Assembly: GCF_003336245.1 (NCBI RefSeq)
Contig: NZ_QPHM01000001.1
Coordinates: 2,236,113-2,300,112 of the forward strand
Direction of reading: 5' to 3'
Source: Haloplanus salinus
Lineage (GTDB): Archaea; Halobacteriota; Halobacteria; Halobacteriales; Haloferacaceae
DNA length: 64,000 nucleotides
The notes beneath the pieces are model-generated. The model made no database searches and was not told where the DNA came from. It worked only from the letters and a program-made list of their open reading frames with translations. The translations under genes and the position numbers were made by a program. This document shows positions 1 through 64,000 of the stretch, one piece after another (positions within the stretch are counted from its first letter, which is position 1; the number at the start of each line of letters is the position of its first letter).

Positions 1-1737
1 GGCGAAACTCGCGCGGTTCTCGGCGGGGAACCCGAGGCCGTAGGTTCGTTCGACGACTGGCCGGCCGTCGGCCGCCAGATCGTCCAGCCCCGTGACGGTT
101 CGGAACACCGAGAGCGGTTCGAGCGTCGCCGACATCAACACGCCGCCGCCGAAGTCGGCCAGACGGTCCGCGATGGCGTCGCCGGGGACGCAGTTGTGCA
201 GCGACAGCCGCGCGCTGTAGGCACGGCGCCACGAGTCGGCGGGTTCGGCCTCGTTCCACGTCCGCGAGAGATCGACCGACCGGAAGTAGCGGCCGTGGTC
301 CGCGCGGTACCACGCGCCCAGCACCCGGCCGACCGTGGGGGCGGCCCGCTCGCGGTCCTCCTCTTCCAGTTCGTTCAACACCCGCTCGACGACGGCGCCC
401 ACCGTCTCGGCGCGCACCCACACGTCGTCGCCGTACTCCCCCTCGGCCCACTCCGTCAGCCGGTCCGGCTCCGGCGTCTCCGGGTCGCGGAGGGGGATCT
501 CCTCGTCCGGCAGGTCGTCCATCGCCGTCCGCCACGCCGGCCGCTCCCGGTCGAGGTGGGCGCGCACCTCCCGGTCGAGTTCCTCGCGCAAGTCCCGAAC
601 GAACGCCCGGGTCTGCTTCAGTTCCGCGAGCGTCACGTCAGACTCCTGTAGTTCGCCGCGCACGAGGGCGCCGTCCCCCGCCCCCGTTCCGGTGGCACGT
701 CGCTCCGCGTCGCCGCCGGCTTCGCCGGCTGCCCGAGGCGTCTCCGACGCCTCGCTGTCGAACTCGACCGGCTGGATCGCTCGCGTCAGCTCCGACTCCG
801 CGTCTCGCAGGGTAGCGTCGGCCACCCCGTCGCTCACCAGGTCGCGTACCCGCGGTTCGAGCATGTGCGCCTCGTCGCAGACCACGAACGTCGACTCGTC
901 GAGGAGGGCGCCGGTAAAGGAGTCGACCGTCCGCGGGTCGAACGCGTGGTAGTAGTTGCCGATCACGACTTCGACGTGCGGGAGCAGCGCCCCGAGCATC
1001 GAGTGCGGACAGGTGCCGTGGCCCGCCGCGAGGCCCACGAGGTCCGCGGTGTCGAGGAGGCCGGCGTCTTCGAAGTCGAAGGGGACGGCCTCGACGGGGT
1101 CGCCCTCCTCGGGCAGGTCGTCGAGATACTGCGCGTAGAAGGGGCAGTATTCGGTGTCGCCGTGTTCGGCCGTGTCGGGGGGATAGGGCGTCGGCTCCCC
1201 CGCCGTTTCGAGATAGTCCGGCGTCGCCGACGCGGCGTCTCCCGAGTCTAGGAGGCCGGTCTGTGCCCGCCGTGCCTCCGACGCCAGCGTCGCCGCCGAC
1301 GCCGGCCCTTCGCTCCCGGTCAGGTTGCGCGTCCGCTCGCGGAGTCCCTCACAGCGGTCGTAGACGGTCGACTCGTCGACCCGCCCCACCCGTTCCCGGC
1401 TGTACGGACATACGTCGGCCTTGCCGACGAGCGTCAGCGCCGAGACGGGTCGCCACCCCTCGGGCAGGTCGTCGTTGATCGTGCGCACGTCCGCTTCGAA
1501 CTGTCGGAGCTGTTGTTTGACGCTCGTGAGCACGACCACCCGCTCGAAGTCGGAGTCGGGGTCGCGCACGCGGTCGATGCCCGCGGTCAGCGCGAGCATC
1601 GTCTTGCCGGTGCCGCAGGCGCCCTCGATCACCGCGAACCCGCCCCGCTCGGCCGTCTCGACCGCCGTCTCGATACCGTCGGCCTGTTCGGGGTACGGTT
1701 CGTCGTGGCCGAACACCGTCCGCCACGTCTCACCCAT
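1..1737 (-). CDS. XPD/DinG-family ATP-dependent DNA helicase (3' end outside window)
   Basis: The frame is open from the ATG at 1737 to the window edge, giving 579 codons with no stop. Near the N-terminus the protein reads VIEGACGTGKTMLAL, a Walker A motif, after a Q-motif-like YPEQADGI. Near the window edge it has GGVLMSATLEPLSVF, the VLxSATL motif of superfamily 2 XPD/Rad3-type helicases. Cysteines as in DVCPYSRERV may belong to the Fe-S cluster domain typical of XPD; I did not check all four. The C-terminal helicase domain 2 lies outside the window. Such enzymes unwind DNA 5'-3' in repair. A TATA box lies 31 bases upstream, so the transcript is probably leaderless and monocistronic. The family call is firm, the exact orthologue is not. 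Confidence 0.9.
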   Translation of the reverse strand, partial: MGETWRTVFGHDEPYPEQADGIETAVETAERGGFAVIEGACGTGKTMLALTAGIDRVRDPDSDFERVVVLTSVKQQLRQFEADVRTINDDLPEGWRPVSALTLVGKADVCPYSRERVGRVDESTVYDRCEGLRERTRNLTGSEGPASAATLASEARRAQTGLLDSGDAASATPDYLETAGEPTPYPPDTAEHGDTEYCPFYAQYLDDLPEEGDPVEAVPFDFEDAGLLDTADLVGLAAGHGTCPHSMLGALLPHVEVVIGNYYHAFDPRTVDSFTGALLDESTFVVCDEAHMLEPRVRDLVSDGVADATLRDAESELTRAIQPVEFDSEASETPRAAGEAGGDAERRATGTGAGDGALVRGELQESDVTLAELKQTRAFVRDLREELDREVRAHLDRERPAWRTAMDDLPDEEIPLRDPETPEPDRLTEWAEGEYGDDVWVRAETVGAVVERVLNELEEEDRERAAPTVGRVLGAWYRADHGRYFRSVDLSRTWNEAEPADSWRRAYSARLSLHNCVPGDAIADRLADFGGGVLMSATLEPLSVFRTVTGLDDLAADGRPVVERTYGLGFPAENRASFA

Positions 1738-1762
1738 CACCCGGAGGCTGGCGGCGTCCTCG

Positions 1763-1773
1763 GATAAAAAGCT
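1763..1773 (-). promoter_or_regulatory. TATA box of the helicase gene
   Basis: On the minus strand this reads GCTTTTTATC, centred about 31 bases before the helicase ATG. That is the usual archaeal TATA spacing for a leaderless transcript. Confidence 0.6.
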
Positions 1774-1821
1774 CGGCTCACACGGATCCGCGTCACGGGT
1801 CCCCACTCACGCTACACCGTC

Positions 1822-2202
1822 TCACAGCAGGCTGCCGCCGAGAACGATCACGCTGAGATTGTTGGCGAAGACGCCGAGGCCGACGGCGACGAGGACGCCC
1901 AGCCACACCTCGATGGCGAGCGCGAAATACTGGTTCGCGGGCGACGGCATCCGCCGCAAGCGCTCGACGAGCAGTCGGAAACAGCCGGTGACGAGCACCA
2001 CGACGGCGAGATGAGCGCCGATCACGACCAGGACGCTCCGACCCAACAGCCATCGCATCAGCGGGTTGCTCTCGGCGCCGGTCCCGACGAGACGGGCGGC
2101 CGCGAGCGTCGTCAACAGGTCGACGGCGAGGAGGAGAAAGAGCGCGACGGCGATCCAGTCCCAATACTCCTCGATGCGCGACTCCGCGATTCGCGTCGTC
2201 AC
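1822..2202 (-). CDS. Small conserved membrane protein
   Basis: 126 residues with a GTG start 3 bases after the stop of the subtilase-like gene. There are three or four hydrophobic segments: about residues 15-37 (WDWIAVALFLLLAVDLLTTL), 54-75 and 92-122. The motif LLTTLAAARLVGTGAESNPLMRWLL, with a conserved ESNP, resembles the DUF5658-type small membrane proteins common in haloarchaea. That assignment is from memory of the pattern. It is last in the ArsR-like regulator, subtilase, membrane protein operon. Function unknown. Confidence 0.75.
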   Translation of the reverse strand: MTTRIAESRIEEYWDWIAVALFLLLAVDLLTTLAAARLVGTGAESNPLMRWLLGRSVLVVIGAHLAVVVLVTGCFRLLVERLRRMPSPANQYFALAIEVWLGVLVAVGLGVFANNLSVIVLGGSLL

Positions 2203-2205
2203 TGG

Positions 2206-3837
2206 CTACCGCTCCCGATCACGGCGGTCGCTCCGCCCGCCCGTCCGGTCGGCGGCCTCCGAGTCGCGTTCCTGTCCGTCACGCTCGGCGGTTCGGTCCG
2301 CATCCTCATCGCCGTTTCGTTCGTCCGCGTTTCGGTCGCCGTCGGCGCGCTCCCCCTCACCCGCCGGTCGGGTGACGTTGCGCGCGGAGCGATCGACCGA
2401 ATCCGTGCCGTCGGTCGCCGCGTCCCCCGTCGCGTCGGTCGCCCGCCGGTCACTACCCTCGGGACGAGCGGTCACATCGGTCAACGTCGCCGTGCCGTCC
2501 GTCGAGATGGTCGGGCCGGCCGACCCCCCGTCGGAGCCGCTGCCGACGGCCGTCGGCGCGGTGCCTCCGGCCGTCGCGGCCTCGACGGCGGCCAGCGCGT
2601 CGACCGTCTCGCCCTCGCCCGCAGCGGTGCGCTCGAGGATGGACTCGACGCGTGCGGGCGAGGGGTCGCCGCCGGCGGCCGTCACCAGCGCCGCAGTACC
2701 GGCGACGTACGGCGCGGCGGCGGACGTGCCCTCGAGGTCCGGGTCGGCGCGCGTCCGGGCGTCGCCGGGGGCGGTCAGATCCACCGCCCCCGTCGCCGGG
2801 AGCGAACTGTAGTCGCGGCGCTCGCCGTCCGCCGCGGCGCCGACGGCGACCACGCGGTCGCTCGTCGCGGGGGCGAGCATACTCCCCCGGGCGGTCGTGT
2901 GCTCGAGTTCGTGGCGGGCGGCGAACACCTGCACGCGGTCGGCATCGGCGACGCCGTCGTCGGCGTGGACGGCGACGTAGTACCGTCCGGCTGGCACCGC
3001 CACGTCGATCCCTTCGATGGTGGGTCCGGGCCCCGTCCCGTCGGCGACGGACTTCGCGACGACCGGGTCGTCGCCGTTCGGGAGACGGCGGTAGAGATAC
3101 AGGTCGTAGTCGGCGGCGGAGCGCCAGCGCAGGCGGACGGTCACTCGCCCCCGAAGCCGCTGACCGTCCGCGAGGGCGTTCGCCGCGTCACCGTCGGCGA
3201 AGGCGACCCAGCCGTCGTCGGTTCCCGGGCCGGCCCAGTGGCGGTTCGCGTAGTTGCCGGCGGAGGTGACGAAGACGACGCCGCGGTCGCTCGCCCGCTC
3301 GGCGGCGGCGGTGATCCGTCGCTCGTCGGCCGCGACGCTCGGGAAGTAGCTCCCGGAGTCGACGATGACGTCGACGCCACGGTCAGTCAGCCACTCGACG
3401 GCCGCCGCGTACTCCGCGGGCGTAGGCGTCCGACCGACGCCGGCGAGATACAGGTTCGCGTCCGGCGCCATCTCGGACACCACTTCGGCGACGGCGGTGT
3501 CGTGGGCGGCCGAACGCGGGGCGTCACTGGCCCGTCGCCAGCCCGCGGTGTGGGGGGCGAGCACCCCGTCCGTCTCGAACCCCCGTCCGATGACGCCGAC
3601 GGCGACGCCGGCGCCCGTATGGCCGCGTTCGTGGACGGTGCCGGTCCGGACCGCCAGGAGCGAGTCGGCGGTGGCGCCGGCGCCCGACGGGTAGCGCTCG
3701 ACCGCGGCGCCGACGGTGGGTCCCACGTCGCCGACGGCCCGGGGTCGGTCGGTCGGCGCGGCCCCCGCCAGCGCGGGGTGGACGGCCGCGAGAACGACGA
3801 CGACGGTCAGGAGGGCGACGCGGAATCGGGGTGGCAT
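2206..3837 (-). CDS. Secreted subtilase-like (S8) protein with a missing catalytic Asp
   Basis: 543 residues beginning with a signal peptide (MPPRFRVALLTVVVVLAAVH..ALAGA). Subtilisin landmarks are visible: His112 in AHDTAVAEVV, oxyanion Asn195 in VTSAGNYAN, and nucleophile Ser372 in GTSAAAPYVAG. The first motif reads VGVIGRGFET at residues 80-89 where active enzymes have VxVxDTG, so the catalytic Asp is replaced by Gly84. About 75 residues resembling a pre-peptidase C-terminal or jelly-roll domain (230-305, with DYDLYLYR) sit between Asn and Ser. From about residue 430 on, the tail is Asp/Arg/Glu-rich and disordered. It lies between an ArsR-like regulator upstream and a membrane protein downstream. 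It may be an inactive or altered protease. Confidence 0.85.
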   Translation of the reverse strand: MPPRFRVALLTVVVVLAAVHPALAGAAPTDRPRAVGDVGPTVGAAVERYPSGAGATADSLLAVRTGTVHERGHTGAGVAVGVIGRGFETDGVLAPHTAGWRRASDAPRSAAHDTAVAEVVSEMAPDANLYLAGVGRTPTPAEYAAAVEWLTDRGVDVIVDSGSYFPSVAADERRITAAAERASDRGVVFVTSAGNYANRHWAGPGTDDGWVAFADGDAANALADGQRLRGRVTVRLRWRSAADYDLYLYRRLPNGDDPVVAKSVADGTGPGPTIEGIDVAVPAGRYYVAVHADDGVADADRVQVFAARHELEHTTARGSMLAPATSDRVVAVGAAADGERRDYSSLPATGAVDLTAPGDARTRADPDLEGTSAAAPYVAGTAALVTAAGGDPSPARVESILERTAAGEGETVDALAAVEAATAGGTAPTAVGSGSDGGSAGPTISTDGTATLTDVTARPEGSDRRATDATGDAATDGTDSVDRSARNVTRPAGEGERADGDRNADERNGDEDADRTAERDGQERDSEAADRTGGRSDRRDRER

Positions 3838-3843
3838 AACGGG

Positions 3844-4449
3844 CTAGGCGGTGTACTGGTTCCAGGCAACGAGGAGGGTGACGACGAGGAGGCCGCCGGC
3901 GAGGAAGGCGACGCCGGGGGAGACGAGACCGAGGAGAGGACCGGCCGCGCTCCCGACGCCGTCGCCGACGCGGGGCGCCGTTCCCGGGCCGCCGAGGTCG
4001 ACGACGCCGCTGCCGAACGCCCGCTGGACGGCGACCGCGCCGACCGCGAGGACGGCGAGGACGCCAACCAGCCGGTCCAGCGAGTCTAGGAACCGCTCTT
4101 TCTCCGCCTCGGAGCCGACGACGACCAGCGAGTCCTGACTCGGCGCGTACACTTTCATCTCGCGACCCTTCACGGAGTAGCGCGTCCCGGCGACTTCGAC
4201 GAGGCCGGCCTCCTGTAAGTTCCCGAGGTGGTGGCGTACGTTCTGGAGGGAGGTCGACACCGAGTCGGCGAGTTCCGACGCGGTCGCGGGGCGTTCTTCC
4301 AGCGCGGCCAAGATGGACCGGGCCGTCTCGGAGGAGACCGACCCGATGAGGCGTTCCGCATCGTCGTCGGTCAGGGACAGGACGCGGAGTTCGCCGTCAC
4401 CCTCGGGCGTCACGTCCTGCTCTAGATGGGAGGGTAAGAGCCCTGACAT
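3844..4449 (-). CDS. ArsR-like winged-helix regulator with C-terminal membrane segments
   Basis: I chose the ATG at 4449 (MSGLLPSHLEQDV); a GTG two codons upstream is possible. Residues about 30-100 form an ArsR/HTH_20-type winged helix (SETARSILAALEERPATASELADSVSTSLQNVRHHLGNLQEAGLVEVAGTRY). The C-terminal half has two hydrophobic segments (LVGVLAVLAVGAVAV and GVAFLAGGLLVVTLLVAW), so the regulator is probably membrane-anchored. It is first in an operon with the subtilase-like gene 6 bases downstream, which suggests it regulates or senses for that secreted protein. Confidence 0.85.
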   Translation of the reverse strand: MSGLLPSHLEQDVTPEGDGELRVLSLTDDDAERLIGSVSSETARSILAALEERPATASELADSVSTSLQNVRHHLGNLQEAGLVEVAGTRYSVKGREMKVYAPSQDSLVVVGSEAEKERFLDSLDRLVGVLAVLAVGAVAVQRAFGSGVVDLGGPGTAPRVGDGVGSAAGPLLGLVSPGVAFLAGGLLVVTLLVAWNQYTA

Positions 4450-4471
4450 CAGCACGTGGATTACGAACCCA

Positions 4472-4482
4472 GATAAAAAACC
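4472..4482 (-). promoter_or_regulatory. TATA box of the ArsR-subtilase operon
   Basis: GGGTTTTTTATCT on the minus strand, about 28 bases before the ATG at 4449. This fits a leaderless transcript and supports that start over the upstream GTG. Confidence 0.6.
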
Positions 4483-4520
4483 CTTCGCCCCAATCTCGTT
4501 CAGTAACGGATGTGATACGT

Positions 4521-5684
4521 TCAGGCGGCGTCGGTCGTCGGGAAGCGACCACCCAGATACAGGCCGGCGAGCATCCCGACGAGCGCGAGAAGCCCCGTGG
4601 CGAACCCGAGAAAGACGGCGTCGAAGGCGAACCGCTCGCCGAGGACGCCGACGGCGCCGCTGCCGGTGGCTTGGACCAGAAGCGCGAGCCCACCGTACAC
4701 CGCGTAGGCACTCCCGCGGTTGTCGGGGACCGCGCCGAGGACGTACGCGTCAAGGGCGGGAAAGAGGCTGTGGGCCGCGAGTCCGAGCGCGACGCTCACG
4801 GCCACGAGCGCGGGCAGCGACTCCGCGACGGTTAGCGCCGCGACGCCGGCGGCCACGCCCGCGCCGAGGCCGAGGATGTAGGGGACGCGTGGCAGGCGGT
4901 CGGCGAGGCGGCCGCCCACCCAGAAGGCCGGGAGGCCGGCGGCGAAGGCGACGGTCAGGAGCGTCCCCGCCCGCCCCGCCGCCAGCCCCTTGCTCGCCAC
5001 GAGGTAGGTGACGTAGAAGTTGAAGACGCCCTGCCAGACGAAGCCGGCGCCGCCGATCATCACGACGGCGGCGAGGATGATCCGCCAGTGGGCGAGCGCC
5101 GCCCGGAAATCGCGGTCCGCGCCGCGGGGCACGCCGCCCGTCCGCCGCCGGGCGACGCCGACGAGCGCGAGCGTCAGGACCCCGCCGAGCCCCGCGAGCA
5201 GCCAGAAGACGGCGCGCCACGACGCGGCGGCGACGAGGGCGACGGTCAGCGTCGGCGCGACGACGGCTGCCGCCTGCGCCGCCGTTCCGTGAACCCCGAC
5301 CGCCCGTCCCACCGCGTCGGGGTAGAGGTCGCCGATGAGCGGGACGGCGGCGGCGTAGTACGCACCCGAAGCGACGCCGAGGGCGAAAGCGCCCACCTGC
5401 AACAGCGGAAGCGACGTGGCGACGGCGGTCAGCGTCGCGCCCGCGGTCAGCAACGCCCCCGCAGCCATCACGATCCGCCCTCGCGGGACGCGCGTGACGA
5501 GATAGCCCACGGGGATGCGTGGGACGGCGGTTCCGACCCAGACGAGCGTCGTCACCAGTCCCAGCCCGGCCGTCCCCACCTCGAAGGAGGTGCGGAACGT
5601 CTCCAACAGGGGGGCGAAGGCCACGCGGCCGAAGTTGGCACAGAACACGAGGCCACAGAGGGAGGTGAAGAGCCGGCGGGTCAC
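4521..5684 (-). CDS. MFS transporter
   Basis: 387 residues with a GTG start at 5684. Twelve hydrophobic segments are spread over the whole length. The MFS loop signature between helices 2 and 3 is seen as IPVGYLVTRVPRGRIVMAAGALLTAG. The length is normal for a 12-helix major facilitator permease of the plasma membrane. The substrate cannot be told from sequence. It is divergent from the NAD(P)HX repair gene. Confidence 0.88.
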   Translation of the reverse strand: MTRRLFTSLCGLVFCANFGRVAFAPLLETFRTSFEVGTAGLGLVTTLVWVGTAVPRIPVGYLVTRVPRGRIVMAAGALLTAGATLTAVATSLPLLQVGAFALGVASGAYYAAAVPLIGDLYPDAVGRAVGVHGTAAQAAAVVAPTLTVALVAAASWRAVFWLLAGLGGVLTLALVGVARRRTGGVPRGADRDFRAALAHWRIILAAVVMIGGAGFVWQGVFNFYVTYLVASKGLAAGRAGTLLTVAFAAGLPAFWVGGRLADRLPRVPYILGLGAGVAAGVAALTVAESLPALVAVSVALGLAAHSLFPALDAYVLGAVPDNRGSAYAVYGGLALLVQATGSGAVGVLGERFAFDAVFLGFATGLLALVGMLAGLYLGGRFPTTDAA

Positions 5685-5736
5685 GTGATCGGGGTTCGGC
5701 GGCCGGTGACAGAAGGGTTGCGTTCGCGCCGCGGCG

Positions 5737-5748
5737 AATAGTATAACG
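5737..5748 (+). promoter_or_regulatory. TATA box of the nnrDE-moaC operon
   Basis: AATAGTATAACG lies about 28 bases before the ATG at 5771, the expected place for a leaderless haloarchaeal transcript. Confidence 0.55.
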
Positions 5749-5770
5749 GCCGTCGGGGCAACGTTCGGGT

Positions 5771-7204
5771 ATGATCACGGCCGAACGCATGGCCGCGGTG
5801 GACGAGAACGCGACCGCCCTCGGCGTCCCGCGCAAGCAGTTGATGGAGTCGGGCGGCAACGCCGCCGCCCGGACGGTCCGCGACGTGGCGGCCCCCGACG
5901 ACTCGGTCGCCCTCGTCTGCGGCCGCGGCAACAACGGTGGCGACGCCTTCGTCGCCGCGCGCTTCCTCGACGACTACGACGCGACGGTCCACCTGCTGGG
6001 GCGCCCCGAGACCATCACGACGGACATCGCCCGCGAGAACTGGGCCGCGCTGGAGCGGGGGGAGTACGACACCCGCGTCGTTCGCGACTCCCGAAACCTC
6101 GACCTCGGCGACCCCGACGTGGCCGTCGACGCGATGCTCGGGACGGGCGTGACGGGCGCGCTCCGCGAACCGGAGCGGTCGGCCGCGGCCGCGATCAACG
6201 AGTCGGATGCGACGGTCGTCGCCGTCGACGTTCCCTCGGGCGTCGACGCCGACACGGGCGAGGCCGCGGGCGTCGCCGTCGACGCCGATCACGTCGTCAC
6301 CTTCCACGACGCCAAACCGGGACTCGACGACTGGGACGTGACCGTCGCCGACATCGGCATCCCCGAGGCGGCGGAACTGTTCGCCGGCCCGGGCGACCGG
6401 CGCGTCCTCACCCGCCCCGGTGACGCCCACAAAGGCGACTTCGGCGAGGTGCTGGTGGTCGGCGGCGGGCCGTACACGGGCGCGCCCGCCCTCGCCGCAC
6501 AGGCGGCGATGCGCGCCGGCGCCGACCTGGTTCGCGTCGCTTGCCCCCGCGCCGTCGCCCGCGAAGTACAGGGGTTCGAGGCGGGGCTGATCTGCCGCCC
6601 GTTCGACGGGGACCGCCTCACACCCGAGGACCTCGACCACGTCCGCGCGCTCGCGGCCGCCCACGACGCCGTCGTCTTCGGGCCGGGGCTCGGAACCCAC
6701 GAGGCGACCCTCGCCGCCGTCCGCGAGTTCCTCGCCGACTACGACGGGCGGGCGGTGATCGACGCCGACGCCCTGCAGGTCGTCCCCGAGGTGGACACCG
6801 ACGCGACGCTGCTGTGTACGCCTCACCAGGGCGAGCTGCGAGGGATGGGTGGCCCGAGCGCCGACGACTGGCGCGACCGACTCGACGCGGTGACCGACTT
6901 CGCGGCCGACATCGGTCACACGCTCCTCGTCAAGGGCGCCTACGACGTGATCTCCGACGGCACCGCGTCGCGGGCGAACCGGACCGGAAACCCGGGGATG
7001 ACCGTCGGCGGCACCGGCGACGTGCTCGCGGGGATGGCGGGAGCGCTCCTCTCGACGCAGGAACCGGCCGACGCGGCGACGCTCGCCGCCTACGCCAACG
7101 GCCTCGCGGGGGATCGCATCGTCGACAGACAGGGGTACGGCTTGTTGGCGAGCGATCTGTTGCCCGAACTGCCGCGGGCCCTGTGGGGTGGTCGCGATGA
7201 GTGA
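5771..7204 (+). CDS. nnr: Bifunctional NAD(P)H-hydrate epimerase / ADP-dependent dehydratase
   Basis: 477 residues, the usual length of the fused enzyme that repairs hydrated NADH and NADPH. The N-terminal YjeF_N epimerase domain (1-210) begins MITAERMAAVDENA and holds CGRGNNGGDAFVAAR and VDVPSGVDADTG. The C-terminal ribokinase-like dehydratase domain (215-477) holds HKGDFGEVLVVGGGPYTGAPALA and the glycine-rich NPGMTVGGTGDVLAGMAGALL with the catalytic-type Asp. It overlaps moaC by 8 bases, so the two are co-transcribed. Confidence 0.95.
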   Translation: MITAERMAAVDENATALGVPRKQLMESGGNAAARTVRDVAAPDDSVALVCGRGNNGGDAFVAARFLDDYDATVHLLGRPETITTDIARENWAALERGEYDTRVVRDSRNLDLGDPDVAVDAMLGTGVTGALREPERSAAAAINESDATVVAVDVPSGVDADTGEAAGVAVDADHVVTFHDAKPGLDDWDVTVADIGIPEAAELFAGPGDRRVLTRPGDAHKGDFGEVLVVGGGPYTGAPALAAQAAMRAGADLVRVACPRAVAREVQGFEAGLICRPFDGDRLTPEDLDHVRALAAAHDAVVFGPGLGTHEATLAAVREFLADYDGRAVIDADALQVVPEVDTDATLLCTPHQGELRGMGGPSADDWRDRLDAVTDFAADIGHTLLVKGAYDVISDGTASRANRTGNPGMTVGGTGDVLAGMAGALLSTQEPADAATLAAYANGLAGDRIVDRQGYGLLASDLLPELPRALWGGRDE

Positions 7205-7682
7205 CGAAGCCGACGACCTGACCCACACCGACGAGTCCGGGAACGTCCAGATGGTCGACGTTGGCGACAAGCCGGACACGGCGCGTCGGGCGGTCGCCCG
7301 CGGCGAGATTCGCCTCCAGTCCTCCACTATCGCGGCCATCCAGGACGACGAGATCGGGAAAGGTGACGTGCTGGCGACGGCGCGTGTCGGGGCCGTGCAG
7401 GCGGTGAAACACACGTGGGAGACCATCCCCATGTGCCACCAGATTCCGATCACGAACGTCGAGACGGCGTTCGACGTGGGCGACGATCGGGTCACGCTCA
7501 CCGTCGCCGTCGAGACGACGGGCAAGACGGGCTGTGAGATGGAGGCGCTGGAGGGCGTGACCACGGGGTTGAACGTCGTCTGGGATATGGTGAAAGCGGC
7601 CGAGAAAGACGACGACGGCGAGTATCCGGACACTGCGATCCGGGACGTGCGCGTACTCGAGAAGACGAAGCGAGAACTCTAG
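7197..7682 (+). CDS. moaC: Cyclic pyranopterin monophosphate synthase MoaC
   Basis: 161 residues from the ATG at 7197, the first start that follows MoaC length. MoaC converts the MoaA product to cyclic pyranopterin monophosphate in molybdenum-cofactor synthesis. Family hallmarks are MVDVGDKPDTARRAVARGEI near the N-terminus, IPMCHQIPI in the middle, and TGCEMEALEGVTTGLNVVWDMVKA with the conserved EMEAL toward the C-terminus. The start lies inside the last codons of the NAD(P)HX repair gene. Confidence 0.96.
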   Translation: MSDEADDLTHTDESGNVQMVDVGDKPDTARRAVARGEIRLQSSTIAAIQDDEIGKGDVLATARVGAVQAVKHTWETIPMCHQIPITNVETAFDVGDDRVTLTVAVETTGKTGCEMEALEGVTTGLNVVWDMVKAAEKDDDGEYPDTAIRDVRVLEKTKREL

Positions 7683-10600
7683 TCGCGTCGCCGGGCCAGC
7701 AGTCCGGCCACGAGGAGGGCGAGCAGTGCCACGACGGCCCCGAAGCCGGGGGCACTCGTGTCGCTGGTCGGCGTGGCGGTGGCCGCGTCCGTCGCCGTCG
7801 ACGCCGACGCGGGCGTCGGCGTGGACGTTCGGGTCGCGGTGTGTGTCGGCGTGGCGGTTGCCGTCGCTTCGTCGACCGTCACCTGTCCCACGGACACGTC
7901 GTCGACGTGGAGGGCGTACGTCCCGACCCCGTCGGGCGTGAGGGTGAAGGTGACGTCGGCAGTCTCGCCGGGCGCGAGATCGACGACGCGCGTCGCCGTC
8001 GTCTCGTCGCCGCGTCGTAGTGCGACGGTGTGGCTGCCGGTCGCTGTGCCGACGTTCTCGACGGTCGCAGTCACCGTCGTCGACTCCCCGACCGAGAGGG
8101 TCGTCCGCGACACCGCCGTCTCGCGCACGTCGAACGCGGGATCGCCGGCGGCGACGGCGAACACAGACAGCCCGGGCGTGTCGACGGTGTATCGGTGCGT
8201 GCCGGCCGTCGTCTCCGTGAGACTCGTCTCCACTGCCGTCCACGCGTCGTCGTGGTAGCGGTAGACGACCACGTCTTCCGGGGCGACGCCGCGTTCGTCG
8301 AGGGTGTCGGCGTCGACGGTCAGGTCGAACGTCGCGCCCGAGATGTCGGCCGCTCCGAGCGACGGGTGCTCGACCGATAGGTAGCCGACAACCCGTGACG
8401 GGGCGTCGGTCGACGCGGCCGGCAGGGAGGGAACGTCGTCGAACGACGACGCGTCGTCGGCGACGCCGACGGAGAGGTCGAACTCGCCGGCGGCGGTGAC
8501 GGTCATCGCGTCGAGGGTGACACTCGACCCCGCGGGCGGCGTCGGGAAGTCCACGTCGACAGGGTCGTCGCCGTCCGCACCGGTGACGCTGACCGACCCC
8601 ACGCCGGCGTTCGTGGAGATATCGACCGATGGACCGGTCACGTCGGCGATGCTCACGCTCCCGTCGCCTCCGCTACTCTCGCCCCCGCTTCTGCTCCCGC
8701 CACCTCCGCCGCTCGCCGCGGCTTCGACTGTGACGGCCACGGTGTCGGTGTCGGTGTTGCCCGCGCCGTCGATGACCCGGAGCGTCGCCGTTGCACTCCC
8801 CGCCGACGCGTAGGTGTGTGTGGCCGTCGTCGAGATGGTCGTGGTGTCGTAGGTGCCGTCGCCGTCGAAGTCCCACTCGTACTGCTGGATGCCGACGTTG
8901 TCCGTCGTCGCCGAGGCGTCGAAGGTGACGCTATCGCCGGCCGTCACCGTCCGGTCGCTCCCAGCGTCGGCCGTCGGTGCCGTGGTGTCGTCGCCCCCGG
9001 GACTGATCTCGACCGTCTCGGCGGAGTAGTGCGTGTCGAGTTCCATCTTGATCCCCGTCGACGTCTGGGTGAACGTCGCCTGTGTCTGACTTCCGCCGTA
9101 GGCGGCGCGGAGTTGCCCCGCCGAGGTGACGCCCCACTGTTCGAGCATGCCGTTCGGGATCAGCGCCTCGTAGTACCCCTGATTTTGACTCCCGTCGACG
9201 GTGAAGTGCGGGCCGGCGACCTGCACCGTGAGCCGCGGTTTCTGCGTGTTCGACCCCTGTCGGTACATGGGCGGCGAGAACGACTGCGCGTCGGTGACGA
9301 TGGTCCCGCCGGTGAGCGTCGTGCGGAAGCGAACGGGCGCGCGCGCCATGTTGTAGAAGGAGACCAGCGCCTGTGCCTCACGCATCGTCGTCGCCTGTTT
9401 GTTCTCCGCCGGCCAGTTGTTGTACGTCGGCTGGGTGCCGTCCTGATAGTAGAACCGCTGATTCTCGCGGGGTTCGATGAGGAGCGTCAGGTTCGCGGTT
9501 TCGGCCGTCGTCCCCGGCCCGACGGACCACGAGACGTCGCCGCCGGTCCCCATCATCATCCGCGGCGTGAAGTTGTCGAGTTCGAGTTCGACCTCGAACC
9601 GGGTGGTGCTGTCGGCACCGACGTTCGCGAGGTCAGCCTCCCCGTTCTGGACGCCCTGCGCCTTGAGGCGCACGTCGAGTTTGCCGTTCGAGACGGTGGT
9701 CCCGACCACGACGTCGCCGCTCGGTTGGGTCCCGCCGACCACGCGCACCGACGAGGCGACCACCGAGGGCGACCCGCGCGTCTCGACGGTGACGCCCGTC
9801 GGCGACTGCCCGCCGACGGCGACGGTGTGACTCCCCGCGTTCGCGAACGTCGTCGTGATCGTGACTTGCTCCGTCCCTCCGGCGGGGACGGTCACGTTCT
9901 TGGTCTGCACGACACTCCCGTCCTGATACAGCGGGACGAGCAGCCAGTCCTCGTTCGACCCGCCGTTCGACACCGTCGCGGTCACGTCGACGTCCTCGTT
10001 CTGCTCGACGGTCGTCGCGGAGAGGGAGTAGCCCGTCACGGACAGCGCGTTGCTGGGCTGGACGAGCAGCGTCTTCCGCTCGAACCCAATCCCACCGACG
10101 ACGTAGAGGTCGGCGAGGCCGGACTCGGAGCGACTCACCGTGAGCGTCGTCGTCTTGGTGGTGCTGGCCCCGACGCTCACCGACCGACTCGCCAACGTGG
10201 TGATCGACTCCGTGGTCCCCACGTCGAACACCTCGACGGTCGTCGACCCCGACGCGCTCCCGGTGTTGTTGAGGGTCACGTCGACGTCGACGTCCGTGCC
10301 CGGCGTCACCGTCGTCGACGAGAGCGACACCGAGTCGATGGTGATCCGGGCGGTGCCGCCGTCCCCGCCACCGTCGCCCGAACTCGACAGGAGCATCGAG
10401 GTATCGGTGGCGAGGACGTTCCCACTGCTCGTGTCGTTCAGCCGGTACGCGACGGACTGATCGCCGGTGAACGTCCCCGCCGACACCGTGAGGAGCGCGG
10501 ACCCCTCGGTAGCGGTGAGTGAGGCGTTGGCCGTGACGAACGCGCCGTCGGTGGCGTTGTAGAGTTCGACGGCCACGTCCGAGGGCGACGCCACTTGTCC

Positions 10601-10864
10601 GGTCGCGTTGTAAGCGACCGACAGCGAGGTGGTGGTCGTCGGATCGTGGCTCGTGTCGGAGTTGTTCACCCACGGCGCGGACGGGAAGCCAGTGAGATCG
10701 GCCGCCGTTGCCCCGCCGATAGCGGCCGGCGTCCCCGCCCAGTCGGTCGGTCCCGTCGTCGCTCCCGCTGGCGCCGCCGGTGCGACCAGCAATGCGAGCA
10801 CGAGCCCAGCCACGTGGGCGCGCCGCCACGGGATCGACGTGCCGTCGTCTCCTTGCATGCGCAT
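7679..10864 (-). CDS. Large secreted PGF-CTERM surface protein with CARDB-like and PKD domains
   Basis: About 1060 residues. I prefer the ATG at 10864 (MRMQGDDG); 10858 is also possible. A signal peptide follows (VAGLVLALLVAPAAPAGAT). Several CARDB-like beta domains occupy roughly residues 175-400 (repeated LSVTGYSLSATTVEQNEDVDVTATVSN patterns). A PKD domain is near residue 650 (FDASATTDNVGIQQYEWDFDGDGTYDT). A Ser/Gly linker follows, then another CARDB-like domain. The end APGFGAVVALLALLVAGLLARRRD is a PGF-CTERM tripartite tail, processed by archaeosortase A and lipid-anchored on the cell surface. The gene converges with moaC, their ends overlapping by 4 bases. Ligand or partner unknown. Confidence 0.88.
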   Translation of the reverse strand: MRMQGDDGTSIPWRRAHVAGLVLALLVAPAAPAGATTGPTDWAGTPAAIGGATAADLTGFPSAPWVNNSDTSHDPTTTTSLSVAYNATGQVASPSDVAVELYNATDGAFVTANASLTATEGSALLTVSAGTFTGDQSVAYRLNDTSSGNVLATDTSMLLSSSGDGGGDGGTARITIDSVSLSSTTVTPGTDVDVDVTLNNTGSASGSTTVEVFDVGTTESITTLASRSVSVGASTTKTTTLTVSRSESGLADLYVVGGIGFERKTLLVQPSNALSVTGYSLSATTVEQNEDVDVTATVSNGGSNEDWLLVPLYQDGSVVQTKNVTVPAGGTEQVTITTTFANAGSHTVAVGGQSPTGVTVETRGSPSVVASSVRVVGGTQPSGDVVVGTTVSNGKLDVRLKAQGVQNGEADLANVGADSTTRFEVELELDNFTPRMMMGTGGDVSWSVGPGTTAETANLTLLIEPRENQRFYYQDGTQPTYNNWPAENKQATTMREAQALVSFYNMARAPVRFRTTLTGGTIVTDAQSFSPPMYRQGSNTQKPRLTVQVAGPHFTVDGSQNQGYYEALIPNGMLEQWGVTSAGQLRAAYGGSQTQATFTQTSTGIKMELDTHYSAETVEISPGGDDTTAPTADAGSDRTVTAGDSVTFDASATTDNVGIQQYEWDFDGDGTYDTTTISTTATHTYASAGSATATLRVIDGAGNTDTDTVAVTVEAAASGGGGGSRSGGESSGGDGSVSIADVTGPSVDISTNAGVGSVSVTGADGDDPVDVDFPTPPAGSSVTLDAMTVTAAGEFDLSVGVADDASSFDDVPSLPAASTDAPSRVVGYLSVEHPSLGAADISGATFDLTVDADTLDERGVAPEDVVVYRYHDDAWTAVETSLTETTAGTHRYTVDTPGLSVFAVAAGDPAFDVRETAVSRTTLSVGESTTVTATVENVGTATGSHTVALRRGDETTATRVVDLAPGETADVTFTLTPDGVGTYALHVDDVSVGQVTVDEATATATPTHTATRTSTPTPASASTATDAATATPTSDTSAPGFGAVVALLALLVAGLLARRRD

Positions 10865-10932
10865 CACTCTCAAACGGGGGGCAAAAACGTTCCCCGCCGG
10901 GTATCAGATGTGATACCGCGTGACCGAGCGCG

Positions 10933-12228
10933 TCAGGCCGACTCGACGGCGGCGAGATCACTCGCCTTGGCGCGAGCGCGTTCCACGATGGAGGGCCGGG
11001 CTTCGAACTCCAGTACGACCTGTTCGCCCTCGTAGGTCTCGCCTTCGACGTTCGCGTGATCGTGGACCCACGAGACGAGGCTCATCGTGTCGTCGGCCAT
11101 GGGGAGGACGAGGCGTTCGAACCGCCAGTCCGGAAGTTCGTCCTCGATCCGGTCACGGAGTCCGTCGACGCAGTCGCCGGTCAGGCCGGAGACGGCGACG
11201 GGGTTGGGCGCCAGTGCCGAGAGCGCCTCGCGCTTCTCCGCGAGTGCGTCGTCGTCGACGCGGTCGATCTTGTTCAACACCGTCACGATCGGCGCCTCGT
11301 TGCGTTCGTACAGCGTGTCGTGACAGGTGACGAGTTTCTCGCGCATCGCCTCGACCGACTCGCTGGCGTCGACGACGAGAAGGACGAGGTCGGCGTGATA
11401 CACCGAGTCGAGCGTGGACTCGAAGGATTCGACCAGCCAGTGAGGGAGGTCGGAGACGAAGCCGACGGTGTCGGTCAGGAGTACGTCCCGCTTTCCGGTG
11501 TCGGCCCGGCGGGTGGTGGTCCCGAGCGTGGTGAACAGCCGGTCCTCGCTCTCCGCGGTGGTGTCGAGGTCGGGATGGCGGTCCTCGTTCTCGTCCACGT
11601 CGAGTTCGGCGGCGAGACGGCGCATCAGCGTCGACTTCCCGGCGTTCGTGTAGCCCGCGAGGGCGACGAGGTCGAATCCGGACTCGCGGCGCTGGTCGCG
11701 CCGCGTCTCCGCCTTCTCCGCGATGGCGTCGAGTTCCCGCTTGATCTCCGCAATCTGGTTTTTGATGTCGCGTTCCCGGCTCTCGTCGTACTCGCCGAGG
11801 CCCATGAAGCCCGGCCGCTCGTCGCGTTTGGCGAGGCTCGTCTTGGCCTCGGCGCGCGGCAGTTCGTAGCGGAGTTCGGCGAGTTCGACCTGGAGCTGGG
11901 CCTTGCGGGTCCGTGCTCGCTGGCCGAAGATGTCGAGAATGAGCGTGAACCGGTCCACCACCTCGACGCGGTCGGGGAGCTTCCCCCCGATATTGAAGGT
12001 CTGATACGGCCCGAGACGGTTGTCGACGATCACGGCGTCGGCGTCGGTGCGCGCCGTGAGCGCCGCGAGTTCTTCGACCTTTCCCTCGCCGAAGGCGTAG
12101 GCGGCGTCCTCCTCGCGGGTCTGCGTGAGTTCGCCGACCACCTCGTAGCCCGCGGAGCGTGCGAGGTCCCTGATCTCGCTCAGGTCGGCGTCCCCGCGCT
12201 CGACGCGTTTGGCGACGACTGCCCTCAT
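10933..12228 (-). CDS. hflX: GTPase HflX
   Basis: 431 residues from the ATG at 12228 (MRAVVAKRVERGD); an upstream in-frame GTG would add 22 residues unlike the family. An N-terminal HflX domain (1-165) has the glycine motif FGEGKVEEL and a coiled linker with GQRARTRKAQLQVELAELRY. The GTPase domain follows with G1 AGYTNAGKST, G3 DTVGFVSDLPHWLVESF and G4 NKID. HflX binds 50S subunits and rescues or splits stalled ribosomes. A TATA-like TTTAAG lies about 65 bases upstream. Confidence 0.95.
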   Translation of the reverse strand: MRAVVAKRVERGDADLSEIRDLARSAGYEVVGELTQTREEDAAYAFGEGKVEELAALTARTDADAVIVDNRLGPYQTFNIGGKLPDRVEVVDRFTLILDIFGQRARTRKAQLQVELAELRYELPRAEAKTSLAKRDERPGFMGLGEYDESRERDIKNQIAEIKRELDAIAEKAETRRDQRRESGFDLVALAGYTNAGKSTLMRRLAAELDVDENEDRHPDLDTTAESEDRLFTTLGTTTRRADTGKRDVLLTDTVGFVSDLPHWLVESFESTLDSVYHADLVLLVVDASESVEAMREKLVTCHDTLYERNEAPIVTVLNKIDRVDDDALAEKREALSALAPNPVAVSGLTGDCVDGLRDRIEDELPDWRFERLVLPMADDTMSLVSWVHDHANVEGETYEGEQVVLEFEARPSIVERARAKASDLAAVESA

Positions 12229-12339
12229 CGGTCCACCGTCCGGATCGTGTAGCTTCCCTGCACGTTCTACTGCCGAGGTAGGCGCTCGAACCACTTAAAC
12301 TCCGCTCGCCGGGGCGTTTCGCCGACCGTCACCGCCGAA

Positions 12340-12365
12340 TAATACATAATTAATTAATATTTTTC
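12340..12365 (+). promoter_or_regulatory. AT-rich promoter upstream of the SipW-cupredoxin gene
   Basis: A 26-base stretch of only A and T plus one C (AATACATAATTAATTAATAT) stands out in GC-rich DNA. It sits about 100 bases before the ATG at 12460, so the mRNA has a leader. A purine-rich GGAGGGGGAAG lies about 9 bases before that ATG and can act as Shine-Dalgarno. Confidence 0.5.
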
Positions 12366-12459
12366 TCCACACAGTTTCCCCCGTCTCGCGCCCGGTTCGG
12401 CAACGGATCGGTCGGTGGTTCGACTCCACCGGTGGGACCTCCCGGAGGGGGAAGCCACG

Positions 12460-13875
12460 ATGCCACGGGAGTTCACGCTCTCACGACGGACGGCCCTCGC
12501 CGCCCTCGGCACCGTCGGCGTCGCGTCGGCGGGTGCGGGGGTGGGCACGAGTGCCTTCTTCAGCGACGGGGAATCGTTCGAGAACGACCGACTGGTGGCC
12601 GGCACGCTCGATATGAAGGCGGCCTACTCGGTCCACTACTTGGACTGGTCCGCGGACGAACTGGACGGCATCGACGACGACGCCGTCACCACGACCGGCC
12701 CTATGACGGAGTTCGATCCCGGGCCGAGGTCGCTGCCCGGCATCGAGTTCGCCACGGAGGGCGACCGACAGCAGTTCCTCGCGAACACGCTGGTGCACGC
12801 GGACGGCGACGCGTCCTGTCCGGACGGCACCGACGCGGACGACCTCCAACGGCCGGTCGTCGAACTGGACGACCTCAAGCCCGGCGACCACGGCGAGGTC
12901 ACGTTCGACCTCGCGCTGTGTGACAACCCGGGGTACGTCTGGCTGGGGGTCGCCGACGCCACGGCCGCCGAAAACGGGTATACGGAGCCGGAACGTGACG
13001 ACCCCGACGAATCCGGCCTCGAAACGCTGCCCGGCGAACCGCCGACGGACCATCACGTCGAACTCCTCGACGCCGTCCGGGCCGCCTACTGGATCGACGA
13101 CGGTGACGACTACGTGGACGGCGACGAGGCGTTCCAGTCGCGGGGGTCGCTCCGGGACGTCCTCGGGGACCTCTCGGGGATCGGTGTCGCGCTCGAGGGT
13201 GACGTGTCGTCCGAACGTGGCGGTGGCACGGGCGGGCAGGGCTGCTTCTCCCCCGGACGGCACTCCGTCGGGTTCGTCTGGTGGCTGCCGGTCGACCACG
13301 CAAACGAGACACAGAGCGACTCGGTGCGGTTCTCGCTGACATTCTACACCGAGCAGTGCCGCCACAACGACGGGACCGGCGACCGGCTCTCGGCGTTCGT
13401 GAACGACGACGCGCCGCTCAACGAGCGACCGTGGGACGGGGCCGTCGCCGACCGGACCGGCCACCCCGAAGTCGTCGTGACGAACAACGCCCTGACCCAA
13501 GTGACCTTCCCGGACGTGCCACCGTTCGGGCCGCCACCGCAGACGTTACCGCTCGGGTTCGACCCGCAGGTGGTCCGAGTCTCGCCCGGGACGACCGTCA
13601 CGTGGCACTGGGCGACGTACGCCGACCCGTTCCCCGACTTCTTCGACGAGATTCCGCACAACGTCGTCGCGCCGGACGGGTCGTTCAGCAGCGGTCCCCC
13701 GGAGCCAGCGACGACGGCGTCCGACTTCAGCCACACGTTCACCGAACCGGGACTCCACCCGTACGTCTGTGTGCCCCACGGCAGCACGCAGTTCCATCAC
13801 TCCTCCCCCGGCGTCCCGTTCCAGGAGGTGATCAACGAGTCGGGTATGCGGGGTGCCATCCTCGTCGAGGATTGA
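12460..13875 (+). CDS. SipW-type signal peptide protein fused to a cupredoxin domain
   Basis: 471 residues from the ATG at 12460. The N-terminus REFTLSRRTALAALGTVGVASAGAGVGTSAFFSD is the SipW-dependent type signal of TasA/CalY-like proteins, in which FFSD marks the mature start. Residues about 20-330 are a TasA-like beta domain with several Cys (ASCPDG, LALCDNPGYVWLG, EQCRHNDGTGDRL). From about residue 345 a plastocyanin/halocyanin-like domain follows with all four type-1 copper ligands: His in IPHNVVAPDG, Cys and His in YVCVPHG, and Met in GMRGAI. It probably carries copper on the cell surface or on filaments. The fusion is uncommon. Confidence 0.82.
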   Translation: MPREFTLSRRTALAALGTVGVASAGAGVGTSAFFSDGESFENDRLVAGTLDMKAAYSVHYLDWSADELDGIDDDAVTTTGPMTEFDPGPRSLPGIEFATEGDRQQFLANTLVHADGDASCPDGTDADDLQRPVVELDDLKPGDHGEVTFDLALCDNPGYVWLGVADATAAENGYTEPERDDPDESGLETLPGEPPTDHHVELLDAVRAAYWIDDGDDYVDGDEAFQSRGSLRDVLGDLSGIGVALEGDVSSERGGGTGGQGCFSPGRHSVGFVWWLPVDHANETQSDSVRFSLTFYTEQCRHNDGTGDRLSAFVNDDAPLNERPWDGAVADRTGHPEVVVTNNALTQVTFPDVPPFGPPPQTLPLGFDPQVVRVSPGTTVTWHWATYADPFPDFFDEIPHNVVAPDGSFSSGPPEPATTASDFSHTFTEPGLHPYVCVPHGSTQFHHSSPGVPFQEVINESGMRGAILVED

Positions 13876-13932
13876 CCTCCCCGGGCGGAGCCTCGCCACA
13901 AACGACTTAACGGCTACCGGCCCACTGGTGGT

Positions 13933-14274
13933 ATGGACTGGTTTCTGATCGGCCTACAACTGGGGATCGACCCCCAACAACTGGGGTTGGAGTTCGGTGG
14001 CGGCGCCGTCATCGGTGGCATCATCGGCTTCGCGGCGAAGAAACTGGCGAAGGTCATCGCGATCATCGTCGGCCTCGAACTCGCGCTGTTCAAGTTCTTG
14101 GAGTCGCGTGGCATCCTCACCGTCGACTGGGCGGCGCTATCGGCCGGAATCCTGCGAACGGGCGAGGGCGCAGCGTCGAGCGGCCCGCCCGGCTGGGCGT
14201 CGACCATTCTCTCGACGCTCTCGGTGTCGGCCGGCTTCACTGGCGGCTTCCTCCTCGGCTTCCGGCGGGGATAG
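13933..14274 (+). CDS. FUN14 family membrane protein
   Basis: 113 residues with the glycine-zipper helices typical of FUN14: FGGGAVIGGIIGFAAKKLAKVIAIIVGLELALFKFLESRGILTVDW and a last helix AGFTGGFLLGFRRG. Two or three membrane segments. In eukaryotes the family includes mitophagy receptors; the archaeal role is unknown. A TTAAC box 28 bases upstream suggests a leaderless transcript. It converges with the SBDS gene with no gap. Confidence 0.85.
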   Translation: MDWFLIGLQLGIDPQQLGLEFGGGAVIGGIIGFAAKKLAKVIAIIVGLELALFKFLESRGILTVDWAALSAGILRTGEGAASSGPPGWASTILSTLSVSAGFTGGFLLGFRRG

Positions 14275-15000
14275 CTACCTGACGTTCAGGTCGTCCTCGT
14301 CCTTGACGATGCGCGTCTCCGCCTCGCCGCTCGTCACCTCGTTCACCAGGTCGTAGAAGTCGTTCTGCATCCCCGCGGGGAACGTGAGCACGCCGATCCA
14401 GGAGCCGTCGGCCTGCCACTCCTCCCGATCCAGGTCGCCGAACCCTCGGATCCTCGCCTGTGCGCTCCCGGCCTTGTCCGCGGGCACCTGTACCGCGACC
14501 GTCATCTCCGCGAAGCGAATCGGGATCACGGGCCGGAGGACGTCGAGAGCGTCGTCGACCTGCGTCTCGACTCGCTCCATCGGGTCGACGCGAAAGCCCG
14601 CCTCCTCCAGCGCTCGCTCGATCCGCTCGGGCGGGTGGGGGGCGTCGTCCATCTGCGGGTTGACCGCGTTGCGCGCGATGCGGTTGATCAGCTGCTTGCG
14701 CTTCTGTTCTTGCATCTCGCGGCGCTGGTCGGCCGTGATCTGTATCTCGCCGCGCTCGACCACCTCGGGGATGATCTCGAGGGGGTCCGTCGTCCCGAAC
14801 ACCTCCTCCAGGTCGTTCTCGGCGGGGCGGTCGCCCCGAGAGGCGTCCTCGAACACGTCCTCGGCGGCGATGACGTCCTCTAAGTCGCCCTCGAACTCGC
14901 CGCGTTTGATCGCGAGCGCCGCGTCGGGGTCGATCAGCACCTCGAACCGCTCGCCGTGGGATTCGAGGCGGGCGGTGACGGCCTCGTCCAGTGAAATCAT
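14275..15000 (-). CDS. sdo1: Ribosome maturation protein SDO1/SBDS
   Basis: 241 residues, the usual archaeal SBDS length. The N-terminal FYSH domain shows [51 protein letters not shown] and the [16 protein letters not shown] helix. The middle and C-terminal domains have [20 protein letters not shown] and [23 protein letters not shown] works with EF-2-like GTPases to release eIF6 from 50S subunits. Transcription is probably leaderless from the TATA box at 15022. Confidence 0.96.
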
Positions 15001-15021
15001 ACGGCGAGGTAGTCCCTCCGG

Positions 15022-15033
15022 GAGTATATACTC
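15022..15033 (-). promoter_or_regulatory. Palindromic TATA box of sdo1
   Basis: GAGTATATACTC, a perfect 12-base palindrome centred 28 bases before the sdo1 ATG. Confidence 0.6.
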
Positions 15034-15074
15034 TCGGCCGCCGCCGCATAGTGATTACCACCCTGGATCCGGGC

Positions 15075-15914
15075 TCACCCTCCGACGACGAGGGGTTCGG
15101 TGAACCCCATCGCCATCAGCCGCCGTACCACCGCTACTAGCCCGTTGTCGAAGCCCCGGCCGAACACGGCCCGTTCGTGACCGTCGTCGTCGTCGCCGCC
15201 GGTGAACGAACTCACGAGGGTCGTCGACTGATCGACCAGCAGGAGGCGTCCGAGGTCGGTGTCGTCGTCGGGGAACGGCGATCCGGTGAGCGTCTCGATG
15301 CCCGAGACGAACACCTCCGCGTCCGGGAGGTCGGCCTCGATCCGCTCGCGCATCGACTCGTCCCACGTCCCGACGACGACGGCAACCCCGCGGTCGCTGG
15401 CCGCCCGGAGACGGTCGAGCAGTGCCTCGGAGAACGTCGACCCGTGGCGACTGACGACGATCACCTCCCCGTCGGCCTCGTCGATCAGCTGTTCGACTCG
15501 GCCGTCGATGCTCGCCGTCCCCGACAGCGACCAGACCTCGTGGGTCACCTCCACCTCGTCGGCGTCGTCGATCCGGTCGACACTCTCGAGCGCGGTCCGG
15601 AGCGCCTCGGTCCGCGCCTCGTACTCGGCGCGGATCGTTCCGATGGCCTCGTCGATAGAGACGGCCCGGAACTGCTTGGGACTCGTATGTTGTACCTCGA
15701 CCAGCCCCTTCGTCTCCAGCGCCCCGAGCGCGTCGTAGACGCGGGTCCGGGGAACGCCCGACGTTTCGCTGATCTGCTTTGCCGTCCCCCGTGGTCGGCG
15801 CGACAACGCCACGAAACACCGGGCCTCGTACTCCTTGAACCCAAACTCCTGTAGCAGTTCGGCCGCGGTCCGCCGATTCGGATTCCGGTTCATGTGTCTC
15901 GACCGTCCGGCCAT
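15075..15914 (-). CDS. TrmB-family transcriptional regulator
   Basis: 279 residues from 15914; an ATG at 15893 (MNRNPNRRTAAELL) would also serve. The N-terminal TrmB winged helix (15-85) reads LLQEFGFKEYEARCFVALSRRPRGTAKQISETSGVPRTRVYDALGALETKGLVEVQ. The C-terminal TrmB sensor-like or PLD-like domain follows (GEVIVVSRHGSTFSEALLDRLRAASDRGVAVVVGTW, then RLLLVDQSTTLVSSF). TrmB proteins control sugar and central-metabolism genes. No target site is visible here. A TATA-like GAATAAATCAA lies at 15971-15982. Confidence 0.9.
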   Translation of the reverse strand: MAGRSRHMNRNPNRRTAAELLQEFGFKEYEARCFVALSRRPRGTAKQISETSGVPRTRVYDALGALETKGLVEVQHTSPKQFRAVSIDEAIGTIRAEYEARTEALRTALESVDRIDDADEVEVTHEVWSLSGTASIDGRVEQLIDEADGEVIVVSRHGSTFSEALLDRLRAASDRGVAVVVGTWDESMRERIEADLPDAEVFVSGIETLTGSPFPDDDTDLGRLLLVDQSTTLVSSFTGGDDDDGHERAVFGRGFDNGLVAVVRRLMAMGFTEPLVVGG

Positions 15915-16150
15915 CGGTTCTCCCTCGCAGCCGTCGAGTCGGGTCCCTCTCCCCGCTACATCACAACGAATTGATTTATTCTCACCGGCCGATACCCTCC
16001 GCCGGCGGATCGGGGCACGACCGGGGCGGACGCTCGTGAGCGTCCGCGACGACGGCGACGACTACCCACCCGAACCCCTCGACGAGACGGCCAGTCGGGA
16101 CTCGGGGAGTACCAACGGGCGCCGTTCACCCGGCAACTCGACGGGAACGG

Positions 16151-16486
16151 TTAGGAGAGGTCGTCGATCATGTCGACGAGGTCCGTCTTGTCCTGCACGC
16201 CGATGAGTCGCTCGGCCTGCTCGCCGTTCGCGTAGAACTCCAGCGTCGGGACGCTCCGGATGCCCCGGTCCTGGGCGAGCGCCTGCAGTTCGTCGATGTC
16301 GACTTTCAGGACGACCGCCTCGGTTTCGGCCGCTATCTCCTCGACCGTCGGCTCCAGCATCTTGCAGGGGCCACACCAGTCGGCGTAGTAGTCGACGAGA
16401 ACGACGGCGTTCTCGGCGACGAGTTCGTCTAGGTGGTCGGCGTCTTCGACGTGGATGGGTTCCCCCTCCGCGGTCGACTTGCTCAT
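16151..16486 (-). CDS. trxA: Thioredoxin
   Basis: 111 residues. The active site WCGPCK is at about residues 38-43 inside VVLVDYYADWCGPCKMLEPT, and the cis-Pro is in IRSVPTLEFYANG. It is a cytoplasmic disulfide reductase with no signal peptide. Standalone gene; a TTAAGG box lies about 28 bases upstream. Confidence 0.96.
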   Translation of the reverse strand: MSKSTAEGEPIHVEDADHLDELVAENAVVLVDYYADWCGPCKMLEPTVEEIAAETEAVVLKVDIDELQALAQDRGIRSVPTLEFYANGEQAERLIGVQDKTDLVDMIDDLS

Positions 16487-16550
16487 ACACTCCCGTAGCC
16501 ACGCGAACCCCTTAACGGTTGAGTCGTACGGGCACCCGGACGCACGACCG

Positions 16551-17213
16551 TCAGCCGACCTCGTACGTGAGCACGACGCCGTCGTCGAGTCGGTCGACGG
16601 TCCGGAGGTCGAGCGTCGGGAAGCTCTCGACGAACCCCTCGCCGTCGGCGAGGGTCGGCGCGTCCCGGCCCCCGACGACGAGCGACCCGACGAAGACGCT
16701 CAACTCGTCGACGAGGTCGGCCGCGAACAGCGAGTAGATGAGTTCGCCCCCGCCCTCGGCGAGCAGTCGCCCTACGCCCTCGGTTTCGAGGGCGCCGAGT
16801 GCGGCGGGCAGGTCGACCCGCGCGTCGCCCGCTTCGATCACCGTCGCGCCCGCGTCACGCAGGGCCGCGAGTCGGTCCGTGGGCGCCGCCCCCGACACCA
16901 GGAGATACGTCTCGGCGTCGTCGTTCAATAGCGTCGCGTCCGGCGGCGTTCGGGCGCGGGAGTCGGCGACGACCCGCGCCGGGTTGGCGGGGCGACCGCT
17001 GCGCAGGCGCTCGACCCGTCGGTCCTCCGATTTGACGCCGAGATGCGGGTCGTCAGCGAGCACCGTCCCGACGCCGACGAGGACGGCGTCGGCCGACGCA
17101 CGCAGGCGATCGACGCGGTCGAAATCCGCATCGCCGGAGATCCGAACCTGTCGACGCTCGTGGGTCGAGAGCTTCCCGTCCACGCTCGTCGCCGCGTTGA
17201 CGACGACTTCCAT
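16551..17213 (-). CDS. RibD C-terminal-type reductase (riboflavin pathway)
   Basis: 220 residues from the ATG at 17213 (MEVVVNAATSVDGKLSTHERRQVRISGDADF). This is the standalone archaeal 2,5-diamino-6-(ribosylamino)-pyrimidinone 5'-phosphate reductase fold. Motifs include VNAATSVDGKL, ADAVLVGVGTVLADDPHL, NPARVVADSRARTP and LLAEGGGELIYSLFAADLVDEL. It reduces the ribosyl side chain with NAD(P)H on the way to riboflavin and F420 deazaflavin precursors. The ATG lies 5 bases after the stop of a truncated DUF2071 gene, suggesting an old two-gene unit. Confidence 0.92.
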   Translation of the reverse strand: MEVVVNAATSVDGKLSTHERRQVRISGDADFDRVDRLRASADAVLVGVGTVLADDPHLGVKSEDRRVERLRSGRPANPARVVADSRARTPPDATLLNDDAETYLLVSGAAPTDRLAALRDAGATVIEAGDARVDLPAALGALETEGVGRLLAEGGGELIYSLFAADLVDELSVFVGSLVVGGRDAPTLADGEGFVESFPTLDLRTVDRLDDGVVLTYEVG

Positions 17214-17218
17214 GTCGA

Positions 17219-17512
17219 TTACTTCGCGTCGGGGCCGAAACAGCTTTCGGTGGCCGACGCGGTCCGGAGCGGTTCGACCCGCATCTCGAACCCGGGGCTG
17301 TAGTGCGTGACCGGATCGGCCGTCGGCGCCGGTAGCTCGGCCGCCTCGAAGAGGCCGCTCGGCCGTATCGTCGCGCCCACCGATCGGATGTCCCACGGCT
17401 TCCGGTCGAGTTCGCCGACCGCGAGGGACCTTTGCCGGCGAGACGCCGTCTGCGCCTCGCGTAGCGGACGGTCGGGGGTCGTCGTTTTTTATGCGGGCGC
17501 GACCAACGCCCA
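17219..17512 (-). pseudogene. C-terminal remnant of a DUF2071 (YqjF-like) gene
   Basis: This minus frame is open for about 97 codons and ends in a clean TAA. It reads AVGELDRKPWDIRSVGATI, then GLFEAAELPAPTADPVTHYSPGFEMRVEPLR. It lines up with the C-terminus of the intact DUF2071 protein at 24428-25156 (HPPWELSDATLTVRENTLFEA...VRYSPGLDVTAGRIRRV). There is no ATG, only a possible TTG at 17512, and the upstream part runs into the rpa1 promoter. About 150 N-terminal residues expected of the family are missing. I infer a decayed gene cut by rearrangement; translation of a short protein is not excluded. Confidence 0.6.
17484..17493 (+). promoter_or_regulatory. TATA box of the rpa1-rpap1-rpe operon
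   Basis: GTTTTTTATG lies 25-34 bases before the ATG at 17518. The spacing supports a leaderless mRNA and this start rather than the in-frame ATG at 17491, which lies inside the box. Confidence 0.6.
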
Positions 17513-17517
17513 ACCTG

Positions 17518-18788
17518 ATGAACGTCGACGATCATGCCGAGGAACTCGCCTCCGACCTCGGCGTAGACAAAGCGGAGGTCAAAGAGGACCTGGAGAGCCT
17601 GCTGGAGTACAACGTCCCGGTCGAGGAAGCCACGGCGAGCATCCGCCGCAAGCACGGCGGCGACGGCGGAGCCGCGTCGTCGGCGCCGACGGCCAAACCC
17701 GTTGCCGACGTGACGCCCGACGACGGCGCCGTCACCGCGACGGTTCGGGTGCTCACGAAGGGCACCCGGTCCATCCGCTACCAGGGCGAGGACCAGGTGA
17801 TCCGCGAGGGCGAGTTCGCGGACGACACCGGCCGCATCTCCTACACGGCGTGGGAGGCGTTCGACTTCGAACCCGGCGACTCGGTCACCGTCGGCAACGC
17901 GAACGTCCGCGAGTGGGAGGGCCGGCCCGAACTGAACCTGGGGACGAACACCACCGTCGCCGCGGCGTCGGAGCCGGTCGAGACGCCGTACGCGGTGGGC
18001 GGCGACCGCGACCTGGTCGACCTCGAACCCGGCGACCGTGGGCGGGCCGTCGAGGTGGCGGTACAGGAACTCGACCGCCGCACCATCGACGGGCGCGACG
18101 GCGAGACGGAGATCCTCTCTGGCGTCGTCGCCGACGAGACGGCGCGGCTCCCGCTGACCGACTGGGACCCCCACGCCGACGTCGAGGAGGGGGCGGCCCT
18201 CCGCCTCGCGGACGTGTACGTCCGCGAGTATCGCGGCGTCCCCCAAGTGAACATCACGGAGTTCTCGACGGTCCGGCGGCTGGAGCGCGAGATCACCGCC
18301 CCCGCCACGGCGCCGCGCATGGGCGTCGGCGAGGCCGTCGACTCGGGCGGCCTGTTCGACGTGGCGCTCGTGGGCAACGTCATCGAGGTTCGCGACGGCT
18401 CCGGCCTGATCGAGCGGTGTCCGGAGTGTGGCCGCGTCGTCCAGAACGGGCAGTGTCGCGCCCACGGCGACGTCGAGGGTGAGGACGACCTGCGGGTGAA
18501 GGCCATCCTCGACGACGGGACGGGGACGGTGACGGTCGTCCTCGACACCGACCTGACCGCCGAAGTGTACGGCGGCGGGGTCGAGGACGCCAAGGCCGCC
18601 GCCCGCGACGCGATGGACAAGGAAGTCGTCGCCGACGAGATCCGTGACCGCATCGTTGGCCGCGAGTACCGCGTCCGCGGCTCGCTCTCGGTCGACGAGT
18701 ACGGCGCCAACCTCGACGCCGACGAGTTCGCGGAGAGCGCGGACGACCCAGCGGACCGGGCGAGCGAACTCCTCGCGGGGGTGGCGCG

Positions 18789-18792
<4 letters not shown>
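17518..18792 (+). CDS. rpa1: Replication protein A subunit (Rpa1-type, three OB folds plus zinc finger)
   Basis: 424 residues. An N-terminal helical segment (HAEELASDLGVDKAEVKEDLESLLEY) precedes three OB folds (roughly 60-160, 165-265, 285-400), with repeated patterns such as VTATVRVLTKGTRSIRYQG and FDVALVGNVIEVRDGSGLI. The third carries a zinc finger, CPECGRVVQNGQCRAH. It binds single-stranded DNA in replication and repair. The downstream partner and phosphoesterase match the rpa1-rpap1-rpe operon known from Haloferax volcanii, which is why I use that name. The stop overlaps the next ATG (ATGA). Confidence 0.92.
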
Positions 18793-20384
<1,592 letters not shown>

Positions 20385-20386
20385 CG

Positions 20387-21142
20387 GTGCTCGTCGAACC
20401 GGTGCCCGGCGAACCGGCCGCCGTCGCGGACTGTGGCACCGAACGCGCGCTCGTCGTCGCCGACTACCACGCCGGCATCGAGGCCGGCCTCCGATACGAG
20501 CGTGGCGTCGAACTCCGGAGCGACGCCGACGGTCGCCGCGAGCGCCTCCGTGCGCTAGGTGATCGCGTCTCGCCGGACCGCGTCGTCGTCCTCGGCGACC
20601 TGGTTCACCGGATCGGCGACCCCGGCGAGGGCGAGCACGACGAGGTGGCGGCGCTGCTGGATGCGCTGCCCGCTCCGTTGACGCTCGTCCCCGGCAACCA
20701 CGACGGTGGCGTCGCGGACGCCTACGACCGGATCGAGGTGGTCGATTCCGGTGGCCTGCGGCTGGGCGACGTGGGCTTCGTCCACGGCCACACCTGGCCC
20801 GACCGGGCAGTGCTCGGCGCCGAGACGGTGTGTATGGGCCACGAACACCCACAGGTTCGGCTGGAGGACGAGGTGGGCGGCGGCCGGGCGGAGAAGGCGT
20901 GGCTTCGGGGGCGGCTCTCTCCCGACCCCTTCGCCGACCATTTGGGGGTGGTGCCCGAGTCGCTGGGCTGGACGACCCCCGAACTCGTCGTCTTCCCGGC
21001 GTTCAACGATCGCTCGGGAGGGACGTGGATCAACGCCGACGGCCAAACGTTTCTCTCGCCGTTTCTCCCCGATGGCCTCGCCGACGACGCGGAGGCGTAC
21101 CTGCTCGACGGGACGCGGTTGGGGGCGTACCGGCGAGTGTGA
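20387..21142 (+). CDS. rpe: RPA-associated metallophosphoesterase (Rpe)
   Basis: 251 residues if translation starts at the GTG at 20387, two bases after the rpap1 stop; this start gives VLVEPVPGEPAAVADCGTER. All calcineurin-type metal motifs are present: DYHAG (DxH), VVLGDLVHR (GD), LVPGNHDG (GNHD), FVHGHTW (GH) and CMGHEHPQ (GHxH). It is the third gene of the rpa1 operon, where an associated phosphoesterase is also known in Haloferax. Its substrate is unknown; a nuclease or nucleotidase role in DNA repair is likely. Confidence 0.9.
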   Translation: MLVEPVPGEPAAVADCGTERALVVADYHAGIEAGLRYERGVELRSDADGRRERLRALGDRVSPDRVVVLGDLVHRIGDPGEGEHDEVAALLDALPAPLTLVPGNHDGGVADAYDRIEVVDSGGLRLGDVGFVHGHTWPDRAVLGAETVCMGHEHPQVRLEDEVGGGRAEKAWLRGRLSPDPFADHLGVVPESLGWTTPELVVFPAFNDRSGGTWINADGQTFLSPFLPDGLADDAEAYLLDGTRLGAYRRV

Positions 21143-21145
21143 CGC

Positions 21146-21499
21146 TTACGCCCCCGGCACGCCGAACGCGCCGATGCCGACGCCGAACGCGACGTTCACG
21201 ACGAAGAGGATCAGTAGCGCCGCGACCCAGGCGACGAGTCCCATCACGGCGGCCGCCCCCCAGCCGCCGGGATACCGCCACTTTAGGACGCCGATCCACA
21301 CGATCAGCGCGACGATGGGACCGATCAGCGGGATCCACGAGACGACCGCCCAACCGAGGGCGCCGAGCAGAGCGGTGACGACGGCGCGACCGTAGTCGTC
21401 GACGTCCGCGACGGTCCGCGCGCTCACGTAGATGGCGAACCCGCCGACGAGCAAGGCGACGACGAACGCGACCAGCGAGCCGACAAAGGGGATGGGCAT
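21146..21499 (-). CDS. Conserved four-helix membrane protein
   Basis: 117 residues from the ATG at 21499 (MPIPFVGSLVAFVVALLVGGFAIYVSARTVADVDDYGRAVVTALLGALGW). Four hydrophobic segments fill the protein, with the loop VSWIPLIGPIVALIVWIGVLKWRYPGGW. It converges on rpe, the stops 3 bases apart. Function unknown. Confidence 0.8.
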   Translation of the reverse strand: MPIPFVGSLVAFVVALLVGGFAIYVSARTVADVDDYGRAVVTALLGALGWAVVSWIPLIGPIVALIVWIGVLKWRYPGGWGAAAVMGLVAWVAALLILFVVNVAFGVGIGAFGVPGA

Positions 21500-21590
21500 A
21501 CCGTCCGGATTCGGGCCGCCGTGACTAATCGCTATGGGTGGACGCCCCGCGAGCGGTGCTCTTAATCGGCTCGGACCGTTACGAACGTCG

Positions 21591-24431
21591 ATGGCAGACG
21601 GGACGCCGGTCGCCGGGATGGACGCCTTCACACACCTCGGCGACCGGGTGCGTGCAGCGCTCTCCGAACGTGGCTTCTCGACGCCGACGGAGCCACAACG
21701 CCGCGCGATCCCGCCACTCGCCGCCGGAGAGAACGCCCTCGTCCTCGCGCCGACGGGGACGGGAAAGACGGAGACGGCGATGCTCCCCGTCTTCGACTCG
21801 ATCCACCGCGCCGAGGATCGGTTCGGTATCTCCGCGCTCTACATCACGCCCCTACGGGCGCTCAACCGCGACATGCGCGAACGCCTCGACTGGTGGGGCG
21901 AGTATCTCGACGTCGAGGTGGACGTGCGCCACGGCGACACGACGCAGTACCAGCGGAGCAAGCAGGCCGACGACCCGCCGGACGTGTTGGTGACGACGCC
22001 GGAGACGCTGCAGGCGATGTTGACGGGCGAGAAGCTTCGGACGGCGCTGTCGGACGTCGAACACGTCGTCGTCGACGAGGTGCACGAACTCGCCTCCGCG
22101 AAACGTGGCGCGCAGTTGACCGTGGGTCTCGAACGGCTCCGAAACCTGGCCGGCCCGTTCCAGCGCGTCGGCCTCTCGGCGACGGTCGGCTCGCCCGAGG
22201 AGGTTGGCAAGTTCCTCACCGGCGACCGCGGCTGTGCGCTCGTGGAAGTGGACGCCGGCACGAACGTCGACTTCCGGGTCCGGAACCCGGAACCGACCGA
22301 CGAGGACGAGCGACTGGCGGGCGAACTCGCAACTGACGTGGACATCGCCAGCCACGTCCGCGCGATCCGCGACATCGTCGCCGAGAACGAGTCGACGCTG
22401 GTGTTCGTCAACACGCGGCAGACGGCCGAAGCGCTGGGATCGCGGTTCAAACGCCTCGACGCACCTATCGGCGTCCACCACGGCTCGCTCTCGAAGGAGG
22501 CTCGCATCGACGTGGAGGAAGCGTTCAAACGCGGCGAGATAGACGGGCTGGTCTGCACCTCCTCGATGGAACTCGGCATCGACGTGGGGCGGGTGGATCA
22601 CGTCGTCCAGTACGGGAGTCCCCGGGAGGTGGCCCGGCTACTCCAGCGGGTCGGTCGTGCGGGCCACCGCCGCGACGCCGTCTCGGAAGGGACCATCCTC
22701 GTCGATCACCCGGACGACACGCTGGAAGCGCTGGCCATCGCCCGCCGGGCCGTCGCGGGCGAGGTGGAACCCGCGGCGATCCACCACGGCAGCCTCGACG
22801 TGGTCGCCAACCAGACCGTCGGTCTCGTGATGGATCACGGCGAAATCGACGCCCGCGACGCTTACGAGACGCTGACGCGGGCGTACCCCTTCCGTGACCT
22901 CTCGGAAGCACGGTTCCGCGAGGTGGTGCGCGAACTGTCGGGCAACCGCCTCCTGTGGCTGGAGGCGGAGGCCGACCGCCTCGAGAAGTCGGGGGGGACG
23001 TGGCGGTACTTCTACGCCAACCTCTCGATGATCCCCGACGAGGAGACCTACGAGGTGTACGACCTCTCCTCCCGAGAGACGGTCGGGACGCTGGACGAGA
23101 AGTTCGTGCTCAACTTCGCGACGCCCGGCGAGACGTTCATCCAGCGCGGCGAGATGTGGCGGATCACCGAAGTCGACGAGGAGGAGACGCGTGTGGAGGT
23201 GACGCCCATCGAGGACCCCGCGGGCGAGGTGCCGTCGTGGACGGGGTCGGAGATACCCGTCCCGGCTGCCGTCGCGGGCGAAGTCGGCGAGATGCGCGGC
23301 GTCGCCGCCGGCCAGTTCGAGGGTAGCGCCGACCGTCCGGCCGTCGCCCGCGAGTTCCTCCCACGGTATCCAGGCGACGAGCGTACCGTGAGTGAGGCAC
23401 TCGATCCGGTCGAACGGCAGGTCGAGGCGGGCGCACCCCTCCCGACGGACGACCGAATCGTCGTCGAGGGGCAGGGCCGGACCGTCGTCGTCGACGCCGC
23501 CTTCGGCCACGAGGTAAACGAGACGCTCGGGCGCCTCTGCTCCGCGCTCGTCGGGCAGAAGACCGGCTCCTCGGTCGGGATGGAGGTCGATCCCTACCGG
23601 ATCGAACTGGAGGTGCCCGGCCGCACCGGCCCGAGCGACGTGGTGGACGTGTTGGAGACGACCGATCCCGAGCACGTCGAGGGTCTCCTCGAACTCGCGC
23701 TGAAGAACTCGGGTACGCTGAAGTTCACGCTCGCGCAGGTGGCCGCGAAGTTCGGCGCGCTCAAGCGCTACCAGGGGCAGGGTCGGTTCGGCGCCGACCG
23801 CCTACTGGCCGCGCTGGAGGACACCCCCGTCTACGACGAGGCGATTCGGGAGGTGTTCCACACGGACCTCGCCGTCGACGCGGCGGCCGACGTGCTCGAA
23901 CGCGTCCAGTCGGGTGGCGTCGACCTCGTCACCGCGCGGGAACTGACGCCCATCGGCACCGGCGGACGGTCGAGCGGGCGGGAACTCCTCGTCCCGGAGA
24001 ACGCGGACGCGAGCGTCGTCGAGACGCTGAAAGAGCGGATTCACGAGGACCGAGTGATCCTCGCTTGCCTCCACTGCACGGAGTGGACGCGGAAGACGAA
24101 GGTGAAACGCGTCCCCGACCAGCCGCGGTGTCCGGAGTGCGAGTCCACGCGGGTCGCCGCGCTGAACCCGTGGGACGAGGCGGCTGTGAAGGCAGTGCGA
24201 GCCGAGGAGAAGGACGAGGAACAGGAACGGCTGACCGAACGCGCCTACCGGTCGGCCAACCTCGTCCAGAGTCACGGCAAGCAGGCCGTCGTCGCCATGG
24301 CCGCCCGGGGCGTCGGCCCGCACAACGCCGCCCGGATCATCGCCAAACTCCGCGAGAACGAGGCCGACTTCTATCGCGACATCCTCGAACAGGAGCGCCA
24401 GTACGCGCGAACGCAGTCGTTCTGGGACTAG
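21591..24431 (+). CDS. lhr: Lhr-type superfamily 2 DNA helicase
   Basis: 946 residues from the ATG at 21591, 25-30 bases after a CTCTTAAT TATA box (start at 21618 also possible). Motifs: Q STPTEPQRRAIP, I APTGTGKTETA, II VVDEVHEL, III GLSATVG, IV LVFVNTRQTAEALGSRF, V GLVCTSSMELGIDVGRVDHVVQYGSP, VI LLQRVGRAGHRR. A winged-helix domain and the Lhr core domain (FVLNFATPGETFIQRGEMWRI) follow. A C-terminal zinc module has CLHCTEWTRKTKV...CPECES, then a helix-hairpin-helix-like AARGVGPHNAARIIAKL. Lhr proteins translocate 3'-5' on DNA in repair. Confidence 0.93.
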   Translation: MADGTPVAGMDAFTHLGDRVRAALSERGFSTPTEPQRRAIPPLAAGENALVLAPTGTGKTETAMLPVFDSIHRAEDRFGISALYITPLRALNRDMRERLDWWGEYLDVEVDVRHGDTTQYQRSKQADDPPDVLVTTPETLQAMLTGEKLRTALSDVEHVVVDEVHELASAKRGAQLTVGLERLRNLAGPFQRVGLSATVGSPEEVGKFLTGDRGCALVEVDAGTNVDFRVRNPEPTDEDERLAGELATDVDIASHVRAIRDIVAENESTLVFVNTRQTAEALGSRFKRLDAPIGVHHGSLSKEARIDVEEAFKRGEIDGLVCTSSMELGIDVGRVDHVVQYGSPREVARLLQRVGRAGHRRDAVSEGTILVDHPDDTLEALAIARRAVAGEVEPAAIHHGSLDVVANQTVGLVMDHGEIDARDAYETLTRAYPFRDLSEARFREVVRELSGNRLLWLEAEADRLEKSGGTWRYFYANLSMIPDEETYEVYDLSSRETVGTLDEKFVLNFATPGETFIQRGEMWRITEVDEEETRVEVTPIEDPAGEVPSWTGSEIPVPAAVAGEVGEMRGVAAGQFEGSADRPAVAREFLPRYPGDERTVSEALDPVERQVEAGAPLPTDDRIVVEGQGRTVVVDAAFGHEVNETLGRLCSALVGQKTGSSVGMEVDPYRIELEVPGRTGPSDVVDVLETTDPEHVEGLLELALKNSGTLKFTLAQVAAKFGALKRYQGQGRFGADRLLAALEDTPVYDEAIREVFHTDLAVDAAADVLERVQSGGVDLVTARELTPIGTGGRSSGRELLVPENADASVVETLKERIHEDRVILACLHCTEWTRKTKVKRVPDQPRCPECESTRVAALNPWDEAAVKAVRAEEKDEEQERLTERAYRSANLVQSHGKQAVVAMAARGVGPHNAARIIAKLRENEADFYRDILEQERQYARTQSFWD

Positions 24432-25156
24432 ACGCGTCGAATCCGCCCCGCGGTCACGTCGAGACCCGGGCTGTACCGCACGTGTGGGTCGCCCTCCGGA
24501 TGCTCGAACCCGTTCGCTTCGAACAGCGTGTTCTCCCGGACGGTGAGCGTCGCGTCGCTCAGTTCCCACGGCGGGTGCTCGATCGCACCCCGGTAGAGTC
24601 GGCCGTCGTCGCTCTCGGTGTAAAACCGGTAGCGCTCGGTGAGGAAGGCGTCGAGCGACCCCGGACCGACCGGTTCGGCCCCGCCAGTCGGGTGATACGT
24701 CGCGTCGAACCGCGCCGGCGACGCCCCGCGGTGGGTGCGCCGACTCCGGAAGCGGAGCGCGCCGTCGTCCCGGTCCCCGACCTGCATCGCCGCCCGGTAG
24801 TATGGCAGCCGAAACAGGCCACGGGCCAGCGACACCCCGATCCGGTCGTCGGCGTCGAGGTTGTAGAAGTAGACGCCACCGCCCGTCGATCCACGGACGT
24901 ACGTCCGCAGGTTCAGTTCGGGAAAGGAGAGACCGACCGGGGCGCCACGAGGGCGGATCGACTCCATCCGAAAGCCCACGACGCCGAGGTAGGCGTCGCC
25001 GTCGTGCGTGTCGACGTCGAGGCCGTCGGGGAGCGTCGCCGCGACGAGTTCGGGGGCGACCGGCCAGTGGGCGAAGAGGACGTCGGTCCAGCGCATCGAC
25101 AGGAGCGTACGCATGGGCGACGGTAGGGTCGCGAGCGGCTTCGGTCCGTCGGTCAT
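24428..25156 (-). CDS. DUF2071 (YqjF-like) family protein
   Basis: 242 residues from the ATG at 25156; an ATG one codon upstream also exists. Family pattern: MRWTDVLFAHWPVAPELVAATLPDGLDVDTHDGDAYLGVVGFRM, then SFPELNLRTYVRG and VYFYNLDADDRIGVSLARGLFRLPYY. The fold is acetoacetate-decarboxylase-like and the function is unknown. The start overlaps the stop of the Nudix gene (ATGA), so it is last in the CDC48-Nudix-DUF2071 operon. A C-terminal fragment of a paralogue is at 17219-17512. Confidence 0.9.
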   Translation of the reverse strand: MTDGPKPLATLPSPMRTLLSMRWTDVLFAHWPVAPELVAATLPDGLDVDTHDGDAYLGVVGFRMESIRPRGAPVGLSFPELNLRTYVRGSTGGGVYFYNLDADDRIGVSLARGLFRLPYYRAAMQVGDRDDGALRFRSRRTHRGASPARFDATYHPTGGAEPVGPGSLDAFLTERYRFYTESDDGRLYRGAIEHPPWELSDATLTVRENTLFEANGFEHPEGDPHVRYSPGLDVTAGRIRRV

Positions 25157-25605
25157 CACTCCCCGAGGCCGGCGTCACGCAGGTACGCTTCGACGTACGG
25201 GTGGAGGTCGGGAAACGGCGGTTCGAAGACGCGGAGGTCGCTGTGCTGGCCGTCGGCGGCGAATCGCTCACCCTGTGACCGGACGACGACGCCGTTCGCG
25301 AGGTAGTGTTTCGTCGCCACGTCGTCGAATTCGCTCTCGTCCCAGAGGTGTTCGTAGACGCCTAGGCGCTCCTCGATCCGCACGTCGACGCCGAGTTCCG
25401 CCTCGGCGACCCGGTGGACCGCGGCGTCGAGGCGTTCGTCCTTTCGGACCCGGCCACCGGGGACGAACCACTCGCCCCGTCCCGGCCGGTTCGTCCGCTT
25501 GCCGAGGACGACCCCACCTGCGTGTCGGACGATCAGGTCGACCGAGACGATGGGGACGTGTTCGACGATGTCGTGCCACGTCCCCTCGGGGATGGGTCCG
25601 GTCAT
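25156..25605 (-). CDS. Nudix hydrolase, GDP-mannose mannosyl hydrolase-like
   Basis: 149 residues. The Nudix region is GEWFVPGGRVRKDERLDAAVHRVAEAELGVDV. The Glu positions deviate from the classic REUxEE box in the way seen in GDP-mannose mannosyl hydrolases, which cut sugar nucleotides at the glycosidic carbon. The surrounding sequence (IVSVDLIVRHAGGVVLGKRTNRPGRGEW, HYLANGVVV) also fits that subfamily. The start overlaps the stop of the CDC48-like gene and its stop overlaps the DUF2071 start, so translation is coupled. Confidence 0.88.
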   Translation of the reverse strand: MTGPIPEGTWHDIVEHVPIVSVDLIVRHAGGVVLGKRTNRPGRGEWFVPGGRVRKDERLDAAVHRVAEAELGVDVRIEERLGVYEHLWDESEFDDVATKHYLANGVVVRSQGERFAADGQHSDLRVFEPPFPDLHPYVEAYLRDAGLGE

Positions 25606-27767
25606 CGCTCCGCAAGCGACGGCTCGACCGTCTCCAGCGCCGCCTCGAAGTGGGCGGCCGTCAGCGACACCTCGTCGGCGTGGTCGTTCGCCTCGGGACC
25701 GGGGTAGGCGTCGGCCACCGCTCGCACCGCGAGCATGGCGGCCTCCCGGCAGACGGCCGTGAGGTCGGCGCCGGAGTACCCCGCCGTCCGCGCCGCCACG
25801 TCGTCGAGGTCCACGGCGTCGTTGTGGGGTTTCTCCCGCGTGTGGACGTCGAGGATCGCGCGCCGGGCGGCCTCGTCGGGCGCCGGTACCTCGACGTGTG
25901 ATTCGAGCCGCCCGGCCCGGAGGAGCGCCGGATCGAGGGCGTCCTTCCGGTTCGTCGCCGCGAGGACGATCAGGTTGGGGTTGTCGGCGACTGCGTCGAA
26001 CTCGGTCAGCAGTTGGGAGACGACGCGCTCGGTCACCTCGTTGCTCGCGCGGTCACGGTCGGTCGCCACGGCGTCGATTTCGTCGAAGAAGACGATTGCC
26101 GGTGCGGTCTGGCGGGCGCGGTCGAACACCTCCCGAACCGCCTTCTCGCTCTCGCCGACGTAGCGATCCAGAAGCTCCGGCCCCTGCACGCGGACGAAGT
26201 TCACCTCGCTCTCGGCGGCGACGGCGCGCGCGAGGAGGGTCTTGCCCGTCCCCGGCGGGCCGTAGAGTAGGACGCCGGAGGGCGGATCGGCGTCCGCGGC
26301 CTCGAACAGCGGGCCGTAGGTGAGCGGCCACGTCACCGCCCGCTCCAGGGTGGCCTTCGCCTCCGCCAAGCCGCCGACGGATTCGAACCCCTCCGTCGGC
26401 GCCTCCGAGACGTACTCGCGCATGGCGCTGGGGTCGACGCTCGCCATCGCCGTCTCGAAGTCGTCGCGTGTCACCCGAATCTCGGCCGTCGGCGTCCCCT
26501 CGCGCTTGGCGCGGCGGAGCGCCGACATCGCGGCCTCCGTCACCAGCGACTCGAGGTCGGCGCCGACGAAGCCGTGCGTACGGGCGGCGAGGCGGTCGAG
26601 GGCCACGTCGTCGGTCATCGGGACGCGTCGCGTGTGGACGTCGAGGATCTCGCGCCGGCCGGCGACGCCGGGGACGCCGATCTCGATCTCGCGGTCGAAG
26701 CGCCCGCCCCGGCGGAGCGCGGGGTCGAGGTCGTCGACGCGGTTGGTGGCGCCGATGACGATCACCTCGCCCCGCGCCTCCAACCCGTCCATCAGGGAGA
26801 GGAGTTGCCCGACGATGCGATCCTCCATCCCGCCGCCGTCCTCGCGTTTCGGTGCGACGGAGTCGATTTCGTCGAAGAAGACGATACTCGGCGCCTCCTC
26901 GCGGGCACGCTCGAACACCGAGCGCAGGCGCTCCTCGCTGTCGCCTTTGTACTTCGAGACGACCTCCGGGCCGGAGACGGAGATGAACGTCGCGTCCACC
27001 TCGTTGGCGACGGCCTTGGCGATCAGCGTCTTCCCCGTCCCCGGCGGTCCGTAGAGCAGGACGCCCTTCGGCGGGTCGACGCCGAGACGCGTGAACAGTT
27101 CCGGCTCCGCCAGCGGGAGTTCGATCATCTCCCGTACGAGGTCCAGTTCGTCGTCGAGGCCCCCGATGTCCTCGTAAGTAACGCCCGTCGCGGGGCGAGC
27201 GTCGCCACTCGGCGCGGGGGTGGACGGGGTCGGCTCGTCGTCGGTATCGGCGGCCGTCGACGGCCGACTCCCGCCGCCACCGACCAGTCGCAGGTCGGTT
27301 CCGTCGGCCGATCGGACGGCGCCGTCGGGCCGGGTTCCGACGACGACGAAGGGATCGGTGGCGACGCTATCGACCCGCACCTGATCGCCGTCGCGGAGCG
27401 GCCGCCCGTCGATGGCCCGCCGAAGCTCGCGGCGAACCGACTCGCGGTCCGCGCCGACTCCCGACGGCGTCGAGAGCGTGATGGAGTCGGCGTCGGCGAC
27501 GCTCACCCGGTGTACCCGGACGGTGTCGCCGACGGCCACGCCGGCGTCGCTCCGCGTCCCCGCGTCGATCAGGATAGCGTCGCCGGAAACGCCGGCCCGC
27601 GCCGGCCAGAGCTTCACCACCGTCTCGCGCTCGCCCGCGATGGTGACGGCGTCCCCGCTCAATACGCCGAGGCGCTTCCGGGCGGCCTCCGGCAACCGTG
27701 CGATGCCACGGCCCGCGTCCCGTTTCTCCGCGCTCCGGACCGTGAGTTCGACCGCGCCGTCGTTCAT
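25602..27767 (-). CDS. CDC48/VAT-like AAA+ ATPase
   Basis: 721 residues. The N-terminal double-psi barrel plus second N-domain (1-185) has RSAEKRDAGRGIARLPEAARKRLGVLSGDAVTI. Two AAA domains follow. D1 has Walker A GPPGTGKTLIAKA, Walker B IVFFDEIDSVAP and RRGGRFDREIEIGVP. D2 has GPPGTGKTLLARA, IVFFDEIDAVA and LLRAGRLESHVEVPAP. It unfolds proteins as a hexamer. It ends in SLAER rather than the hydrophobic-aromatic-Tyr tail used for proteasome docking, so this may be one of several paralogues with another partner. First gene of its operon. Confidence 0.94.
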   Translation of the reverse strand: MNDGAVELTVRSAEKRDAGRGIARLPEAARKRLGVLSGDAVTIAGERETVVKLWPARAGVSGDAILIDAGTRSDAGVAVGDTVRVHRVSVADADSITLSTPSGVGADRESVRRELRRAIDGRPLRDGDQVRVDSVATDPFVVVGTRPDGAVRSADGTDLRLVGGGGSRPSTAADTDDEPTPSTPAPSGDARPATGVTYEDIGGLDDELDLVREMIELPLAEPELFTRLGVDPPKGVLLYGPPGTGKTLIAKAVANEVDATFISVSGPEVVSKYKGDSEERLRSVFERAREEAPSIVFFDEIDSVAPKREDGGGMEDRIVGQLLSLMDGLEARGEVIVIGATNRVDDLDPALRRGGRFDREIEIGVPGVAGRREILDVHTRRVPMTDDVALDRLAARTHGFVGADLESLVTEAAMSALRRAKREGTPTAEIRVTRDDFETAMASVDPSAMREYVSEAPTEGFESVGGLAEAKATLERAVTWPLTYGPLFEAADADPPSGVLLYGPPGTGKTLLARAVAAESEVNFVRVQGPELLDRYVGESEKAVREVFDRARQTAPAIVFFDEIDAVATDRDRASNEVTERVVSQLLTEFDAVADNPNLIVLAATNRKDALDPALLRAGRLESHVEVPAPDEAARRAILDVHTREKPHNDAVDLDDVAARTAGYSGADLTAVCREAAMLAVRAVADAYPGPEANDHADEVSLTAAHFEAALETVEPSLAER

Positions 27768-27818
27768 TACCCGCCGGTAGGGGCCGCCCGGTCCTGTACC
27801 CTTCGCTCCCCGCCGTGG

Positions 27819-28637
27819 CTACCGCACCACGTCCGCGGCGACCGAGCCGAGCCGACCCACCTCGGCCCGCACGTGATCCCCCGGCTCGATGGGGTGAGCC
27901 CCGGGCGTTCCCGTCGATATCACGTCGCCCGGCTCCAGCGTCATCACCTCGGAGTGGTAGGCGACGAGTTCCCGCGGCGAGACGTGCATGTCGGCCACGG
28001 TGTTTCGCGCCCGCACCTCGTCGTTCACGACCGTCCGCACCGCGACGTCGTCGAGGGTCGCGCCCGGTCCCGGGACCGCAAGCCGTGGTCCGAGAACGAG
28101 GAAGGTGTCGTAGCTTTTCGCGCGCGTGAGGAACCGAGGGTTACGTTCGAGGACGTCCTCGGCGGTCATATCGATCACCGGAAGGTAGCCGGCGATCACC
28201 GCATCGGCGTCCTCGGCGGCGACGTTCCGACAGGTCCGCCCGATCACGACGGCGAGTTCGGCCTCCGCCGTGACGCGGTCGGACTGCTCGCGCGGCGGCA
28301 GGCGGATCGGCCCGCCCGGTCCCGTCGCCGCCGTCGTCGGCTTGAGGAAACTCGCCGGCTCGTCTGGGGGGTCCTCCGAGAGGTCCGCCGCGTGGTCGGC
28401 GTAGTTGAGGCCGATACCGAACAGTTTGCCGGGGTCGGCGAGCGGGGGGCCGAAAGTGATCCCCTCACGTGGGATGGGGTCGGCCGTCGTCGACTCGGCG
28501 GCCGGGAGGCCCTCGGTCGCTCGCGGGAGCGCGTCTCGGACGCTCGACGCGTCGGGGTACGCCGCGCCGAGAGGAACGAACCCGTCGTCGTCGCCGAGGA
28601 GTGGGTCGCCGGCTGCGGTGCGGGCGAGCGAGCGCAT
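27819..28637 (-). CDS. Fumarylacetoacetate hydrolase (FAH) family protein
   Basis: 272 residues from the ATG at 28637 (MRSLARTAAGD); the open frame continues far upstream but without family sequence. FAH landmarks: KLFGIGLNYADHAADL, FLKPTTAATGPGGPI, AEAELAVVIGR (metal-binding Glu), GYLPVIDMTAEDV, LGPRLAVPGPGATLDD and GDVISTGTPGAHPIEPGD. Members hydrolyse or hydrate C-C bonds in aromatic or sugar-acid catabolism, or decarboxylate oxaloacetate. The substrate here is unknown. Confidence 0.92.
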   Translation of the reverse strand: MRSLARTAAGDPLLGDDDGFVPLGAAYPDASSVRDALPRATEGLPAAESTTADPIPREGITFGPPLADPGKLFGIGLNYADHAADLSEDPPDEPASFLKPTTAATGPGGPIRLPPREQSDRVTAEAELAVVIGRTCRNVAAEDADAVIAGYLPVIDMTAEDVLERNPRFLTRAKSYDTFLVLGPRLAVPGPGATLDDVAVRTVVNDEVRARNTVADMHVSPRELVAYHSEVMTLEPGDVISTGTPGAHPIEPGDHVRAEVGRLGSVAADVVR

Positions 28638-28874
28638 TACACGCCCCCGTCTCGCCGCTCGGTGGCGGTCGTTCCGTACATACCACGTCCCGCGGCGGCG
28701 AGGGTAATGAATCCCCAGACTGATGGCTTCGGTTGTGAGTGCCGCGACTCGTCGACCCGCGGTGAACGATCCGGGACGAAACCCAACCGGAACGCCGCGT
28801 TTCGTAAATACAAATAATTTCAGAATAGACGAGAAGAAACTGATTGTGCTTACAAACTTCGCTTTCGCCACCCT

Positions 28875-28886
28875 AGCTTTATTCTC
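28875..28886 (+). promoter_or_regulatory. TATA box of sufB
   Basis: AGCTTTATTCTC lies 22-33 bases before the sufB ATG, consistent with a leaderless mRNA. The 270-base gap from 28638 holds this promoter and AT-rich DNA (AAATACAAATAATTTC at 28805). I see no gene in it. Confidence 0.55.
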
Positions 28887-28907
28887 CTGCACCCGAAAAC
28901 ACGACCG

Positions 28908-30338
28908 ATGAGCTCGGATCAAGATCACCTGAGAGAGACCGACACGGAAGCCCGATTCGAATTCAAGAAGAAAGAGCGCTCTTCGTTCCAGGCGGAGAAG
29001 GGCCTCACCGAGGAGACGATCCGCGTCATCTCGGAGGACAAGGGCGAACCCGAGTGGATGCTGAACCGGCGGCTTCGGGCGCTCGAACAGTTCCAGGAGA
29101 TGCCGATGCCGACCGACTGGCCCGGCCAGCCCGACCTCTCCGAAGTCGACGTCAACGAGATCATCCCGTATATCCGGCCGGACGTCGAGACCCGCGAGAG
29201 CGTCGACGACTGGACGGACCTGCCCGACGACATCAAGGACACGTTCGACAAGCTGGGGATCCCGGAGGCCGAGAAAAACGCCCTCTCGGGAGTCGGCGCC
29301 CAGTACGAGTCCGAAGTCGTCTACCAGAACATGCAGGAGCGCTGGGAGGAGAAAGGCGTCATCTTCTGTAACATGGACGAGGCCGTCCAGGAACACGAAG
29401 AGATCGTCCGCGAGCACTTCATGACGAAGTGTGTGCCGCCGAGTGACAACAAGTTCGCGGCGCTGCACGGCGCCATCTGGTCGGGGGGGTCGTTCGTCTA
29501 CGTGCCCGAGGACACCACCGTCGAGATGCCCGTGCAGGCGTACTTCCGGATGAACTCCGAGGGGATGGGCCAGTTCGAGCACACGCTCATCGTCGCCGAG
29601 GAGAACTCGGAAGTCCACTACATCGAGGGCTGCAGCGCGCCGAAATACTCCGCGTTCAACCTCCACTCCGGCGGCGTCGAGGTGTTCGTCGGCGAGGACG
29701 CTCACGTCCAGTATTCGACCGTGCAGAACTGGTCGAAAAACACCTACAACCTGAACACGAAGCGCGCGCTCGTCGAGGAGGACGGGCGGATGGAGTGGAT
29801 TTCGGGATCGATGGGGTCGAAGGCGACGATGCTGTACCCCTCGACGGTGCTGAAAGGCCCGGGCGCCTCGGACAACCACATCACGATCGCCTTCGCGGGC
29901 GAGGGACAGGACATCGACACGGGAGCGAAGGTGTACCACAACGCCCCGAGCACGAAATCGACCATCGAGTCCAAGTCCATCAGCAAGGACGGTGGGCGGA
30001 CGAACTACCGCGGTCTGGTCCACATCGCGGACGGCGCGGCGGACTCCTCGACGTCGGTCGAGTGTGACGCGCTGATGTTCGACAACGAGTCGACCAGCGA
30101 CACCATGCCGTACATGGAGATCAACGAGTCGACGGTGGACGTGGCCCACGAGGCGACGGTGGGGAAGATCGGCGACGAGGACGTGTTCTACCTCCAGTCG
30201 CGGGGACTGGACGACGACGACGCCAAGCAGATGATCGTCTCGGGCTTCATCGAGCCGATCACGGAGGAACTGCCGATCGAGTACGCGGTGGAACTCAACC
30301 GCCTCGTCGAACTCGAGATGGAAGGGAGTCTCGGATAA
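28908..30338 (+). CDS. sufB: Fe-S cluster assembly scaffold protein SufB
   Basis: 476 residues, the normal SufB length. Conserved stretches: GVIFCNMDEAVQEHEEIVREHF, LHGAIWSGGSFVYVPEDTTVEMPVQAYFRMNSEGMGQFEHTLIVAEENSEVHYIEGCSAP, the beta-helix region and FYLQSRGLDDDDAKQMIVSGFIEPI. SufB builds Fe-S clusters with SufC and SufD. Haloarchaea usually carry sufCBD together; here neither sufC nor sufD is adjacent. It has its own promoter, and the opposite-strand FAH gene lies upstream, so this may be a second or relocated copy. Confidence 0.96.
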   Translation: MSSDQDHLRETDTEARFEFKKKERSSFQAEKGLTEETIRVISEDKGEPEWMLNRRLRALEQFQEMPMPTDWPGQPDLSEVDVNEIIPYIRPDVETRESVDDWTDLPDDIKDTFDKLGIPEAEKNALSGVGAQYESEVVYQNMQERWEEKGVIFCNMDEAVQEHEEIVREHFMTKCVPPSDNKFAALHGAIWSGGSFVYVPEDTTVEMPVQAYFRMNSEGMGQFEHTLIVAEENSEVHYIEGCSAPKYSAFNLHSGGVEVFVGEDAHVQYSTVQNWSKNTYNLNTKRALVEEDGRMEWISGSMGSKATMLYPSTVLKGPGASDNHITIAFAGEGQDIDTGAKVYHNAPSTKSTIESKSISKDGGRTNYRGLVHIADGAADSSTSVECDALMFDNESTSDTMPYMEINESTVDVAHEATVGKIGDEDVFYLQSRGLDDDDAKQMIVSGFIEPITEELPIEYAVELNRLVELEMEGSLG

Positions 30339-30535
30339 GTGGTATGCCGACCCGTACGCACCGTGGCGCGCACGTGTCACGGCGGTTCGTGACCGTCTCC
30401 GGCGACGGTCGCGGGGACGTTCAGGCCCGTCCCGACTGCACGGCCAGGGATCGTATCGGCGAGGAAATGCACGCTCGTGCGGAGTCGGACTGAGCCGGAT
30501 TACGACGGGGTCCCCCCGACCCCGCATCATCAAAG

Positions 30536-30925
30536 ATGCCCATCGAACTGCTACGCTGTTACGACTGTGGGAACGAGTACGGACACATCGGGACGGCGCC
30601 CCATCCGGGCCGGTGCCCCGCCTGTGGCTCGATGTGTGTCCCGCCCGCCGGTGCGCTCACCGTCGTCGACCGTCCGTTCTGGCGGAGTGCGAACGGGTTA
30701 TCGAAAGCCCGGATTCGTGCCGTCGATGCACACGAGCGTCAGTTCGTGTGGGAGGTCGCCGCCAGGGGCTCTCGGGGAACGTTGGTGGCCGTCGAGGTCG
30801 ACGGGGTCCGGATCGACGCCCGAGGGAGCGACCGGCTCACACCCTTGCCTGCGGCTATCGAGGGCGCGGTCGGCGAACTGGGAGTCAGCGACGTCGAGAC
30901 TAGTCGACTCGGGCAGCCGGAGTGA
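30536..30925 (+). CDS. Small zinc-ribbon protein
   Basis: 129 residues. The N-terminus carries two CxxC pairs, LLRCYDCGNEYG and GRCPACGSMC, a rubredoxin-like zinc ribbon. The remainder (FVWEVAARGSRGTLVAVEVDGVRIDARG) is a small beta domain I do not recognise. Found between sufB and tRNA-Glu. No function assigned. Confidence 0.7.
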   Translation: MPIELLRCYDCGNEYGHIGTAPHPGRCPACGSMCVPPAGALTVVDRPFWRSANGLSKARIRAVDAHERQFVWEVAARGSRGTLVAVEVDGVRIDARGSDRLTPLPAAIEGAVGELGVSDVETSRLGQPE

Positions 30926-30938
30926 GACGTTCGAAAAA

Positions 30939-31013
30939 TGCTCCGACAGGGATTCGAACCCTGGTCATTGCCGTGAGAGGGCAATATGATTGGCCGGACT
31001 ACACTATCGGAGC
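30939..31013 (-). tRNA. tRNA-Glu (anticodon CTC)
   Basis: A complete cloverleaf on the minus strand. The acceptor GCTCCGA (31013-31007) pairs with TCGGAGC (30946-30940), with discriminator A at 30939. The D-loop has GTCCGGCC. The anticodon stem TTGCC/GGCAA encloses loop CTCTCAC with anticodon CTC at 30977-30975. The T-arm is AGGGTTCGAATCCCT. CCA is not encoded. A TTAAAG TATA-like box lies near 31037. Base composition falls sharply on the right of this gene, so it may mark an integration boundary. Confidence 0.93.
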
Positions 31014-31521
31014 TATCTGGCCCTGCGGGCCATCTCTTTAAGTGCAAGCCGTCTTTCTCGGCGTTCGCATCAGATTCGACGGACTGTGCGTATATAAACT
31101 CTGCTTTTTTGCACCGACAGCAACTTCGACTCGTCGGACGATTTCGGCTTGCTATCAGACAGACTCAACGGAAGGTGGGTGTATTCCACCAGCACACTCC
31201 CTCTACCTCTATTGCACACTAAAACACTTGCCGGAACCCACCCCTAATCTACCCCGTCTCAACTTGTAACTGCCATTGTAAATAGACTCGCCGGACTACT
31301 TACCATAGACTACGTAAGATGGAGAGTGGTCGCTTCTCAACCAGTATAGGAAAACACAATCTAACTACCTATACTACTACTGTATCTCTACCCCCCGCAC
31401 GCGAGGCTACACAGTGCGGTCAACAGGAGAATTACAACCGCTCTTTAGAGCGCCAGCTACTTAAGCTAAGCGTATAATCTCTATAAGTTATTACTATGCT
31501 ATATTAACGCAGAGCCGAAGG
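31014..31521. other. AT-rich intergenic spacer at the chromosome/element junction
   Basis: 508 bases without a convincing gene; short frames here lack haloarchaeal codon bias. Bases 31322-31366 resemble 52790-52834, another non-coding stretch, in about 37 of 45 positions and share the exact core CGCTTCTCAA. A Cys-rich or structured RNA gene was not found. Confidence 0.6.
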
Positions 31522-31833
31522 CTACCGGAAATTGTCGGCGCTCAGTCCCGCACCGAGAAGTTCATCGAGGGAAGGACCGCGGTAAACGATCTCGTGGGAC
31601 TCCGGGCTCGCATCGTCGCTGTTCTCCTTCTGCTCCGTCTCCTGCGTCGGCTCCGTATCCTCGATCAGCCGAGAAGCCCGCTCAAAGCCGAGGGCGGCCT
31701 CTGCCTTCTGGTGGAGACGCTTTGCGGCGCTCTCATCGGGGTATCGGAAGCGGTCGCCCTCAATGGCCTTTGAGGTGAGTTCCATCAGCACGATCAGCTC
31801 CCGAGTTCCAAGCTCGACGGTGTGCATCGGCAT
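31522..31833 (-). CDS. Hypothetical small acidic protein
   Basis: 103 residues. The first 60 are mostly helical (MHTVELGTRELIVLMELTSKAIEGDRFRYPDESAAKRLHQKAEAALGFERASRLIED). The tail is Glu/Asp/Ser-rich and ends SLDELLGAGLSADNFR. A TATA-like TACTTAAATACTG at 31853-31866, flanked by two CGCTGATTC copies, would give a nearly leaderless transcript. It resembles the small genes of the element further right. Function unknown. Confidence 0.65.
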   Translation of the reverse strand: MPMHTVELGTRELIVLMELTSKAIEGDRFRYPDESAAKRLHQKAEAALGFERASRLIEDTEPTQETEQKENSDDASPESHEIVYRGPSLDELLGAGLSADNFR

Positions 31834-31898
31834 TACCAGAGAAGACGCTGATTCAGTATTTAAGTACGCCGCTGATTCTTTTTTCTGAGCTTCTACTC

Positions 31899-33536
31899 TC
31901 AGTCACTACTGTCTGGAACTGTCTCAATCTTGTATTCTCCTACCCGTGACGCTGACCAAGAGAGCTGTTCGGTCAGAAGGGCCTCAAGTCCGTCTGCAAA
32001 CCGTGTTCCAATTCGGGGTGGAACGGTTATTGATAGCTCCTCATCGCCCTCAGCGTGGTGTACACACCAAGTTGTAACAAATTGGCGGGCGTGAGGTTCG
32101 TAATGGTAGAGGTAAGTTGGAGGTAGATGCTCCGTCTCAGTTGACTTCCTAAGCGGTGCCCCAAGCGTGTAAAGTACCCTCCCAAGAGCGGTACCATTCT
32201 CGGAAATCCTAATTTCCGTTTGACGCTTCGAATCGCCTTCCCGGATAACATTATACGAAATGCCAAGATCATTGGCAATCTCTTTGAAGTGCATTCGCTG
32301 TTTTGAAGAGCTAATTCCGAAGTCAGGATAATATGTATCACGTATTCTTCCGCGTGCGTGTACCCACGCGACTAATGACGTAAGCCCAAGCGCAACGTCG
32401 CTCTCTGTTTTAGGCGTTATCCAACCGTACTCAATGGCATTTTCAAGTCCGTTTTGGACGTATGGTTTACTACCGCGACGCCAGCTCTGAATTGTTGACT
32501 TTTGAATGTCAGTCTCATAAGCGAGTTTGCTCTGTGACTCGTCCCGATTGATTAGTTGTCTATACAACTGAAGGTATTGGAATCCACTGGGGTTCTGACC
32601 CTCTCGGTATGTTGAGGCAAAAGCTCGTTCAGTTGGTGGAGTGAGTGACCCGAAGGCAACCTGAGTCGCCAGCGCTGTCCGGATCGGCTCTTTTTTAGCA
32701 AGGTCTCGCACCGACTCTGAGGAGATCCAGATCCCATTTTGCTCTCCGATTGTTGCCGTCCCCGGTGTTACGGACTCAATCAGACTTTTTAATTTGTGGC
32801 AGAACTTCTTGGATTTAAGCGCGTGTAGATATGTGCGAGCGGTTCTATCCGTAATGAGATCCCGTCCACGATTTAGGATGTACACACGCAAGAAATCGCG
32901 CTGGTGCTCTTCACCGATTGCAGACACATAATCTGGTACGGTGAGATTCTTGTTTTCCGCTTTGATACCCGTCGGTACCCCAAGGACAGATAATACTCGA
33001 CCAAATACTGAAGCCGACTCGCTTGGGATAATTACCTGACTGCGTTCAGGTCTGTCATCAATTCTATATGACAAATTCATCCATCGTAAAAGTCGATCAA
33101 TCGTTGATAAGGTAACAGAACCGTCTACTGAGAAGTGAGGGACAAATGAGCGTTTGTCAATCCCACCGCCCGAGAAAATCCAGGCAACCAGTTGATTGAG
33201 GGCTCTAAATTGCTCCGAGGTCGATTCCACATCTATCCATCCCTTTTGAGAGGCCTCACGGACCCCTTTTAGTACCGTGGGCGTCTTGCCTTCAGACAAC
33301 CACCCACGGAGGGCACTCGCTGGCCGACCGACCCTTCGAGCGATTTCTGCGCGCGCCATATTTGGATTACTCTCACGAAGAGAGACAGCCTCGCGGTACT
33401 GACTAACAGTCTCCCATCCATTGTCGTAAGTCCCTGCTAACTCCTGTTCTGAGATGAACTTTTGGACCACAATATGTGGCAGAATGGTGTACGTGTTTAG
33501 ATGAATTGCGGTTGTGACAGTGATCAGACAGCACAC
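31899..33536 (-). CDS. Duplicated helix-turn-helix protein, possibly homing-endonuclease-derived
   Basis: Up to 545 residues; the true start is uncertain because the first 40 residues look unlike coding sequence. Two copies of one layout follow each other. Each has an HTH (REAVSLRESNPNMARAEIARRVGRPASALRGWLSEG; SKLAYETDIQKSTIQSWRRGSKP), then a GWIDVES/GWITPKT loop, an LVAWIFSGGGI/LVAWVHARGRI strand, and GRVLSVLGVPTG/GRVLYTLGAPLR. The LVAW and GRVL patterns recall haloarchaeal LAGLIDADG-like proteins, but no clear catalytic Asp pair is visible. It is much AT-richer than the chromosome and sits head-to-head with the S-layer gene. Confidence 0.6.
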   Translation of the reverse strand: MCCLITVTTAIHLNTYTILPHIVVQKFISEQELAGTYDNGWETVSQYREAVSLRESNPNMARAEIARRVGRPASALRGWLSEGKTPTVLKGVREASQKGWIDVESTSEQFRALNQLVAWIFSGGGIDKRSFVPHFSVDGSVTLSTIDRLLRWMNLSYRIDDRPERSQVIIPSESASVFGRVLSVLGVPTGIKAENKNLTVPDYVSAIGEEHQRDFLRVYILNRGRDLITDRTARTYLHALKSKKFCHKLKSLIESVTPGTATIGEQNGIWISSESVRDLAKKEPIRTALATQVAFGSLTPPTERAFASTYREGQNPSGFQYLQLYRQLINRDESQSKLAYETDIQKSTIQSWRRGSKPYVQNGLENAIEYGWITPKTESDVALGLTSLVAWVHARGRIRDTYYPDFGISSSKQRMHFKEIANDLGISYNVIREGDSKRQTEIRISENGTALGRVLYTLGAPLRKSTETEHLPPTYLYHYEPHARQFVTTWCVHHAEGDEELSITVPPRIGTRFADGLEALLTEQLSWSASRVGEYKIETVPDSSD

Positions 33537-33547
33537 TGAACACAGAA

Positions 33548-33562
33548 AGCATTTATACCATC
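33548..33562 (+). promoter_or_regulatory. Promoter between the duplicated HTH gene and the S-layer gene
   Basis: AGCATTTATACCATC contains a TTTATA box. Read on plus it gives a leader of about 90 bases for the S-layer gene. Read on minus (GGTATAAATGC) it could serve the divergent HTH gene. Confidence 0.55.
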
Positions 33563-33668
33563 CGTCTCACCATCCTAATGCCCCTACCCGCGGAGGGCAT
33601 CAGGCCTTTCCGCAAACTCGGTATGAAAGTTCGCAACTGGATTACCACTGCGAAACACAACGCAAAAA

Positions 33669-36662
33669 ATGTCAGACTATAACAAGAAAATCCGCGCGGT
33701 CATCCTTGCGGCGCTTATGGTGTTCAGCGTCTTCGCTGGCACTGTGGCGCTCTCGGGGACGGCTGCGGCGGCGGACTACGCTTCTACTGGAAGCGTTAGT
33801 TCAACGAACGTTGCGAATACAACAGTAGCGCACGACATTGTAATTAATGTCACTGCCGATCAGAATAATGCCGATGAGGACGTTGAGCTGACGACTGCGC
33901 TCAACTCTGCTTCGGGTACTGCCCCATCAGTCACTGATGTTAGTGATGTCACCGTCACTAACAATACCGGTGACACTGTATCCTCGCAGACGTCCAACAG
34001 CGCACCGCAGATCGAATTCGATACCACGACCACTTCCGGGAGTGGTAACGAATATGAGGTCGCTGCGACGGTGACCATTGATTACAGCTCCGTCACTGGT
34101 GACGGTACTGTGGACGTCCAGATGGTCAACACGAGTGCGGGAACCAGCACCATCGGTACTGTCACGGTTAGCACTACCGAGAATCGCGCGGGTCCGAACG
34201 GTGTCGTTGGCAACTTCGACACTGAAGACGGCGAGGGCCAGATTCTCGCCGGCGCCACCGTCTACCAGGGCGAGTCCGGTCTCTCCCTGGGTGGTTCGCT
34301 CCAGGGCGAATCCCTCGTGAAGACGGCGGGTAACGCAGAGGGCGTCCCGCTCGAACTGCCCGACATCCCGCAGAACCAGGCAACCGGTCGCTACACGACC
34401 GACGGCGCCTCCGGTTCCCCGGGCGTGACGGTCACGACCCCGCGTGTCACCACGCTGGACGTGGTCAACACGAACGGTGAGGACATCGCCGGCGGCTCCG
34501 TCGCCGAAGGTGTCTCCGGTCAGAGCGGCTCCGGTAACCTCGCGGTTGTCGGCGCCTGGAACTACGAGGAAGCCGAGAACCTCGAACTGACCGTGGAAGA
34601 CGACTCCGGTCTCGACGTGACCGGTGACGTCACCTCCGACGCCGTCAAGACGTCGGGTGACACGTCGTCCTCCACGACGAACAACGGCGCCAGCCTCAGC
34701 AACAACGAGGTCAGCTACGACCTCGACCTCGCGGACACGGGTACGGGAACGTACACCATCGAACTCGCCGGCACGGACGACCTCGACTTCGGTGAGGCCG
34801 CCCAATCCACGACCATCACGGTCACCGGTGACGACGACGCGAACATCGAACTCGACTCGGACGACGTCACGCGCGGTGAGGACGTCCGCTTCGAGATTCA
34901 GGGTTCGGACGCTGGCGACCAGCACACGGTCCTGATCGAGTCCGACGACTTCCGTGACGGCGCCACCGTCTCGAACGCCCAGCGGATCTTCCGACTGGTC
35001 GGTGACACCGACGAAGTCGGTATCGTCTCGAACGGGGACTCCAACGTGACCGAGCGTGGCACGTCGATCCCGAGCGGTGAGACGATCGATTACGCGTACG
35101 CGAACATCACGATCGACGACGACACCGGCGTCGGCGTCGGTCAGATCGAAACGCAGTACCTCGACGACTCGGACGTGGACGTCTACCTGTACGATCAGGG
35201 CTACGGCGTCCCGTTCAACCCCGACAGCTCGCAGTCGACCGACAACGAGTCGGACGACGTGACCCTGACCATCGAGCAGGGTGACATCTCCATCGAATCG
35301 CCCGGCAACACGTACGTTGTCGGCAGCGAAGTGGACGTCAACGGGACGGCCTCCGAAGGTATCGACGAGGTCGCCTTCTACGTCCGCCGACAGAACGACT
35401 ACCAGCTCCTCCAGATCGACGGCCAGAACACGCTGACCGTCGACGCTGACGGCACCTTCGACGAGGACGACGTCGTTCTCTCGCAGGGCAACAGCCCCGG
35501 TAACAACGAACTGTCCCAGCCCGGCACCTACCGTCTCGGTGTCGTCGACGCTGACGGTCTCGGCTCCGGTGCCCTGCCGAGCACCATCAGCACGTCGGAC
35601 TTCAACACGAACACGAGTACGCAGCAGTCGCTGCGCGTGCTCGACACTGAACTCGACGCGACGTTCAGCGCCGTCGGTGGCCAGATCGCCGTCGAGGACA
35701 ACGAAGTCAACGTCTCCGGCAGCGCGTTCGGTGCGCAGCAGGTGACGGTCGTCTTCGTCGGTGAGCGTGGGAACACGGCGTTCCACACGATCAGCGTCGA
35801 CGACGACAACACGTTCGACGACGACGACCTCACGGTCTCTGAGGATATCGGCAGCTACGGCAGCGGTCTCGCAGAGGGCGAGATCAGTGCCCACGTGCTG
35901 ATCCCCGGCCGTGACGGCCAGTTCGGTGCCGGTAGCTTCGATGCTGCCTCTCCGACGGGATCGGCCTACACCGGCCCCGCGAATCCCAACAACCTTGAGG
36001 ACTTCATCAGCTCGCTCGACAACGACAACTCGGGACTGACCGGTCAGCAGGTCCGTTCGCGCATCGTCGATGCGACGACCGAGGAAGTCGCGTCCGACGA
36101 CCGAATGGTCACCTCGCGCTTCCGCTTCGCGGACGCGCAGACGACCATCGACACGGTCTACCCCGAAGGCTCTGAGGCCTCTGGCGTCAACCCGGTCGGC
36201 GTGGACGACACGCTGGTCGCGGAAGGCGGCACGAACCTCCGGCCGGACGACAACTCGATCACCGTGGAACTCCTGACGGAGGACGGTGACTCGGTCGCAC
36301 TGACGACGACCGAGGAATGGTCCTTCGACGGGACGTACAACGTGTCGCTCGAACTCGAGGACGTGCAGACGGGCACGTACACCCTCGAAGCCGACGACTC
36401 CTACAACACGGACATCGTGTCGGTCGAAATCGTCCAGAGCGTCCAGACGGCAACGCCGGAACCGACGGCGACGCCGGAGCCGACTCCGACGGAGACGCCG
36501 GAGCCGACGCCGGAGCCGACGCCGGAACCGACGCCGGAACCGACGGACACGGCGACGGCCACGCCGACGCCCACTGAGGGTGGCGGTCCTGGCTTCGGTG
36601 CCATCATCGCCGTCATCGCGCTCATCGCGGCCGCACTGCTGGCCGTCCGGCGCGACAACTAA
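33669..36662 (+). CDS. csg: S-layer glycoprotein with PGF-CTERM tail
   Basis: 997 residues. Signal peptide MSDYNKKIRAVILAALMVFSVFAGTVALSGTAAAA. The canonical S-layer sequence begins at about residue 171 (ENRAGPNGVVGNFD, then ATVYQGESGLSLGG). Many Thr/Ser-rich immunoglobulin-like domains and several N-glycosylation sequons (NTT, NVT, NGT) follow. The tail has PEPTPEPTPEP repeats and GGGPGFGAIIAVIALIAAALLAVRRDN, the PGF-CTERM signal for archaeosortase A. Residues about 36-170 are Thr/Ser-rich and encoded by visibly AT-richer DNA than the rest, so they look like an inserted domain. It forms the cell-surface lattice. Confidence 0.93.
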   Translation: MSDYNKKIRAVILAALMVFSVFAGTVALSGTAAAADYASTGSVSSTNVANTTVAHDIVINVTADQNNADEDVELTTALNSASGTAPSVTDVSDVTVTNNTGDTVSSQTSNSAPQIEFDTTTTSGSGNEYEVAATVTIDYSSVTGDGTVDVQMVNTSAGTSTIGTVTVSTTENRAGPNGVVGNFDTEDGEGQILAGATVYQGESGLSLGGSLQGESLVKTAGNAEGVPLELPDIPQNQATGRYTTDGASGSPGVTVTTPRVTTLDVVNTNGEDIAGGSVAEGVSGQSGSGNLAVVGAWNYEEAENLELTVEDDSGLDVTGDVTSDAVKTSGDTSSSTTNNGASLSNNEVSYDLDLADTGTGTYTIELAGTDDLDFGEAAQSTTITVTGDDDANIELDSDDVTRGEDVRFEIQGSDAGDQHTVLIESDDFRDGATVSNAQRIFRLVGDTDEVGIVSNGDSNVTERGTSIPSGETIDYAYANITIDDDTGVGVGQIETQYLDDSDVDVYLYDQGYGVPFNPDSSQSTDNESDDVTLTIEQGDISIESPGNTYVVGSEVDVNGTASEGIDEVAFYVRRQNDYQLLQIDGQNTLTVDADGTFDEDDVVLSQGNSPGNNELSQPGTYRLGVVDADGLGSGALPSTISTSDFNTNTSTQQSLRVLDTELDATFSAVGGQIAVEDNEVNVSGSAFGAQQVTVVFVGERGNTAFHTISVDDDNTFDDDDLTVSEDIGSYGSGLAEGEISAHVLIPGRDGQFGAGSFDAASPTGSAYTGPANPNNLEDFISSLDNDNSGLTGQQVRSRIVDATTEEVASDDRMVTSRFRFADAQTTIDTVYPEGSEASGVNPVGVDDTLVAEGGTNLRPDDNSITVELLTEDGDSVALTTTEEWSFDGTYNVSLELEDVQTGTYTLEADDSYNTDIVSVEIVQSVQTATPEPTATPEPTPTETPEPTPEPTPEPTPEPTDTATATPTPTEGGGPGFGAIIAVIALIAAALLAVRRDN

Positions 36663-36678
36663 GCGACTGAACCACGAC

Positions 36679-36717
36679 TGACCGCCGAAAGCGGTCATCC
36701 GATGCGGATTCTTTTAT
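36679..36717 (+). terminator. Transcription terminator of csg
   Basis: TGACCGC-CGAAA-GCGGTCA forms a 7-bp hairpin. A second small hairpin, ATCCG-ATG-CGGAT, follows and ends in TCTTTTATT. It starts 17 bases after the csg stop. Confidence 0.6.
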
Positions 36718-36926
36718 TGGCGCTACTTGTGGAGTGACAACTGTCTCTGCCTCTCGGGTACTTCTCAGTCGGGTCGACAAGCGTAATCTGCTTCAGCCTC
36801 ACTGCTGCCTTTTTACATCAACTGACCAGCCCGCCTGCCGGAGAGTCACTGCGTGTTTTTCCGCCTCGGGACGAGTGGGAAACTCAGCCACCGTGCTACC
36901 TGATCCCGCCCGTACAACGCAGTACG
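36718..36926. other. Spacer between csg and polB
   Basis: About 210 bases between two convergent genes. I see no gene, RNA or repeat in it apart from the csg terminator on its left. One end of the replicon-like element could lie here, but no boundary sequence is visible. Confidence 0.4.
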
Positions 36927-39900
36927 TCATAGGAAGCTCCCGAGTCCCGTCTGGTACTGATTGAGAAGCGCGGCCTCAATGTCCACGCCGACCGCCTCAA
37001 CAAGCGGAGCAATCGGCTTCACAATGAGCGTGTTCACCATCCGCGACGTATCCAGTCGGAGACCGTCGGGTAGAATCTCGGGATCGTCAAAGCACAACAC
37101 TTCAACTGAATCGTCCAGCTCCGCGAAGTACGTCGGCTGAAGGTAGACACGCTTCGGCTTCGAGTTCTCCCCGAAGTTCGTCCCGAGGAGCTTATTCGAG
37201 TTGATCGCACCCACGACCTGCGCCGTTGGTCTGTGGTAAGCGGCCAGCGGCTTCTTAATCCCCTGTGGAATCCCAATGGCGTTCCAATCGGGATCATCGG
37301 AGGACAACGCCTGAGCGGCGTCGTAAATGAGCGTGCTCACCGCCTCGTCTCCACCGTCGCGGAGGATTGCCTCGACGACCTCCGTCTGAAGCTCGCTCGT
37401 GAACGGGGCCACGTCGGAGCGGTTCGTGTGAAGGCCGACCTTCTTGATTTCGTCCGTCGTCTTGCCGTTCTTCCACGTTACGTGTAGGGCGTACCGCTTC
37501 TTTTTGCCATACTGGAAGAATCGGGGAGAGTAGGACTCAACCTCAATGCGCCAGCGGCAATCGCGGGTTCCCATATTGTAGTCGACGGACAGCCCGGCGT
37601 ATGCGGTCTCATTGAGCTCGTCGGCCAATCGGTATGCCTCCTCCAGCGCGTCGACGCGGTTACTTGCGTCGGGGAACATCACGTAATTTGAATTGTGAAC
37701 GATGATGTTGCCGGCTCCCGCGTGGAAGTGGTGATTCTCCGTCTCAAGATCGTAGACGTAATCGCCGTCGTACTGGTACGGCTCAATTTTCTCCACCTTG
37801 AGGGGCGTACCACGGTGGCTTGTCTGACAGCGGAGTTTGTAATATTCAGTCTCAACTCCGTCCCGCGCAACCGTACGGAAGTTGATATTGAACGTGTATC
37901 CAACCCGCTGAAGTAGGTAGACAAGCCCGGTTGCGAGGGGGAGGTGTTTTGTTTCAGCTTCGTGGAACCTCTTAGTGTATCGCTCCCCAACGTGACCATC
38001 AGCAGCCATATATCCGTCAAGGAACGCCTGAACAGCTTGAGTGTCGGCGTTCAGAATCTTTCGGGGGACGCGCTTCTGTCGAGACGGGGTGTAACACATA
38101 TCAGAGAAGTGGGTAGAGAGATCACTTACAGCACCACTCGCGCCCTTGCCCCTCTTTCCATTGTTTGAGGGCTGAAGTTTGTACGTCCCCGAAGATTCCA
38201 TCGTTTCAGAAATCTCCGAGTTGACTCCGAACTCATTCTTCAGCGAGACAGCCGCCCGCTCAAGAAGTTCGTGGCTCGTGTTGTTTAGCGTCCACGACAA
38301 CTTTCGAGTGTTCCAATCGCTATTCTTGGGGTGTTCATACGCATATTCTCCAGCGGAGCCGTCCCCACAGAAGAACCCATATAGCCACGCTCGATCAAGA
38401 GAGATAGAAGATCTAACACCCTCGAACGCTTTGGAAACGTCTTTGTGTAGTAGTTTATCTCCAATCTCTAACTCGCAGGGCTCAACCTCAGAGCCATCAT
38501 TGCGAACAAGCGAGTGGTCTTCTGTTGCGTGAACGACCCCGTTCTTCGTTCGAATAGTGTAGAGATTCTTTCGGTTGGGTTTCCGAATAACGCGCTTGAC
38601 GCGAGTAAAGCCTCGCTCAGTCCACACATCGACATAGCCCTCGCGGCCTTCAAGCTCTTGAATCTCTACAATATCAATTTCTCCGTTTTCGTCACGGATT
38701 AGCGTAGGTTCGTCCATAGGGACTGAATCCGTGTCACCGTAGATCACGCGACCCGTGCTGTTCGCCTCGACGTAGCGGGACGTGAATTTGATAACCTCCT
38801 GCCCCATCGTGGAGATGGACTCCGCCGTGAGCTCGTCGTAGAGGAAGAAGTATTCCCATCCAGTCACGCCGAACAGACTGTTAACAATCGTCTTTCTTAC
38901 ATCGTATTCTTCGCTAAAACGAGCGTACTCGGCGGTGTCTGGCGCGGCTGAATTGCGCTTTTTCTTTGCCTCACCTTTGAGGGAAAGAGCCTCGTCGACA
39001 AGCTCCGTCATTACGCCGATCTTATCAAGACGGAAGGCGGCTCCGTTTGGGGCCTGCGTGAACGGCCCTTTGAACGTCTCCGGGTCAACCCGGCACTCGG
39101 GGCTTGCGTTCAGCATCCACATCGTATTGGGGTACAGCGATTCGAGGTCCATCCCGACAACGTGTTCAGCGACGCCGTAGTACGGGTCTCTGACGTAGCC
39201 GCCTTTGAACTGATCCTCCTTCTTCTCGTAGACTGTGGTCGGGCCAACCAGCCCCCTCTCGTGGAGCTTCCGGCGAACCATCATCTCGATGAAGTCGTTG
39301 TTATTCTCCGCGTCACCGAAGTCAGCGCCAACCGCGTTCGCCAGGGCCGCTCGGAAGGCGATAATACCGAGCGTATCGTTGAGCCCGACAACCAGCCGAA
39401 CGTCGTGGAAGTTGTAGCGCAGGAGCTTATCGAGGTTTGACTCCCACATCTCGTAGATGCCTTCGCCCGCGTGATCGAGCTTCTGCTCTCCGAGTTCTTC
39501 TGCCGCCACCGCGTTGAGGGAGTACGACGGGAGTTCGCCCCGCTTCGTCGACTTGTAGGCGTCGAGCATATCGTAGATCACCCGCCCTGCGATGTGGGGG
39601 CGACCCGTCTTCGACATACCAGCCCATCCATCGCGAGCGAGTCGGGAGGCGTCGACGCTGAGTTTCTTCATCCGTTCGAGGATGTAGGGCGCGTCGAAGC
39701 CGATGTTCCACGCCGTCAGCACGTCGGGATTTACACCGGAAACGTACTGTGCGAAGCCCGCCAGCATCTCCACCTCAGTCTCGTAATAGTCGAGCGCGTC
39801 CAGGCCCTCGGGGAGACCATCGGGGAGTGTCTCACCAACCGGACGACCGTTGAGCCATACGAAGCCGCGGTATTCACCGGACTGACTATCGTGGCTGACG

Positions 39901-40403
39901 AGACTGAGAACCGCGCGCTCCCCCGGTTTCGGGAACCTACCGCGGTCGTCCGTCTCAATGTCGAACGTTAGCACCGAGAACTCCGTCGTGAAGTCAATGG
40001 GCTCCACGTCGGACGCCTTGATGGTGGTTGCCCCGTCAGGAACTCGAATCCCCGTGTAGAGCTCCAAGTCGATGAGCGCACGGTTCTCGTACCACACGTC
40101 CGTCTCGAAGTTCTCGCTGAACAGTTCGCGGAGCTCACGGGTAGCGTTCGTTGTCGTCACCTCAATACGGCTCACGTCGTCGCCAAACAGCGAGGTGTAC
40201 CCGTGTTTGACGCTGACGACGTGTTCGCGCCGCTCGAAATCGACGAGGGCTTTCACCTCTGCCGTCGGGACGTAGAAGTATGGGTTGAATCCCATCACCT
40301 CTACGGTGTGCGCCTTCATCTCGGCGTCGCGTCCGTGGATACGAAGCCGGGTCTCGTTACCTTCGGTTACTCGTTCTGTGTTTGTGATATACAGGTCTGT
40401 CAT
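36927..40403 (-). CDS. polB: Family B DNA polymerase containing an intein
   Basis: 1158 residues before splicing, about 813 after. The ATG at 40403 (MTDLYITNTERV) is preceded by CCTGAACC; the longer upstream frame is not needed. Exonuclease motifs: LTFDIETDD (Exo I), AWNIGFDAPYI (Exo II), YNFHDVRL (Exo III). Polymerase motifs: VVGMDLESLYPNTM (A), VRKTIVNSLFGVTGWEYFF (B), VIYGDTDS (C), with the intein splitting motif C before its Ser. All catalytic acids are present, so the spliced enzyme should have polymerase and 3'-5' proofreading activity. It is shorter than the host PolB and is probably the replicase of the element. Confidence 0.94.
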   Translation of the reverse strand: MTDLYITNTERVTEGNETRLRIHGRDAEMKAHTVEVMGFNPYFYVPTAEVKALVDFERREHVVSVKHGYTSLFGDDVSRIEVTTTNATRELRELFSENFETDVWYENRALIDLELYTGIRVPDGATTIKASDVEPIDFTTEFSVLTFDIETDDRGRFPKPGERAVLSLVSHDSQSGEYRGFVWLNGRPVGETLPDGLPEGLDALDYYETEVEMLAGFAQYVSGVNPDVLTAWNIGFDAPYILERMKKLSVDASRLARDGWAGMSKTGRPHIAGRVIYDMLDAYKSTKRGELPSYSLNAVAAEELGEQKLDHAGEGIYEMWESNLDKLLRYNFHDVRLVVGLNDTLGIIAFRAALANAVGADFGDAENNNDFIEMMVRRKLHERGLVGPTTVYEKKEDQFKGGYVRDPYYGVAEHVVGMDLESLYPNTMWMLNASPECRVDPETFKGPFTQAPNGAAFRLDKIGVMTELVDEALSLKGEAKKKRNSAAPDTAEYARFSEEYDVRKTIVNSLFGVTGWEYFFLYDELTAESISTMGQEVIKFTSRYVEANSTGRVIYGDTDSVPMDEPTLIRDENGEIDIVEIQELEGREGYVDVWTERGFTRVKRVIRKPNRKNLYTIRTKNGVVHATEDHSLVRNDGSEVEPCELEIGDKLLHKDVSKAFEGVRSSISLDRAWLYGFFCGDGSAGEYAYEHPKNSDWNTRKLSWTLNNTSHELLERAAVSLKNEFGVNSEISETMESSGTYKLQPSNNGKRGKGASGAVSDLSTHFSDMCYTPSRQKRVPRKILNADTQAVQAFLDGYMAADGHVGERYTKRFHEAETKHLPLATGLVYLLQRVGYTFNINFRTVARDGVETEYYKLRCQTSHRGTPLKVEKIEPYQYDGDYVYDLETENHHFHAGAGNIIVHNSNYVMFPDASNRVDALEEAYRLADELNETAYAGLSVDYNMGTRDCRWRIEVESYSPRFFQYGKKKRYALHVTWKNGKTTDEIKKVGLHTNRSDVAPFTSELQTEVVEAILRDGGDEAVSTLIYDAAQALSSDDPDWNAIGIPQGIKKPLAAYHRPTAQVVGAINSNKLLGTNFGENSKPKRVYLQPTYFAELDDSVEVLCFDDPEILPDGLRLDTSRMVNTLIVKPIAPLVEAVGVDIEAALLNQYQTGLGSFL
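37692..38726 (-). mobile_element. Intein with LAGLIDADG homing endonuclease in polB (pol-c site)
   Basis: 345 codons inserted inside YGDTD/S. It begins with Ser (SVPMDEPTLI) in place of the more common Cys and ends VHN, followed by the +1 Ser of SNYVMF. Splicing block B is visible as VHATEDHSL (TxxH), block F as VYDLETENHHFHAG, block G as NIIVHN. Two dodecapeptide endonuclease motifs are present: LYGFFCGDGSAG and FLDGYMAADGHV, both with acidic residues, so homing may still be active. Confidence 0.92.
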
Positions 40404-40423
40404 TGGTCTTGATATTGGTCTCA

Positions 40424-40431
40424 GGTTCAGG
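40424..40431 (-). promoter_or_regulatory. CCTGAACC motif before polB
   Basis: Exact 8-mer 20 bases before the polB ATG. A GC hairpin (CCGCC...TGGCT-CTGACC-AGCCA...GGCGG, about 40457-40490) lies further upstream. Confidence 0.5.
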
Positions 40432-40498
40432 GACAAAGTCGAGGAAATCGCATAGCCGCCGCTGGCTGGTCAGAGCCAACGGGCGGAAGTGGGGAGAA

Positions 40499-41041
40499 TT
40501 AGAGGTGGGGGGAGCCGCCGTCAGTTCGGATTTCCTCAAGAATACCGTCTCGGCGGAGCTCGTCTTTCACCTGATCGCTTAGCAGGATTGCATCAGAATT
40601 GCTCATCCAACCACTAATCTGAATATTATCCATCTCGGTGATTAGAAGTCGCTTATCTGGTGTTTCTTTGTATTTCGTGATGATTGCTTGTGTTCTTGGG
40701 ACAATTTCAGAATACGGAAGCTGGTAGTAGTCTACCACCCACCGATCCCGACCGCTATCGTATGCCTCTACCGACACCACACACGACATATGCGTGTTTG
40801 GCGGTCGGTATACGGAGATAGACAGCGACGGTTTAAACGTCCACGTCCCATCCTCGGTTTTTCGCACTCGGTCTAAGACAACTTCTGGCTCCGGTGCTTC
40901 CTCGATTAGCGCCTCTGCAAACCCCACGTCGAGAGGAGCGAGAGGGAGCATCCCCTGTGGCTTACCGTCAAACTCGGTCGCGGCGTTCAGCTCGTCAACA
41001 GCAAAGCACGACCGAGGATACGGTAATTCTATTCTATTCAT
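40499..41041 (-). CDS. Hypothetical protein upstream of polB
   Basis: 180 residues beginning MNRIELPYPRSCFAVDELNAATEF. It contains mixed beta sequence (WTFKPSLSISVYRPPN, VDYYQLPYSEIVPRTQAIITKYKETPDKRLLI) and a C-terminal helix VKDELRRDGILEEI. No family recognised. It is first in the leftward unit with polB, expressed from the TATA box at 41071. Confidence 0.7.
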   Translation of the reverse strand: MNRIELPYPRSCFAVDELNAATEFDGKPQGMLPLAPLDVGFAEALIEEAPEPEVVLDRVRKTEDGTWTFKPSLSISVYRPPNTHMSCVVSVEAYDSGRDRWVVDYYQLPYSEIVPRTQAIITKYKETPDKRLLITEMDNIQISGWMSNSDAILLSDQVKDELRRDGILEEIRTDGGSPHL

Positions 41042-41070
41042 TTTGCTGGCAATACATCTTGGTTAATGTA

Positions 41071-41080
41071 GACTATATGG
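41071..41080 (-). promoter_or_regulatory. TATA box of the polB operon
   Basis: CCATATAGTC on the minus strand is centred about 34 bases before the ATG at 41041. The surrounding 110 bases are AT-rich and gene-free. Confidence 0.5.
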
Positions 41081-41153
41081 CTTGTGCCACCATAATGAAA
41101 GTGAAACTGAATATATCAGTAGCACTCTACCACATTATTCTACGCTGAGAGAT

Positions 41154-42059
41154 TTAGGAACCGCTTTCCAGCGACTCTTTGTTATCAGAGTAGAAAGTTG
41201 GGCCGGGGCCACTCTCGGTCGCCCATTTGCACGGGCAAATATGATAGAACGATGACTTTTGATCCTCGTTCGGTCCCCACGCACAGAGCGGGCCGGGGTT
41301 GATCGGGTAGTTGTCAACGTCGGTTCCAGCGTCTTCGAGCTCTTGGCACAACCGCTCAACTTTGGAGCGGCGCTTCTCAGTCGACTCAGCCGTAATGAAG
41401 TCGTCATTCATCGGGTAGTACCCACCGACCGCCGCCACATCATATTCTTCCTCAAACAGGAGTGCGTAGTATTCCAGCTCAAGGAAGATGCCGTCGTTGC
41501 GATACTTCTTCGGAGGGGTCTTCCCCGTCTTGAAGTCTATGACGACGACGCCAGCGGTATCGGCTGAGAAGTCGGGGAGAGACGCGGCCTCTACGATCAC
41601 GTCAGCAAAGCCCATCCGGGGAATGAGCTGGTTCCAGTCCCACACCTCGGCCTCTATACCGACCGCGGGGAACAGCGAAACGTCATCAAGGTCACAGCAC
41701 CGCTGAAGCCGGCGGGCCTCGAACATCAGGAAGTTCGTGATGAACGGCTCCGTGTAGTCCATCCACCGGGTGTAATCTGCGGGAAGGTAGATGGTGAGAT
41801 CATCGCACACGTCGCCGGTCTCCTCGAACGCCTCTCGGACGTTGTGGTAGTAGTCCTCGAAGACGGAGTGGATGTTCGAGCCACGGCGCATCCAGCGGTT
41901 CTCCGGTTCGCGGAGCCCTCGGATATATTTGAGATAAAGGTGGTAGGGATTCTTCGCGTACTCCATCAGCCGCGACTTCGAGATGTACGGCATATGCGTA
42001 TCTCGTTCTTCCTGAATCTCACGGGCGGTCTCGAAGTTCGGGGAGTCAATCGCCGGCAT
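41154..42059 (-). CDS. PD-(D/E)XK nuclease, RecB/Cas4-like
   Basis: 301 residues from the ATG at 42059 (MPAIDSPNFETAREIQEER); the start overlaps the stop of the gene upstream. YISKSRLMEYAKNPYHLYLKYIRGL and RRGSNIHSVFEDYY match the N-terminal helix and GxxxH region of the RecB/Cas4 family. VVVIDFKTGKTP is the catalytic D-(x)n-(D)xK core, and ELEYYALLFEE the QxxxY-like motif. Cysteines near the end (PLCAWGP, YHICPCKW) may bind Fe-S as in Cas4. It probably resects DNA ends during replication or recombination of the element. Confidence 0.82.
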   Translation of the reverse strand: MPAIDSPNFETAREIQEERDTHMPYISKSRLMEYAKNPYHLYLKYIRGLREPENRWMRRGSNIHSVFEDYYHNVREAFEETGDVCDDLTIYLPADYTRWMDYTEPFITNFLMFEARRLQRCCDLDDVSLFPAVGIEAEVWDWNQLIPRMGFADVIVEAASLPDFSADTAGVVVIDFKTGKTPPKKYRNDGIFLELEYYALLFEEEYDVAAVGGYYPMNDDFITAESTEKRRSKVERLCQELEDAGTDVDNYPINPGPLCAWGPNEDQKSSFYHICPCKWATESGPGPTFYSDNKESLESGS

Positions 42060-42295
42060 TAGCGGGCCTCCTGCGGAACACGGCGGCGAGGGGCGGGTCG
42101 TCCCGTCGACTCGTAGGGCTTGCAGAACTCGGAAATCAGCCATTCTTTCGTCGTCTCGTAGACCGCTGTCTGGCAGGCCACGGGGCTTCCGCACGTCGCC
42201 CGGTAGATGTTCGTTCCGGGGTAGTTGCGAATCTTCAGGCGTTCACCGCACGATCCACACCGGGCGTCAGTCTCAATGTCTTCTTCGGTGGTCAT
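42059..42295 (-). CDS. Small zinc-finger protein
   Basis: 78 residues. RCGSCGERLKI and ATCGSPVACQTAVYE provide four Cys. The start is 2 bases after an exact CCTGAACC. Its stop overlaps the start of the RecB/Cas4-like gene, so translation is coupled. Function unknown. Confidence 0.75.
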   Translation of the reverse strand: MTTEEDIETDARCGSCGERLKIRNYPGTNIYRATCGSPVACQTAVYETTKEWLISEFCKPYESTGRPAPRRRVPQEAR

Positions 42296-42297
42296 AG

Positions 42298-42305
42298 GGT
42301 TCAGG
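42298..42305 (-). promoter_or_regulatory. CCTGAACC motif before the 42295 gene
   Basis: Exact 8-mer, 2 bases from the ATG (CCTGAACCCTATG). Confidence 0.5.
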
Positions 42306-42308
42306 TTG

Positions 42309-42482
42309 TTACTGGAACCGCTCGTCGTCGTTCGCTTGCCGTTCGAGGGCGCGGAGATGGTCAGTCACGTCGCGCACCTGCGTTGTCCCGTCGTCGCCGG
42401 TCTCAAACTCCAGCACGACGTAGCCGCCGGCAACCGCGTGGGCCAGCGCCTCGCTCAGCACCTCCTCGGGTGAGAACTTCAT
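42309..42482 (-). CDS. Hypothetical 57-residue protein
   Basis: MKFSPEEVLSEALAHAVAGGYVVLEF, then ETGDDGTTQVRDVTDHLRALERQANDDERFQ. Good acidic codon use; it lies within a tight run of same-strand genes, 6 bases after the stop of the gene upstream. No family recognised. Confidence 0.65.
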   Translation of the reverse strand: MKFSPEEVLSEALAHAVAGGYVVLEFETGDDGTTQVRDVTDHLRALERQANDDERFQ

Positions 42483-42488
42483 CGGCGC

Positions 42489-42626
42489 TCAGCTCCGGGC
42501 GTGGTAACAGCTTGAACAGTACCGACCGCGGAAGCCCGCGCCGACACGGACTTTCGTTCCGCACTCAACACACGGGCGACACGGCTTCTGATTTCGGAGC
42601 TGTCGCCACGAGGTACGGTGGTTCAT
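42489..42626 (-). CDS. Tiny zinc-finger protein (45 residues)
   Basis: MNHRTSWRQLRNQKPCRPCVECGTKV, then RVGAGFRGRYCSSCYHARS: CxxCxxC and CxxC groups fit one zinc ribbon. The ATG overlaps the stop of the 43057 gene (ATGA). Confidence 0.65.
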   Translation of the reverse strand: MNHRTSWRQLRNQKPCRPCVECGTKVRVGAGFRGRYCSSCYHARS

Positions 42627-43057
42627 CAGGCCGCCTCCGCGTCCTCGGTGTCCTCGTAGGTCTCACGGTAGCCTTCAGCCAGCCGCTCAACGAGGGCGGC
42701 CTTCTCGGCCATATCAGCGTGATTTTCAGCCGACATTGCCGCGTACACCATTTCGTCCTCAGCGGAGTCCCCGACTGACTCGAAGTTCATCTCGTCAGCG
42801 AAGAACGTCCCAAAGAACTCTCGGGAGAACTTGTCGAGTCGGCGGGTGAACAGCCCGAAGGCGATCACCTTCTCCGTACTGTCGAGGACAATAGGCTCAC
42901 CGTGAGCCATAATTTCGAGGATAACTCCGATGTTGCGCCAGCTCGATCCGTAGTCCCGCGTTTTCTTTTCATAGGTGTCAGCGCCGGTTCGCAGGATCGT
43001 AGCGGCTTCGCGGCGGTTCTCAGTCTGGTCGCTGTCAGGGGTCGTGATTTCGGTCAT
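42626..43057 (-). CDS. Possible nucleotide-modification-associated (DUF1599-like) protein
   Basis: 143 residues. TYEKKTRDYGSSWRNIGVILEIM and DSTEKVIAFGLFTRRLDKFSREFF recall the DYGxSW...KxxRLxxL pattern of DUF1599, found in phage gene sets for modified nucleotides. The match is from pattern memory only. The ATG lies 5 bases after an exact CCTGAACC. Confidence 0.6.
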   Translation of the reverse strand: MTEITTPDSDQTENRREAATILRTGADTYEKKTRDYGSSWRNIGVILEIMAHGEPIVLDSTEKVIAFGLFTRRLDKFSREFFGTFFADEMNFESVGDSAEDEMVYAAMSAENHADMAEKAALVERLAEGYRETYEDTEDAEAA

Positions 43058-43062
43058 TGTAG

Positions 43063-43070
43063 GGTTCAGG
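43063..43070 (-). promoter_or_regulatory. CCTGAACC motif before the 43057 gene
   Basis: Exact 8-mer in the 19-base gap between two same-strand genes (CCTGAACCCTACAATG). Confidence 0.5.
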
Positions 43071-43076
43071 TTTCAG

Positions 43077-43271
43077 TTACTCGAACAGGTCGTCCATCGT
43101 GGCGATAGTGCGCTCGTTGCGGAGCCTGTCGATCTCGACGATGTTCAGCGCCATCCAGTCACAGCCGGGGCAATCGGCTATGTCGTAGAACCGCTGAATC
43201 ACCGGGGGCTGTACGAACACCACACCGCAATTCGCACAGTAGAACCGATCTCGGGTGTCGTCTTCATTCAT
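43077..43271 (-). CDS. Small zinc-ribbon protein
   Basis: 64 residues from the ATG at 43271; a GTG one codon upstream is possible. RFYCANCGVVFV and IADCPGCDWMAL supply two CxxC pairs. The remaining helix is EIDRLRNERTIATMDDLF. The start overlaps the stop of the previous gene. Confidence 0.7.
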   Translation of the reverse strand: MNEDDTRDRFYCANCGVVFVQPPVIQRFYDIADCPGCDWMALNIVEIDRLRNERTIATMDDLFE

Positions 43272-43452
43272 CACGGACTCGAATTATATCGCCAATGCGC
43301 TCGTATTGCAGACCGTCAGCCGTCGTGAACTTGATCGTCCCCGAGGGCATCCGCATAGCGTCAATGACGTTTTCGTACCGCTCAACTTCGCGGCCCTCCG
43401 GCTCGTCGTAGGGATAGAGCCAGAGAGTGAACGGCGTCGTCAGCTCAGTCAT
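43264..43452 (-). CDS. Hypothetical 62-residue protein
   Basis: The ATG at 43452 (MTELTTPFTLWLYPYDEPEGREVERYENVIDAMRM) overlaps the stop of the HAD gene. Continues PSGTIKFTTADGLQYERIGDIIRVRDE, an SH3- or Sm-like small beta fold by appearance. No family recognised. Confidence 0.65.
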   Translation of the reverse strand: MTELTTPFTLWLYPYDEPEGREVERYENVIDAMRMPSGTIKFTTADGLQYERIGDIIRVRDE

Positions 43453-43852
43453 CGGCAGGAACCTCGGGAGCCTCAGCCGCAAGTTCGCCCGTGTTCGTCG
43501 GGGGCCACGGTTGCCGGGCAAGAATCCCCGACACGTCGCCCTGCCATCCGTCGACGGTGACGTTTACCGCCTTATCATCGAGGTACACGTCGGAGCCACC
43601 TTTGCCCATCATCAGGCCGTGGAACCGAACGTCCCACTCGGTCAGTCGGGCGGCAACGATGTGCGCTTCAGACCACGGGCGGGCCGTCCACACTAAGAGC
43701 GTGTGACCCTCGTAGTAGCGGTCTCGCATCCACTCGATAACCTCGTGGTTCGGCATCTCGTCGCCGTATTCGTATTCGTTTTCTGTCACCGTAATCGTGT
43801 GGTCAAAATCGACCGAGATGGTCTTTTTTGACGCATATGGTTCAGTCGTCAT
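43445..43852 (-). CDS. HAD-superfamily phosphatase-like protein
   Basis: 135 residues from the ATG at 43852. Motif I ISVDFDHTIT has the DxD-type acid pair, HTLLVWTARPW fits motif II, and SDVYLDDKAVN the DD of motif IV. Similar short HADs occur in capsule synthesis and in phages. The start lies inside the last codons of the membrane-protein gene, where the coding sequence itself contains CCTGAACC. Confidence 0.78.
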   Translation of the reverse strand: MTTEPYASKKTISVDFDHTITVTENEYEYGDEMPNHEVIEWMRDRYYEGHTLLVWTARPWSEAHIVAARLTEWDVRFHGLMMGKGGSDVYLDDKAVNVTVDGWQGDVSGILARQPWPPTNTGELAAEAPEVPADD

Positions 43853-44123
43853 TGGGGTAGGGTTCAGGCTGTAGCGACTGAGAACGCGGCTCGGGTCGGC
43901 GGTACACGGCAATTCCAGCCCAAATACCAATGCCGACTACCGTCGCCACTACCGAGCTCCAGAGCCCGAGACCGACATAGGCCACTACAATAGCGACCAT
44001 CGACACGAGCACGATGCCGGAGTGGGTCATAGGTACAGCCGCTCGCTTGTTCATCAGCGTCGTCAGCGCAGACAGATTCAGCGCCCACCCCGCGAGGGTG
44101 AGAACCAAATCCGGCCACTCCAT
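43842..44123 (-). CDS. Small membrane protein with three hydrophobic segments
   Basis: 93 residues from 44123 (an ATG one codon upstream also exists): MEWPDLVLTLAGWALNLSALTTLMNKRAAVPMTHSGIVLVSMVAIVVAYVGLGLWSSVVATVVGIGIWAGIAVY. The C-terminus SLQPEPYPNDD contains the CCTGAACC motif in frame. It overlaps the next gene by 11 bases and the upstream gene's stop. Confidence 0.75.
   Translation of the reverse strand: MEWPDLVLTLAGWALNLSALTTLMNKRAAVPMTHSGIVLVSMVAIVVAYVGLGLWSSVVATVVGIGIWAGIAVYRRPEPRSQSLQPEPYPNDD
43861..43868 (-). promoter_or_regulatory. CCTGAACC motif before the HAD gene
   Basis: Exact 8-mer, 8 bases before the HAD ATG and inside the coding end of the upstream gene. Keeping it there suggests selection on the nucleotide sequence. 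Confidence 0.5.
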
Positions 44124-44341
44124 CACTCGGTGTCGGACTCCGCCGACAGCGTATCAGGGTGGCCGCGATAGAGGTAGTACGTCGGCACGTCGTCGCCCAT
44201 CTCTACTTCGAGGCTGTTCAGCTCGTAAGCGTTGAACACCGCCTCGACGAGCTTCATCCCGATTACAAGACGGTGATGGTCTGCCTTCGTCATTGCCTCC
44301 GGGGTGCGCTCCGGCTTCGGCGGCGGGGACGTGTCAATCAT
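44123..44341 (-). CDS. Hypothetical small acidic protein, paralogue of the next gene
   Basis: 72 residues. AVFNAYELNSLEVEMGDDVPTYYLYRG resembles ALYEFFRSFEISELEIELPEGRGVFYIAFE in the 44338-44538 product, so the two appear to be tandem paralogues. Both ends overlap neighbours by 4 bases. Function unknown. Confidence 0.65.
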   Translation of the reverse strand: MIDTSPPPKPERTPEAMTKADHHRLVIGMKLVEAVFNAYELNSLEVEMGDDVPTYYLYRGHPDTLSAESDTE

Positions 44342-44538
44342 CGCCCGGCCTCCGCCTTCTCAGCCTCGAACGCGATGTAGAACACGCCGCGTCCTTCAGG
44401 AAGCTCGATCTCCAGCTCGCTGATCTCGAACGAACGGAAGAACTCGTAGAGCGCCGCCGCGAGGAACGTCGCCATTTCTTCCTCGTCTTCATTCATCGGT
44501 ACTTCTTCAGGTTCAGGTTCAGGGATTGGTTCACTCAT
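44338..44538 (-). CDS. Hypothetical small acidic protein
   Basis: 66 residues from 44538 (MSEPIPEPEPEEVPMNEDEEEM...). The true start could be the internal ATG at 44496 (MNEDEEEMATFLAAALYEFF). The PEPEP stretch would then be untranslated leader, since its DNA is a doubled CCTGAACCTGAACC like the leader motif elsewhere in the element. Paralogue of the 44123-44341 product. Confidence 0.6.
   Translation of the reverse strand: MSEPIPEPEPEEVPMNEDEEEMATFLAAALYEFFRSFEISELEIELPEGRGVFYIAFEAEKAEAGR
44510..44523 (-). promoter_or_regulatory. Doubled CCTGAACC motif
   Basis: CCTGAACCTGAACC, two overlapping copies, 13 bases before the internal ATG at 44496. Confidence 0.45.
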
Positions 44539-44806
44539 CTTCGTCGTTGTGTTGCCAGCACCTATCTTCGGGCTGGTCGACCGTCCGGGTACACCGCGTC
44601 CCGGCGTCAGTCAGCTTACCGCACTCTGGCTCTCCGGCGTCGTCTCCGTCGCTGGAATCGCTGAGAAGCGCGGCCTCTCCGATATCCACGACCGCCAGTA
44701 GGTGTCCGTAGGTCGGATTGTAATTCAGCACCTCCACGATCCGCCCGGACGCCTCGAAGGGCTGACCGGGCTGAGCGCGGATGGTTTCGAGGACGTAGGC
44801 GCTCAT
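44531..44806 (-). CDS. Small Cys/His protein
   Basis: 91 residues. The N-terminal half is beta-like (FEASGRIVEVLNYNPTYGHLLAVVDIG). The C-terminal half has CGKLTDAGTRCTRTVDQPEDRCWQH, a C-C-C-H zinc-binding set also seen in the 61949-62776 product (CNGVYLSGKKAGQDCT...FCLRH). No function known. Confidence 0.7.
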   Translation of the reverse strand: MSAYVLETIRAQPGQPFEASGRIVEVLNYNPTYGHLLAVVDIGEAALLSDSSDGDDAGEPECGKLTDAGTRCTRTVDQPEDRCWQHNDEDE

Positions 44807-45054
44807 TGCTCGCCCTCCGCCTCGCGGATGATCTGTTCGAGAATGTCCGGCGGGATTTCCGCCAGCCGTTCATCCTCGGTGATTCGCCGGTAGAGGTGGT
44901 GGGCCAGCACCAGAACGCTCAGAACGTCCTCGTTGCCGGTCTCCTCGTATTCGTGTTCGAGGAGGTACATCGTGTCGACCGACATTACTCGAAGGAGCGA
45001 CAGCGCCTCGTGGCCGTCGAGAATCGCCACCGCAACTTCTTCGAGCGTGGTCAT
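44803..45054 (-). CDS. Hypothetical small helical acidic protein
   Basis: 83 residues: MTTLEEVAVAILDGHEALSLLRVMSVDTMYLLEHEYEETGNEDVLSVLVLAHHLYRRI... all-helical by appearance. Overlaps both neighbours by 4 bases (ATGA), so translation is coupled. Confidence 0.68.
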   Translation of the reverse strand: MTTLEEVAVAILDGHEALSLLRVMSVDTMYLLEHEYEETGNEDVLSVLVLAHHLYRRITEDERLAEIPPDILEQIIREAEGEQ

Positions 45055-45470
45055 TGCGGAACCTCCTCGTCGTCGGCGTCGGGGTCAACGATCTTCGCCG
45101 GGTTGATCCACGGTTGACCGAGTGCCCACCGTCGACGCGCAACCTCGGCGTGATACTCTTTGTCGAGTACCGTTTCCGGGGCGTGCGTCGGAAGCGGGAC
45201 CGTATCGAGAAGCCCACACTCCGGGCAGGGCCGGTCGCCGTGGTCGTCGATGTAGCAGATGATGGGTTCGCCCGCCGTCACCGAACACTCGGGGCAAACG
45301 AACGTCCCGAGCTCAACGGCTTTGAACAGACAATACGCCCCACCGAGCCACGGGCCGGTTTCCCACTCCCACACATCAGCTTCGGGATTGTAGATTCGGC
45401 GGGACAGCACCTTTACCACGCGGTCGTAATCAGCGCGGGTTCCGATTGGCGTCGAGGGATCGGACGCCAT
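45051..45470 (-). CDS. Hypothetical zinc-ribbon protein
   Basis: 139 residues. TFVCPECSVTAGE and DRPCPECGLLD give a four-Cys zinc ribbon in the middle. The N-terminus is YDRVVKVLSRRIYNPEADVWEWE. The start overlaps the stop of the phosphoesterase gene by one base. Confidence 0.7.
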   Translation of the reverse strand: MASDPSTPIGTRADYDRVVKVLSRRIYNPEADVWEWETGPWLGGAYCLFKAVELGTFVCPECSVTAGEPIICYIDDHGDRPCPECGLLDTVPLPTHAPETVLDKEYHAEVARRRWALGQPWINPAKIVDPDADDEEVPQ

Positions 45471-46741
45471 CAGTTTTCACCCTCGTTTTCGAGCGCCGCA
45501 TCAACGACCTTCACCGCGGGCTCCGGGGCCGAGGGAATCGCGTCGTCGAAGTAGAGCGGGTACATCCACGTCAGCGGGCGTGAATCGGAAACGCCGTGAA
45601 CCGTGGCTGTCGGAGCGCCCCACACGCCGATGGATTCCTCGTAGTCACCGGGCGGGCTGATCGAGCCGGACATAATGACCGGAACGAGCCCGTTAATCCC
45701 GAGGATGTGCTCGATTTTCGTCTCGTGGAAGTGACCGCGGTAGGCTATGTCGAACTTGTGTCGACGGACCCACGTTCCCCACCGCTCTTTGGCCGAGTTC
45801 GTGCCAATGTGCGAGAGGGACTTGTGACCGTGGCGGAGGTGGCCGCGCCAGCGACTGTTCCGCATCGTGAAGTTCGTGAACAGCGTCGACTCGTTTTGAA
45901 TGACAGTCACGTTCGTCATCGAGGAGATCGACACCATCCGCGCCAACATTTTGTAAACCGCAGAGTCAGCGTTCGCGCCAGCAGACGGCCCCTTCACGCG
46001 CAATTCGCCGTGATTGCCGGGCTGGCACACCACCTGAACGGTGGGGAAGCGGGCCGAGAGTTCCTGAATCTGCTCGAAGTAGAGCTCAACCGCGAGGTCG
46101 ATCTGCTCATCGAGATTCAGGCACAGCTCGTGCGCTTGCGACGGGAAGATACCTTCGCCGGTCACAATGTCGCCACCAAGCAGGAGGTGGGCCGTGTCGA
46201 ACACGGACCCCGCGGCCTCTTGCCGGTCAATAAGCTCCATTGCGCGGCGGGTAACTTCGCGGATACGCTCGGCGGCGATCTCGTCGTCGAAAATGACGTT
46301 GCCAAATTCGTCGTGCGAGAACGCTCCAATGTGGTCGTCCGTCCGGTGGATAACCACGTCTTCGTGTCCGACTTCGTAAGCGAGACCACCGTCGGCAAGC
46401 GCCGGGGGCGTTTCATTGAGAAGCGCGTCGAGGCGAGCGTTCAGCTCTCGAAGGTGCTCGTTACGAAGTTTTGTTTCGGTCTGTTTGGACAGAGGTGCGT
46501 CCGTCGATGCAACTACGTGTTGTGTGCTCCGACGGAGCTGTTCGGTCTCTGACTTGGGGGAGGCGGATACTTCATAGACTCCTGAGGAGTCTCGGTCGAA
46601 CACGTATCCCTTCTTCCGAAGGCGAGAAAGAAAACCGCGAACGGAAGAGCGGGCGTAATTCAGGGACACAGCGATTTCGCTGGTCGTCGCCGGTAACTGG
46701 TCGAGAACGGACTGCTCCGCAGGAGATGGAATGTTGGTCAT
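45470..46741 (-). CDS. MRE11-like metallophosphoesterase with N-terminal winged helix
   Basis: 423 residues. Residues 1-60 form a winged helix (SPAEQSVLDQLPATTSEIAVSLNYARSSVRGFLSRLRKKGYVFDRDSSGVYEV). The phosphoesterase domain shows HRTDDHIGAF (DxH), HLLLGGDIVTG (GD), VCQPGNHGELR (GNH), HGHKSLSH (H) and AYRGHFHETK (GHxH). All metal ligands are present. It is likely a nuclease or phosphatase acting in the element's replication, as it lies next to the primase and ATPase. Confidence 0.85.
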   Translation of the reverse strand: MTNIPSPAEQSVLDQLPATTSEIAVSLNYARSSVRGFLSRLRKKGYVFDRDSSGVYEVSASPKSETEQLRRSTQHVVASTDAPLSKQTETKLRNEHLRELNARLDALLNETPPALADGGLAYEVGHEDVVIHRTDDHIGAFSHDEFGNVIFDDEIAAERIREVTRRAMELIDRQEAAGSVFDTAHLLLGGDIVTGEGIFPSQAHELCLNLDEQIDLAVELYFEQIQELSARFPTVQVVCQPGNHGELRVKGPSAGANADSAVYKMLARMVSISSMTNVTVIQNESTLFTNFTMRNSRWRGHLRHGHKSLSHIGTNSAKERWGTWVRRHKFDIAYRGHFHETKIEHILGINGLVPVIMSGSISPPGDYEESIGVWGAPTATVHGVSDSRPLTWMYPLYFDDAIPSAPEPAVKVVDAALENEGEN

Positions 46742-46807
46742 TTAGGGTTTGGGATAGGGTACTCTGCTACGGTCGCAAATTCGGGGGGAGATGTAGACAA
46801 CCCGTGA

Positions 46808-48010
46808 CTACGGCTGGAATTTACGACATTCGCGGCAGAGATCGGGACGACAGAACCGGGGGGATTTGAGCCAAAGCGTCGTCGGCCCCCACGGAGAATA
46901 CTCGTAAGCGATCACGCTGTCGATCTCGTCACGGGTACAATCTCTGTCGTGGTCTGGCGTTCGGGCGTCGAAGAACGCGAGGATTTCCTCGCTCTCAACG
47001 CCAATGTTCACTAACTCGGTCAATAGCGCGAGCTTCATCTGGTGGCTCTGATCCCCGTGATCGTACACCTCGGGGTCGTCAACGAACGCGAGGAAACACG
47101 GTTCGTGCTTCAGAAGCCGCGGGATGTGCTCAGTCTTTGCTGGAATCGCCCGCTCGTCGTACCGCTTGAGACGATTGGGGTCATACGTCCAGCGTTTCCC
47201 ACCAGCCTCGCCGCCTCGATCAGACAGCTTGATCCGGTGGGTAATCTGCTTTGCCGCTCTCGCAGATTCCACGCGGCGGGATTCGTTGAGAAGCGGGCGC
47301 GGCTCCGAGGTGAGCCGTTCATAGTCGGCGGCGGTCAACGTCGCCAGCTCCTCGATGGAGACCGGGACGCAGTACCGAGGCTCCCCGAAATTCCGAGTCG
47401 CCCCCTCGTGGAGCGTATTCGGAAGCCGGGTCAGCCGGGCGAGATCAGAGGAGTCAACGTCGACCCACTCGCTGACTGACGCGCCCGACTCCCGATCTAT
47501 CGTTTCGAGTAAGTCATCCGCGAACGACCGAAGCCCGGCTTTGAATTGCGCGGGCGTTCCTATCTTGAAGTCGATGGTCGGAAAGTCGAGGTAGAAGTGG
47601 ACGCCCTTATGGCCGGAGAGCGCCGCACGCCACACCTTGTCGTGGCCGCCGTTGAGGAGCGTCCGGGCGAATGGGTGGACGGCCTGTTCAAGAAGCACGG
47701 TCAGATCAGCCCGCCACGCTTCTCGATCAGCCTCACCCGGATTCTTCGGACGCCCGTAGAGCCCACCCGAGGGAATGTCGAAGTCGAACATCATCGTGTC
47801 CACGTCGGGAACCTCGCCGTCAATCGTGTGACCGCGGGGGAAGCCGTACACCGAAATGTATCCGGGCTCGCCTTCCCGCAACGACGACGCGAACCGAGCA
47901 ACCTGTTCGGGCGTCTGCACCGTGATTTGCATTTGCCCTACACGCCGGGGGTACGACGGTGCCCACTCAGCGATTACGTCTTCGAGATGTGGATTCATCG
48001 TGCTAATCAT
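46808..48010 (-). CDS. Archaeo-eukaryotic primase: PriS-like domain fused to PriL-like Fe-S domain
   Basis: 400 residues. The catalytic AEP acids are in TMMFDFDIPSGG. The sGxKGxH motif is LSGHKGVHFYLDF, and the third acidic motif is in WVDVDSSDLARLTRLPNTLHEG. The C-terminal 110 residues (HEPCFLAFVDD...GDQSHQMKLALLTELVNIGVESEEILAFF...DCTRDEIDSVI...FCRPDLCRECRKF) look like the PriL Fe-S domain. One chain thus carries both primase functions. The start overlaps the stop of the ATPase gene (ATGA). Confidence 0.86.
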   Translation of the reverse strand: MISTMNPHLEDVIAEWAPSYPRRVGQMQITVQTPEQVARFASSLREGEPGYISVYGFPRGHTIDGEVPDVDTMMFDFDIPSGGLYGRPKNPGEADREAWRADLTVLLEQAVHPFARTLLNGGHDKVWRAALSGHKGVHFYLDFPTIDFKIGTPAQFKAGLRSFADDLLETIDRESGASVSEWVDVDSSDLARLTRLPNTLHEGATRNFGEPRYCVPVSIEELATLTAADYERLTSEPRPLLNESRRVESARAAKQITHRIKLSDRGGEAGGKRWTYDPNRLKRYDERAIPAKTEHIPRLLKHEPCFLAFVDDPEVYDHGDQSHQMKLALLTELVNIGVESEEILAFFDARTPDHDRDCTRDEIDSVIAYEYSPWGPTTLWLKSPRFCRPDLCRECRKFQP

Positions 48011-49509
48011 CGGGTAAGGGTTCCCTGTGTCGAGCCGTCAGCTTCCGGCTCCGGCTCGGGGGTGGCCTCAACCTCAGACTCCGCTTCGTCTGTGTCCGTG
48101 TCGTCGGCACTCTTGTAGAGCGGCGTCGACAGCACCTCTTTCAGCTCGTCTTCGGCCTCGGACAGTTCTTCGTCGAGCGAGGTGTCTTCGAGAATGTTGA
48201 CCGTCTCACCCGTGATCGGGTGCTGAACGATCATTGCCTCGGGAGAGCAGTACCGCTCAACGTACTTTTCTGCCTGTTCAGCCGGGAGGTTCGCCCGGAC
48301 TGTCTCGGCGGCCTTCTCAACGACGCCCTCCCAATCAATCTTGGACTTGTAATCCATATAGGAGGCCATCGGAGACGCCTGCCACGTAATCGGACTGTCG
48401 TCGTGGCGAATAACGTAGCCCTTAGTGAACATATTTTCCAGCGAGCGCCGAACGTCGCGGTCGGTCACGTTGTGGCCGCCCTGAATCAGCATTTGCTGAA
48501 TCTCCGCGACGGTGTACGACGACGGCTTCTCACGGAGGAGGCTGAGTACCTCAATGTCGTGGCCGCGAAGGTTGAGTGCGGAGCGAAGCATCTTCTCTCC
48601 GAAAATCACCATCGCATACCAGCAGTCGACGGGCGTCACGATCATTACGCGCTCGCCGTCTTCGAGGAACGTCATTAGCCGTTCCGCGTGGTGGTACAGC
48701 GCAACCGCCCGCATAAACTTGAACAGACGTTGATTGTCGCGCCGAGCCTCGTTGAACATCGGCGGAATTACCTCAGCTTCCGCGATTGCCTCAGCCGCCG
48801 GGTTCCAGAAGGTCGCCATCGGCTTCTCGCTCTCGCGGCGCGTGCGGAATATCTCGGCGGTCTCGAAGACGCCGGTCATATATTCGCGGATTTGCGCCGC
48901 CCGTTCCTCGCCCACCGAGGGCGTGAACGTGCGGGCCTCAACGGCGGCCTGAAGGGCCATCACCGCCTCGGTCTGTTCGCGGGAGCCGTCCGATGTGAGG
49001 ATCAGCGCCCGATTCTTGATCTCGGCGTAGTCGTTGAGGTTAATATCCTCGTTGTCGGTCGCAATCTGGAGGATCAGCGTTGCCGGCGGGTCAATCGTTT
49101 TGTCGACGACTTCCCCGAGGGTAACGTCAGTCACCTTCCGGTTCGAGGGCCGACCGTCACCGTGGTCCTTCAGAATCGGCTCCCACGTTTTCTCCATCGA
49201 GGCCAGATCGCCCCAATTGTGGACGGGGCGCTGGTTCATCTTGTCGAACTCGTAGTAGAGCGCGGTTTCCGAAGCGGTCGTCGGCACCGTGTAGACGAGG
49301 TTTTCGTGGTTCGTGAACGTCGAGGACGCCGAGTTGACGCTGTGGGTCTTACCGGACGACGAGGGGCCGTCGAAGATAATCAGGCCGCCCATCGGCATTG
49401 CCAGCGCCAACGTGAGCAAGTTGTGTTCCTCGCCCGCCGTCGGGTAGTCCTTCGCAAGTTGCAGAACCTCGTAGAGTGACGGGACAGCCGAAGTCTCGCC
49501 GTCACTCAT
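48007..49509 (-). CDS. P-loop ATPase of the replication module
   Basis: 500 residues. Walker A LIIFDGPSSSGKTHS is at about residues 42-56. A Walker B-like DPPATLILQIATDNEDINL follows near 140, then NRALILTSDGSREQTEAVM. The C-terminal half has two winged-helix-like segments (VLSLLREKPSSYTVAEIQQMLIQGGHNVTDRDVRRSLENMFTKGYVIRHDDSPITW) and an acidic PEPEPEADG tail. The context with primase and polymerase suggests a helicase or loader, but no clear helicase motifs are seen. Confidence 0.75.
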   Translation of the reverse strand: MSDGETSAVPSLYEVLQLAKDYPTAGEEHNLLTLALAMPMGGLIIFDGPSSSGKTHSVNSASSTFTNHENLVYTVPTTASETALYYEFDKMNQRPVHNWGDLASMEKTWEPILKDHGDGRPSNRKVTDVTLGEVVDKTIDPPATLILQIATDNEDINLNDYAEIKNRALILTSDGSREQTEAVMALQAAVEARTFTPSVGEERAAQIREYMTGVFETAEIFRTRRESEKPMATFWNPAAEAIAEAEVIPPMFNEARRDNQRLFKFMRAVALYHHAERLMTFLEDGERVMIVTPVDCWYAMVIFGEKMLRSALNLRGHDIEVLSLLREKPSSYTVAEIQQMLIQGGHNVTDRDVRRSLENMFTKGYVIRHDDSPITWQASPMASYMDYKSKIDWEGVVEKAAETVRANLPAEQAEKYVERYCSPEAMIVQHPITGETVNILEDTSLDEELSEAEDELKEVLSTPLYKSADDTDTDEAESEVEATPEPEPEADGSTQGTLTR

Positions 49510-49729
49510 CGCCGTCGGTTCCCTCCTCAGTCATTTTCTTGGCGAGGACTCGGGTCATTAGGTTTCGCTCGGCGTTCTCTCTAACGAGCTCGCCAAGCTC
49601 CTTCGAGACGACCTCAAGATCGTCGCCTTCCTCGATGGTCGCGGTTACAGACTCGAATACCTCGACGGGCTCGAACCGTTCCAACTGCACTTTACGGCCA
49701 TAGCTGGCGGTGTATTCTGTTAGTTTCAT
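49502..49729 (-). CDS. Hypothetical 75-residue protein
   Basis: MKLTEYTASYGRKVQLERFEPVEVFESVTATIEEGDDLEVVSKELGELVRENAER... a beta N-terminus and an acidic helix. The shape (EYTASYGRKVQLERFEPV) resembles small phage single-strand-binding or regulatory proteins, but I cannot assign it. The start is 4 bases after an exact CCTGAACC; the stop overlaps the ATPase start by 8 bases. Confidence 0.68.
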   Translation of the reverse strand: MKLTEYTASYGRKVQLERFEPVEVFESVTATIEEGDDLEVVSKELGELVRENAERNLMTRVLAKKMTEEGTDGDE

Positions 49730-49733
49730 TTTG

Positions 49734-49741
49734 GGTTCAGG
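49734..49741 (-). promoter_or_regulatory. CCTGAACC motif before the 49729 gene
   Basis: Exact 8-mer (CCTGAACCCAAAATG) in a 140-base gap. The gap also holds GCTGACCACGCC, repeated in the leader of the 50865 gene. Confidence 0.5.
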
Positions 49742-49869
49742 AATCAGTCGTCGAGCTATACATCGAGCCGCTGTTTCTCGCAGAATAATCGGTGAAAGTT
49801 ACCCCCGGTATTCGTTGAGAAGGCGGCGAGCACTCCGGCGGCGTGGTCAGCACCGCCCCGCACTCAGCC

Positions 49870-50865
49870 TCAGCGGTTGTGGACGGCTTGGAGAATCGTC
49901 TCCTCGCCCACCGCGTCGATCATCTCGGTCGTCAGCGGAGAGTCGGCGTTCTCAGCCGTCTCGTAGAGCTGGTCGAGGATCGTCGCGTCGTCGTCCACGC
50001 CGAACGTCGCCATCGCACGGATGAAGCCGTCGACGGGACCGGGGAGCGCGGCGTCGTTCTCAGCGGATTCAGCCGCCGGTTCCGGCGAGGTCTCCGTGGC
50101 CGTCGCGGTCGCCGTCGCGGAAGCCCCACCGTCGGTCTCGACGCCGGGGGTCTGCTGGACGGGCGCACCGATGGAGTTGTCCATCACGACCTGCGCTCCG
50201 GTCACGAGGTCGATCATCACCGGGTAGTGGAAGTCGTACTTGTCGCCGGGCCGAACCTGCTTGAAGTACGCGACTTCCAGCCCTTCGAGATCGCCCCGAA
50301 GGTCGAGCGGGGTAGCGAGCCAGTTGGTCAGACTCTCCGTCTGGAGAACTGCCGACTCACCCTGCGTGCTCAGGAGCTTTGCGAGGCGCTTTGCCGACGA
50401 GCTCGGCTTCTTCGCGCCCTGCTCCCACATAATGACGTTGCCAATCTCGTAGGCCCCGTCAGCCACGACGAACTCGCCGTCAGCGTAGACCGCGGTCTCG
50501 TCGGGTTCGCCCGAGATGGGGTCGCCAGAGAGCGCCGCCGCAACCGGCGCGTAGTGGTAGGTCTCACGGAAGCTCTCGGAGTGTCGCTCCGGGGCATCGA
50601 GCACGCCGAAGTCCTCGCCGTCGAGGAAGCCGAGCGCGTTCCACGAGAACAGCTTTACCCGACCAGGCTTATCCTTCCGCTCCATCAAAACGCCGTCCAC
50701 GAGGGTTACGTCGCCCATCACGAAGCCGAGGGACTGGCCGCCAGAGTTACCGATCACCACGCGGTCGACGAAGCCGCGGATCGTCGTCTCGGGAGTGATC
50801 GAGAGGTTCACGTCGTCGTAGTCGTTGTCGTTGCCACTCGTGTTGCCAATGTTGTATTTGGACAT
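49870..50865 (-). CDS. Hypothetical protein of the element (331 residues)
   Basis: The ATG at 50865 (MSKYNIGNTSGNDNDYDDVNL) is preceded by GGAGATCAC, a Shine-Dalgarno-like site 9 bases away. The body is mixed alpha/beta (ETTIRGFVDRVVIGNSGGQSLGFVMGDVTLVDGVLM...). The linker is Ala/Thr/Glu-rich, and a C-terminal helical domain follows (PVDGFIRAMATFGVDDDATILDQLYETAENADSPLTTEMIDAVGEETILQAVHNR). No family recognised. The leader is long and contains three tRNA-like elements. Confidence 0.72.
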   Translation of the reverse strand: MSKYNIGNTSGNDNDYDDVNLSITPETTIRGFVDRVVIGNSGGQSLGFVMGDVTLVDGVLMERKDKPGRVKLFSWNALGFLDGEDFGVLDAPERHSESFRETYHYAPVAAALSGDPISGEPDETAVYADGEFVVADGAYEIGNVIMWEQGAKKPSSSAKRLAKLLSTQGESAVLQTESLTNWLATPLDLRGDLEGLEVAYFKQVRPGDKYDFHYPVMIDLVTGAQVVMDNSIGAPVQQTPGVETDGGASATATATATETSPEPAAESAENDAALPGPVDGFIRAMATFGVDDDATILDQLYETAENADSPLTTEMIDAVGEETILQAVHNR

Positions 50866-51006
50866 TTGTGTGATCTCCTGTTGGGAGAAGACGCCGCCAA
50901 AGAACGGCGGCTGGGAGAACCGGGCGTGGTCAGCGCCCGCAAAATCGCAGATCGCAGACCGCAAACACAGAGTGCAAAAGACGAGTCAACGCCCCAAAGG
51001 GGGCAG

Positions 51007-51053
51007 AGCTACACCGGGGAATTGAACCCCGGTCGGGGGAGCCACCCGTAGCT
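51007..51053 (-). ncRNA. tRNA-like minihelix 1
   Basis: Minus strand: acceptor AGCTAC pairs with GTAGCT. Inside are a mini-hairpin GGG-TGGCT-CCC, a CCGA linker, and a T-arm CCGGGG-TTCAATT-CCCCGG. There is no D or anticodon arm. Two bases after the acceptor comes a GC hairpin GCCCC-CTTT-GGGGC (51004-50991). It lies in the leader of the 50865 gene. Confidence 0.7.
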
Positions 51054-51116
51054 ACCATTAAAGAGAACTATCAATGAATGGTACAACTTGTCGGTTAGTG
51101 TGTCTCAGAAAGCCCC

Positions 51117-51169
51117 GAAGCCCCGGAGGAATCGAACCTCCTCTCAGCACCAGCGGCGGATACGGCTTC
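51117..51169 (-). ncRNA. tRNA-like minihelix 2
   Basis: Acceptor GAAGCC pairs with GGCTTC. The T-arm is GGAGG-TTCGATT-CCTCC. About 21 unstructured bases replace the D and anticodon arms. The flanking hairpin is less clear than in the other copies. Confidence 0.55.
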
Positions 51170-51266
51170 GAGTATTGGGGGAAAGTTGAGTTGACTGCGT
51201 GCGCCTGCTTCGCGCAACCGACCGAACGGTGGACAACAGGGGGAAGTGACAACCCCGCGTCCACAG

Positions 51267-51325
51267 GGACAACGACTGGAGTCGAACCAGTCAGAGCGCC
51301 AAGTAGCTCCGCCGCCTTTTTGTCC
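51267..51325 (-). ncRNA. tRNA-like minihelix 3
   Basis: Acceptor GGACAAA/GTTGTCC (6 of 7 pairs). T-arm GACTGG-TTCGACT-CCAGTC. The 26-base middle may form one small hairpin (GAGC/GCTC). A long hairpin GTGGAC...GTCCAC (51264-51229) follows 2 bases later. A TATA-like ATATTATAG lies just upstream at 51330-51338. Confidence 0.6.
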
Positions 51326-51453
51326 TCACTATAATATTCGTTGGAAACCTGTTAAAGCTGTCGGAAATTCAGGCGTCTGACCGGATTTCAGTAGCACGGC
51401 CACCGCAACTTTATCCCATCAGCCAGCAATTATAGTTCGTAGATTGCCAGTAA

Positions 51454-52035
51454 ATGACAGAGAGAGAACTTAGGCCGTACAAAATATGCCCTTTCTGTGG
51501 CGAACGGGTATTCGCCAGAGGACTCTACCTTCACGTTCTCAATAGCCCCGACGAGGCGCACGGGGGAGAAGACGCGGTTCCCGAGGGATTCAGCGCAAGC
51601 GACGTTGACTCCGAGGGACAAGCGGCCAAAGATGTTACTGACGAATCCGACGACCAAGCTGGTCTGAATATAATGTGCAAGTTCTGTGGGGAAGTGTACC
51701 CCGACAAAGAAGAACTTGGCAAACACCTCTCGATGATGAAACGGATTGACGATCCGTCTCACCCGGAGAAAACAACCCCGGACACCGCTGGATTGAGTGT
51801 CCCCGAGAACACGTCTCCGATTCGTCGATTTTCGAGGTTTCAGGGTAGCGCCGATAATCCAATGGCGCAATTTCGCAGAGAACGCGCCGCCAGTCAAACG
51901 CCCGACGAACTCAAATTCGTCCCACTTGAGGAGATTTTGGAACTCCGAAATTGGGCAAGAGAGCGAGAGGGGCAATCGGGAGCATACGTAAAGGTCGCTG
52001 AACAGCTCGATGAACTCGTTAGGAAGTATGGTTGA
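51454..52035 (+). CDS. Two-finger C2H2-like zinc-finger protein
   Basis: 193 residues. Finger 1 KICPFCGERVFARGLYLHVLN and finger 2 MCKFCGEVYPDKEELGKHLSM are separated by an acidic linker. The C-terminus has a helix FVPLEEILELRNWAREREG. Probably a DNA-binding regulator. A CTTTATCC box at 51409-51416 would give a short leader. It is one of few rightward genes in the element and faces away from the leader of the 50865 gene. Confidence 0.8.
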   Translation: MTERELRPYKICPFCGERVFARGLYLHVLNSPDEAHGGEDAVPEGFSASDVDSEGQAAKDVTDESDDQAGLNIMCKFCGEVYPDKEELGKHLSMMKRIDDPSHPEKTTPDTAGLSVPENTSPIRRFSRFQGSADNPMAQFRRERAASQTPDELKFVPLEEILELRNWAREREGQSGAYVKVAEQLDELVRKYG

Positions 52036-52084
52036 GAAGCGCGGCGACTCCCCAACCTCACCGCTACCGCCGCCGCCGAGGCCG

Positions 52085-52600
52085 TCACACTCCTAACTCC
52101 TCCTTCAGGGTCTTGCTGTCGTAGTCCCTGTTTTCTGTCCACGACGAGAGCTGTTCAGCCATCTTGACGATCTCCACGATCCCCTCGGCGGTCTCGTGTT
52201 CGTCGTCTTCGAGGAGCGGGTAGATGCCGTCAAGAAACAGCTCCATATCTGGCGCTAAGGCCAGCGAATATGGGCCGATGATCTCACAGATTCGAGCTAT
52301 GTCGTCGCGGCGGGAGATCGAGACGATGAAGTTCCCGGCGTCTGTCTCCCGAACGGTTGAATAAATCCCGTTCTGGATACACCAGTCGTCGAAAAACGCC
52401 ATTACGATCTCCCGGTTAATCCGCACCCGGAAGTCGGTGTGTATCCCGAATCCGTGGCGGGTCTGTTGATGCTGTTGGGCGCTTACACTTAGGCTTCCTC
52501 GGGTGTCGAGAAGGCCGGCGATGTAAGCGGTAGTCTCCGCGCTTTCTTCGTCTACCATTGGTTGTCGTAACCATTTGAAGGGGGATATTTGTATCTTCAT
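52085..52600 (-). CDS. LAGLIDADG homing-endonuclease-like protein
   Basis: 171 residues. AYIAGLLDTRGSLSVSA matches the LAGLIDADG dodecapeptide (YLAGLxDxxGS) with Asp present. A second repeat could be SLALAPDMELFLDGIYPLL, which is degenerate. A single motif in 171 residues suggests a homodimer. It converges with the zinc-finger gene, 49 bases between stops. Confidence 0.75.
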   Translation of the reverse strand: MKIQISPFKWLRQPMVDEESAETTAYIAGLLDTRGSLSVSAQQHQQTRHGFGIHTDFRVRINREIVMAFFDDWCIQNGIYSTVRETDAGNFIVSISRRDDIARICEIIGPYSLALAPDMELFLDGIYPLLEDDEHETAEGIVEIVKMAEQLSSWTENRDYDSKTLKEELGV

Positions 52601-52917
52601 TGCTGCCTATGCTACTCAGATTCGGTCAGACTCCTTAATTTCAGATAGCTTTATATTCTCTTAGAGCGTTTATTAAGTAGAGAACAACCGTGAGAGGGTT
52701 CTCTGGTTAGATACCTTCTGAGAGTCTACTCTACTTAGACTACTCTATCTGGTACTACTCTACCTATACTACATACTCCGTCCTATATTGAGAGAGATCG
52801 CTTCTCAACCAATACAGGAGAACATACTCTAACTGTAATAGTATAGCTGGAGTACGTCAGCCTGTAATATATCTGCCGAGAGACGCCTCTCTCAATTCCG
52901 TTGTCTCCTATCTACCA
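52601..52917. promoter_or_regulatory. AT-rich divergent promoter region
   Basis: 317 bases without a gene, with a run of TACTCTAC/TACTACTC-like steps at 52722-52782. Bases 52790-52834 resemble 31322-31366. A TAATATAT box at 52866-52873 can drive the gene at 52918. Confidence 0.5.
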
Positions 52918-53391
52918 ATGCCGTTTGACGAATTATCTGAAGAACCACTTGTTTCGCCGGACACTGAGAACGCTACCAAGTTCCACCCGTCCGAAGCACC
53001 CTCCGAACAGAAATCGTACTGGAAGCGCCTCGGTGGCTACAACTCTGGTGTCTACAACGGTTACTGGGAGGACTCAACTGAAATCCGCCGCCTCGACAAT
53101 CTCTCTGTCTTCGACTCGATCAGCTCGCAACTTGAGCTGACCCCATACCAGAAGCGAACTGGTCGGATGCACTTCGACGATCTGAACATCCGCGAGATTG
53201 GATACGGCGTCGAGCTGATCTCCTTCGCTCTCTGCGCCATCGTTGCCGAGAAAGACGGGCGTCGATACTCCCCGAAGGCCAACCCCGAGAACACCGACAC
53301 CGAGTTTGTCCGAATCGCTGACTCTCTCGACTTCCGACCCCGCCTCATTGAGCGGGCCATTTGTGCCGTCCGGGGTGAGCTGGATGCGTAG
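52918..53391 (+). CDS. Hypothetical protein, possibly cyclin-fold
   Basis: 157 residues. The second half is helical (SISSQLELTPYQKRTGRMHFDDLNIREIGYGVELISFALCAIVAEKDGRR, then RLIERAICAVRGELDA), resembling a single cyclin-like repeat of TFIIB proteins. It has no zinc ribbon. This is a weak resemblance. It overlaps the ERCC4 nuclease start by 8 bases, so the two are co-transcribed. Confidence 0.65.
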   Translation: MPFDELSEEPLVSPDTENATKFHPSEAPSEQKSYWKRLGGYNSGVYNGYWEDSTEIRRLDNLSVFDSISSQLELTPYQKRTGRMHFDDLNIREIGYGVELISFALCAIVAEKDGRRYSPKANPENTDTEFVRIADSLDFRPRLIERAICAVRGELDA

Positions 53392-53839
53392 AGCCGACTT
53401 CCGAATTATTACCGACACCAGAGAAAAGCTCCCTTACGACTTCACCACCCACCGCGGTCCCGTCGACACCGAGGCGCTGGAGACCGGCGATTACTCCGTC
53501 GAGGGGTTCGAGGACGTATTCGCTGTCGAGCGCAAGTCGCTGTCCGATCTAATTCGGACGGTGACGTGGGGCCGCAAGAACTTCGAGGCCGAGCTGGACC
53601 GGGCCAACTCCCTCGCTGAGTTCGTCGTCGTTATTGAGGCGTATCCCGACGATCTCGCCAACCACATTGAGGAATACGGGCGGAAGGTCCACCCAAATTC
53701 CATCTTCGGCTCGCTGAAAGCGTGGGAAAAATACCGCGGCGTCCCGTTCTACTGGTGCGGCTCCCGCGAGAACGCCGAACAGGTGACGCTCGACCTTCTC
53801 ACCGAGTGGCACGATACCTACGGGGTGTCATTCTCGTAG
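53384..53839 (+). CDS. ERCC4-type (XPF/MUS81) nuclease
   Basis: 151 residues from the ATG at 53384 (MRRADFRIITDTREKLPYDF). The catalytic signature is ITDTREK...ALETGDYSVEGFEDVFAVERKSLSDLIRTV, i.e. the D, GDY and ERKxxxD of the XPF nuclease fold. It lacks the (HhH)2 and helicase domains, as in phage and plasmid versions. It would cut branched DNA. Its 3' end overlaps the convergent zinc-ribbon gene by 12 bases. Confidence 0.88.
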   Translation: MRRADFRIITDTREKLPYDFTTHRGPVDTEALETGDYSVEGFEDVFAVERKSLSDLIRTVTWGRKNFEAELDRANSLAEFVVVIEAYPDDLANHIEEYGRKVHPNSIFGSLKAWEKYRGVPFYWCGSRENAEQVTLDLLTEWHDTYGVSFS

Positions 53840-53989
53840 ATATTGCATCTGGATTGCTATTTCTTTCGCACACGACCGGCAGGCAAACTCTTTGCGACTG
53901 CCGGGAGGGTGAATACTCCAGCCATCTTCGGTTTGATACAGAGGCATACCATTTATCCGAGGGCCACCACAGAACGCGCACGGCGTCAT
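53828..53989 (-). CDS. Tiny zinc-ribbon protein (53 residues)
   Basis: MTPCAFCGGPRINGMPLYQTEDGW, then FACRSCAKEI: two CxxC pairs. The start overlaps the stop of the 54147 gene (ATGA). Confidence 0.68.
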   Translation of the reverse strand: MTPCAFCGGPRINGMPLYQTEDGWSIHPPGSRKEFACRSCAKEIAIQMQYLRE

Positions 53990-54147
53990 TTCCCCGCCCC
54001 CATCGTGTAGTACGGGTGTCGACCGGCGCACACCCGTTCGAGGAAGTCAGCGGCACACGGATCGCAGAACGCCAGCTCCTTCTCCTCGTCGACAATCACC
54101 GCTCGATCCCCACACGTCTTGCACCAGTCGAAATTTAGGTCACTCAT
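53986..54147 (-). CDS. Tiny zinc-ribbon protein (53 residues)
   Basis: MSDLNFDWCKTCGDRAVIVDEEKELAFCDPCAADFLERVCAGRHP...: CxxC at residues 9-12 and 28-31. It probably binds one zinc. It lies one base after the stop of the membrane-protein gene, in a leftward run. Confidence 0.68.
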   Translation of the reverse strand: MSDLNFDWCKTCGDRAVIVDEEKELAFCDPCAADFLERVCAGRHPYYTMGAGK

Positions 54148-54148
54148 T

Positions 54149-54400
54149 CTAGTTTTTACCGGGGCTAACCAGAACCATCAGGAACCCGCCAATCGTGACG
54201 ATGATTCCAAATAGGATGTTCGAGCCACGACTTTGATTCGGTTCCGTGACTGTGCCTTCGACACACGTTGGACCCCACCCGTAAGGATCGTCAACGCACG
54301 AAACAGCGGTTCGAGTGATCTCGGTTGGACTCAGTATGCCCGCCGTCAAAATCAACAGGCCAACGATCAGCACGACCCCGCCGACGGCCTGCAAGTTCAT
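54149..54400 (-). CDS. Small membrane protein with two helices
   Basis: 83 residues from the ATG at 54400: MNLQAVGGVVLIVGLLILTAGIL, a loop with two Cys (AVSCVDDPYGWGPTCVEG), and ILFGIIVTIGGFLMVLVS. The two loop Cys may form an external disulfide. Start overlaps the stop of the 54492 gene. Confidence 0.7.
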   Translation of the reverse strand: MNLQAVGGVVLIVGLLILTAGILSPTEITRTAVSCVDDPYGWGPTCVEGTVTEPNQSRGSNILFGIIVTIGGFLMVLVSPGKN

Positions 54401-54492
54401 CGAGCCACCTCGTGGAGTCTGTTTCGCGTGCCAGCACCACATCGCTTGCACGGCTCCGATTCTTCTACTGTCACGATCTTCTTGAGTTGCAT
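54397..54492 (-). CDS. Micro-protein with one CxxC (31 residues)
   Basis: MQLKKIVTVEESEPCKRCGAGTRNRLHEVAR. It is very short; support comes from the ATGA overlap with the next gene and the tRNA-like/hairpin leader directly before it (6 bases). Confidence 0.5.
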   Translation of the reverse strand: MQLKKIVTVEESEPCKRCGAGTRNRLHEVAR

Positions 54493-54518
54493 AATGCGCC
54501 CCCAATCTCCGGGGGCAG

Positions 54519-54566
54519 GCTCCCGGCGGCTGTCGAGGCCGCTGGTGCGCTACGTGCGCCGGGAGC
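54519..54566 (-). ncRNA. tRNA-like minihelix 4
   Basis: Acceptor GCTCCCG pairs perfectly with CGGGAGC. Inside are a mini-hairpin GCGC-ACGTA-GCGC, an ACCA linker, and a T-arm GCGGC-CTCGACA-GCCGC. After two bases comes hairpin GCCCCC-GGAGATT-GGGGGC (54516-54498) and then the ATG at 54492. Confidence 0.75.
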
Positions 54567-54626
54567 GGAAGGGGAAGAAGGATGGTCGGCTACGAGCCGG
54601 AGGCCGTCACCGGACCTCGTAGCGCC

Positions 54627-55868
54627 TTACTCGGCGTTGCCTTCCTCCATCGCCATCATCAATTTGTTAATGCGTTCCTCGCGGGCCTCGAACTCCTCCT
54701 TACGCTCACGGAGGCTCTGGCTGTACCGCTCGACGGTCGCCAGCCCGCGCTTCTGGCTGAAGGACAGCTCGCCGTTGTTCTGGATTTCAGCACGGCGACG
54801 CTCGCGCCGCTCGTACTCGGCCTCGATTACTTCCATCGTCTCGGCGGGGTTGTCGAGAATCCGCCGGGCCGTGAAGTAGTAATCTTCGAGCTTGCCTTCC
54901 TCAGCGCGACCACGGAACGAGTGGGTCAGCGCGTAGGTCAGCCCGGAGTGAAGCACCCACTTGTTCAGGCGGTTGCGAGACCCATCCTCGGTCTGCCCAC
55001 GCGCCTTCGCGTCTTGGGCCGCCGCGTTCGCCAGATACTCGGGGACGCCGAGCATCTGGTAATACTCGGAGACGGAGTAGGGAAGCTCAGCGAAGTCCAT
55101 CTCGATTTCGAGAGCTTCGCTGATTAGCTCAAGCAGGTAGTCGCGGATTGCGCCCATCTGATCGAGCAGGTCCATAATCCAGTCGTGGTACTCCGAGGGC
55201 TGGCCGACGTGCCGCCGGCTCAGCTTCTCAGTCAGCGCCCGGAAGCTGTTATCGCATTGCGTGTCGTAGGCGAATCCCCGAGCGTACAGCGCCATTGAGC
55301 CGTCGAAGCTGTTGCCCGTCTGAATCCCCACGTAGAGAGGCTGGCGGCCACCCGGCGGGTGAACCAGCTCGTCGGTGAGGTAAATGTCGCCGTGGACCTT
55401 CCGCCCGTAGTCGTAGACGCGAAACTCCCCGAGAATCGCGTCGTTGAGATCGGCGTCCTCGAAGGCATCGGCCCACGGAGACCACGCCTCAACGGGGTTG
55501 ATGATGGTGTATTGGTTGCTCGACACCGCATACACCATCGCGTCGCCGTTCTCAATGTCTCCAGCCGTGAATGCCTCCGCCAACTCCGGGTTGACAACCG
55601 CGTTCGCCGTGCTAATCGGAATGTTGTGCTCCCGACCGGGATTGAACGGGTTAGTCACCTCGATCTCGCTCGTGGTCGCTGTTGGGAGCTGGCGGATCGC
55701 GTCGGAGAAGGACAGCTCCGGTCGGTCGTCGAGGCCGAGTTTCCCGAGGATGCTCTCGGGCATATCCATCTGGAAGTTGTCGAAGGCAGTCACACCCGCG
55801 AAGGGAATCGTGTAGTATTCGCTCAGCGTTACACCGGCACCGCTCTCTGCATCGTTGGTCTCGCTCAT
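54627..55868 (-). CDS. Hypothetical protein, DUF932-like
   Basis: 413 residues. LYVGIQTGNSFDGSMALYARGFAYDTQCDNSF and the flanking beta-rich region recall DUF932 phage/plasmid proteins, judged by pattern only. The C-terminus is a long charged helix (AEYERRERRRAEIQNNGELSFSQKRGLATVERYSQSLRERKEEFEAREERINKL), probably coiled coil. The leader has CCTGAACC 4 bases before the ATG, a GC hairpin and tRNA-like element 5. Confidence 0.65.
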   Translation of the reverse strand: MSETNDAESGAGVTLSEYYTIPFAGVTAFDNFQMDMPESILGKLGLDDRPELSFSDAIRQLPTATTSEIEVTNPFNPGREHNIPISTANAVVNPELAEAFTAGDIENGDAMVYAVSSNQYTIINPVEAWSPWADAFEDADLNDAILGEFRVYDYGRKVHGDIYLTDELVHPPGGRQPLYVGIQTGNSFDGSMALYARGFAYDTQCDNSFRALTEKLSRRHVGQPSEYHDWIMDLLDQMGAIRDYLLELISEALEIEMDFAELPYSVSEYYQMLGVPEYLANAAAQDAKARGQTEDGSRNRLNKWVLHSGLTYALTHSFRGRAEEGKLEDYYFTARRILDNPAETMEVIEAEYERRERRRAEIQNNGELSFSQKRGLATVERYSQSLRERKEEFEAREERINKLMMAMEEGNAE

Positions 55869-55872
55869 ATCG

Positions 55873-55880
55873 GGTTCAGG
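55873..55880 (-). promoter_or_regulatory. CCTGAACC motif before the 55868 gene
   Basis: Exact 8-mer between the leader hairpin CCCCC-AACGGTA-GGGGG (55899-55883) and the ATG. Confidence 0.55.
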
Positions 55881-55900
55881 TTCCCCCTACCGTTGGGGGA

Positions 55901-55951
55901 AGCGTCGCCGGGGAGTCGAACCCCGGTATGGTGGCCCTACCACTCGGCGCT
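55901..55951 (-). ncRNA. tRNA-like minihelix 5
   Basis: Acceptor AGCGCCG/CGACGCT (6 of 7 pairs), a mini-hairpin GTGG-TAGGG-CCAC, a 4-base linker CATA, and a T-arm CCGGGG-TTCGACT-CCCCGG. One discriminator-like T follows, then the GC hairpin. The 5' part overlaps the last five codons of the zinc-ribbon gene, whose stop TAG lies in the mini-loop. Confidence 0.75.
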
Positions 55952-56077
55952 ACCAAAAACGTCGTCGCACCCGGAACACCACAACTGAATTAATCCTGCT
56001 TCGTAGTCTCGTACCTCGCTTTTATCGACGCGGTTCAAGTGGCCGCACTCCGGGCACGACACCTCGATAATTTTCAT
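55937..56077 (-). CDS. Tiny zinc-ribbon protein (46 residues)
   Basis: MKIIEVSCPECGHLNRVDKSEVRDY, then LIQLWCSGCDDVFGSAEW: two CxxC pairs, typical of a single zinc ribbon. Its 3' end is built into tRNA-like element 5. Its ATG directly follows the stop of the membrane peptide gene. Confidence 0.7.
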   Translation of the reverse strand: MKIIEVSCPECGHLNRVDKSEVRDYEAGLIQLWCSGCDDVFGSAEW

Positions 56078-56185
56078 CTACCCACACCCTCCGCCTACTC
56101 CGAGCAGAAACGAGAGGTAGGAATAGATGAGAACCGCGCCTCCCAACCAGAGGGTGAGCCGCAGGTTCTCAACGTCTACAGCCAT
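56078..56185 (-). CDS. Membrane micro-protein (35 residues)
   Basis: MAVDVENLRLTLWLGGAVLIYSYLSFLLGVGGGCG: one hydrophobic helix. It overlaps the stop of the gene upstream by one base and abuts the next start. Small but in a coupled gene run. Confidence 0.55.
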   Translation of the reverse strand: MAVDVENLRLTLWLGGAVLIYSYLSFLLGVGGGCG

Positions 56186-56433
56186 CAGTCCGCCTGCCGT
56201 TCCACGAGTTGGAGCGACTCCCGCCGGTTGTTTCGCGTCACCGCCGGGTCGTTAAAGCGGTCAATCTCGCCGTTCGCCCACTTGACGACGGTCGGGATGA
56301 ACAGGTCGGCCCAATCCGTGTAGGCCAGCACTTCGTAGTGCTCGCCTTCCGACACATCGCTCGCCATCATCGGGTGCATCCCGGCGGCCTTCGCGTTGTG
56401 AATCCGCCCAGCAATGCTAATGTCGTCGCTCAT
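56185..56433 (-). CDS. Hypothetical 82-residue protein
   Basis: MSDDISIAGRIHNAKAAGMHPMMASDVSEGEHYEVLAYTDWADLFIPTVVKWANGEIDRFNDP... with acidic N-terminus. No family recognised. It lies 3 bases after the previous gene. Confidence 0.65.
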   Translation of the reverse strand: MSDDISIAGRIHNAKAAGMHPMMASDVSEGEHYEVLAYTDWADLFIPTVVKWANGEIDRFNDPAVTRNNRRESLQLVERQAD

Positions 56434-56436
56434 CGC

Positions 56437-56718
56437 CTATCGCCCCTTCTGATCCGCCTTCTCCAGATTCTCGATTGTGTCCTCCAGATTGTCGTCGAGC
56501 GCCCGAGCGGATTTTGCGCCCAAACACGCCAGCCGCGTAATCGCGGAGAGGTGGAGAATCGCCTGCCGAACCTTCGCGTCTTTGTGCGTGTCTCCGAGCG
56601 CATACCGAGCGGATTCCGCGGCGTCGATGATGGTCTCGAACTCGGCCTCCATCTCCCCGACGAGCCGCTGTCGGTCAATGGTCAGCTCGTCGGCCAGAAT
56701 CCGGGGCTTGAAACTCAT
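56437..56718 (-). CDS. Hypothetical 93-residue helical protein
   Basis: MSFKPRILADELTIDRQRLVGEMEAEFETIIDAAESARYALGDTHKDAKVRQAILHLSAITRLACLGAKSARALDDNLEDTIENLEKAD: almost entirely helical, possibly a small bundle. Overlaps the 56852 gene by 4 bases. Confidence 0.67.
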   Translation of the reverse strand: MSFKPRILADELTIDRQRLVGEMEAEFETIIDAAESARYALGDTHKDAKVRQAILHLSAITRLACLGAKSARALDDNLEDTIENLEKADQKGR

Positions 56719-56852
56719 CGCGCCCTCCGCCCGCTCTCGTGGTTCCGTGAGATTCGGAGCGCCGCGTGGTAGCGAGATGACCAGTAGTCGGTCGGGTAGA
56801 GGTTCTTCAGCGTGCTGTTCGTCACCGATTGGTAGTTGGTCATTTTCCGCAT
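56715..56852 (-). CDS. Hypothetical 45-residue protein
   Basis: MRKMTNYQSVTNSTLKNLYPTDYWSSRYHAALRISRNHESGRRAR; a second ATG is at 56843. CTGAACCC precedes the first ATG by 2 bases, with a GC hairpin and tRNA-like element 6 upstream, which supports this as a real gene start. Confidence 0.6.
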   Translation of the reverse strand: MRKMTNYQSVTNSTLKNLYPTDYWSSRYHAALRISRNHESGRRAR

Positions 56853-56883
56853 AGGGTTCAGTCCAGCCCCCCTTCCGGGGGCA

Positions 56884-56926
56884 ATCCGATTCGGGGAGTC
56901 GAACCCCGAGGCCGCCGCTATCGGAT
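56884..56926 (-). ncRNA. tRNA-like minihelix 6
   Basis: Acceptor ATCCGAT pairs perfectly with ATCGGAT. The T-arm is CGGGG-TTCGACT-CCCCG, with an 11-base link in place of the D and anticodon arms. One T follows, then hairpin GCCCCC-GGAAG-GGGGGC (56882-56866), then CTGAACCC and an ATG. Confidence 0.78.
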
Positions 56927-56946
56927 AGGCCGAGAGAGGGCCGAGA

Positions 56947-57219
56947 TCAGCAGGAGACTTCTTCAGCGAAGTAGTGACTCACGTTGTAATACTCAATGTC
57001 ACCAGCTTCGAGCTGAGCCGTCGTCACTCGTTGCGCCCGAGCGAAAGCGTCGAACGGGCTGGTGGCAACGACTTGTTCAACGACGCGAAGAATCCCGCGC
57101 TCCTCGCTGATTACCTCGACGGAGTTTGCGTGAACCAGCTCCTCGTAGGCCGCCTCGATATTTTCAGGCGGAAGACGCACGTCCAGACTCGCCTCGTATA
57201 TTACGGTCTTCCTCGTCAT
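56947..57219 (-). CDS. Hypothetical 90-residue protein
   Basis: MTRKTVIYEASLDVRLPPENIEAAYEELVHANSVEVISEERGILRVVEQVVATSPFDAFARAQRV... an alpha/beta pattern. No family recognised. Start overlaps the stop of the gene upstream. Confidence 0.67.
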   Translation of the reverse strand: MTRKTVIYEASLDVRLPPENIEAAYEELVHANSVEVISEERGILRVVEQVVATSPFDAFARAQRVTTAQLEAGDIEYYNVSHYFAEEVSC

Positions 57220-57626
57220 AGGTGATCTACCTCAAAGAGCGCACTTCCGAAGCCGTCGTTATCTCCGGGGTAGAACGCCAGAGACCACCCCATCTCGTAG
57301 TAGTCTGTGTCGTATTCCGGCGGGTGCCAGTACGATCCTCGCGACGTTCGGTAGGTCACACCCACGTCGAAGCGGCCAAGGAACCGGATTCCCCAACCGC
57401 GTTCTCGATCAGTAATGGTCTCATAGTCCTCGAAGTCGTCTCTCAGCTCGTAGACCGGAGGAACCGACTCGTTCTCAGCTCCGTCGGGAAGCGCCATCTG
57501 AACATCTTCGTTTCGTAGGACTTCCAGGGCGAGTGAGAACGCCACAGTAGCGATAGTCTCCAGCGGAATTTCTACGGTCTCTACTTCGGTCTCGGATTCA
57601 GATTCAGGTTCAGGGGTTCCACTCAT
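57216..57626 (-). CDS. Hypothetical 136-residue protein
   Basis: ATG at 57626 (MSGTPEPESESETEVETVEIPLETIATVAFSLALEVL), chosen over a GTG three codons upstream. Middle and end are beta-like (WGIRFLGRFDVGVTYRTSRGSYWHPPEYDTDYYEMGWSLAFYPGDN). Its IATVAFSLALEVLRNEDVQMALPDG is loosely like the small paralogues at 44123-44538. Confidence 0.66.
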   Translation of the reverse strand: MSGTPEPESESETEVETVEIPLETIATVAFSLALEVLRNEDVQMALPDGAENESVPPVYELRDDFEDYETITDRERGWGIRFLGRFDVGVTYRTSRGSYWHPPEYDTDYYEMGWSLAFYPGDNDGFGSALFEVDHL

Positions 57627-57631
57627 TTGTA

Positions 57632-57868
57632 TCACTTTACGCCGCCCAACAGGCGGAATCGCTCACCGAGGAGCGGGAGTTCGTTTTCAGCCGGTACACG
57701 AACAACGCCGATTACGTCGTCCGGGCTAACGTACACGCCGCGGTCGCCGGACTGAATGTGTACGCGCTTCGGGCCGACCGAGCGCACGGTGCCGTCAACT
57801 TTCTCGCCGTCGTAGCAGAACCGGACAATGAGACCCGGCTTCAGCTCAACGAGGTTGTCGTCGCTCAT
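57632..57868 (-). CDS. Hypothetical 78-residue beta protein
   Basis: ATG at 57868 (MSDDNLVELKPGLIVRFCYDGEKVDGTVRSVGPKRVHIQSGDRGVYVSPDDVIGVVRVP). The strand pattern suggests an SH3- or KOW-like barrel. One base after the hydratase stop, so co-expressed with it. Confidence 0.68.
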   Translation of the reverse strand: MSDDNLVELKPGLIVRFCYDGEKVDGTVRSVGPKRVHIQSGDRGVYVSPDDVIGVVRVPAENELPLLGERFRLLGGVK

Positions 57869-57869
57869 T

Positions 57870-58301
57870 TCATTCTCCGGCTTCAGCCAGCGGATCGAGG
57901 AGAATCGTGGCGTCACCAGCGATAACGCGGTCGCCGTTCTCAGTTACTACACGAACGTCACACGAGTACGCTCCGCCACCGAGATCGACGACGATCTCCG
58001 CGACGCCGGTCAGCATCTCTCCAAACGAGACAGGCTTCAGGAAATCGAGGTGCTGATCGAGGAACACGACAACCGAATTGTGCGTTCCGAATTTCGCCAG
58101 CGCCGCCGAGATCAGCGAGGCAGTCAGCGCCCCGTGAACGATGTTTCCGCTGAAACGCGAGCGCCGCCCGGTCGATGGGTGGAGGTGAAGCGGGTTACGG
58201 TCGCCGGAAAGATCAGCGAATAGCTGGACTTCTGGTAGGTCGAAGCGGGCGCTGTGTGTTCGGGTCTGTCCTTCTTCTAAGTGGTCTACTGCAAGGTTCA
58301 T
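57870..58301 (-). CDS. MaoC-like hydratase (hot-dog fold)
   Basis: 143 residues from the ATG at 58301 (MNLAVDHLEEGQTRTHSARFDLPEVQLFADLSGDRNPLHLHPS). The R-specific hydratase motif is F-ADLSGDRNPLHL...FSGNIVHGALTASLISAAL, with the catalytic Asp and His (DxNPxH). Such enzymes hydrate enoyl-CoA. Its presence among replicon genes is odd. A variant motif CCTGACCC lies 6 bases before the ATG. Confidence 0.88.
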   Translation of the reverse strand: MNLAVDHLEEGQTRTHSARFDLPEVQLFADLSGDRNPLHLHPSTGRRSRFSGNIVHGALTASLISAALAKFGTHNSVVVFLDQHLDFLKPVSFGEMLTGVAEIVVDLGGGAYSCDVRVVTENGDRVIAGDATILLDPLAEAGE

Positions 58302-58344
58302 TTTGGGGTCAGGTTTTAGGTCATTGATCGGTCGACGGGCGGTA

Positions 58345-58590
58345 CTACTCGGCGTCCAAGTCGTCGACACGTCGGAGGTTCAGGTTACGAACTCCGAGAT
58401 CGACAGCACGGACGGTGAATAACTCGTGAGCAATTTCGACGTGGCTAACCCCCTCGACTAATTCAGGATCAGTCAGCTCGCCAACGGTCAATCGCTCCGA
58501 CGTATCCAGCGCAGTTGTCAAACACGACACCACCAACGCGAGCGATTCGCGGTTGATGTGGGGAGAATCGTGTTCTGGTACTCTACTCAT
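58345..58590 (-). CDS. Hypothetical 81-residue protein
   Basis: MSRVPEHDSPHINRESLALVVSCLTTALDTSERLTVGELTDPELVEGVSHVEIAHELFTVRAVDLGVRNLNLRRVDDLDAE. No family recognised. The leader holds a GC hairpin and tRNA-like element 7. Confidence 0.65.
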   Translation of the reverse strand: MSRVPEHDSPHINRESLALVVSCLTTALDTSERLTVGELTDPELVEGVSHVEIAHELFTVRAVDLGVRNLNLRRVDDLDAE

Positions 58591-58636
58591 AGCTGTAGGT
58601 TCATCCTCATTCCCCGGTTGATACTCGCGTGGGGAA

Positions 58637-58680
58637 AACCGAGGGCGGGGCGCGAATCCCGCCGGTAACGCTACTCAGTC
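58637..58680 (-). ncRNA. tRNA-like minihelix 7
   Basis: Acceptor GACTGAG/CTCGGTT (7 pairs, two G-U), 10-base link TAGCGTTACC, T-arm GGCGGG-ATTCGCGC-CCCGCC. Two T follow, then a CCCC...GGGG hairpin with a 15-base loop (58634-58612). It precedes the 58590 gene. Confidence 0.7.
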
Positions 58681-58691
58681 AGCCGTTCAGA

Positions 58692-60020
58692 TCAGTCCCA
58701 CCGACGACGGCCACCCTGCCGGGCCAGCGACGCGACTTCCCGACCGTGGGTAACGACGCGGTGCCACCGCTCACGGAGGTTAATCATCGGGTGGTCGCCC
58801 CCGGTGTGGCGCACCGTGCCCCGGACGTACCCACCGATCACCGTCTCGCCGTCGTCGTCGTAGATCGGGGCGAAATCACGCGGAACGTGTCGACCGAGAA
58901 GCGCCGATGCCGGGCTGTGGTTGAATCCAAACGAGAGCGGGAGAATCTGACCGTCGTAGTAGGTCACGCCGGTATCGGTGTCTCGAATCCCGAGTCCAGC
59001 TCCGACCTTCGTTGGCTCGTAGTTGCCCGCTGGGAAGCTCGCCGGGGCCTGCTCCACGTCGTCAACGGTCTTGGTGAGAACGCCCTGAGAGAGCGGCTTG
59101 AAGATAGGGACGTCTTCTGGCTCGAAGTCCTCGTCCATCGGGATGAAGAACCACTCGCCCTGCCGGATAATCTGGTTGCCCCGGCGTAGCGCCCACAGCG
59201 ACGGGCGGCCTTCGTAGACGCTCATCCCTTCGGCTTCGGCTTCGCGCACTTCCGTCGGAGTCAGCAGATCGAGTGCGTCCTCCATCACCCGAATGTTCTC
59301 CATCTCCTCGGGGTCTAGGCGGAATGCGAACCGGCCAGTATTTTCGCGAGTCACGTTCGCCGTCTTATCCCGACCGATGACGTAGCCGAATCCCTGAGAA
59401 AACTCGACGAGCTTCACGCCACTTCCCGCTCGAATCCCGATAATATCTTCGAGGCGTTCGCCGCGCTGGAGGAAGCCGTCGAGCGAGGTGAGCGGAAGTT
59501 CGCCGTGCGCTCGGGGAGCTGGCGAAACGTAGGAGTAGCGACCGACCGCCCAATCCTCGTCGTTGTTAATTACGAGGCCGTTGTGGGTGCGGATCGCCGC
59601 GATAGTCCGGTGGTGCATAAGCCGCCCGGAGCCGTCGACGTTCTGCCGGCCCATCATCGACTGCCCGGAGTTCCACATCGCCGCGTTGTCCCCCCTCGTC
59701 ATTTCGTGGGCCGGGAATTTCATCTCGCGCCACGCCTTCGCCACCTCAGTTTGGCTGGCGTAGACAGCCTTCCCGCTCACTTCGTAGTCAGGGTGAATCA
59801 GCTTCCAGCCGTAGGCCGTCTTTGCCCACTTTCGGTCGGGCTGAATTTCGTCGAGGAGGGCGATTGCGTCGCCAATTCCCTCGGGAAGCTCGGCGGCGTA
59901 GAAGGCTTCGAGGTCTTCAGCAGTTGGATGTTTGGGGCCAGAGAGATCGAGACGAATTTCCACGTCGTTGTTGGTCTGGTTGTTGTCGTTGCCGTAGCTA
60001 CCGCTGGTCTGTTGGTACAT
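58692..60020 (-). CDS. Hypothetical protein of the element (442 residues)
   Basis: ATG at 60020 (MYQQTSGSYGNDNNQTNNDVEIRLDLSGP). The upstream TTG frame NPEPETK is the CCTGAACC leader. The middle is beta-rich (HRTIAAIRTHNGLVINNDEDWAVGRYSYVSPAP, GSGVKLVEFSQGFGYVIGRDKTANV), and the end Arg-rich (RWHRVVTHGREVASLARQGGRRRWD). Its short Asn/Asp/Gly-rich N-terminus resembles that of the 50865 gene. No family recognised; a virion or DNA-packaging role cannot be excluded. Confidence 0.72.
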   Translation of the reverse strand: MYQQTSGSYGNDNNQTNNDVEIRLDLSGPKHPTAEDLEAFYAAELPEGIGDAIALLDEIQPDRKWAKTAYGWKLIHPDYEVSGKAVYASQTEVAKAWREMKFPAHEMTRGDNAAMWNSGQSMMGRQNVDGSGRLMHHRTIAAIRTHNGLVINNDEDWAVGRYSYVSPAPRAHGELPLTSLDGFLQRGERLEDIIGIRAGSGVKLVEFSQGFGYVIGRDKTANVTRENTGRFAFRLDPEEMENIRVMEDALDLLTPTEVREAEAEGMSVYEGRPSLWALRRGNQIIRQGEWFFIPMDEDFEPEDVPIFKPLSQGVLTKTVDDVEQAPASFPAGNYEPTKVGAGLGIRDTDTGVTYYDGQILPLSFGFNHSPASALLGRHVPRDFAPIYDDDGETVIGGYVRGTVRHTGGDHPMINLRERWHRVVTHGREVASLARQGGRRRWD

Positions 60021-60030
60021 TTTGGTTTCA

Positions 60031-60038
60031 GGTTCAGG
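60031..60038 (-). promoter_or_regulatory. CCTGAACC motif before the 60020 gene
   Basis: Exact 8-mer, with a near copy CCTGAAACC right after it, 10 bases from the ATG. Confidence 0.5.
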
Positions 60039-60101
60039 GTTCAACCGGCCACTCGAAGCCGGCGCTCGGTTCTCAATCCTTCCCCCTGCTTTCTCGGGGG
60101 A

Positions 60102-60144
60102 TTCGTCGTCGGGGAGTCGAACCCCTGTATTTCCACTCGACGTT
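60102..60144 (-). ncRNA. tRNA-like minihelix 8
   Basis: Acceptor AACGTCG/CGACGAA (5 of 7 pairs), 12-base link, T-arm GGGG-TTCGACT-CCCC. One T follows, then hairpin CCCCC-GAGAAAGCA-GGGGG (60100-60082), then the 60020 gene. Confidence 0.6.
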
Positions 60145-60316
60145 AGAAATTCTCAGAGGGATATTTGGGGCTTAGAAAGCCCTCCTTATGTCAGAGGCAC
60201 CTATCCCCCTGTGAACGCTATTAATTTTCTAACAAATAAAACCCAATATTAATTAAGAAAATGAATACAACAGCCAATATCGAGGCTTGATGGCTCCTAT
60301 GGGATGACTCACCGGT
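60145..60316 (-). promoter_or_regulatory. AT-rich promoter region for the 60020 gene
   Basis: 172 AT-rich bases without a gene. On the minus strand GGGTTTTATTTG (60233-60244) is TATA-like and would start a transcript that includes tRNA-like element 8. Confidence 0.45.
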
Positions 60317-60457
60317 TTATAACACTTGCTCAAGTTCGATCAGTTCACCGCTGTAGATCAAGTACGCTGTTGCTGGGCGAGAGCTGTCGTAGAGGATAGT
60401 CTGGCCCTTTCTCAGCGGCTTCGAGCTGAGCTTCGTAACTTCTGGTACTTCATCCAT
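60317..60457 (-). CDS. Hypothetical 46-residue protein
   Basis: MDEVPEVTKLSSKPLRKGQTILYDSSRPATAYLIYSGELIELEQVL, a small beta protein. The ATG overlaps the stop of the 60689 gene, supporting translation. Confidence 0.62.
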   Translation of the reverse strand: MDEVPEVTKLSSKPLRKGQTILYDSSRPATAYLIYSGELIELEQVL

Positions 60458-60689
60458 CGCTGTTTTCTCCGAGGTACATCGCTGAACGCCCGTCTTTCAG
60501 GGAGTAGATTTGCCACACGTAGACGTCTCCCCGTGAATCCCTGATGCGTTCCATCAGCGAGAACGGCATATCCGCATACTCTCCTTCAATGAGGAGCAGG
60601 TCGCGATAGCGTTCATCGTATTCCATCCGGCGAATCCGCGAGCTGTTCTTGAAGTCGCTCACCAGTTGGTTCAGGAGTTTTCGCCCCAT
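60450..60689 (-). CDS. Hypothetical 79-residue protein
   Basis: ATG at 60689: MGRKLLNQLVSDFKNSSRIRRMEYDERYRDLLLIEGEYADMPFSLMERIRDSRGDVYVWQIYSLKDGRSAMYLG. Overlaps the upstream stop by one base. No family recognised. Confidence 0.66.
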   Translation of the reverse strand: MGRKLLNQLVSDFKNSSRIRRMEYDERYRDLLLIEGEYADMPFSLMERIRDSRGDVYVWQIYSLKDGRSAMYLGENSDG

Positions 60690-61090
60690 CAGATCATCAC
60701 CTCGGCGTCGTCGTCGAGATCGGGGAAATCCAGGCGAACCTGAATCGTCCCGGTGCCTTCGTGGAAGTAGCGGATGAACAGATCGCCCACTGTGAATCCG
60801 GTTTTGGCGGCGGCATCGAGGAACTTGAATGCCGACGTATTTCGCCCGTTGAGGTACAGGTGAATCCGGGCGTTGTGTTCGTTTTCGGGATTGCACAACA
60901 TTACCGCTCCCCGGTCGATATATTCCGCGCCGTCGTCGGGCGTAATCGGCTCGACCGTATCCTCGAATTGGTTGAGAAGCGCCACCTCCAACTTGCGGGC
61001 CTCGAAGGCTTCCAGAAGATTCCCGAAAATTTGTCGCCGCGTCTTTTCGCCGTCGCTCATAGCCGTGTCGGTCGTGGTCGTGGTCGTCAT
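60689..61090 (-). CDS. Hypothetical 133-residue protein
   Basis: MTTTTTTDTAMSDGEKTRRQIFGNLLEAFEARKLEVALLNQFEDTVEPIT... then AKTGFTVGDLFIRYFHEGTGTIQVRLDFPDLDDDAEVMI. The start could also be the ATG ten codons in. CCTGAACC lies 5 bases before the first ATG. Function unknown. Confidence 0.68.
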   Translation of the reverse strand: MTTTTTTDTAMSDGEKTRRQIFGNLLEAFEARKLEVALLNQFEDTVEPITPDDGAEYIDRGAVMLCNPENEHNARIHLYLNGRNTSAFKFLDAAAKTGFTVGDLFIRYFHEGTGTIQVRLDFPDLDDDAEVMI

Positions 61091-61095
61091 TTTTG

Positions 61096-61103
61096 GGTTC
61101 AGG
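61096..61103 (-). promoter_or_regulatory. CCTGAACC motif before the 61090 gene
   Basis: Exact 8-mer (CCTGAACCCAAAAATG). Confidence 0.5.
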
Positions 61104-61127
61104 TTTCGGGTTTGATTTCAGCTCGGT

Positions 61128-61508
61128 TCAGTAGTCGTCGAACAGCTCGAAGTCCTCGATCTCCTCGGCGTCCTGAATTTCCTCGACGTGCAGTCCGATC
61201 TCAACCTCGGGGAAATCCATCAAGCCGACAGAGCCGTGAACAAACGAGGCGTCGGTCACGATCTCCTCGATTGAAAGCCCCTGATCTCGGAGGTACGCAA
61301 CCGTCCCCGGCAATTCGCAGTCCGGCAGTCCGTCGACGCCGAAGGATTCTGCCCAATCGGAGGCGGAGTAATCCAGAACGCGCCGGGCAAATTCAGAGTC
61401 GGTCGCAACCAGCTCGAAGAAATCGCGGGCACTCAACTTCCCGCCGAAGATTTCAGAGACGTATTCAGTCGTCGGTTCCGCAGATTCGGTGTTGGGCACG
61501 TTTGCCAT
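61128..61508 (-). CDS. Hypothetical acidic protein (126 residues)
   Basis: MANVPNTESAEPTTEYVSEIFGGKLSARDFFELVATDSEFARRVLDYSASDWAESFG..., ending EIQDAEEIEDFELFDDY. Very acidic. The leader is the hairpin CCCC-GAAA-GGGG (a GNRA tetraloop, 61532-61521) 12 bases before the ATG, itself right after tRNA-like element 9. Confidence 0.68.
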   Translation of the reverse strand: MANVPNTESAEPTTEYVSEIFGGKLSARDFFELVATDSEFARRVLDYSASDWAESFGVDGLPDCELPGTVAYLRDQGLSIEEIVTDASFVHGSVGLMDFPEVEIGLHVEEIQDAEEIEDFELFDDY

Positions 61509-61532
61509 TTTCTATTCCTTCCCCTTTCGGGG

Positions 61533-61578
61533 AGGCCCCGCGGCGGGAGTCGAACCCGCCGCGTATCAATCGGCCCCT
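61533..61578 (-). ncRNA. tRNA-like minihelix 9
   Basis: Strong T-arm GCGGCGGG-TTCGACT-CCCGCCGC. The acceptor AGGGGCC/GGGGCCT pairs in 5 of 7 positions with a G-G internal loop. 9-base link GATTGATAC. The GNRA hairpin CCCC-GAAA-GGGG starts immediately after. Confidence 0.65.
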
Positions 61579-61677
61579 GATATTTCGGAGCCGGGGTTGC
61601 CTTTCGGGGCGGAGTTTCCTTTCGGGCACTCAACCAATCATAACGTCTACCGAAGTCGTGGCCTGCAATCAGGCCAA

Positions 61678-61719
61678 GCCCCGACCGGGGTGTGAATCCC
61701 GGCGGTCACTTTTCGGGGC
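61678..61719 (-). ncRNA. tRNA-like minihelix 10
   Basis: Acceptor GCCCCGA pairs perfectly with TCGGGGC. 10-base link AAAGTGACCG, T-arm CCGGG-ATTCACAC-CCCGG. Two T follow, then hairpin GGCCTG-ATTG-CAGGCC (61675-61660). It stands in tandem with element 9 before the 61508 gene. Confidence 0.78.
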
Positions 61720-61748
61720 GAGATATATTCCGGTGAGACTATCGCCGC

Positions 61749-61898
61749 TTAGCGGAGCCAGCCCGGATCGGAGCGGGCATTGTCCTGTTTGTCGTAGAAC
61801 GCTTCCGCAATTGCCAGCTCAGTTTCGTGCTGGAGGTTCCACGTCATTTCTTCGCCGTAAATCGCCTTCGCGTCAGCCGCTTCAAGTTCGTAGCTCAT
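61749..61898 (-). CDS. Hypothetical 49-residue protein
   Basis: MSYELEAADAKAIYGEEMTWNLQHETELAIAEAFYDKQDNARSDPGWLR, a single amphipathic helix by appearance. Lies between the 62776 gene and the tandem tRNA-like elements. Confidence 0.6.
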   Translation of the reverse strand: MSYELEAADAKAIYGEEMTWNLQHETELAIAEAFYDKQDNARSDPGWLR

Positions 61899-61948
61899 TG
61901 GTCTGTTGGGTTTTGGTCTTAGGATTCGGGTTGATGATCGGTCGGTTC

Positions 61949-62776
61949 TTATTCGAGGTTCTTCAGGGCTTCCGCGGCGGCTTTGATTGCGTCGGCGGCG
62001 GCGGTGATCGCCTCGGCCTTCGCCATTTCAGCGGCGGCGGTCTCGTTGGTCGTGTCGGTCGTCTTGGGTTCAGGGGTAGGTTCGGGTTCGGTCTCCTCGA
62101 ACATCGTTTCGTCCGTCTCGATTTCGGCCTGCTGTTGATGTCGGAGGCAGAAGCCGTGGTCTTTGGCTTCCGCGGTGCAGTCTTGGCCGGCCTTTTTACC
62201 CGATAGGTACACGCCGTTGCAGGTGTCGACGGGTTCGGGTTCGGGTTCCGGTTCCGGTTCCGGTTCGGGGGAGGGTTCGGGCGCGGCGTTCTCAACCGAT
62301 CCCCCGAGGATTTCGTCTTTCACGATGCTTGGCAGTTTGAAGGCTTCAGCGACGAACAGCCGGTCGGAGTAGGTGTCGGTGATTCCGAGGGCTTTGATTT
62401 CGTCGTCGGTGATTTCGCGGGTTTCAACCGTCGTCGGGACTGGGTGGGCCAATTTGTAGGCCCGAAGATCGCCCTGATTCAGCGCCCGGAAGTTGTCTTG
62501 AATTTGGCGCTTCGCCCGCCGGGTTCGCATCGCCAGCCGCCCGACTTGCTGTTTCGCGCCCTTTCCGTCGACCGACTTCGCCAGCCGGTTGAGTAGCCAT
62601 TCGGTGCCACACACAACGTTGTATGCGTCGCCAGCCGGGACGGCTTCAGGGAATTTCGCCTGAGCCTTTTTGAGCTGGACGTTTTCACGGGTTTGTTCGT
62701 CGTGGACGTTCGGGGAAGCCGCGGGTTCGGCGTTCTCGGTCGTTTCAACAGCCAGCAGGTTGTCGTATTTGGACAT
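61949..62776 (-). CDS. Hypothetical protein with zinc motif and EP-rich linker (275 residues)
   Basis: MSKYDNLLAVETTENAEPAAS..., a helical domain (QQVGRLAMRTRRAKRQIQDNFRALNQGDLRAYKLA), and a linker APEPSPEPEPEPEPEPEPVD. Then CNGVYLSGKKAGQDCTAEAKDHGFCLRH, a C-C-C-H zinc site like that in the 44531-44806 product, and an Ala-rich helix (AEMAKAEAITAAADAIKAAAEALKNLE). MSKY is shared with the start of the 50865 gene. It is the first leftward gene of the element. Confidence 0.7.
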   Translation of the reverse strand: MSKYDNLLAVETTENAEPAASPNVHDEQTRENVQLKKAQAKFPEAVPAGDAYNVVCGTEWLLNRLAKSVDGKGAKQQVGRLAMRTRRAKRQIQDNFRALNQGDLRAYKLAHPVPTTVETREITDDEIKALGITDTYSDRLFVAEAFKLPSIVKDEILGGSVENAAPEPSPEPEPEPEPEPEPVDTCNGVYLSGKKAGQDCTAEAKDHGFCLRHQQQAEIETDETMFEETEPEPTPEPKTTDTTNETAAAEMAKAEAITAAADAIKAAAEALKNLE

Positions 62777-62841
62777 TAGTCACTTCTTGGGGTTTGGTCG
62801 TTCGGTGGTACGTCGGTCGTTTCCCCTGATTTTTCGGGGAA

Positions 62842-62884
62842 GCCCGCCGGGGGAATTGAACCCCCGTAAGTCCATTACGGGCCG
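62842..62884 (-). ncRNA. tRNA-like minihelix 11
   Basis: Acceptor GGCCCGT/GCGGGCT (7 pairs, G-U at both ends), 10-base link AATGGACTTA, T-arm CGGGGG-TTCAATT-CCCCCG. One T follows, then hairpin CCCC-GAAAAATCA-GGGG (62840-62824). It lies in the leader of the 62776 gene. Confidence 0.76.
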
Positions 62885-63515
62885 ATCCAGCCAGTCTCGA
62901 ATTGGTTGCGCGGTCGTCAATTGGTCGCAACCGTCCGGGGCCGTGGCGCTTTGATTATGGCGTTTCACTAATCGCGGGTTTAGCTTCGCGTAGGGCTTTA
63001 CGTCGCGTGTTACACTTCCCGTCGCCCGTTCGACTTGCCCCGGCCAACCCGGATTCACGTCGCGGCGCTTATTGGGAATTACTCACGCGCCCGGTGGTCG
63101 ATCCCACCGTCGCCCCTCCTAATGCTGATTTAACTCGAAAATCGCTGTTTCCGTTCGGTTCGGGATTATTGACTCACGCGCTTTTGAACGTCTTACTGAG
63201 CTTGAACCTACTAAGGCTTCGAGAAATCTCCCGCTTTGGCGTATGTAGGCTCGGCGTATTCCAGCCGTTTTGATCCGACGACTCCCCCGGTGGGAAACCG
63301 TCCCACCGAGATATTCGCCGGCTTACTTCCCCGCCCGTCCTACGCGGGGGTTTTGTTCGGGGGCTTTTCACCCCGAACGCCACTCCGATTAGCTCGGTCG
63401 TCGTCCGGGGAGCCACCCCGGCCCGAGTTTCCCGAGCCACCGTCCCCCGCGGGGGCCTCGTCCGGTAAAGTCAACCGTTGCCCCCGAGGGGATAGCTGAG
63501 CAGATGTTGGGAGAT

Positions 63516-63525
63516 AGTATATAGG
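63516..63525 (-). promoter_or_regulatory. Strong TATA box for the leftward gene set
   Basis: CCTATATACT on the minus strand. A start about 25 bases on would begin near the CCCCTCGGGGG hairpin at 63480-63492 and give a roughly 700-base structured leader to the 62776 gene. Confidence 0.5.
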
Positions 63526-63700
63526 CTTTGGTAGTCTGCAATCCTGACACTTGGGGATGCACAAAAGCCGAATACGGGGGTTTGGAGCTTTGTCGCACTT
63601 ACTAAAGGGGTTACGGTAAGGTTCAGACTATACTTGCTTTCATCCTAAGTCAATGATGTAGGAAAGGGGTTGCGGTCAAGCTGAGTGACGGTGATGGAAA

Positions 63701-63807
63701 GGCCGTACAAAGTCTGAGGTGGCCGTTCTCAGCCGATACAGGGCTTTCGGGATACAGCCCAAAGGCTTGGCGTGACCGAATCCGAGGGATAGGGACTTTG
63801 TACGGCC
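63701..63807. repeat. Inverted repeat (14-bp arms)
   Basis: GGCCGTACAAAGTC at 63701-63714 and its exact reverse complement at 63794-63807, 79 bases apart. The spacer contains a GGGCT...AGCCC hairpin. Confidence 0.7.
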
Positions 63808-63940
63808 ATTCTACGGTTTGTGAGATACCACCGGGATACAGCTAAGCGAAAGTGATCGGTTGGAAACGTCGGAAACGGGGGGTTTGAGTGGCCTTTCCGG
63901 CCCTTCCTCGGCGCTTTTAGAAGTCTCAAATTCTGAACCT

Positions 63941-64000
63941 ATGGATACTCTAACCCTTAGCCCACCGTCGACTTACGGTAACAGCTTTTTGACCGGAACA
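63941..64000 (+). CDS. Start of a rightward gene (cut by window end)
   Basis: ATG at 63941 opens MDTLTLSPPSTYGNSFLTGT without a stop to the window edge. CTGAACCT sits directly before the ATG, as before the leftward genes of the element. A TTTTAGAAG TATA-like box lies 20-27 bases upstream. Only 20 codons are visible, so the product cannot be judged. Confidence 0.4.
   Translation, partial: MDTLTLSPPSTYGNSFLTGT

Follow-up and report, generated by a model that had tools for sequence, protein, structure and literature searches.

The locus considered here, a window of 64,000 nucleotides to which coordinates refer unless another genome is named, raises the question of what function is served by eleven short tRNA-like minihelices in which an acceptor stem is joined to a T-arm. 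All eleven are housed in a Hafunaviridae-type provirus of ~60 kb that is integrated at tRNA-Glu in the main chromosome of the host; the sequence-only reading that described them had placed them on a haloarchaeal replicon, which is in fact this integrated provirus. A T-arm and an acceptor-like stem are present on the minus strand at 11 of the 11 places named by that reading, in a quality that varies from clean (62842, 56885, 54519 and 51008) to imperfect (58637, 61678 and 61533), and three elements (two within 51117-51325, plus 51008) occupy a leader region instead of the space between genes. In the following list R1 denotes a covariance model built from viral copies only and R2 a model of the composite described below; acceptors were aligned in a 12-bp register, and base-pair counts are biased because the training sequences were chosen for pairing.

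30970..31014, minus strand: attachment site in tRNA-Glu sequence, which recurs (44 of 45 bp) at G000:C1 about 2,326,771; bounds the provirus
62842..62882, minus strand: candidate t-element 1, acceptor GCCCGT/GCGGGC, T-stem CGGGGG/CCCCCG, loop TTCAATT; R1 33.7 bits
62821..62841, minus strand: hairpin of element 1, TTCCCC...GGGGAA; precedes ORF 61949-62776
61678..61719, minus strand: candidate t-element 2, acceptor GCCCCG/CGGGGC, 8-nt T-loop ATTCACAC; weaker, without R1 match
61659..61677, minus strand: hairpin of element 2, TGGCCTG-ATTG-CAGGCCA
61533..61578, minus strand: candidate t-element 3, T-arm GCGGCGGG/CCCGCCGC sure, acceptor ambiguous
about 61515-61533, minus strand: hairpin of element 3, CCCCGAAAGGGG; then ORF 61128-61508
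60103..60143, minus strand: candidate t-element 4, 5-bp acceptor CGTCG/CGACG; an IMG/VR relative has 6 pairs, GCGTCG/CGACGC
60082..60102, minus strand: hairpin of element 4, TCCCCC...GGGGGA; ORF ATG about 60020; R2 41.8 bits for the composite
58637..58681, minus strand: candidate t-element 5, acceptor GACTGAG/CTCGGTT with two G-U pairs, 8-nt loop ATTCGCGC
3' of 58637..58681, minus strand: hairpin of element 5, TTCCCC...GGGGAA; then ORF 58345-58590
56885..56925, minus strand: candidate t-element 6, acceptor TCCGAT/ATCGGA; R1 31.6 bits
56866..56882, minus strand: hairpin of element 6, GCCCCC-GGAAG-GGGGGC; small ORF starts at 56852
55902..55950, minus strand: candidate t-element 7, acceptor GCGCCG/CGACGC with one mismatch; spacer holds the stop codon of the upstream 46-codon ORF
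55881..55901, minus strand: hairpin of element 7, TTCCCCC...GGGGGAA; ORF 54627-55868 downstream
54519..54566, minus strand: candidate t-element 8, acceptor GCTCCCG/CGGGAGC, loop CTCGACA
54498..54516, minus strand: hairpin of element 8, GCCCCC...GGGGGC; small CxxC ORF from 54492
51268..51324, minus strand: candidate t-element 9, GACAA/TTGTC, T-stem GACTGG/CCAGTC; leader region; partial R1 match
51117..51169, minus strand: candidate t-element 10, GAAGCC/GGCTTC; leader region, without clear hairpin
51008..51052, minus strand: candidate t-element 11, GCTACG/TGTAGC; leader region
50990..51005, minus strand: hairpin of element 11, GCCCCC...GGGGC; then the replication operon, whose first ORF is 49870-about 50865

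The least demanding explanation of such structures is chance pairing, for which the GC content of about 60% and a few R1 matches inside host ORFs (L014, L018 and L021, themselves taken as chance) provide some ground. A strict descriptor was applied that requires a 5-bp T-stem, the loop YTCRANN and an acceptor of 6 bp or more, in which one mismatch is tolerated. It has 7 matches in positions 50,901-63,000, all on the minus strand and none on the plus strand, whereas 400 dinucleotide shuffles searched on both strands averaged 0.085 matches and never exceeded 3. This comparison with shuffled sequence, which the sequence-only reading had called for, leads us to reject chance pairing, and the strand bias together with conservation across virus genera leaves that explanation with hardly any probability. 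R1 recovers 9 of the 11 window elements at E<=1 in 451 kb, several of the nine being its own training sequences, and gives no match at 58637 and 61678, both of which have 8-nt loops (ATTCRCRC).

Full tRNA genes are likewise ruled out, since ARAGORN and the Rfam tRNA model returned only tRNA-Glu and one doubtful match, both outside the element region, and no complete cloverleaf with an anticodon within it; the claim that the minihelices cannot decode holds. The features that are retained are those of tRNA. Each structure combines an acceptor and a T-arm bearing a tRNA T-loop without an anticodon arm, as a t-element does; the T-arm is well conserved and the T-loop keeps its invariant residues. 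GG occupies positions 4-5 of the short spacer in 26 of 32 viral and host elements (shuffled mean 4.2, maximum 13), and this conserved dinucleotide is probably a miniature D-loop. Of 38 elements, viral and host, 34 have T at position 74 and none has CC at 74-75, where CC(A) is known to serve as an anti-determinant for tRNase Z.

The minihelix is usually the first part of a composite in which a hairpin begins 1-3 nt past the acceptor end and is followed by a start codon. A strong hairpin beginning 0-4 nt past the acceptor accompanies 30 of 39 viral elements, whereas positions drawn at random from these genomes have one in 4-6% of cases, and the downstream hairpin is significant against shuffles (p<0.05) in 33 of 39. 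The acceptor end is often followed by a start codon at a distance of 30-35 nt, and in many copies 10-14 nt separate hairpin and start codon, so that the elements stand directly upstream of the putative released RNA, with the exception of the three window elements in the leader. On the upstream side, three stop codons in HRTV-27 end at the element edge or one base inside it, and the HF2 elements occupy the annotated gene gaps 2876-2978 and 4347-4445. Full tRNA genes are found at equivalent places (tRNA-Gln in HSTV-2, and tRNA-Tyr with a hairpin in HF2). The following hairpin, the position at gene starts and the viral family had not figured in the sequence-only reading.

Copies of the composite that differ by compensatory changes are found in HF1/HF2, HSTV-2, HSTV-4, HJTV-2 and HRTV-7, -21, -25 and -27, and also in the Saparoviridae (HHTV-2, HCTV-2). 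Orthologous acceptors covary between HF2 (GCTCCG/CGGAGC) and HSTV-4 (GCCCCG/CGGGGC), as do orthologous T-stems between window 51008 (CCGGGG/CCCCGG) and an IMG/VR contig (CCGAGG/CCTCGG), which bears out the earlier proposal of a selected RNA structure whose changes preserve pairing. Scanning IMG/VR with a pattern of the composite returned 11 contigs, few of them informative, and a search of 146 genomes of the order with R2 gave 2 matches at the overly strict cut-off of E<=1e-4. An alternative is that the minihelices represent tRNA genes in decay, or what integration and recombination have left of attachment sites. HF1-group viruses do carry a truncated tRNA-Thr (attP) and tRNA-Arg (PMC7230728, PMC8707807), and while the shortest viral spacers have about 10 nt, the longest equal a whole tRNA; against this, compensatory change keeps the stems while the sequence diverges, most good copies are coupled to a hairpin, and the real attachment site of the provirus is tRNA-Glu, so that an origin as remnants is very improbable.

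The covariance search that had been suggested reaches beyond viruses. R1 matches the t-element located 2-3 nt upstream of both host 5S rRNA genes (25.5 and 25.3 bits, E about 0.02 per genome) as well as 5S elements of relatives, so that the viral minihelices and the 5S t-element are captured by one sequence/structure model. In Haloferax, according to PMC4326828 and PMC3296008, which cite Holzle (2008, 2012), tRNase Z cleaves the t-element that precedes 5S rRNA; t-elements placed on either side of a crRNA are processed in vivo by RNase P and tRNase Z (PMC4326828, PMC3296008). The same composite is also present between host SipW-type/Taf-like fimbrial genes, for which a literature search on fimbrial operons gave nothing on point.

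It is likely, in our assessment, that the minihelices are viral t-elements which let tRNase Z, and perhaps RNase P, split long transcripts into mRNAs with 5' hairpins. Each element would act as a truncated tRNA mimic (acceptor stem, miniature D-loop with GG, and T-arm) within a long viral transcript; host tRNase Z would bind the T-arm and acceptor and cut after the discriminator base, so that the downstream mRNA would start with U followed by a stable hairpin. The t-element would remain as the structured 3' end of the upstream RNA, or RNase P would cut its 5' side too. Polycistronic viral transcripts would in this way be divided into separate mRNAs, with the hairpin protecting the new 5'-phosphate end of each, and because of this combination of splitting and protection the genes of one operon could be expressed at different levels. 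With slightly more confidence than doubt, we further propose that t-element and 5' hairpin form a general haloarchaeal mRNA maturation cassette, used at host fimbrial/SipW-type genes, which tailed viruses have multiplied into serial operon punctuation that would tune mRNA stability gene by gene via host tRNA-processing enzymes.

Several observations weigh against parts of this scheme. Two elements (window 55902 and one in HRTV-7) contain the stop codon of the ORF upstream, which a cut by RNase P at that place would remove, and a hairpin immediately past the acceptor could hinder tRNase Z. In HF2 the primer-extension 5' end T-4384 falls inside the element 4375-4414 and not at its 3' edge, and PMC8707807 took it for the start site of a promoter that has an alpha motif upstream. 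The elements might accordingly be features of the DNA or of primary-transcript leaders, that is, promoter-linked inverted repeats that contain the transcription start or lie close to it, like other halovirus intergenic repeats; the HF2 intergenic repeats are proven promoters (PMC8707807), and a TATA-plus-inverted-repeat motif occurs at HGTV-1 genes (PMC3950731). A TATA box about 26 nt before the start, as expected of HF2 promoter repeats, is not evident by eye in the GC-rich stem that precedes each start codon, though one HF2 element does hold the mapped 5' end just named; the invariant T-loop residues, the GG of the miniature D-loop and the compensatory changes are features of RNA, and the 5S t-element has the same fold. 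A promoter function is judged unlikely. It is a still more doubtful idea that the minihelices are themselves the product, as stable small tRNA mimics that serve, for example, as decoys for tRNA-directed nucleases, modification enzymes or synthetases: processing would free an RNA of 40-60 nt, as MALAT1 frees mascRNA, and the T-arm is well conserved, but acceptor sequences vary freely among copies, so that no single identity is kept, and this idea does not account for a hairpin and a start codon at a set place downstream.

The interpretation of the minihelices as t-elements bears on how haloarchaeal viruses derive RNAs of 0.5-9 kb, as seen in Northern blots, for which processing has been proposed (PMC8707807), from transcripts of tens of kb, since it offers a concrete signal and an enzyme and is testable. 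If true, it would extend tRNA punctuation of the mitochondrial style to archaeal viruses and host operons via a minimal tRNA mimic, and would give archaeal genetics a compact module for cutting RNA.

The statement that no family of this form had been described does not survive comparison with known systems. The 5S t-element of Haloferax volcanii has the same architecture, with an acceptor and a 6-bp T-arm, a spacer of ~11 nt with GG, and a position immediately 5' of the released RNA; the viral copies differ in being serial and placed before mRNAs, each usually with a hairpin after it, and their cleavage is one that we infer. Similar too is the tRNA-like fold of mascRNA/menRNA, a substrate of RNase P and RNase Z in which the D and anticodon regions are reduced. 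That family (RF01684) gives the best sub-threshold Rfam matches at three window elements (25.3, 22.4 and 20.0 bits), none of the window elements reaching its gathering cut-off of 42.5 bits, and it differs in being metazoan and located at the 3' end of an lncRNA. The HF2 class I/II repeats are also repeated intergenic sequences in Hafunaviridae, but are proven promoters with TATA boxes and are not tRNA-like (PMC8707807). Mitochondrial tRNA punctuation likewise uses tRNA-shaped intergenic signals to set mRNA ends in polycistronic transcripts, but its signals are whole functional tRNAs and its mRNAs are finished by polyadenylation.

Each of the eleven minus-strand sites in the window carries a tRNA T-arm together with an acceptor-like stem on the transcribed strand, as the sequence-only reading had claimed, and chance matching was evaluated by shuffling: a strict descriptor finds 7 structures on the minus strand and 0 on the plus strand in 12.1 kb, compared to 0.085 in shuffled sequence. 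The other 4 of the 11 sites are looser than the strict descriptor, with a mismatch, a longer loop or an ambiguous acceptor, and are still real. In the short spacers, 26 of 32 viral and host elements have GG at positions 4-5 (mean of 4.2 in shuffles). This pattern suggests that the spacer forms a miniature D-loop that could dock on the T-loop in the manner of the tRNA elbow, a contact that we infer. Two elements (window 58637-58681 and 61678-61719) have in common an unusual 8-nt T-loop, ATTCRCRC.

The host genome is haloarchaeal and 3.55 Mb in size, and the window corresponds to G000:C1:2236113-2300112. GC content falls from ~70% to ~59% at a tRNA-Glu gene (window 30939-31013) of which 44/45 bp are repeated at C1 ~2,326,771, and the region between the gene and its repeat is a provirus of ~60 kb encoding a family B DNA polymerase, a primase and a phage exonuclease, as well as an ERCC4-type nuclease ORF in the same place as in its relatives (assigned from position and sequence by eye). 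These relatives are the Hafunaviridae, including HSTV-2, HRTV-25, HRTV-27 and HF2. The polymerase (window 36927-40436) contains an intein with a LAGLIDADG domain. Elsewhere in the host, G000:C3:160000-164000, on a 409-kb contig, holds at least 8 tRNA genes in ~1.4 kb and resembles a viral or plasmid tRNA array.

A hairpin, which was absent from the search descriptor, starts 0-4 nt past the acceptor in most copies, as at two elements of the window:

Window 55902, minus strand, hairpin after the element: CCCCCAACGGTAGGGGG
Window 56885, minus strand, hairpin after the element: GCCCCCGGAAGGGGGGC

The mean hairpin score is 15.3 for 39 viral elements versus 4.2 in shuffles, and 30 of the 39 score at least 14, compared with 4-6% of positions drawn at random from these genomes. 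A start codon follows the hairpin, often 30-35 nt from the acceptor. The annotated starts of HJTV-2 gp016 (record 72198-72563), HRTV-27 gp109 and HRTV-25 gp106 extend into the t-element (the tRNA-like processing signal); the true starts are probably the ATG past the hairpin.

R1, a covariance model of the minihelix with 16 training copies, was searched against 20 halovirus records and matches all 10 isolated Hafunaviridae, a related IMG/VR viral contig, and two Saparoviridae, HHTV-2 (E 6e-7) and HCTV-2 (E 3e-6); among the same 20 records, no match occurs in Hardycor1, HATV-2 or HRTV-28. Weak matches in phiCh1, BJ1, HCTV-1 and HGTV-1 were excluded as t-elements, those in BJ1 looking like ordinary tRNAs. 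The earlier proposal that pairing is kept while stem sequences differ is borne out by compensatory changes between orthologous copies in all three helices:

HF2 versus HSTV-4, 4375 element: acceptor U-A to C-G
HF2 versus HSTV-4, 4375 element: hairpin GGTAGC/GCTACC to GGTAGT/ACTACC
2905 element hairpins: HF2 CAGTAGC/GCTACTG; HJTV-2 ACGATAGC/GCTATCGT; HRTV-21 TCGATAGC/GCTATCGA
Window 51008 versus the IMG/VR relative: T-stem G-C to A-U

Pair counts across all copies agree with these changes, with a bias that comes from selection for pairing and, in one alignment (A4), also from the trimming of spacers and loops.

Of 38 elements from viruses and host, 34 have T at position 74, the base after the discriminator, and none has CC after the discriminator, a sequence pattern as expected for a tRNase Z substrate. 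If tRNase Z cuts after the discriminator, each mRNA would read 5'-U-hairpin-short leader-AUG. These elements may be RNase P substrates too, because several upstream stop codons in HRTV-27 and the IMG/VR relative have their last base exactly at the acceptor; it is safer to assume that tRNase Z alone cuts, as reported for 5S, because the upstream stop codon lies inside the element at window 55902 and in HRTV-7. Whole tRNA genes at similar sites in HSTV-2 and HF2, and a predicted hammerhead ribozyme in HF2 (10292-10371) whose 3' end lies 12 nt upstream of the DNA helicase gene, are possible other means of cutting the transcript at a gene start.

It is a difficulty for a between-gene role that the leader of the replication operon, not an intergenic region, holds three tandem t-elements in ~320 nt (window 51008-51324); in HSTV-2 and relatives this site is taken by a tRNA-Gln gene. 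In HF2, the RNA 5' end T-4384, within the 4375-4414 element, has been assigned to a promoter (PMC8707807), and it reflects either an overlapping promoter at that copy, or other processing, or reverse-transcriptase arrest.

In the host genome and its relatives, R1 and R2 (the composite model of minihelix plus hairpin) detect a t-element, hairpin and ATG before genes for secreted proteins whose signal peptides are Tat-like or SipW-cognate (TIGR04088, Peptidase_M73); one of these proteins weakly resembles Taf fimbrial proteins, scoring under the curated cut-off. Host composites often lie between tandem paralogues. SipW-type or Taf-like secreted/fimbrial genes preceded by a t-element and hairpin occur in several haloarchaeal genera, including at G000:C1:2769500-2771700. 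For operons of this kind a need for unequal mRNA levels is plausible and agrees with the proposed role.

Applied to the whole host genome, R1 also has a match outside the provirus ahead of each of the two 5S rRNA genes, at a distance of 2-3 nt. A permissive Rfam scan, independently of R1, places mascRNA, which RNase P and RNase Z process at the 3' end of MALAT1, on three of the window's elements. The 5' end of 5S rRNA in Haloferax volcanii is cut by tRNase Z, for which a tRNA-like structure immediately upstream serves as the signal; when t-elements flank a crRNA, RNase P and tRNase Z cleave them in vivo (PMC4326828, PMC3296008). The viral elements therefore belong with the t-elements by structure, their own cleavage being putative. 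The statement that no family of this form had been described must accordingly be withdrawn, since the t-element upstream of 5S, which R1 recovers in the host, was already known. Serial viral t-elements with a 5' hairpin were not found described in the literature searched, which includes few subscription journals; relative to the 5S signal, the new part is the serial use of t-elements by viruses and their coupling to a 5' hairpin.

Follow-up and report, generated by a model that had tools for sequence, protein, structure and literature searches.

What does a tRNA-like fold do when it is built into the end of a protein gene? The question is raised by an element, E3, that belongs to the right-hand portion of a provirus carried by a haloarchaeal chromosome (the window, i.e., the whole 64,000-nt stretch of DNA analysed, is G000:C1:2236113-2300112), where the last codons of a small gene run into a tRNA-like minihelix. 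A preliminary description of this DNA held that ribosomes finishing the gene would unfold the element, so that translation and RNA processing could compete. From sequence comparison, we consider it probable that E3 is a t-element, a tRNA-like processing signal that tRNase Z cuts at the 3′ side within polycistronic viral RNA.

E3 and its siblings in the provirus

The features at the locus are as follows.

55951-55898, minus strand: E3, tRNA-like minihelix (58.4 bits with model R1, of which it is a training member)
55937-56077, minus strand: zinc-ribbon-like reading frame of 46 aa, its final codons and TAG lying within E3
55882-55900, minus strand: stem-loop UCCCCC-AACGGUA-GGGGGA, beginning at the base 3′ of the E3 discriminator
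54627-55868, minus strand: 413-aa gene downstream of E3, phrog_13083, function unknown

On the minus strand, 55951-55898 reads A-GCGCCG-AGTGGTAGGGCCACCATA-CCGGGG-TTCGACT-CCCCGG-CGACGC-T, the segments being acceptor, insert, T-stem, T-loop, T-stem, acceptor and discriminator in that order. The acceptor, GCGCCG (55950-55945) with CGACGC (55907-55902), has 6 bp including one C.A mismatch; the T-stem has 6 bp, the insert 18 nt, and the discriminator is 55901. RNA folded in isolation takes up the E3-shaped fold, which has the acceptor and T-arm stack with a tRNA-type T-loop that characterizes a t-element; neither E3, with its 18-nt insert, nor the other window elements have the cloverleaf and anticodon arm of a functional tRNA gene (ARAGORN, Rfam). 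The reading frame translates as MKIIEVSCPECGHLNRVDKSEVRDYEAGLIQLWCSGCDDVFGSAEW, for which no Pfam family was found, and ends GGT-AGC-GCC-GAG-TGG-TAG, a stretch containing both the acceptor 5′ strand GCGCCG and an arm, GTGG (55943-55940), with the TAG (55939-55937) in the loop of a mini-hairpin. The overlap between a tRNA-like element and the 3′ end of a coding gene, as first described, is therefore real on both sides, fold and reading frame. The accompanying claim that the last codons and stop form the element stands for the acceptor 5′ strand, the GTGG arm and the TAG in the mini-loop, with the qualification that the acceptor carries a mismatch. The mini-hairpin itself is present in E3 and is not general: it was rejected as the conserved part, being missing from most copies and from L008 (IMGVR_UViG_3300027007_000029, a relative of the provirus with 83-91% DNA identity over aligned pieces >100 nt), and the common part is a GG at insert positions 4-5.

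Eight E3-type elements, all on the minus strand, lie between 51.0 and 62.9 kb of the window. Besides E3 they are:

62838-62883, minus strand: E1; next gene start 62776, stem-loop 62821-62841
61535-61610, minus strand: E4, GCCCCG/CGGGGC, long insert with its own hairpin (weak with R1, 16.1 bits); next gene start 61508, stem-loop 61520-61533, minus strand
60099-60144, minus strand: E5, terminal A.A mismatch (perfect GCGTCG/CGACGC in the L008 copy); next gene start 60020
56881-56926, minus strand: E2, TCCGAT/ATCGGA; next gene start 56852, stem-loop 56866-56882
51264-51325, minus strand: E6, tandem copy 1 of 3, without adjoining stem-loop
51115-51170, minus strand: E7, tandem copy 2 of 3, without adjoining stem-loop (weak with R1, 17.0 bits)
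51004-51053, minus strand: E8, tandem copy 3 of 3; next gene start 50865, stem-loop 50991-51004

The acceptor and T-stem together come to about 12 bp, as in tRNA, with a varying split (for E4 and E7 a count of 13 fits best). The tandem copies E6, E7 and E8 (51004-51325) all precede one gene. A TGAACCC leader motif stands 8-23 nt before the ATG at window positions 49739, 55878, 56860, 60043 and 61101 (minus strand), and is present also at genes that have no element.

E3-type elements are commoner than chance in the provirus. Over 19 kb of provirus, a descriptor combining a TTCRANY loop, a T-stem, an acceptor of 6 nt and an insert of 7-20 nt of any sequence found 6 places; 100 Markov shuffles gave 0.22 on average and at most 2, and 16 kb across the other side (L005) gave 0. 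That the window elements are an RNA fold is supported by covariation. In a set of nine elements, five from the window and four from L008, which are the same nine that trained R1, pairing is 93.5%, compared with 71.3% when the 3′ letters are shuffled and 41-56% when they are slid; both sides have changed at 8 of 12 pairs, and the covariation score is 0.574 versus 0.158. A set of 30 distinct rows, A2, gives 95.9% versus 66.9% for pairing and 0.621 versus 0.142 for covariation, figures that lean towards the model because A2 was fitted to it; A2 includes L024 3011-3044, which ends at the locus edge, and L027 2711-2749, which overlaps a tRNA call. Alignment rows are orthologues and paralogues mixed. 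L008 carries the same elements at matching positions, and these often differ from their counterparts by paired changes. In E8 the window's T-stem CGGGG/CCCCG corresponds to CGAGG/CCTCG in L008; in E3 the L008 acceptor is a fully paired GCGTCG/CGACGC. Folding energy was rejected as evidence, since E3 does no better than dinucleotide shuffles (z -0.50, within a range of -0.4 to -2.1 in this GC-rich sequence), and support for the pairing is thus the covariation.

As to the provirus, the tRNA-Glu gene at 30939-31013 shares a direct repeat of at least 35 nt with L005:14659; the two copies are likely the proviral attachment sites, and the repeat is consistent with a provirus of about 60 kb. No DNA similarity to named phages was found for the region 54600-60100. 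A stretch of a second, 409-kb replicon (L006, G000:C3:150001-168000) is dense in real tRNA genes (ARAGORN's count, the two calls in the window included, is 17) and was rejected as a source of further elements, being a real tRNA array.

Recurrence in viruses, 5S leaders and host genes

R1 searched the complete records of 14 named haloviruses, together with the L008 contig and one plasmid; its E-values, and those of a second model, R2, are rough owing to a shortened calibration. At E <= 0.05 there were 20 matches in 8 of the 14 viruses: 7 in HRTV-7, 5 in HSTV-2, 2 each in HF2 and Serpecor1, and 1 each in HHTV-2, HCTV-2, HRTV-4 and HFTV1 (partial). The L008 contig, not counted here, gave 7, four of them training members. 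Hardycor1, HCTV-1, HGTV-1, HHTV-1, PhiCh1, BJ1 and the plasmid had no match at this threshold. Since HSTV-2/HRTV-7 and HF2/Serpecor1 are related pairs, the independent loci number fewer than 20. According to the records' own annotation, 19 of the 20 matches fall within or span a gene junction and share the strand of the gene downstream; the exception, HSTV-2 45512-45572, is inside gene 68, and its HRTV-7 counterpart is an annotated gap. Gene 68 (NC_020159 45461-45766) is an ORF that spans the element, is unannotated in HRTV-7 and is perhaps no gene. No RNA annotation was found at the matched elements in the feature tables examined. HF2 also has an annotated intergenic hammerhead ribozyme at 10292-10359, perhaps a second means of cutting halovirus transcripts; an HF1-group paper names tRNA-like sequences and a hammerhead ribozyme as matters for further study (PMC7230728).

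Beyond the fold, a stem of at least 5 bp begins 1-4 nt past the acceptor in 17 of 19 viral elements (window 8, HSTV-2 6, HF2 2, and HHTV-2, HCTV-2 and HRTV-7 1 each; L008, Serpecor1, other HRTV-7 near-copies and the HRTV-4 and HFTV1 matches were left out), the exceptions being E6 and E7. Shuffled controls for the 19 gave a mean of 1.58 and a maximum of 5 over 300 rounds, and shifted controls 1, 0 and 0. After the hairpin comes a short leader, then the start codon, such that, as at a t-element, the RNA that would be matured starts directly 3′ of the acceptor. The hairpin is present in 12 of 31 host copies (shuffled, 2.68), behind none of three 5S-leader elements, where the 5S terminal helix is perhaps too long-range for the test, and behind 4 of 17 true tRNAs, a figure that counts against reading the elements as cut sites.

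Seven non-training descriptor matches in virus and host sequence have a 9-10 nt insert, and five of these have GG at positions 4-5; the two without, Hardycor1 L035 14518 and window 15492, look like chance. Where the insert is 10 nt long, as in 20 host and 5S copies, this GG is present in 15 and a G at position 5 in all 20. In tRNA, G18-G19 of the D-loop dock on the T-loop, and by analogy the insert GG probably imitates that docking.

At E <= 0.1, R1 also matches the stretch immediately upstream of the 5S rRNA gene in 2 of 12 genomes of the genus (L020, L026, L030), with E of 9.2e-5 to 0.009 per genome, rough values from few sequences; R1 thereby identifies the viral elements and the 5S leader as one kind of element. 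The 5S-leader t-element is a tRNase Z substrate in H. volcanii, according to PMC3296008 and PMC4326828, and this match is the main reason for regarding the viral elements as cut sites.

Cellular copies exist as well, including one in the window outside the provirus.

12383-12438, plus strand: host copy, GTCTCGC/GTGGGAC with a GCAA hairpin as insert (weak with R1, 17.5 bits)
12460-13875, plus strand: host gene behind it, with a SipW-type/Tat-like signal and a halocyanin-like copper domain (PF00127 above cutoff; TIGR03102 and TIGR04088 both below theirs)

Within the phylum R1 finds 4 of 80 genomes, 4 of 11 in the provirus host's own order and 0 of 69 outside it, to which the outsiders' lower GC may contribute. 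R2, built without the L024 and L027 rows of A2, has matches in 54 of 79 genomes of the family and 24 of 28 genera, a survey that is not independent because R2 was trained partly on host copies. Taking one R2 locus per genome, the next ORF within 150 nt has a twin-arginine-like start at 20 of 29 loci, against 49 of 580 random positions drawn from those loci; at the other 9, a 5S rRNA gene is next in 3 and something else in 6. By eye, many of the proteins behind cellular copies look TasA/SipW-like. Copies in the leaders of Tat/SipW-type genes often stand several to a cluster (L007 6197 and 6935, plus strand; L076-L102). The notion that the host matches are tRNAs was rejected, since at 26 of 27 loci ARAGORN places no tRNA on the element; in the remaining one, L102, a tRNA-Glu call overlaps it. 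In two genomes of the genus (L017, L029), a conserved intergenic stretch contains two T-arm-like repeats ending CCGGCCCGTT, possibly a small RNA.

Outside the haloarchaea, IMG/VR and genome_contigs were scanned with a pattern of T-arm, 11-12 nt and TCCCC, with acceptor and insert not required. Among the matches listed, an acceptor at an insert of 7-20 nt accompanies 11 of 96 viral matches without a tRNA call, 5 of 13 in seven named haloarchaeal loci and 8 of 54 in other genomes, so the acceptor test alone does not separate the groups. One locus, L209 (IMGVR_UViG_3300042465_007743, reverse complement 7673-12255), has 13 small genes in succession. A T-arm element, a TCCCC-loop-GGGG hairpin and a leader with GAAGGGAG stand in front of every one of them; in 12 of 13 the distance from T-loop start to ATG is 64 nt, and at 10 of 12 junctions the stop codon of the gene before ends 15-20 nt ahead of the T-loop. 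L347 shares this array. The L209 portal protein has a low-identity likeness to portals of many bacterial phages, and judging from sequence the host is probably bacterial. Four further loci (L114, L200, L205, L173) are arranged alike, and their leaders are mostly purine-rich. R1 gives the L209-like loci E of 3e-5 to 0.05, a score biased because they were chosen by T-arm.

Proposed processing and its alternatives

If E3 is a t-element, its acceptor/T-stem stack would mimic the upper half of a tRNA. Recognition by the host's tRNase Z would then lead to cleavage 3′ of the discriminator, predicted between 55901 and 55900. Of the two products, the upstream mRNA would retain its stop codon and acquire a tRNA-like 3′ end, and the downstream mRNA would start with a stable hairpin, followed by a short leader and the start codon; some stabilisation of the mRNA might follow. 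A 3′ cut seems the likelier one at E3, since a 5′ cut by RNase P would remove the stop of the zinc-ribbon gene. In HF2, RT-PCR detects transcripts as long as 35 kb, whereas Northern bands measure 0.5-9 kb, mostly 1-2.5 kb, for which the authors suggest processing (PMC8707807); cutting by tRNase Z at the elements would reconcile the two. Several observations count against cut sites, however. Six of the 14 named haloviruses had no match, E6 and E7 are without the hairpin, and the folding energy of E3 is unremarkable. Some HSTV-2 and HRTV-7 copies have non-canonical T-loops (TCACT, TTCACGA), one HHTV-2 copy takes another fold in isolation, and a published HF2 (L032) primer-extension 5′ end, T-4384, falls within the element at 4374-4418. 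RNA begun there lacks the acceptor 5′ strand, and only read-through RNA carries the whole element. T-4384 is either an additional transcription start, a cut or a reverse-transcriptase stop. A 2012 Haloferax study, too, reportedly predicted further tRNA-like elements, and those tested are said to have shown no cleavage.

The same 5′ end would leave T-arm and hairpin in the leader, which is what one would expect if the fold and hairpin were never cut and served the downstream mRNA as an element for translation, stability or antitermination; the elements do lie in 5′ leaders adjoining start codons. A plain leader hairpin, though, has no need of acceptor covariation or of a match by R1 to the 5S tRNase Z substrate, and we think this reading unlikely.

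The competition between translation and processing that was originally suggested for E3 has to be judged at the corresponding place in related viruses. Homologues of the 413-aa protein, at 28-33% identity, occur in HSTV-2, HRTV-7, HCTV-2, HHTV-2 and Hardycor1, and 0 relatives were found among 38 pattern stretches of genome_contigs. An element precedes the homologue in HRTV-7 (54581-54626, R1 E 3.6e-7), and HSTV-2 has, by eye and missed by R1, a degenerate AGGCGT..ACGCCT with CGGGG-TTCACGA-CCCCG. Fold and downstream gene are thus kept in four viruses (window, L008, HSTV-2, HRTV-7), whereas the upstream gene differs: a different CxxC ORF in L008, with its TGA immediately before the acceptor; CxxC gene 84 in HSTV-2, ending GGC-GTA-GAG-TAA inside the element; and a LAGLIDADG endonuclease with a 17-nt overlap in HRTV-7. 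The comparison of homologous loci that the preliminary description proposed therefore divides its expectation: stem pairing is conserved in L008, HSTV-2 and HRTV-7, and the upstream reading frame is not. Homologues keeping the protein end while losing the pairing, which would have spoken against the idea, were not seen; across the four viruses it is the opposite. The element is consequently the conserved feature, and the coding overlap is independent of any particular protein.

In all four viruses the upstream stop codon sits at or within the element's 5′ edge, so that a terminating ribosome could hide the 5′ strand in many copies and competition may occur. A switch in which the ribosome completing the upstream gene unfolds the element would draw on this, and on the 10 L209 junctions. 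Other elements, however, lie 18-60 nt behind the upstream stop, meaning that coding overlap is not required; compact genomes account for overlap without function, and 5S leader copies have no adjoining gene end of that kind. As an explanation of the element, such a translation-gated switch strikes us as quite improbable.

As intergenic GC-rich hairpins the elements might pass for transcription terminators or attenuators, but with no U-run behind them (by eye, the T-run of an intrinsic terminator is absent), a same-strand start codon soon after, and a T-loop and insert GG unnecessary for termination, this is very unlikely. Least credible of all are decayed tRNA genes or attachment-site scraps, despite the tRNA genes and tRNA-like attP sites that PMC8707807 gives for haloviruses: there are eight sequences of one geometry that covary between copies and have a fixed place by start codons, in the window Rfam recovers nothing but tRNA-Glu at its gathering threshold, none of the window elements receives a tRNA call from ARAGORN, and the provirus att repeat is located elsewhere.

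Were cleavage by tRNase Z confirmed, it would answer a question open in print, namely how long halovirus transcripts become the short mRNAs of Northern blots; a tRNA enzyme would gain a role in viral mRNA processing, the 5S t-element would extend to viral and cellular mRNAs, and 5′ ends would be predictable to the base in the cultivable viruses HF2, HSTV-2 and HHTV-2. The elements may also serve as natural cassettes releasing mRNAs with defined ends. Only tentatively would we go further, to a widespread prokaryotic-virus system of tRNA-like punctuation in which haloarchaeal viruses, and separately some bacterial phages, might close each cistron with a minihelix that host tRNase Z, RNase P or both would cut, a stop often built into its 5′ edge possibly gating the cut, with haloarchaea using the same device for 5S rRNA and SipW/TasA-like secreted-protein leaders.

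Known tRNA-like elements

The closest known system is the Haloferax volcanii 5S t-element, which shares the acceptor/insert/T-arm geometry and the GG in the insert. It matures an rRNA, whereas the viral elements lie between protein genes with a hairpin directly behind, and the cellular copies stand in leaders of secreted-protein genes. A crRNA flanked by engineered t-elements is processed in Haloferax cells (PMC4326828, PMC4946936). Those flanking elements are likewise tRNA-like and give RNase P and tRNase Z a place to cut in vivo, but belong to an artificial construct, in contrast to the natural viral junctions here.

Farther afield, a tRNA or tRNA-like fold divides a longer transcript in mitochondrial tRNA punctuation, plant mitochondrial t-elements and the MALAT1 mascRNA, by way of larger, cloverleaf-like folds in other organisms; we know of no adjoining 5′ hairpin in any of them. 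The C4/CI antisense RNAs of phages P1 and P4 have RNase P sites and thus tRNA-like processing in phage RNA, but are single regulatory RNAs and not repeated gene junctions. The tRNA-like domain of tmRNA, with acceptor, T-arm and D-loop GG and no D-stem, resembles the viral elements in these respects; tmRNA has a CCA end, is charged with alanine and serves trans-translation, a different role. No description of such use in viruses or mRNAs was found in the open-licence literature, which misses most subscription journals. t-Elements, then, are already known; what is new is their repeated use in viruses, and in some cellular mRNAs, with an adjoining 5′ hairpin.
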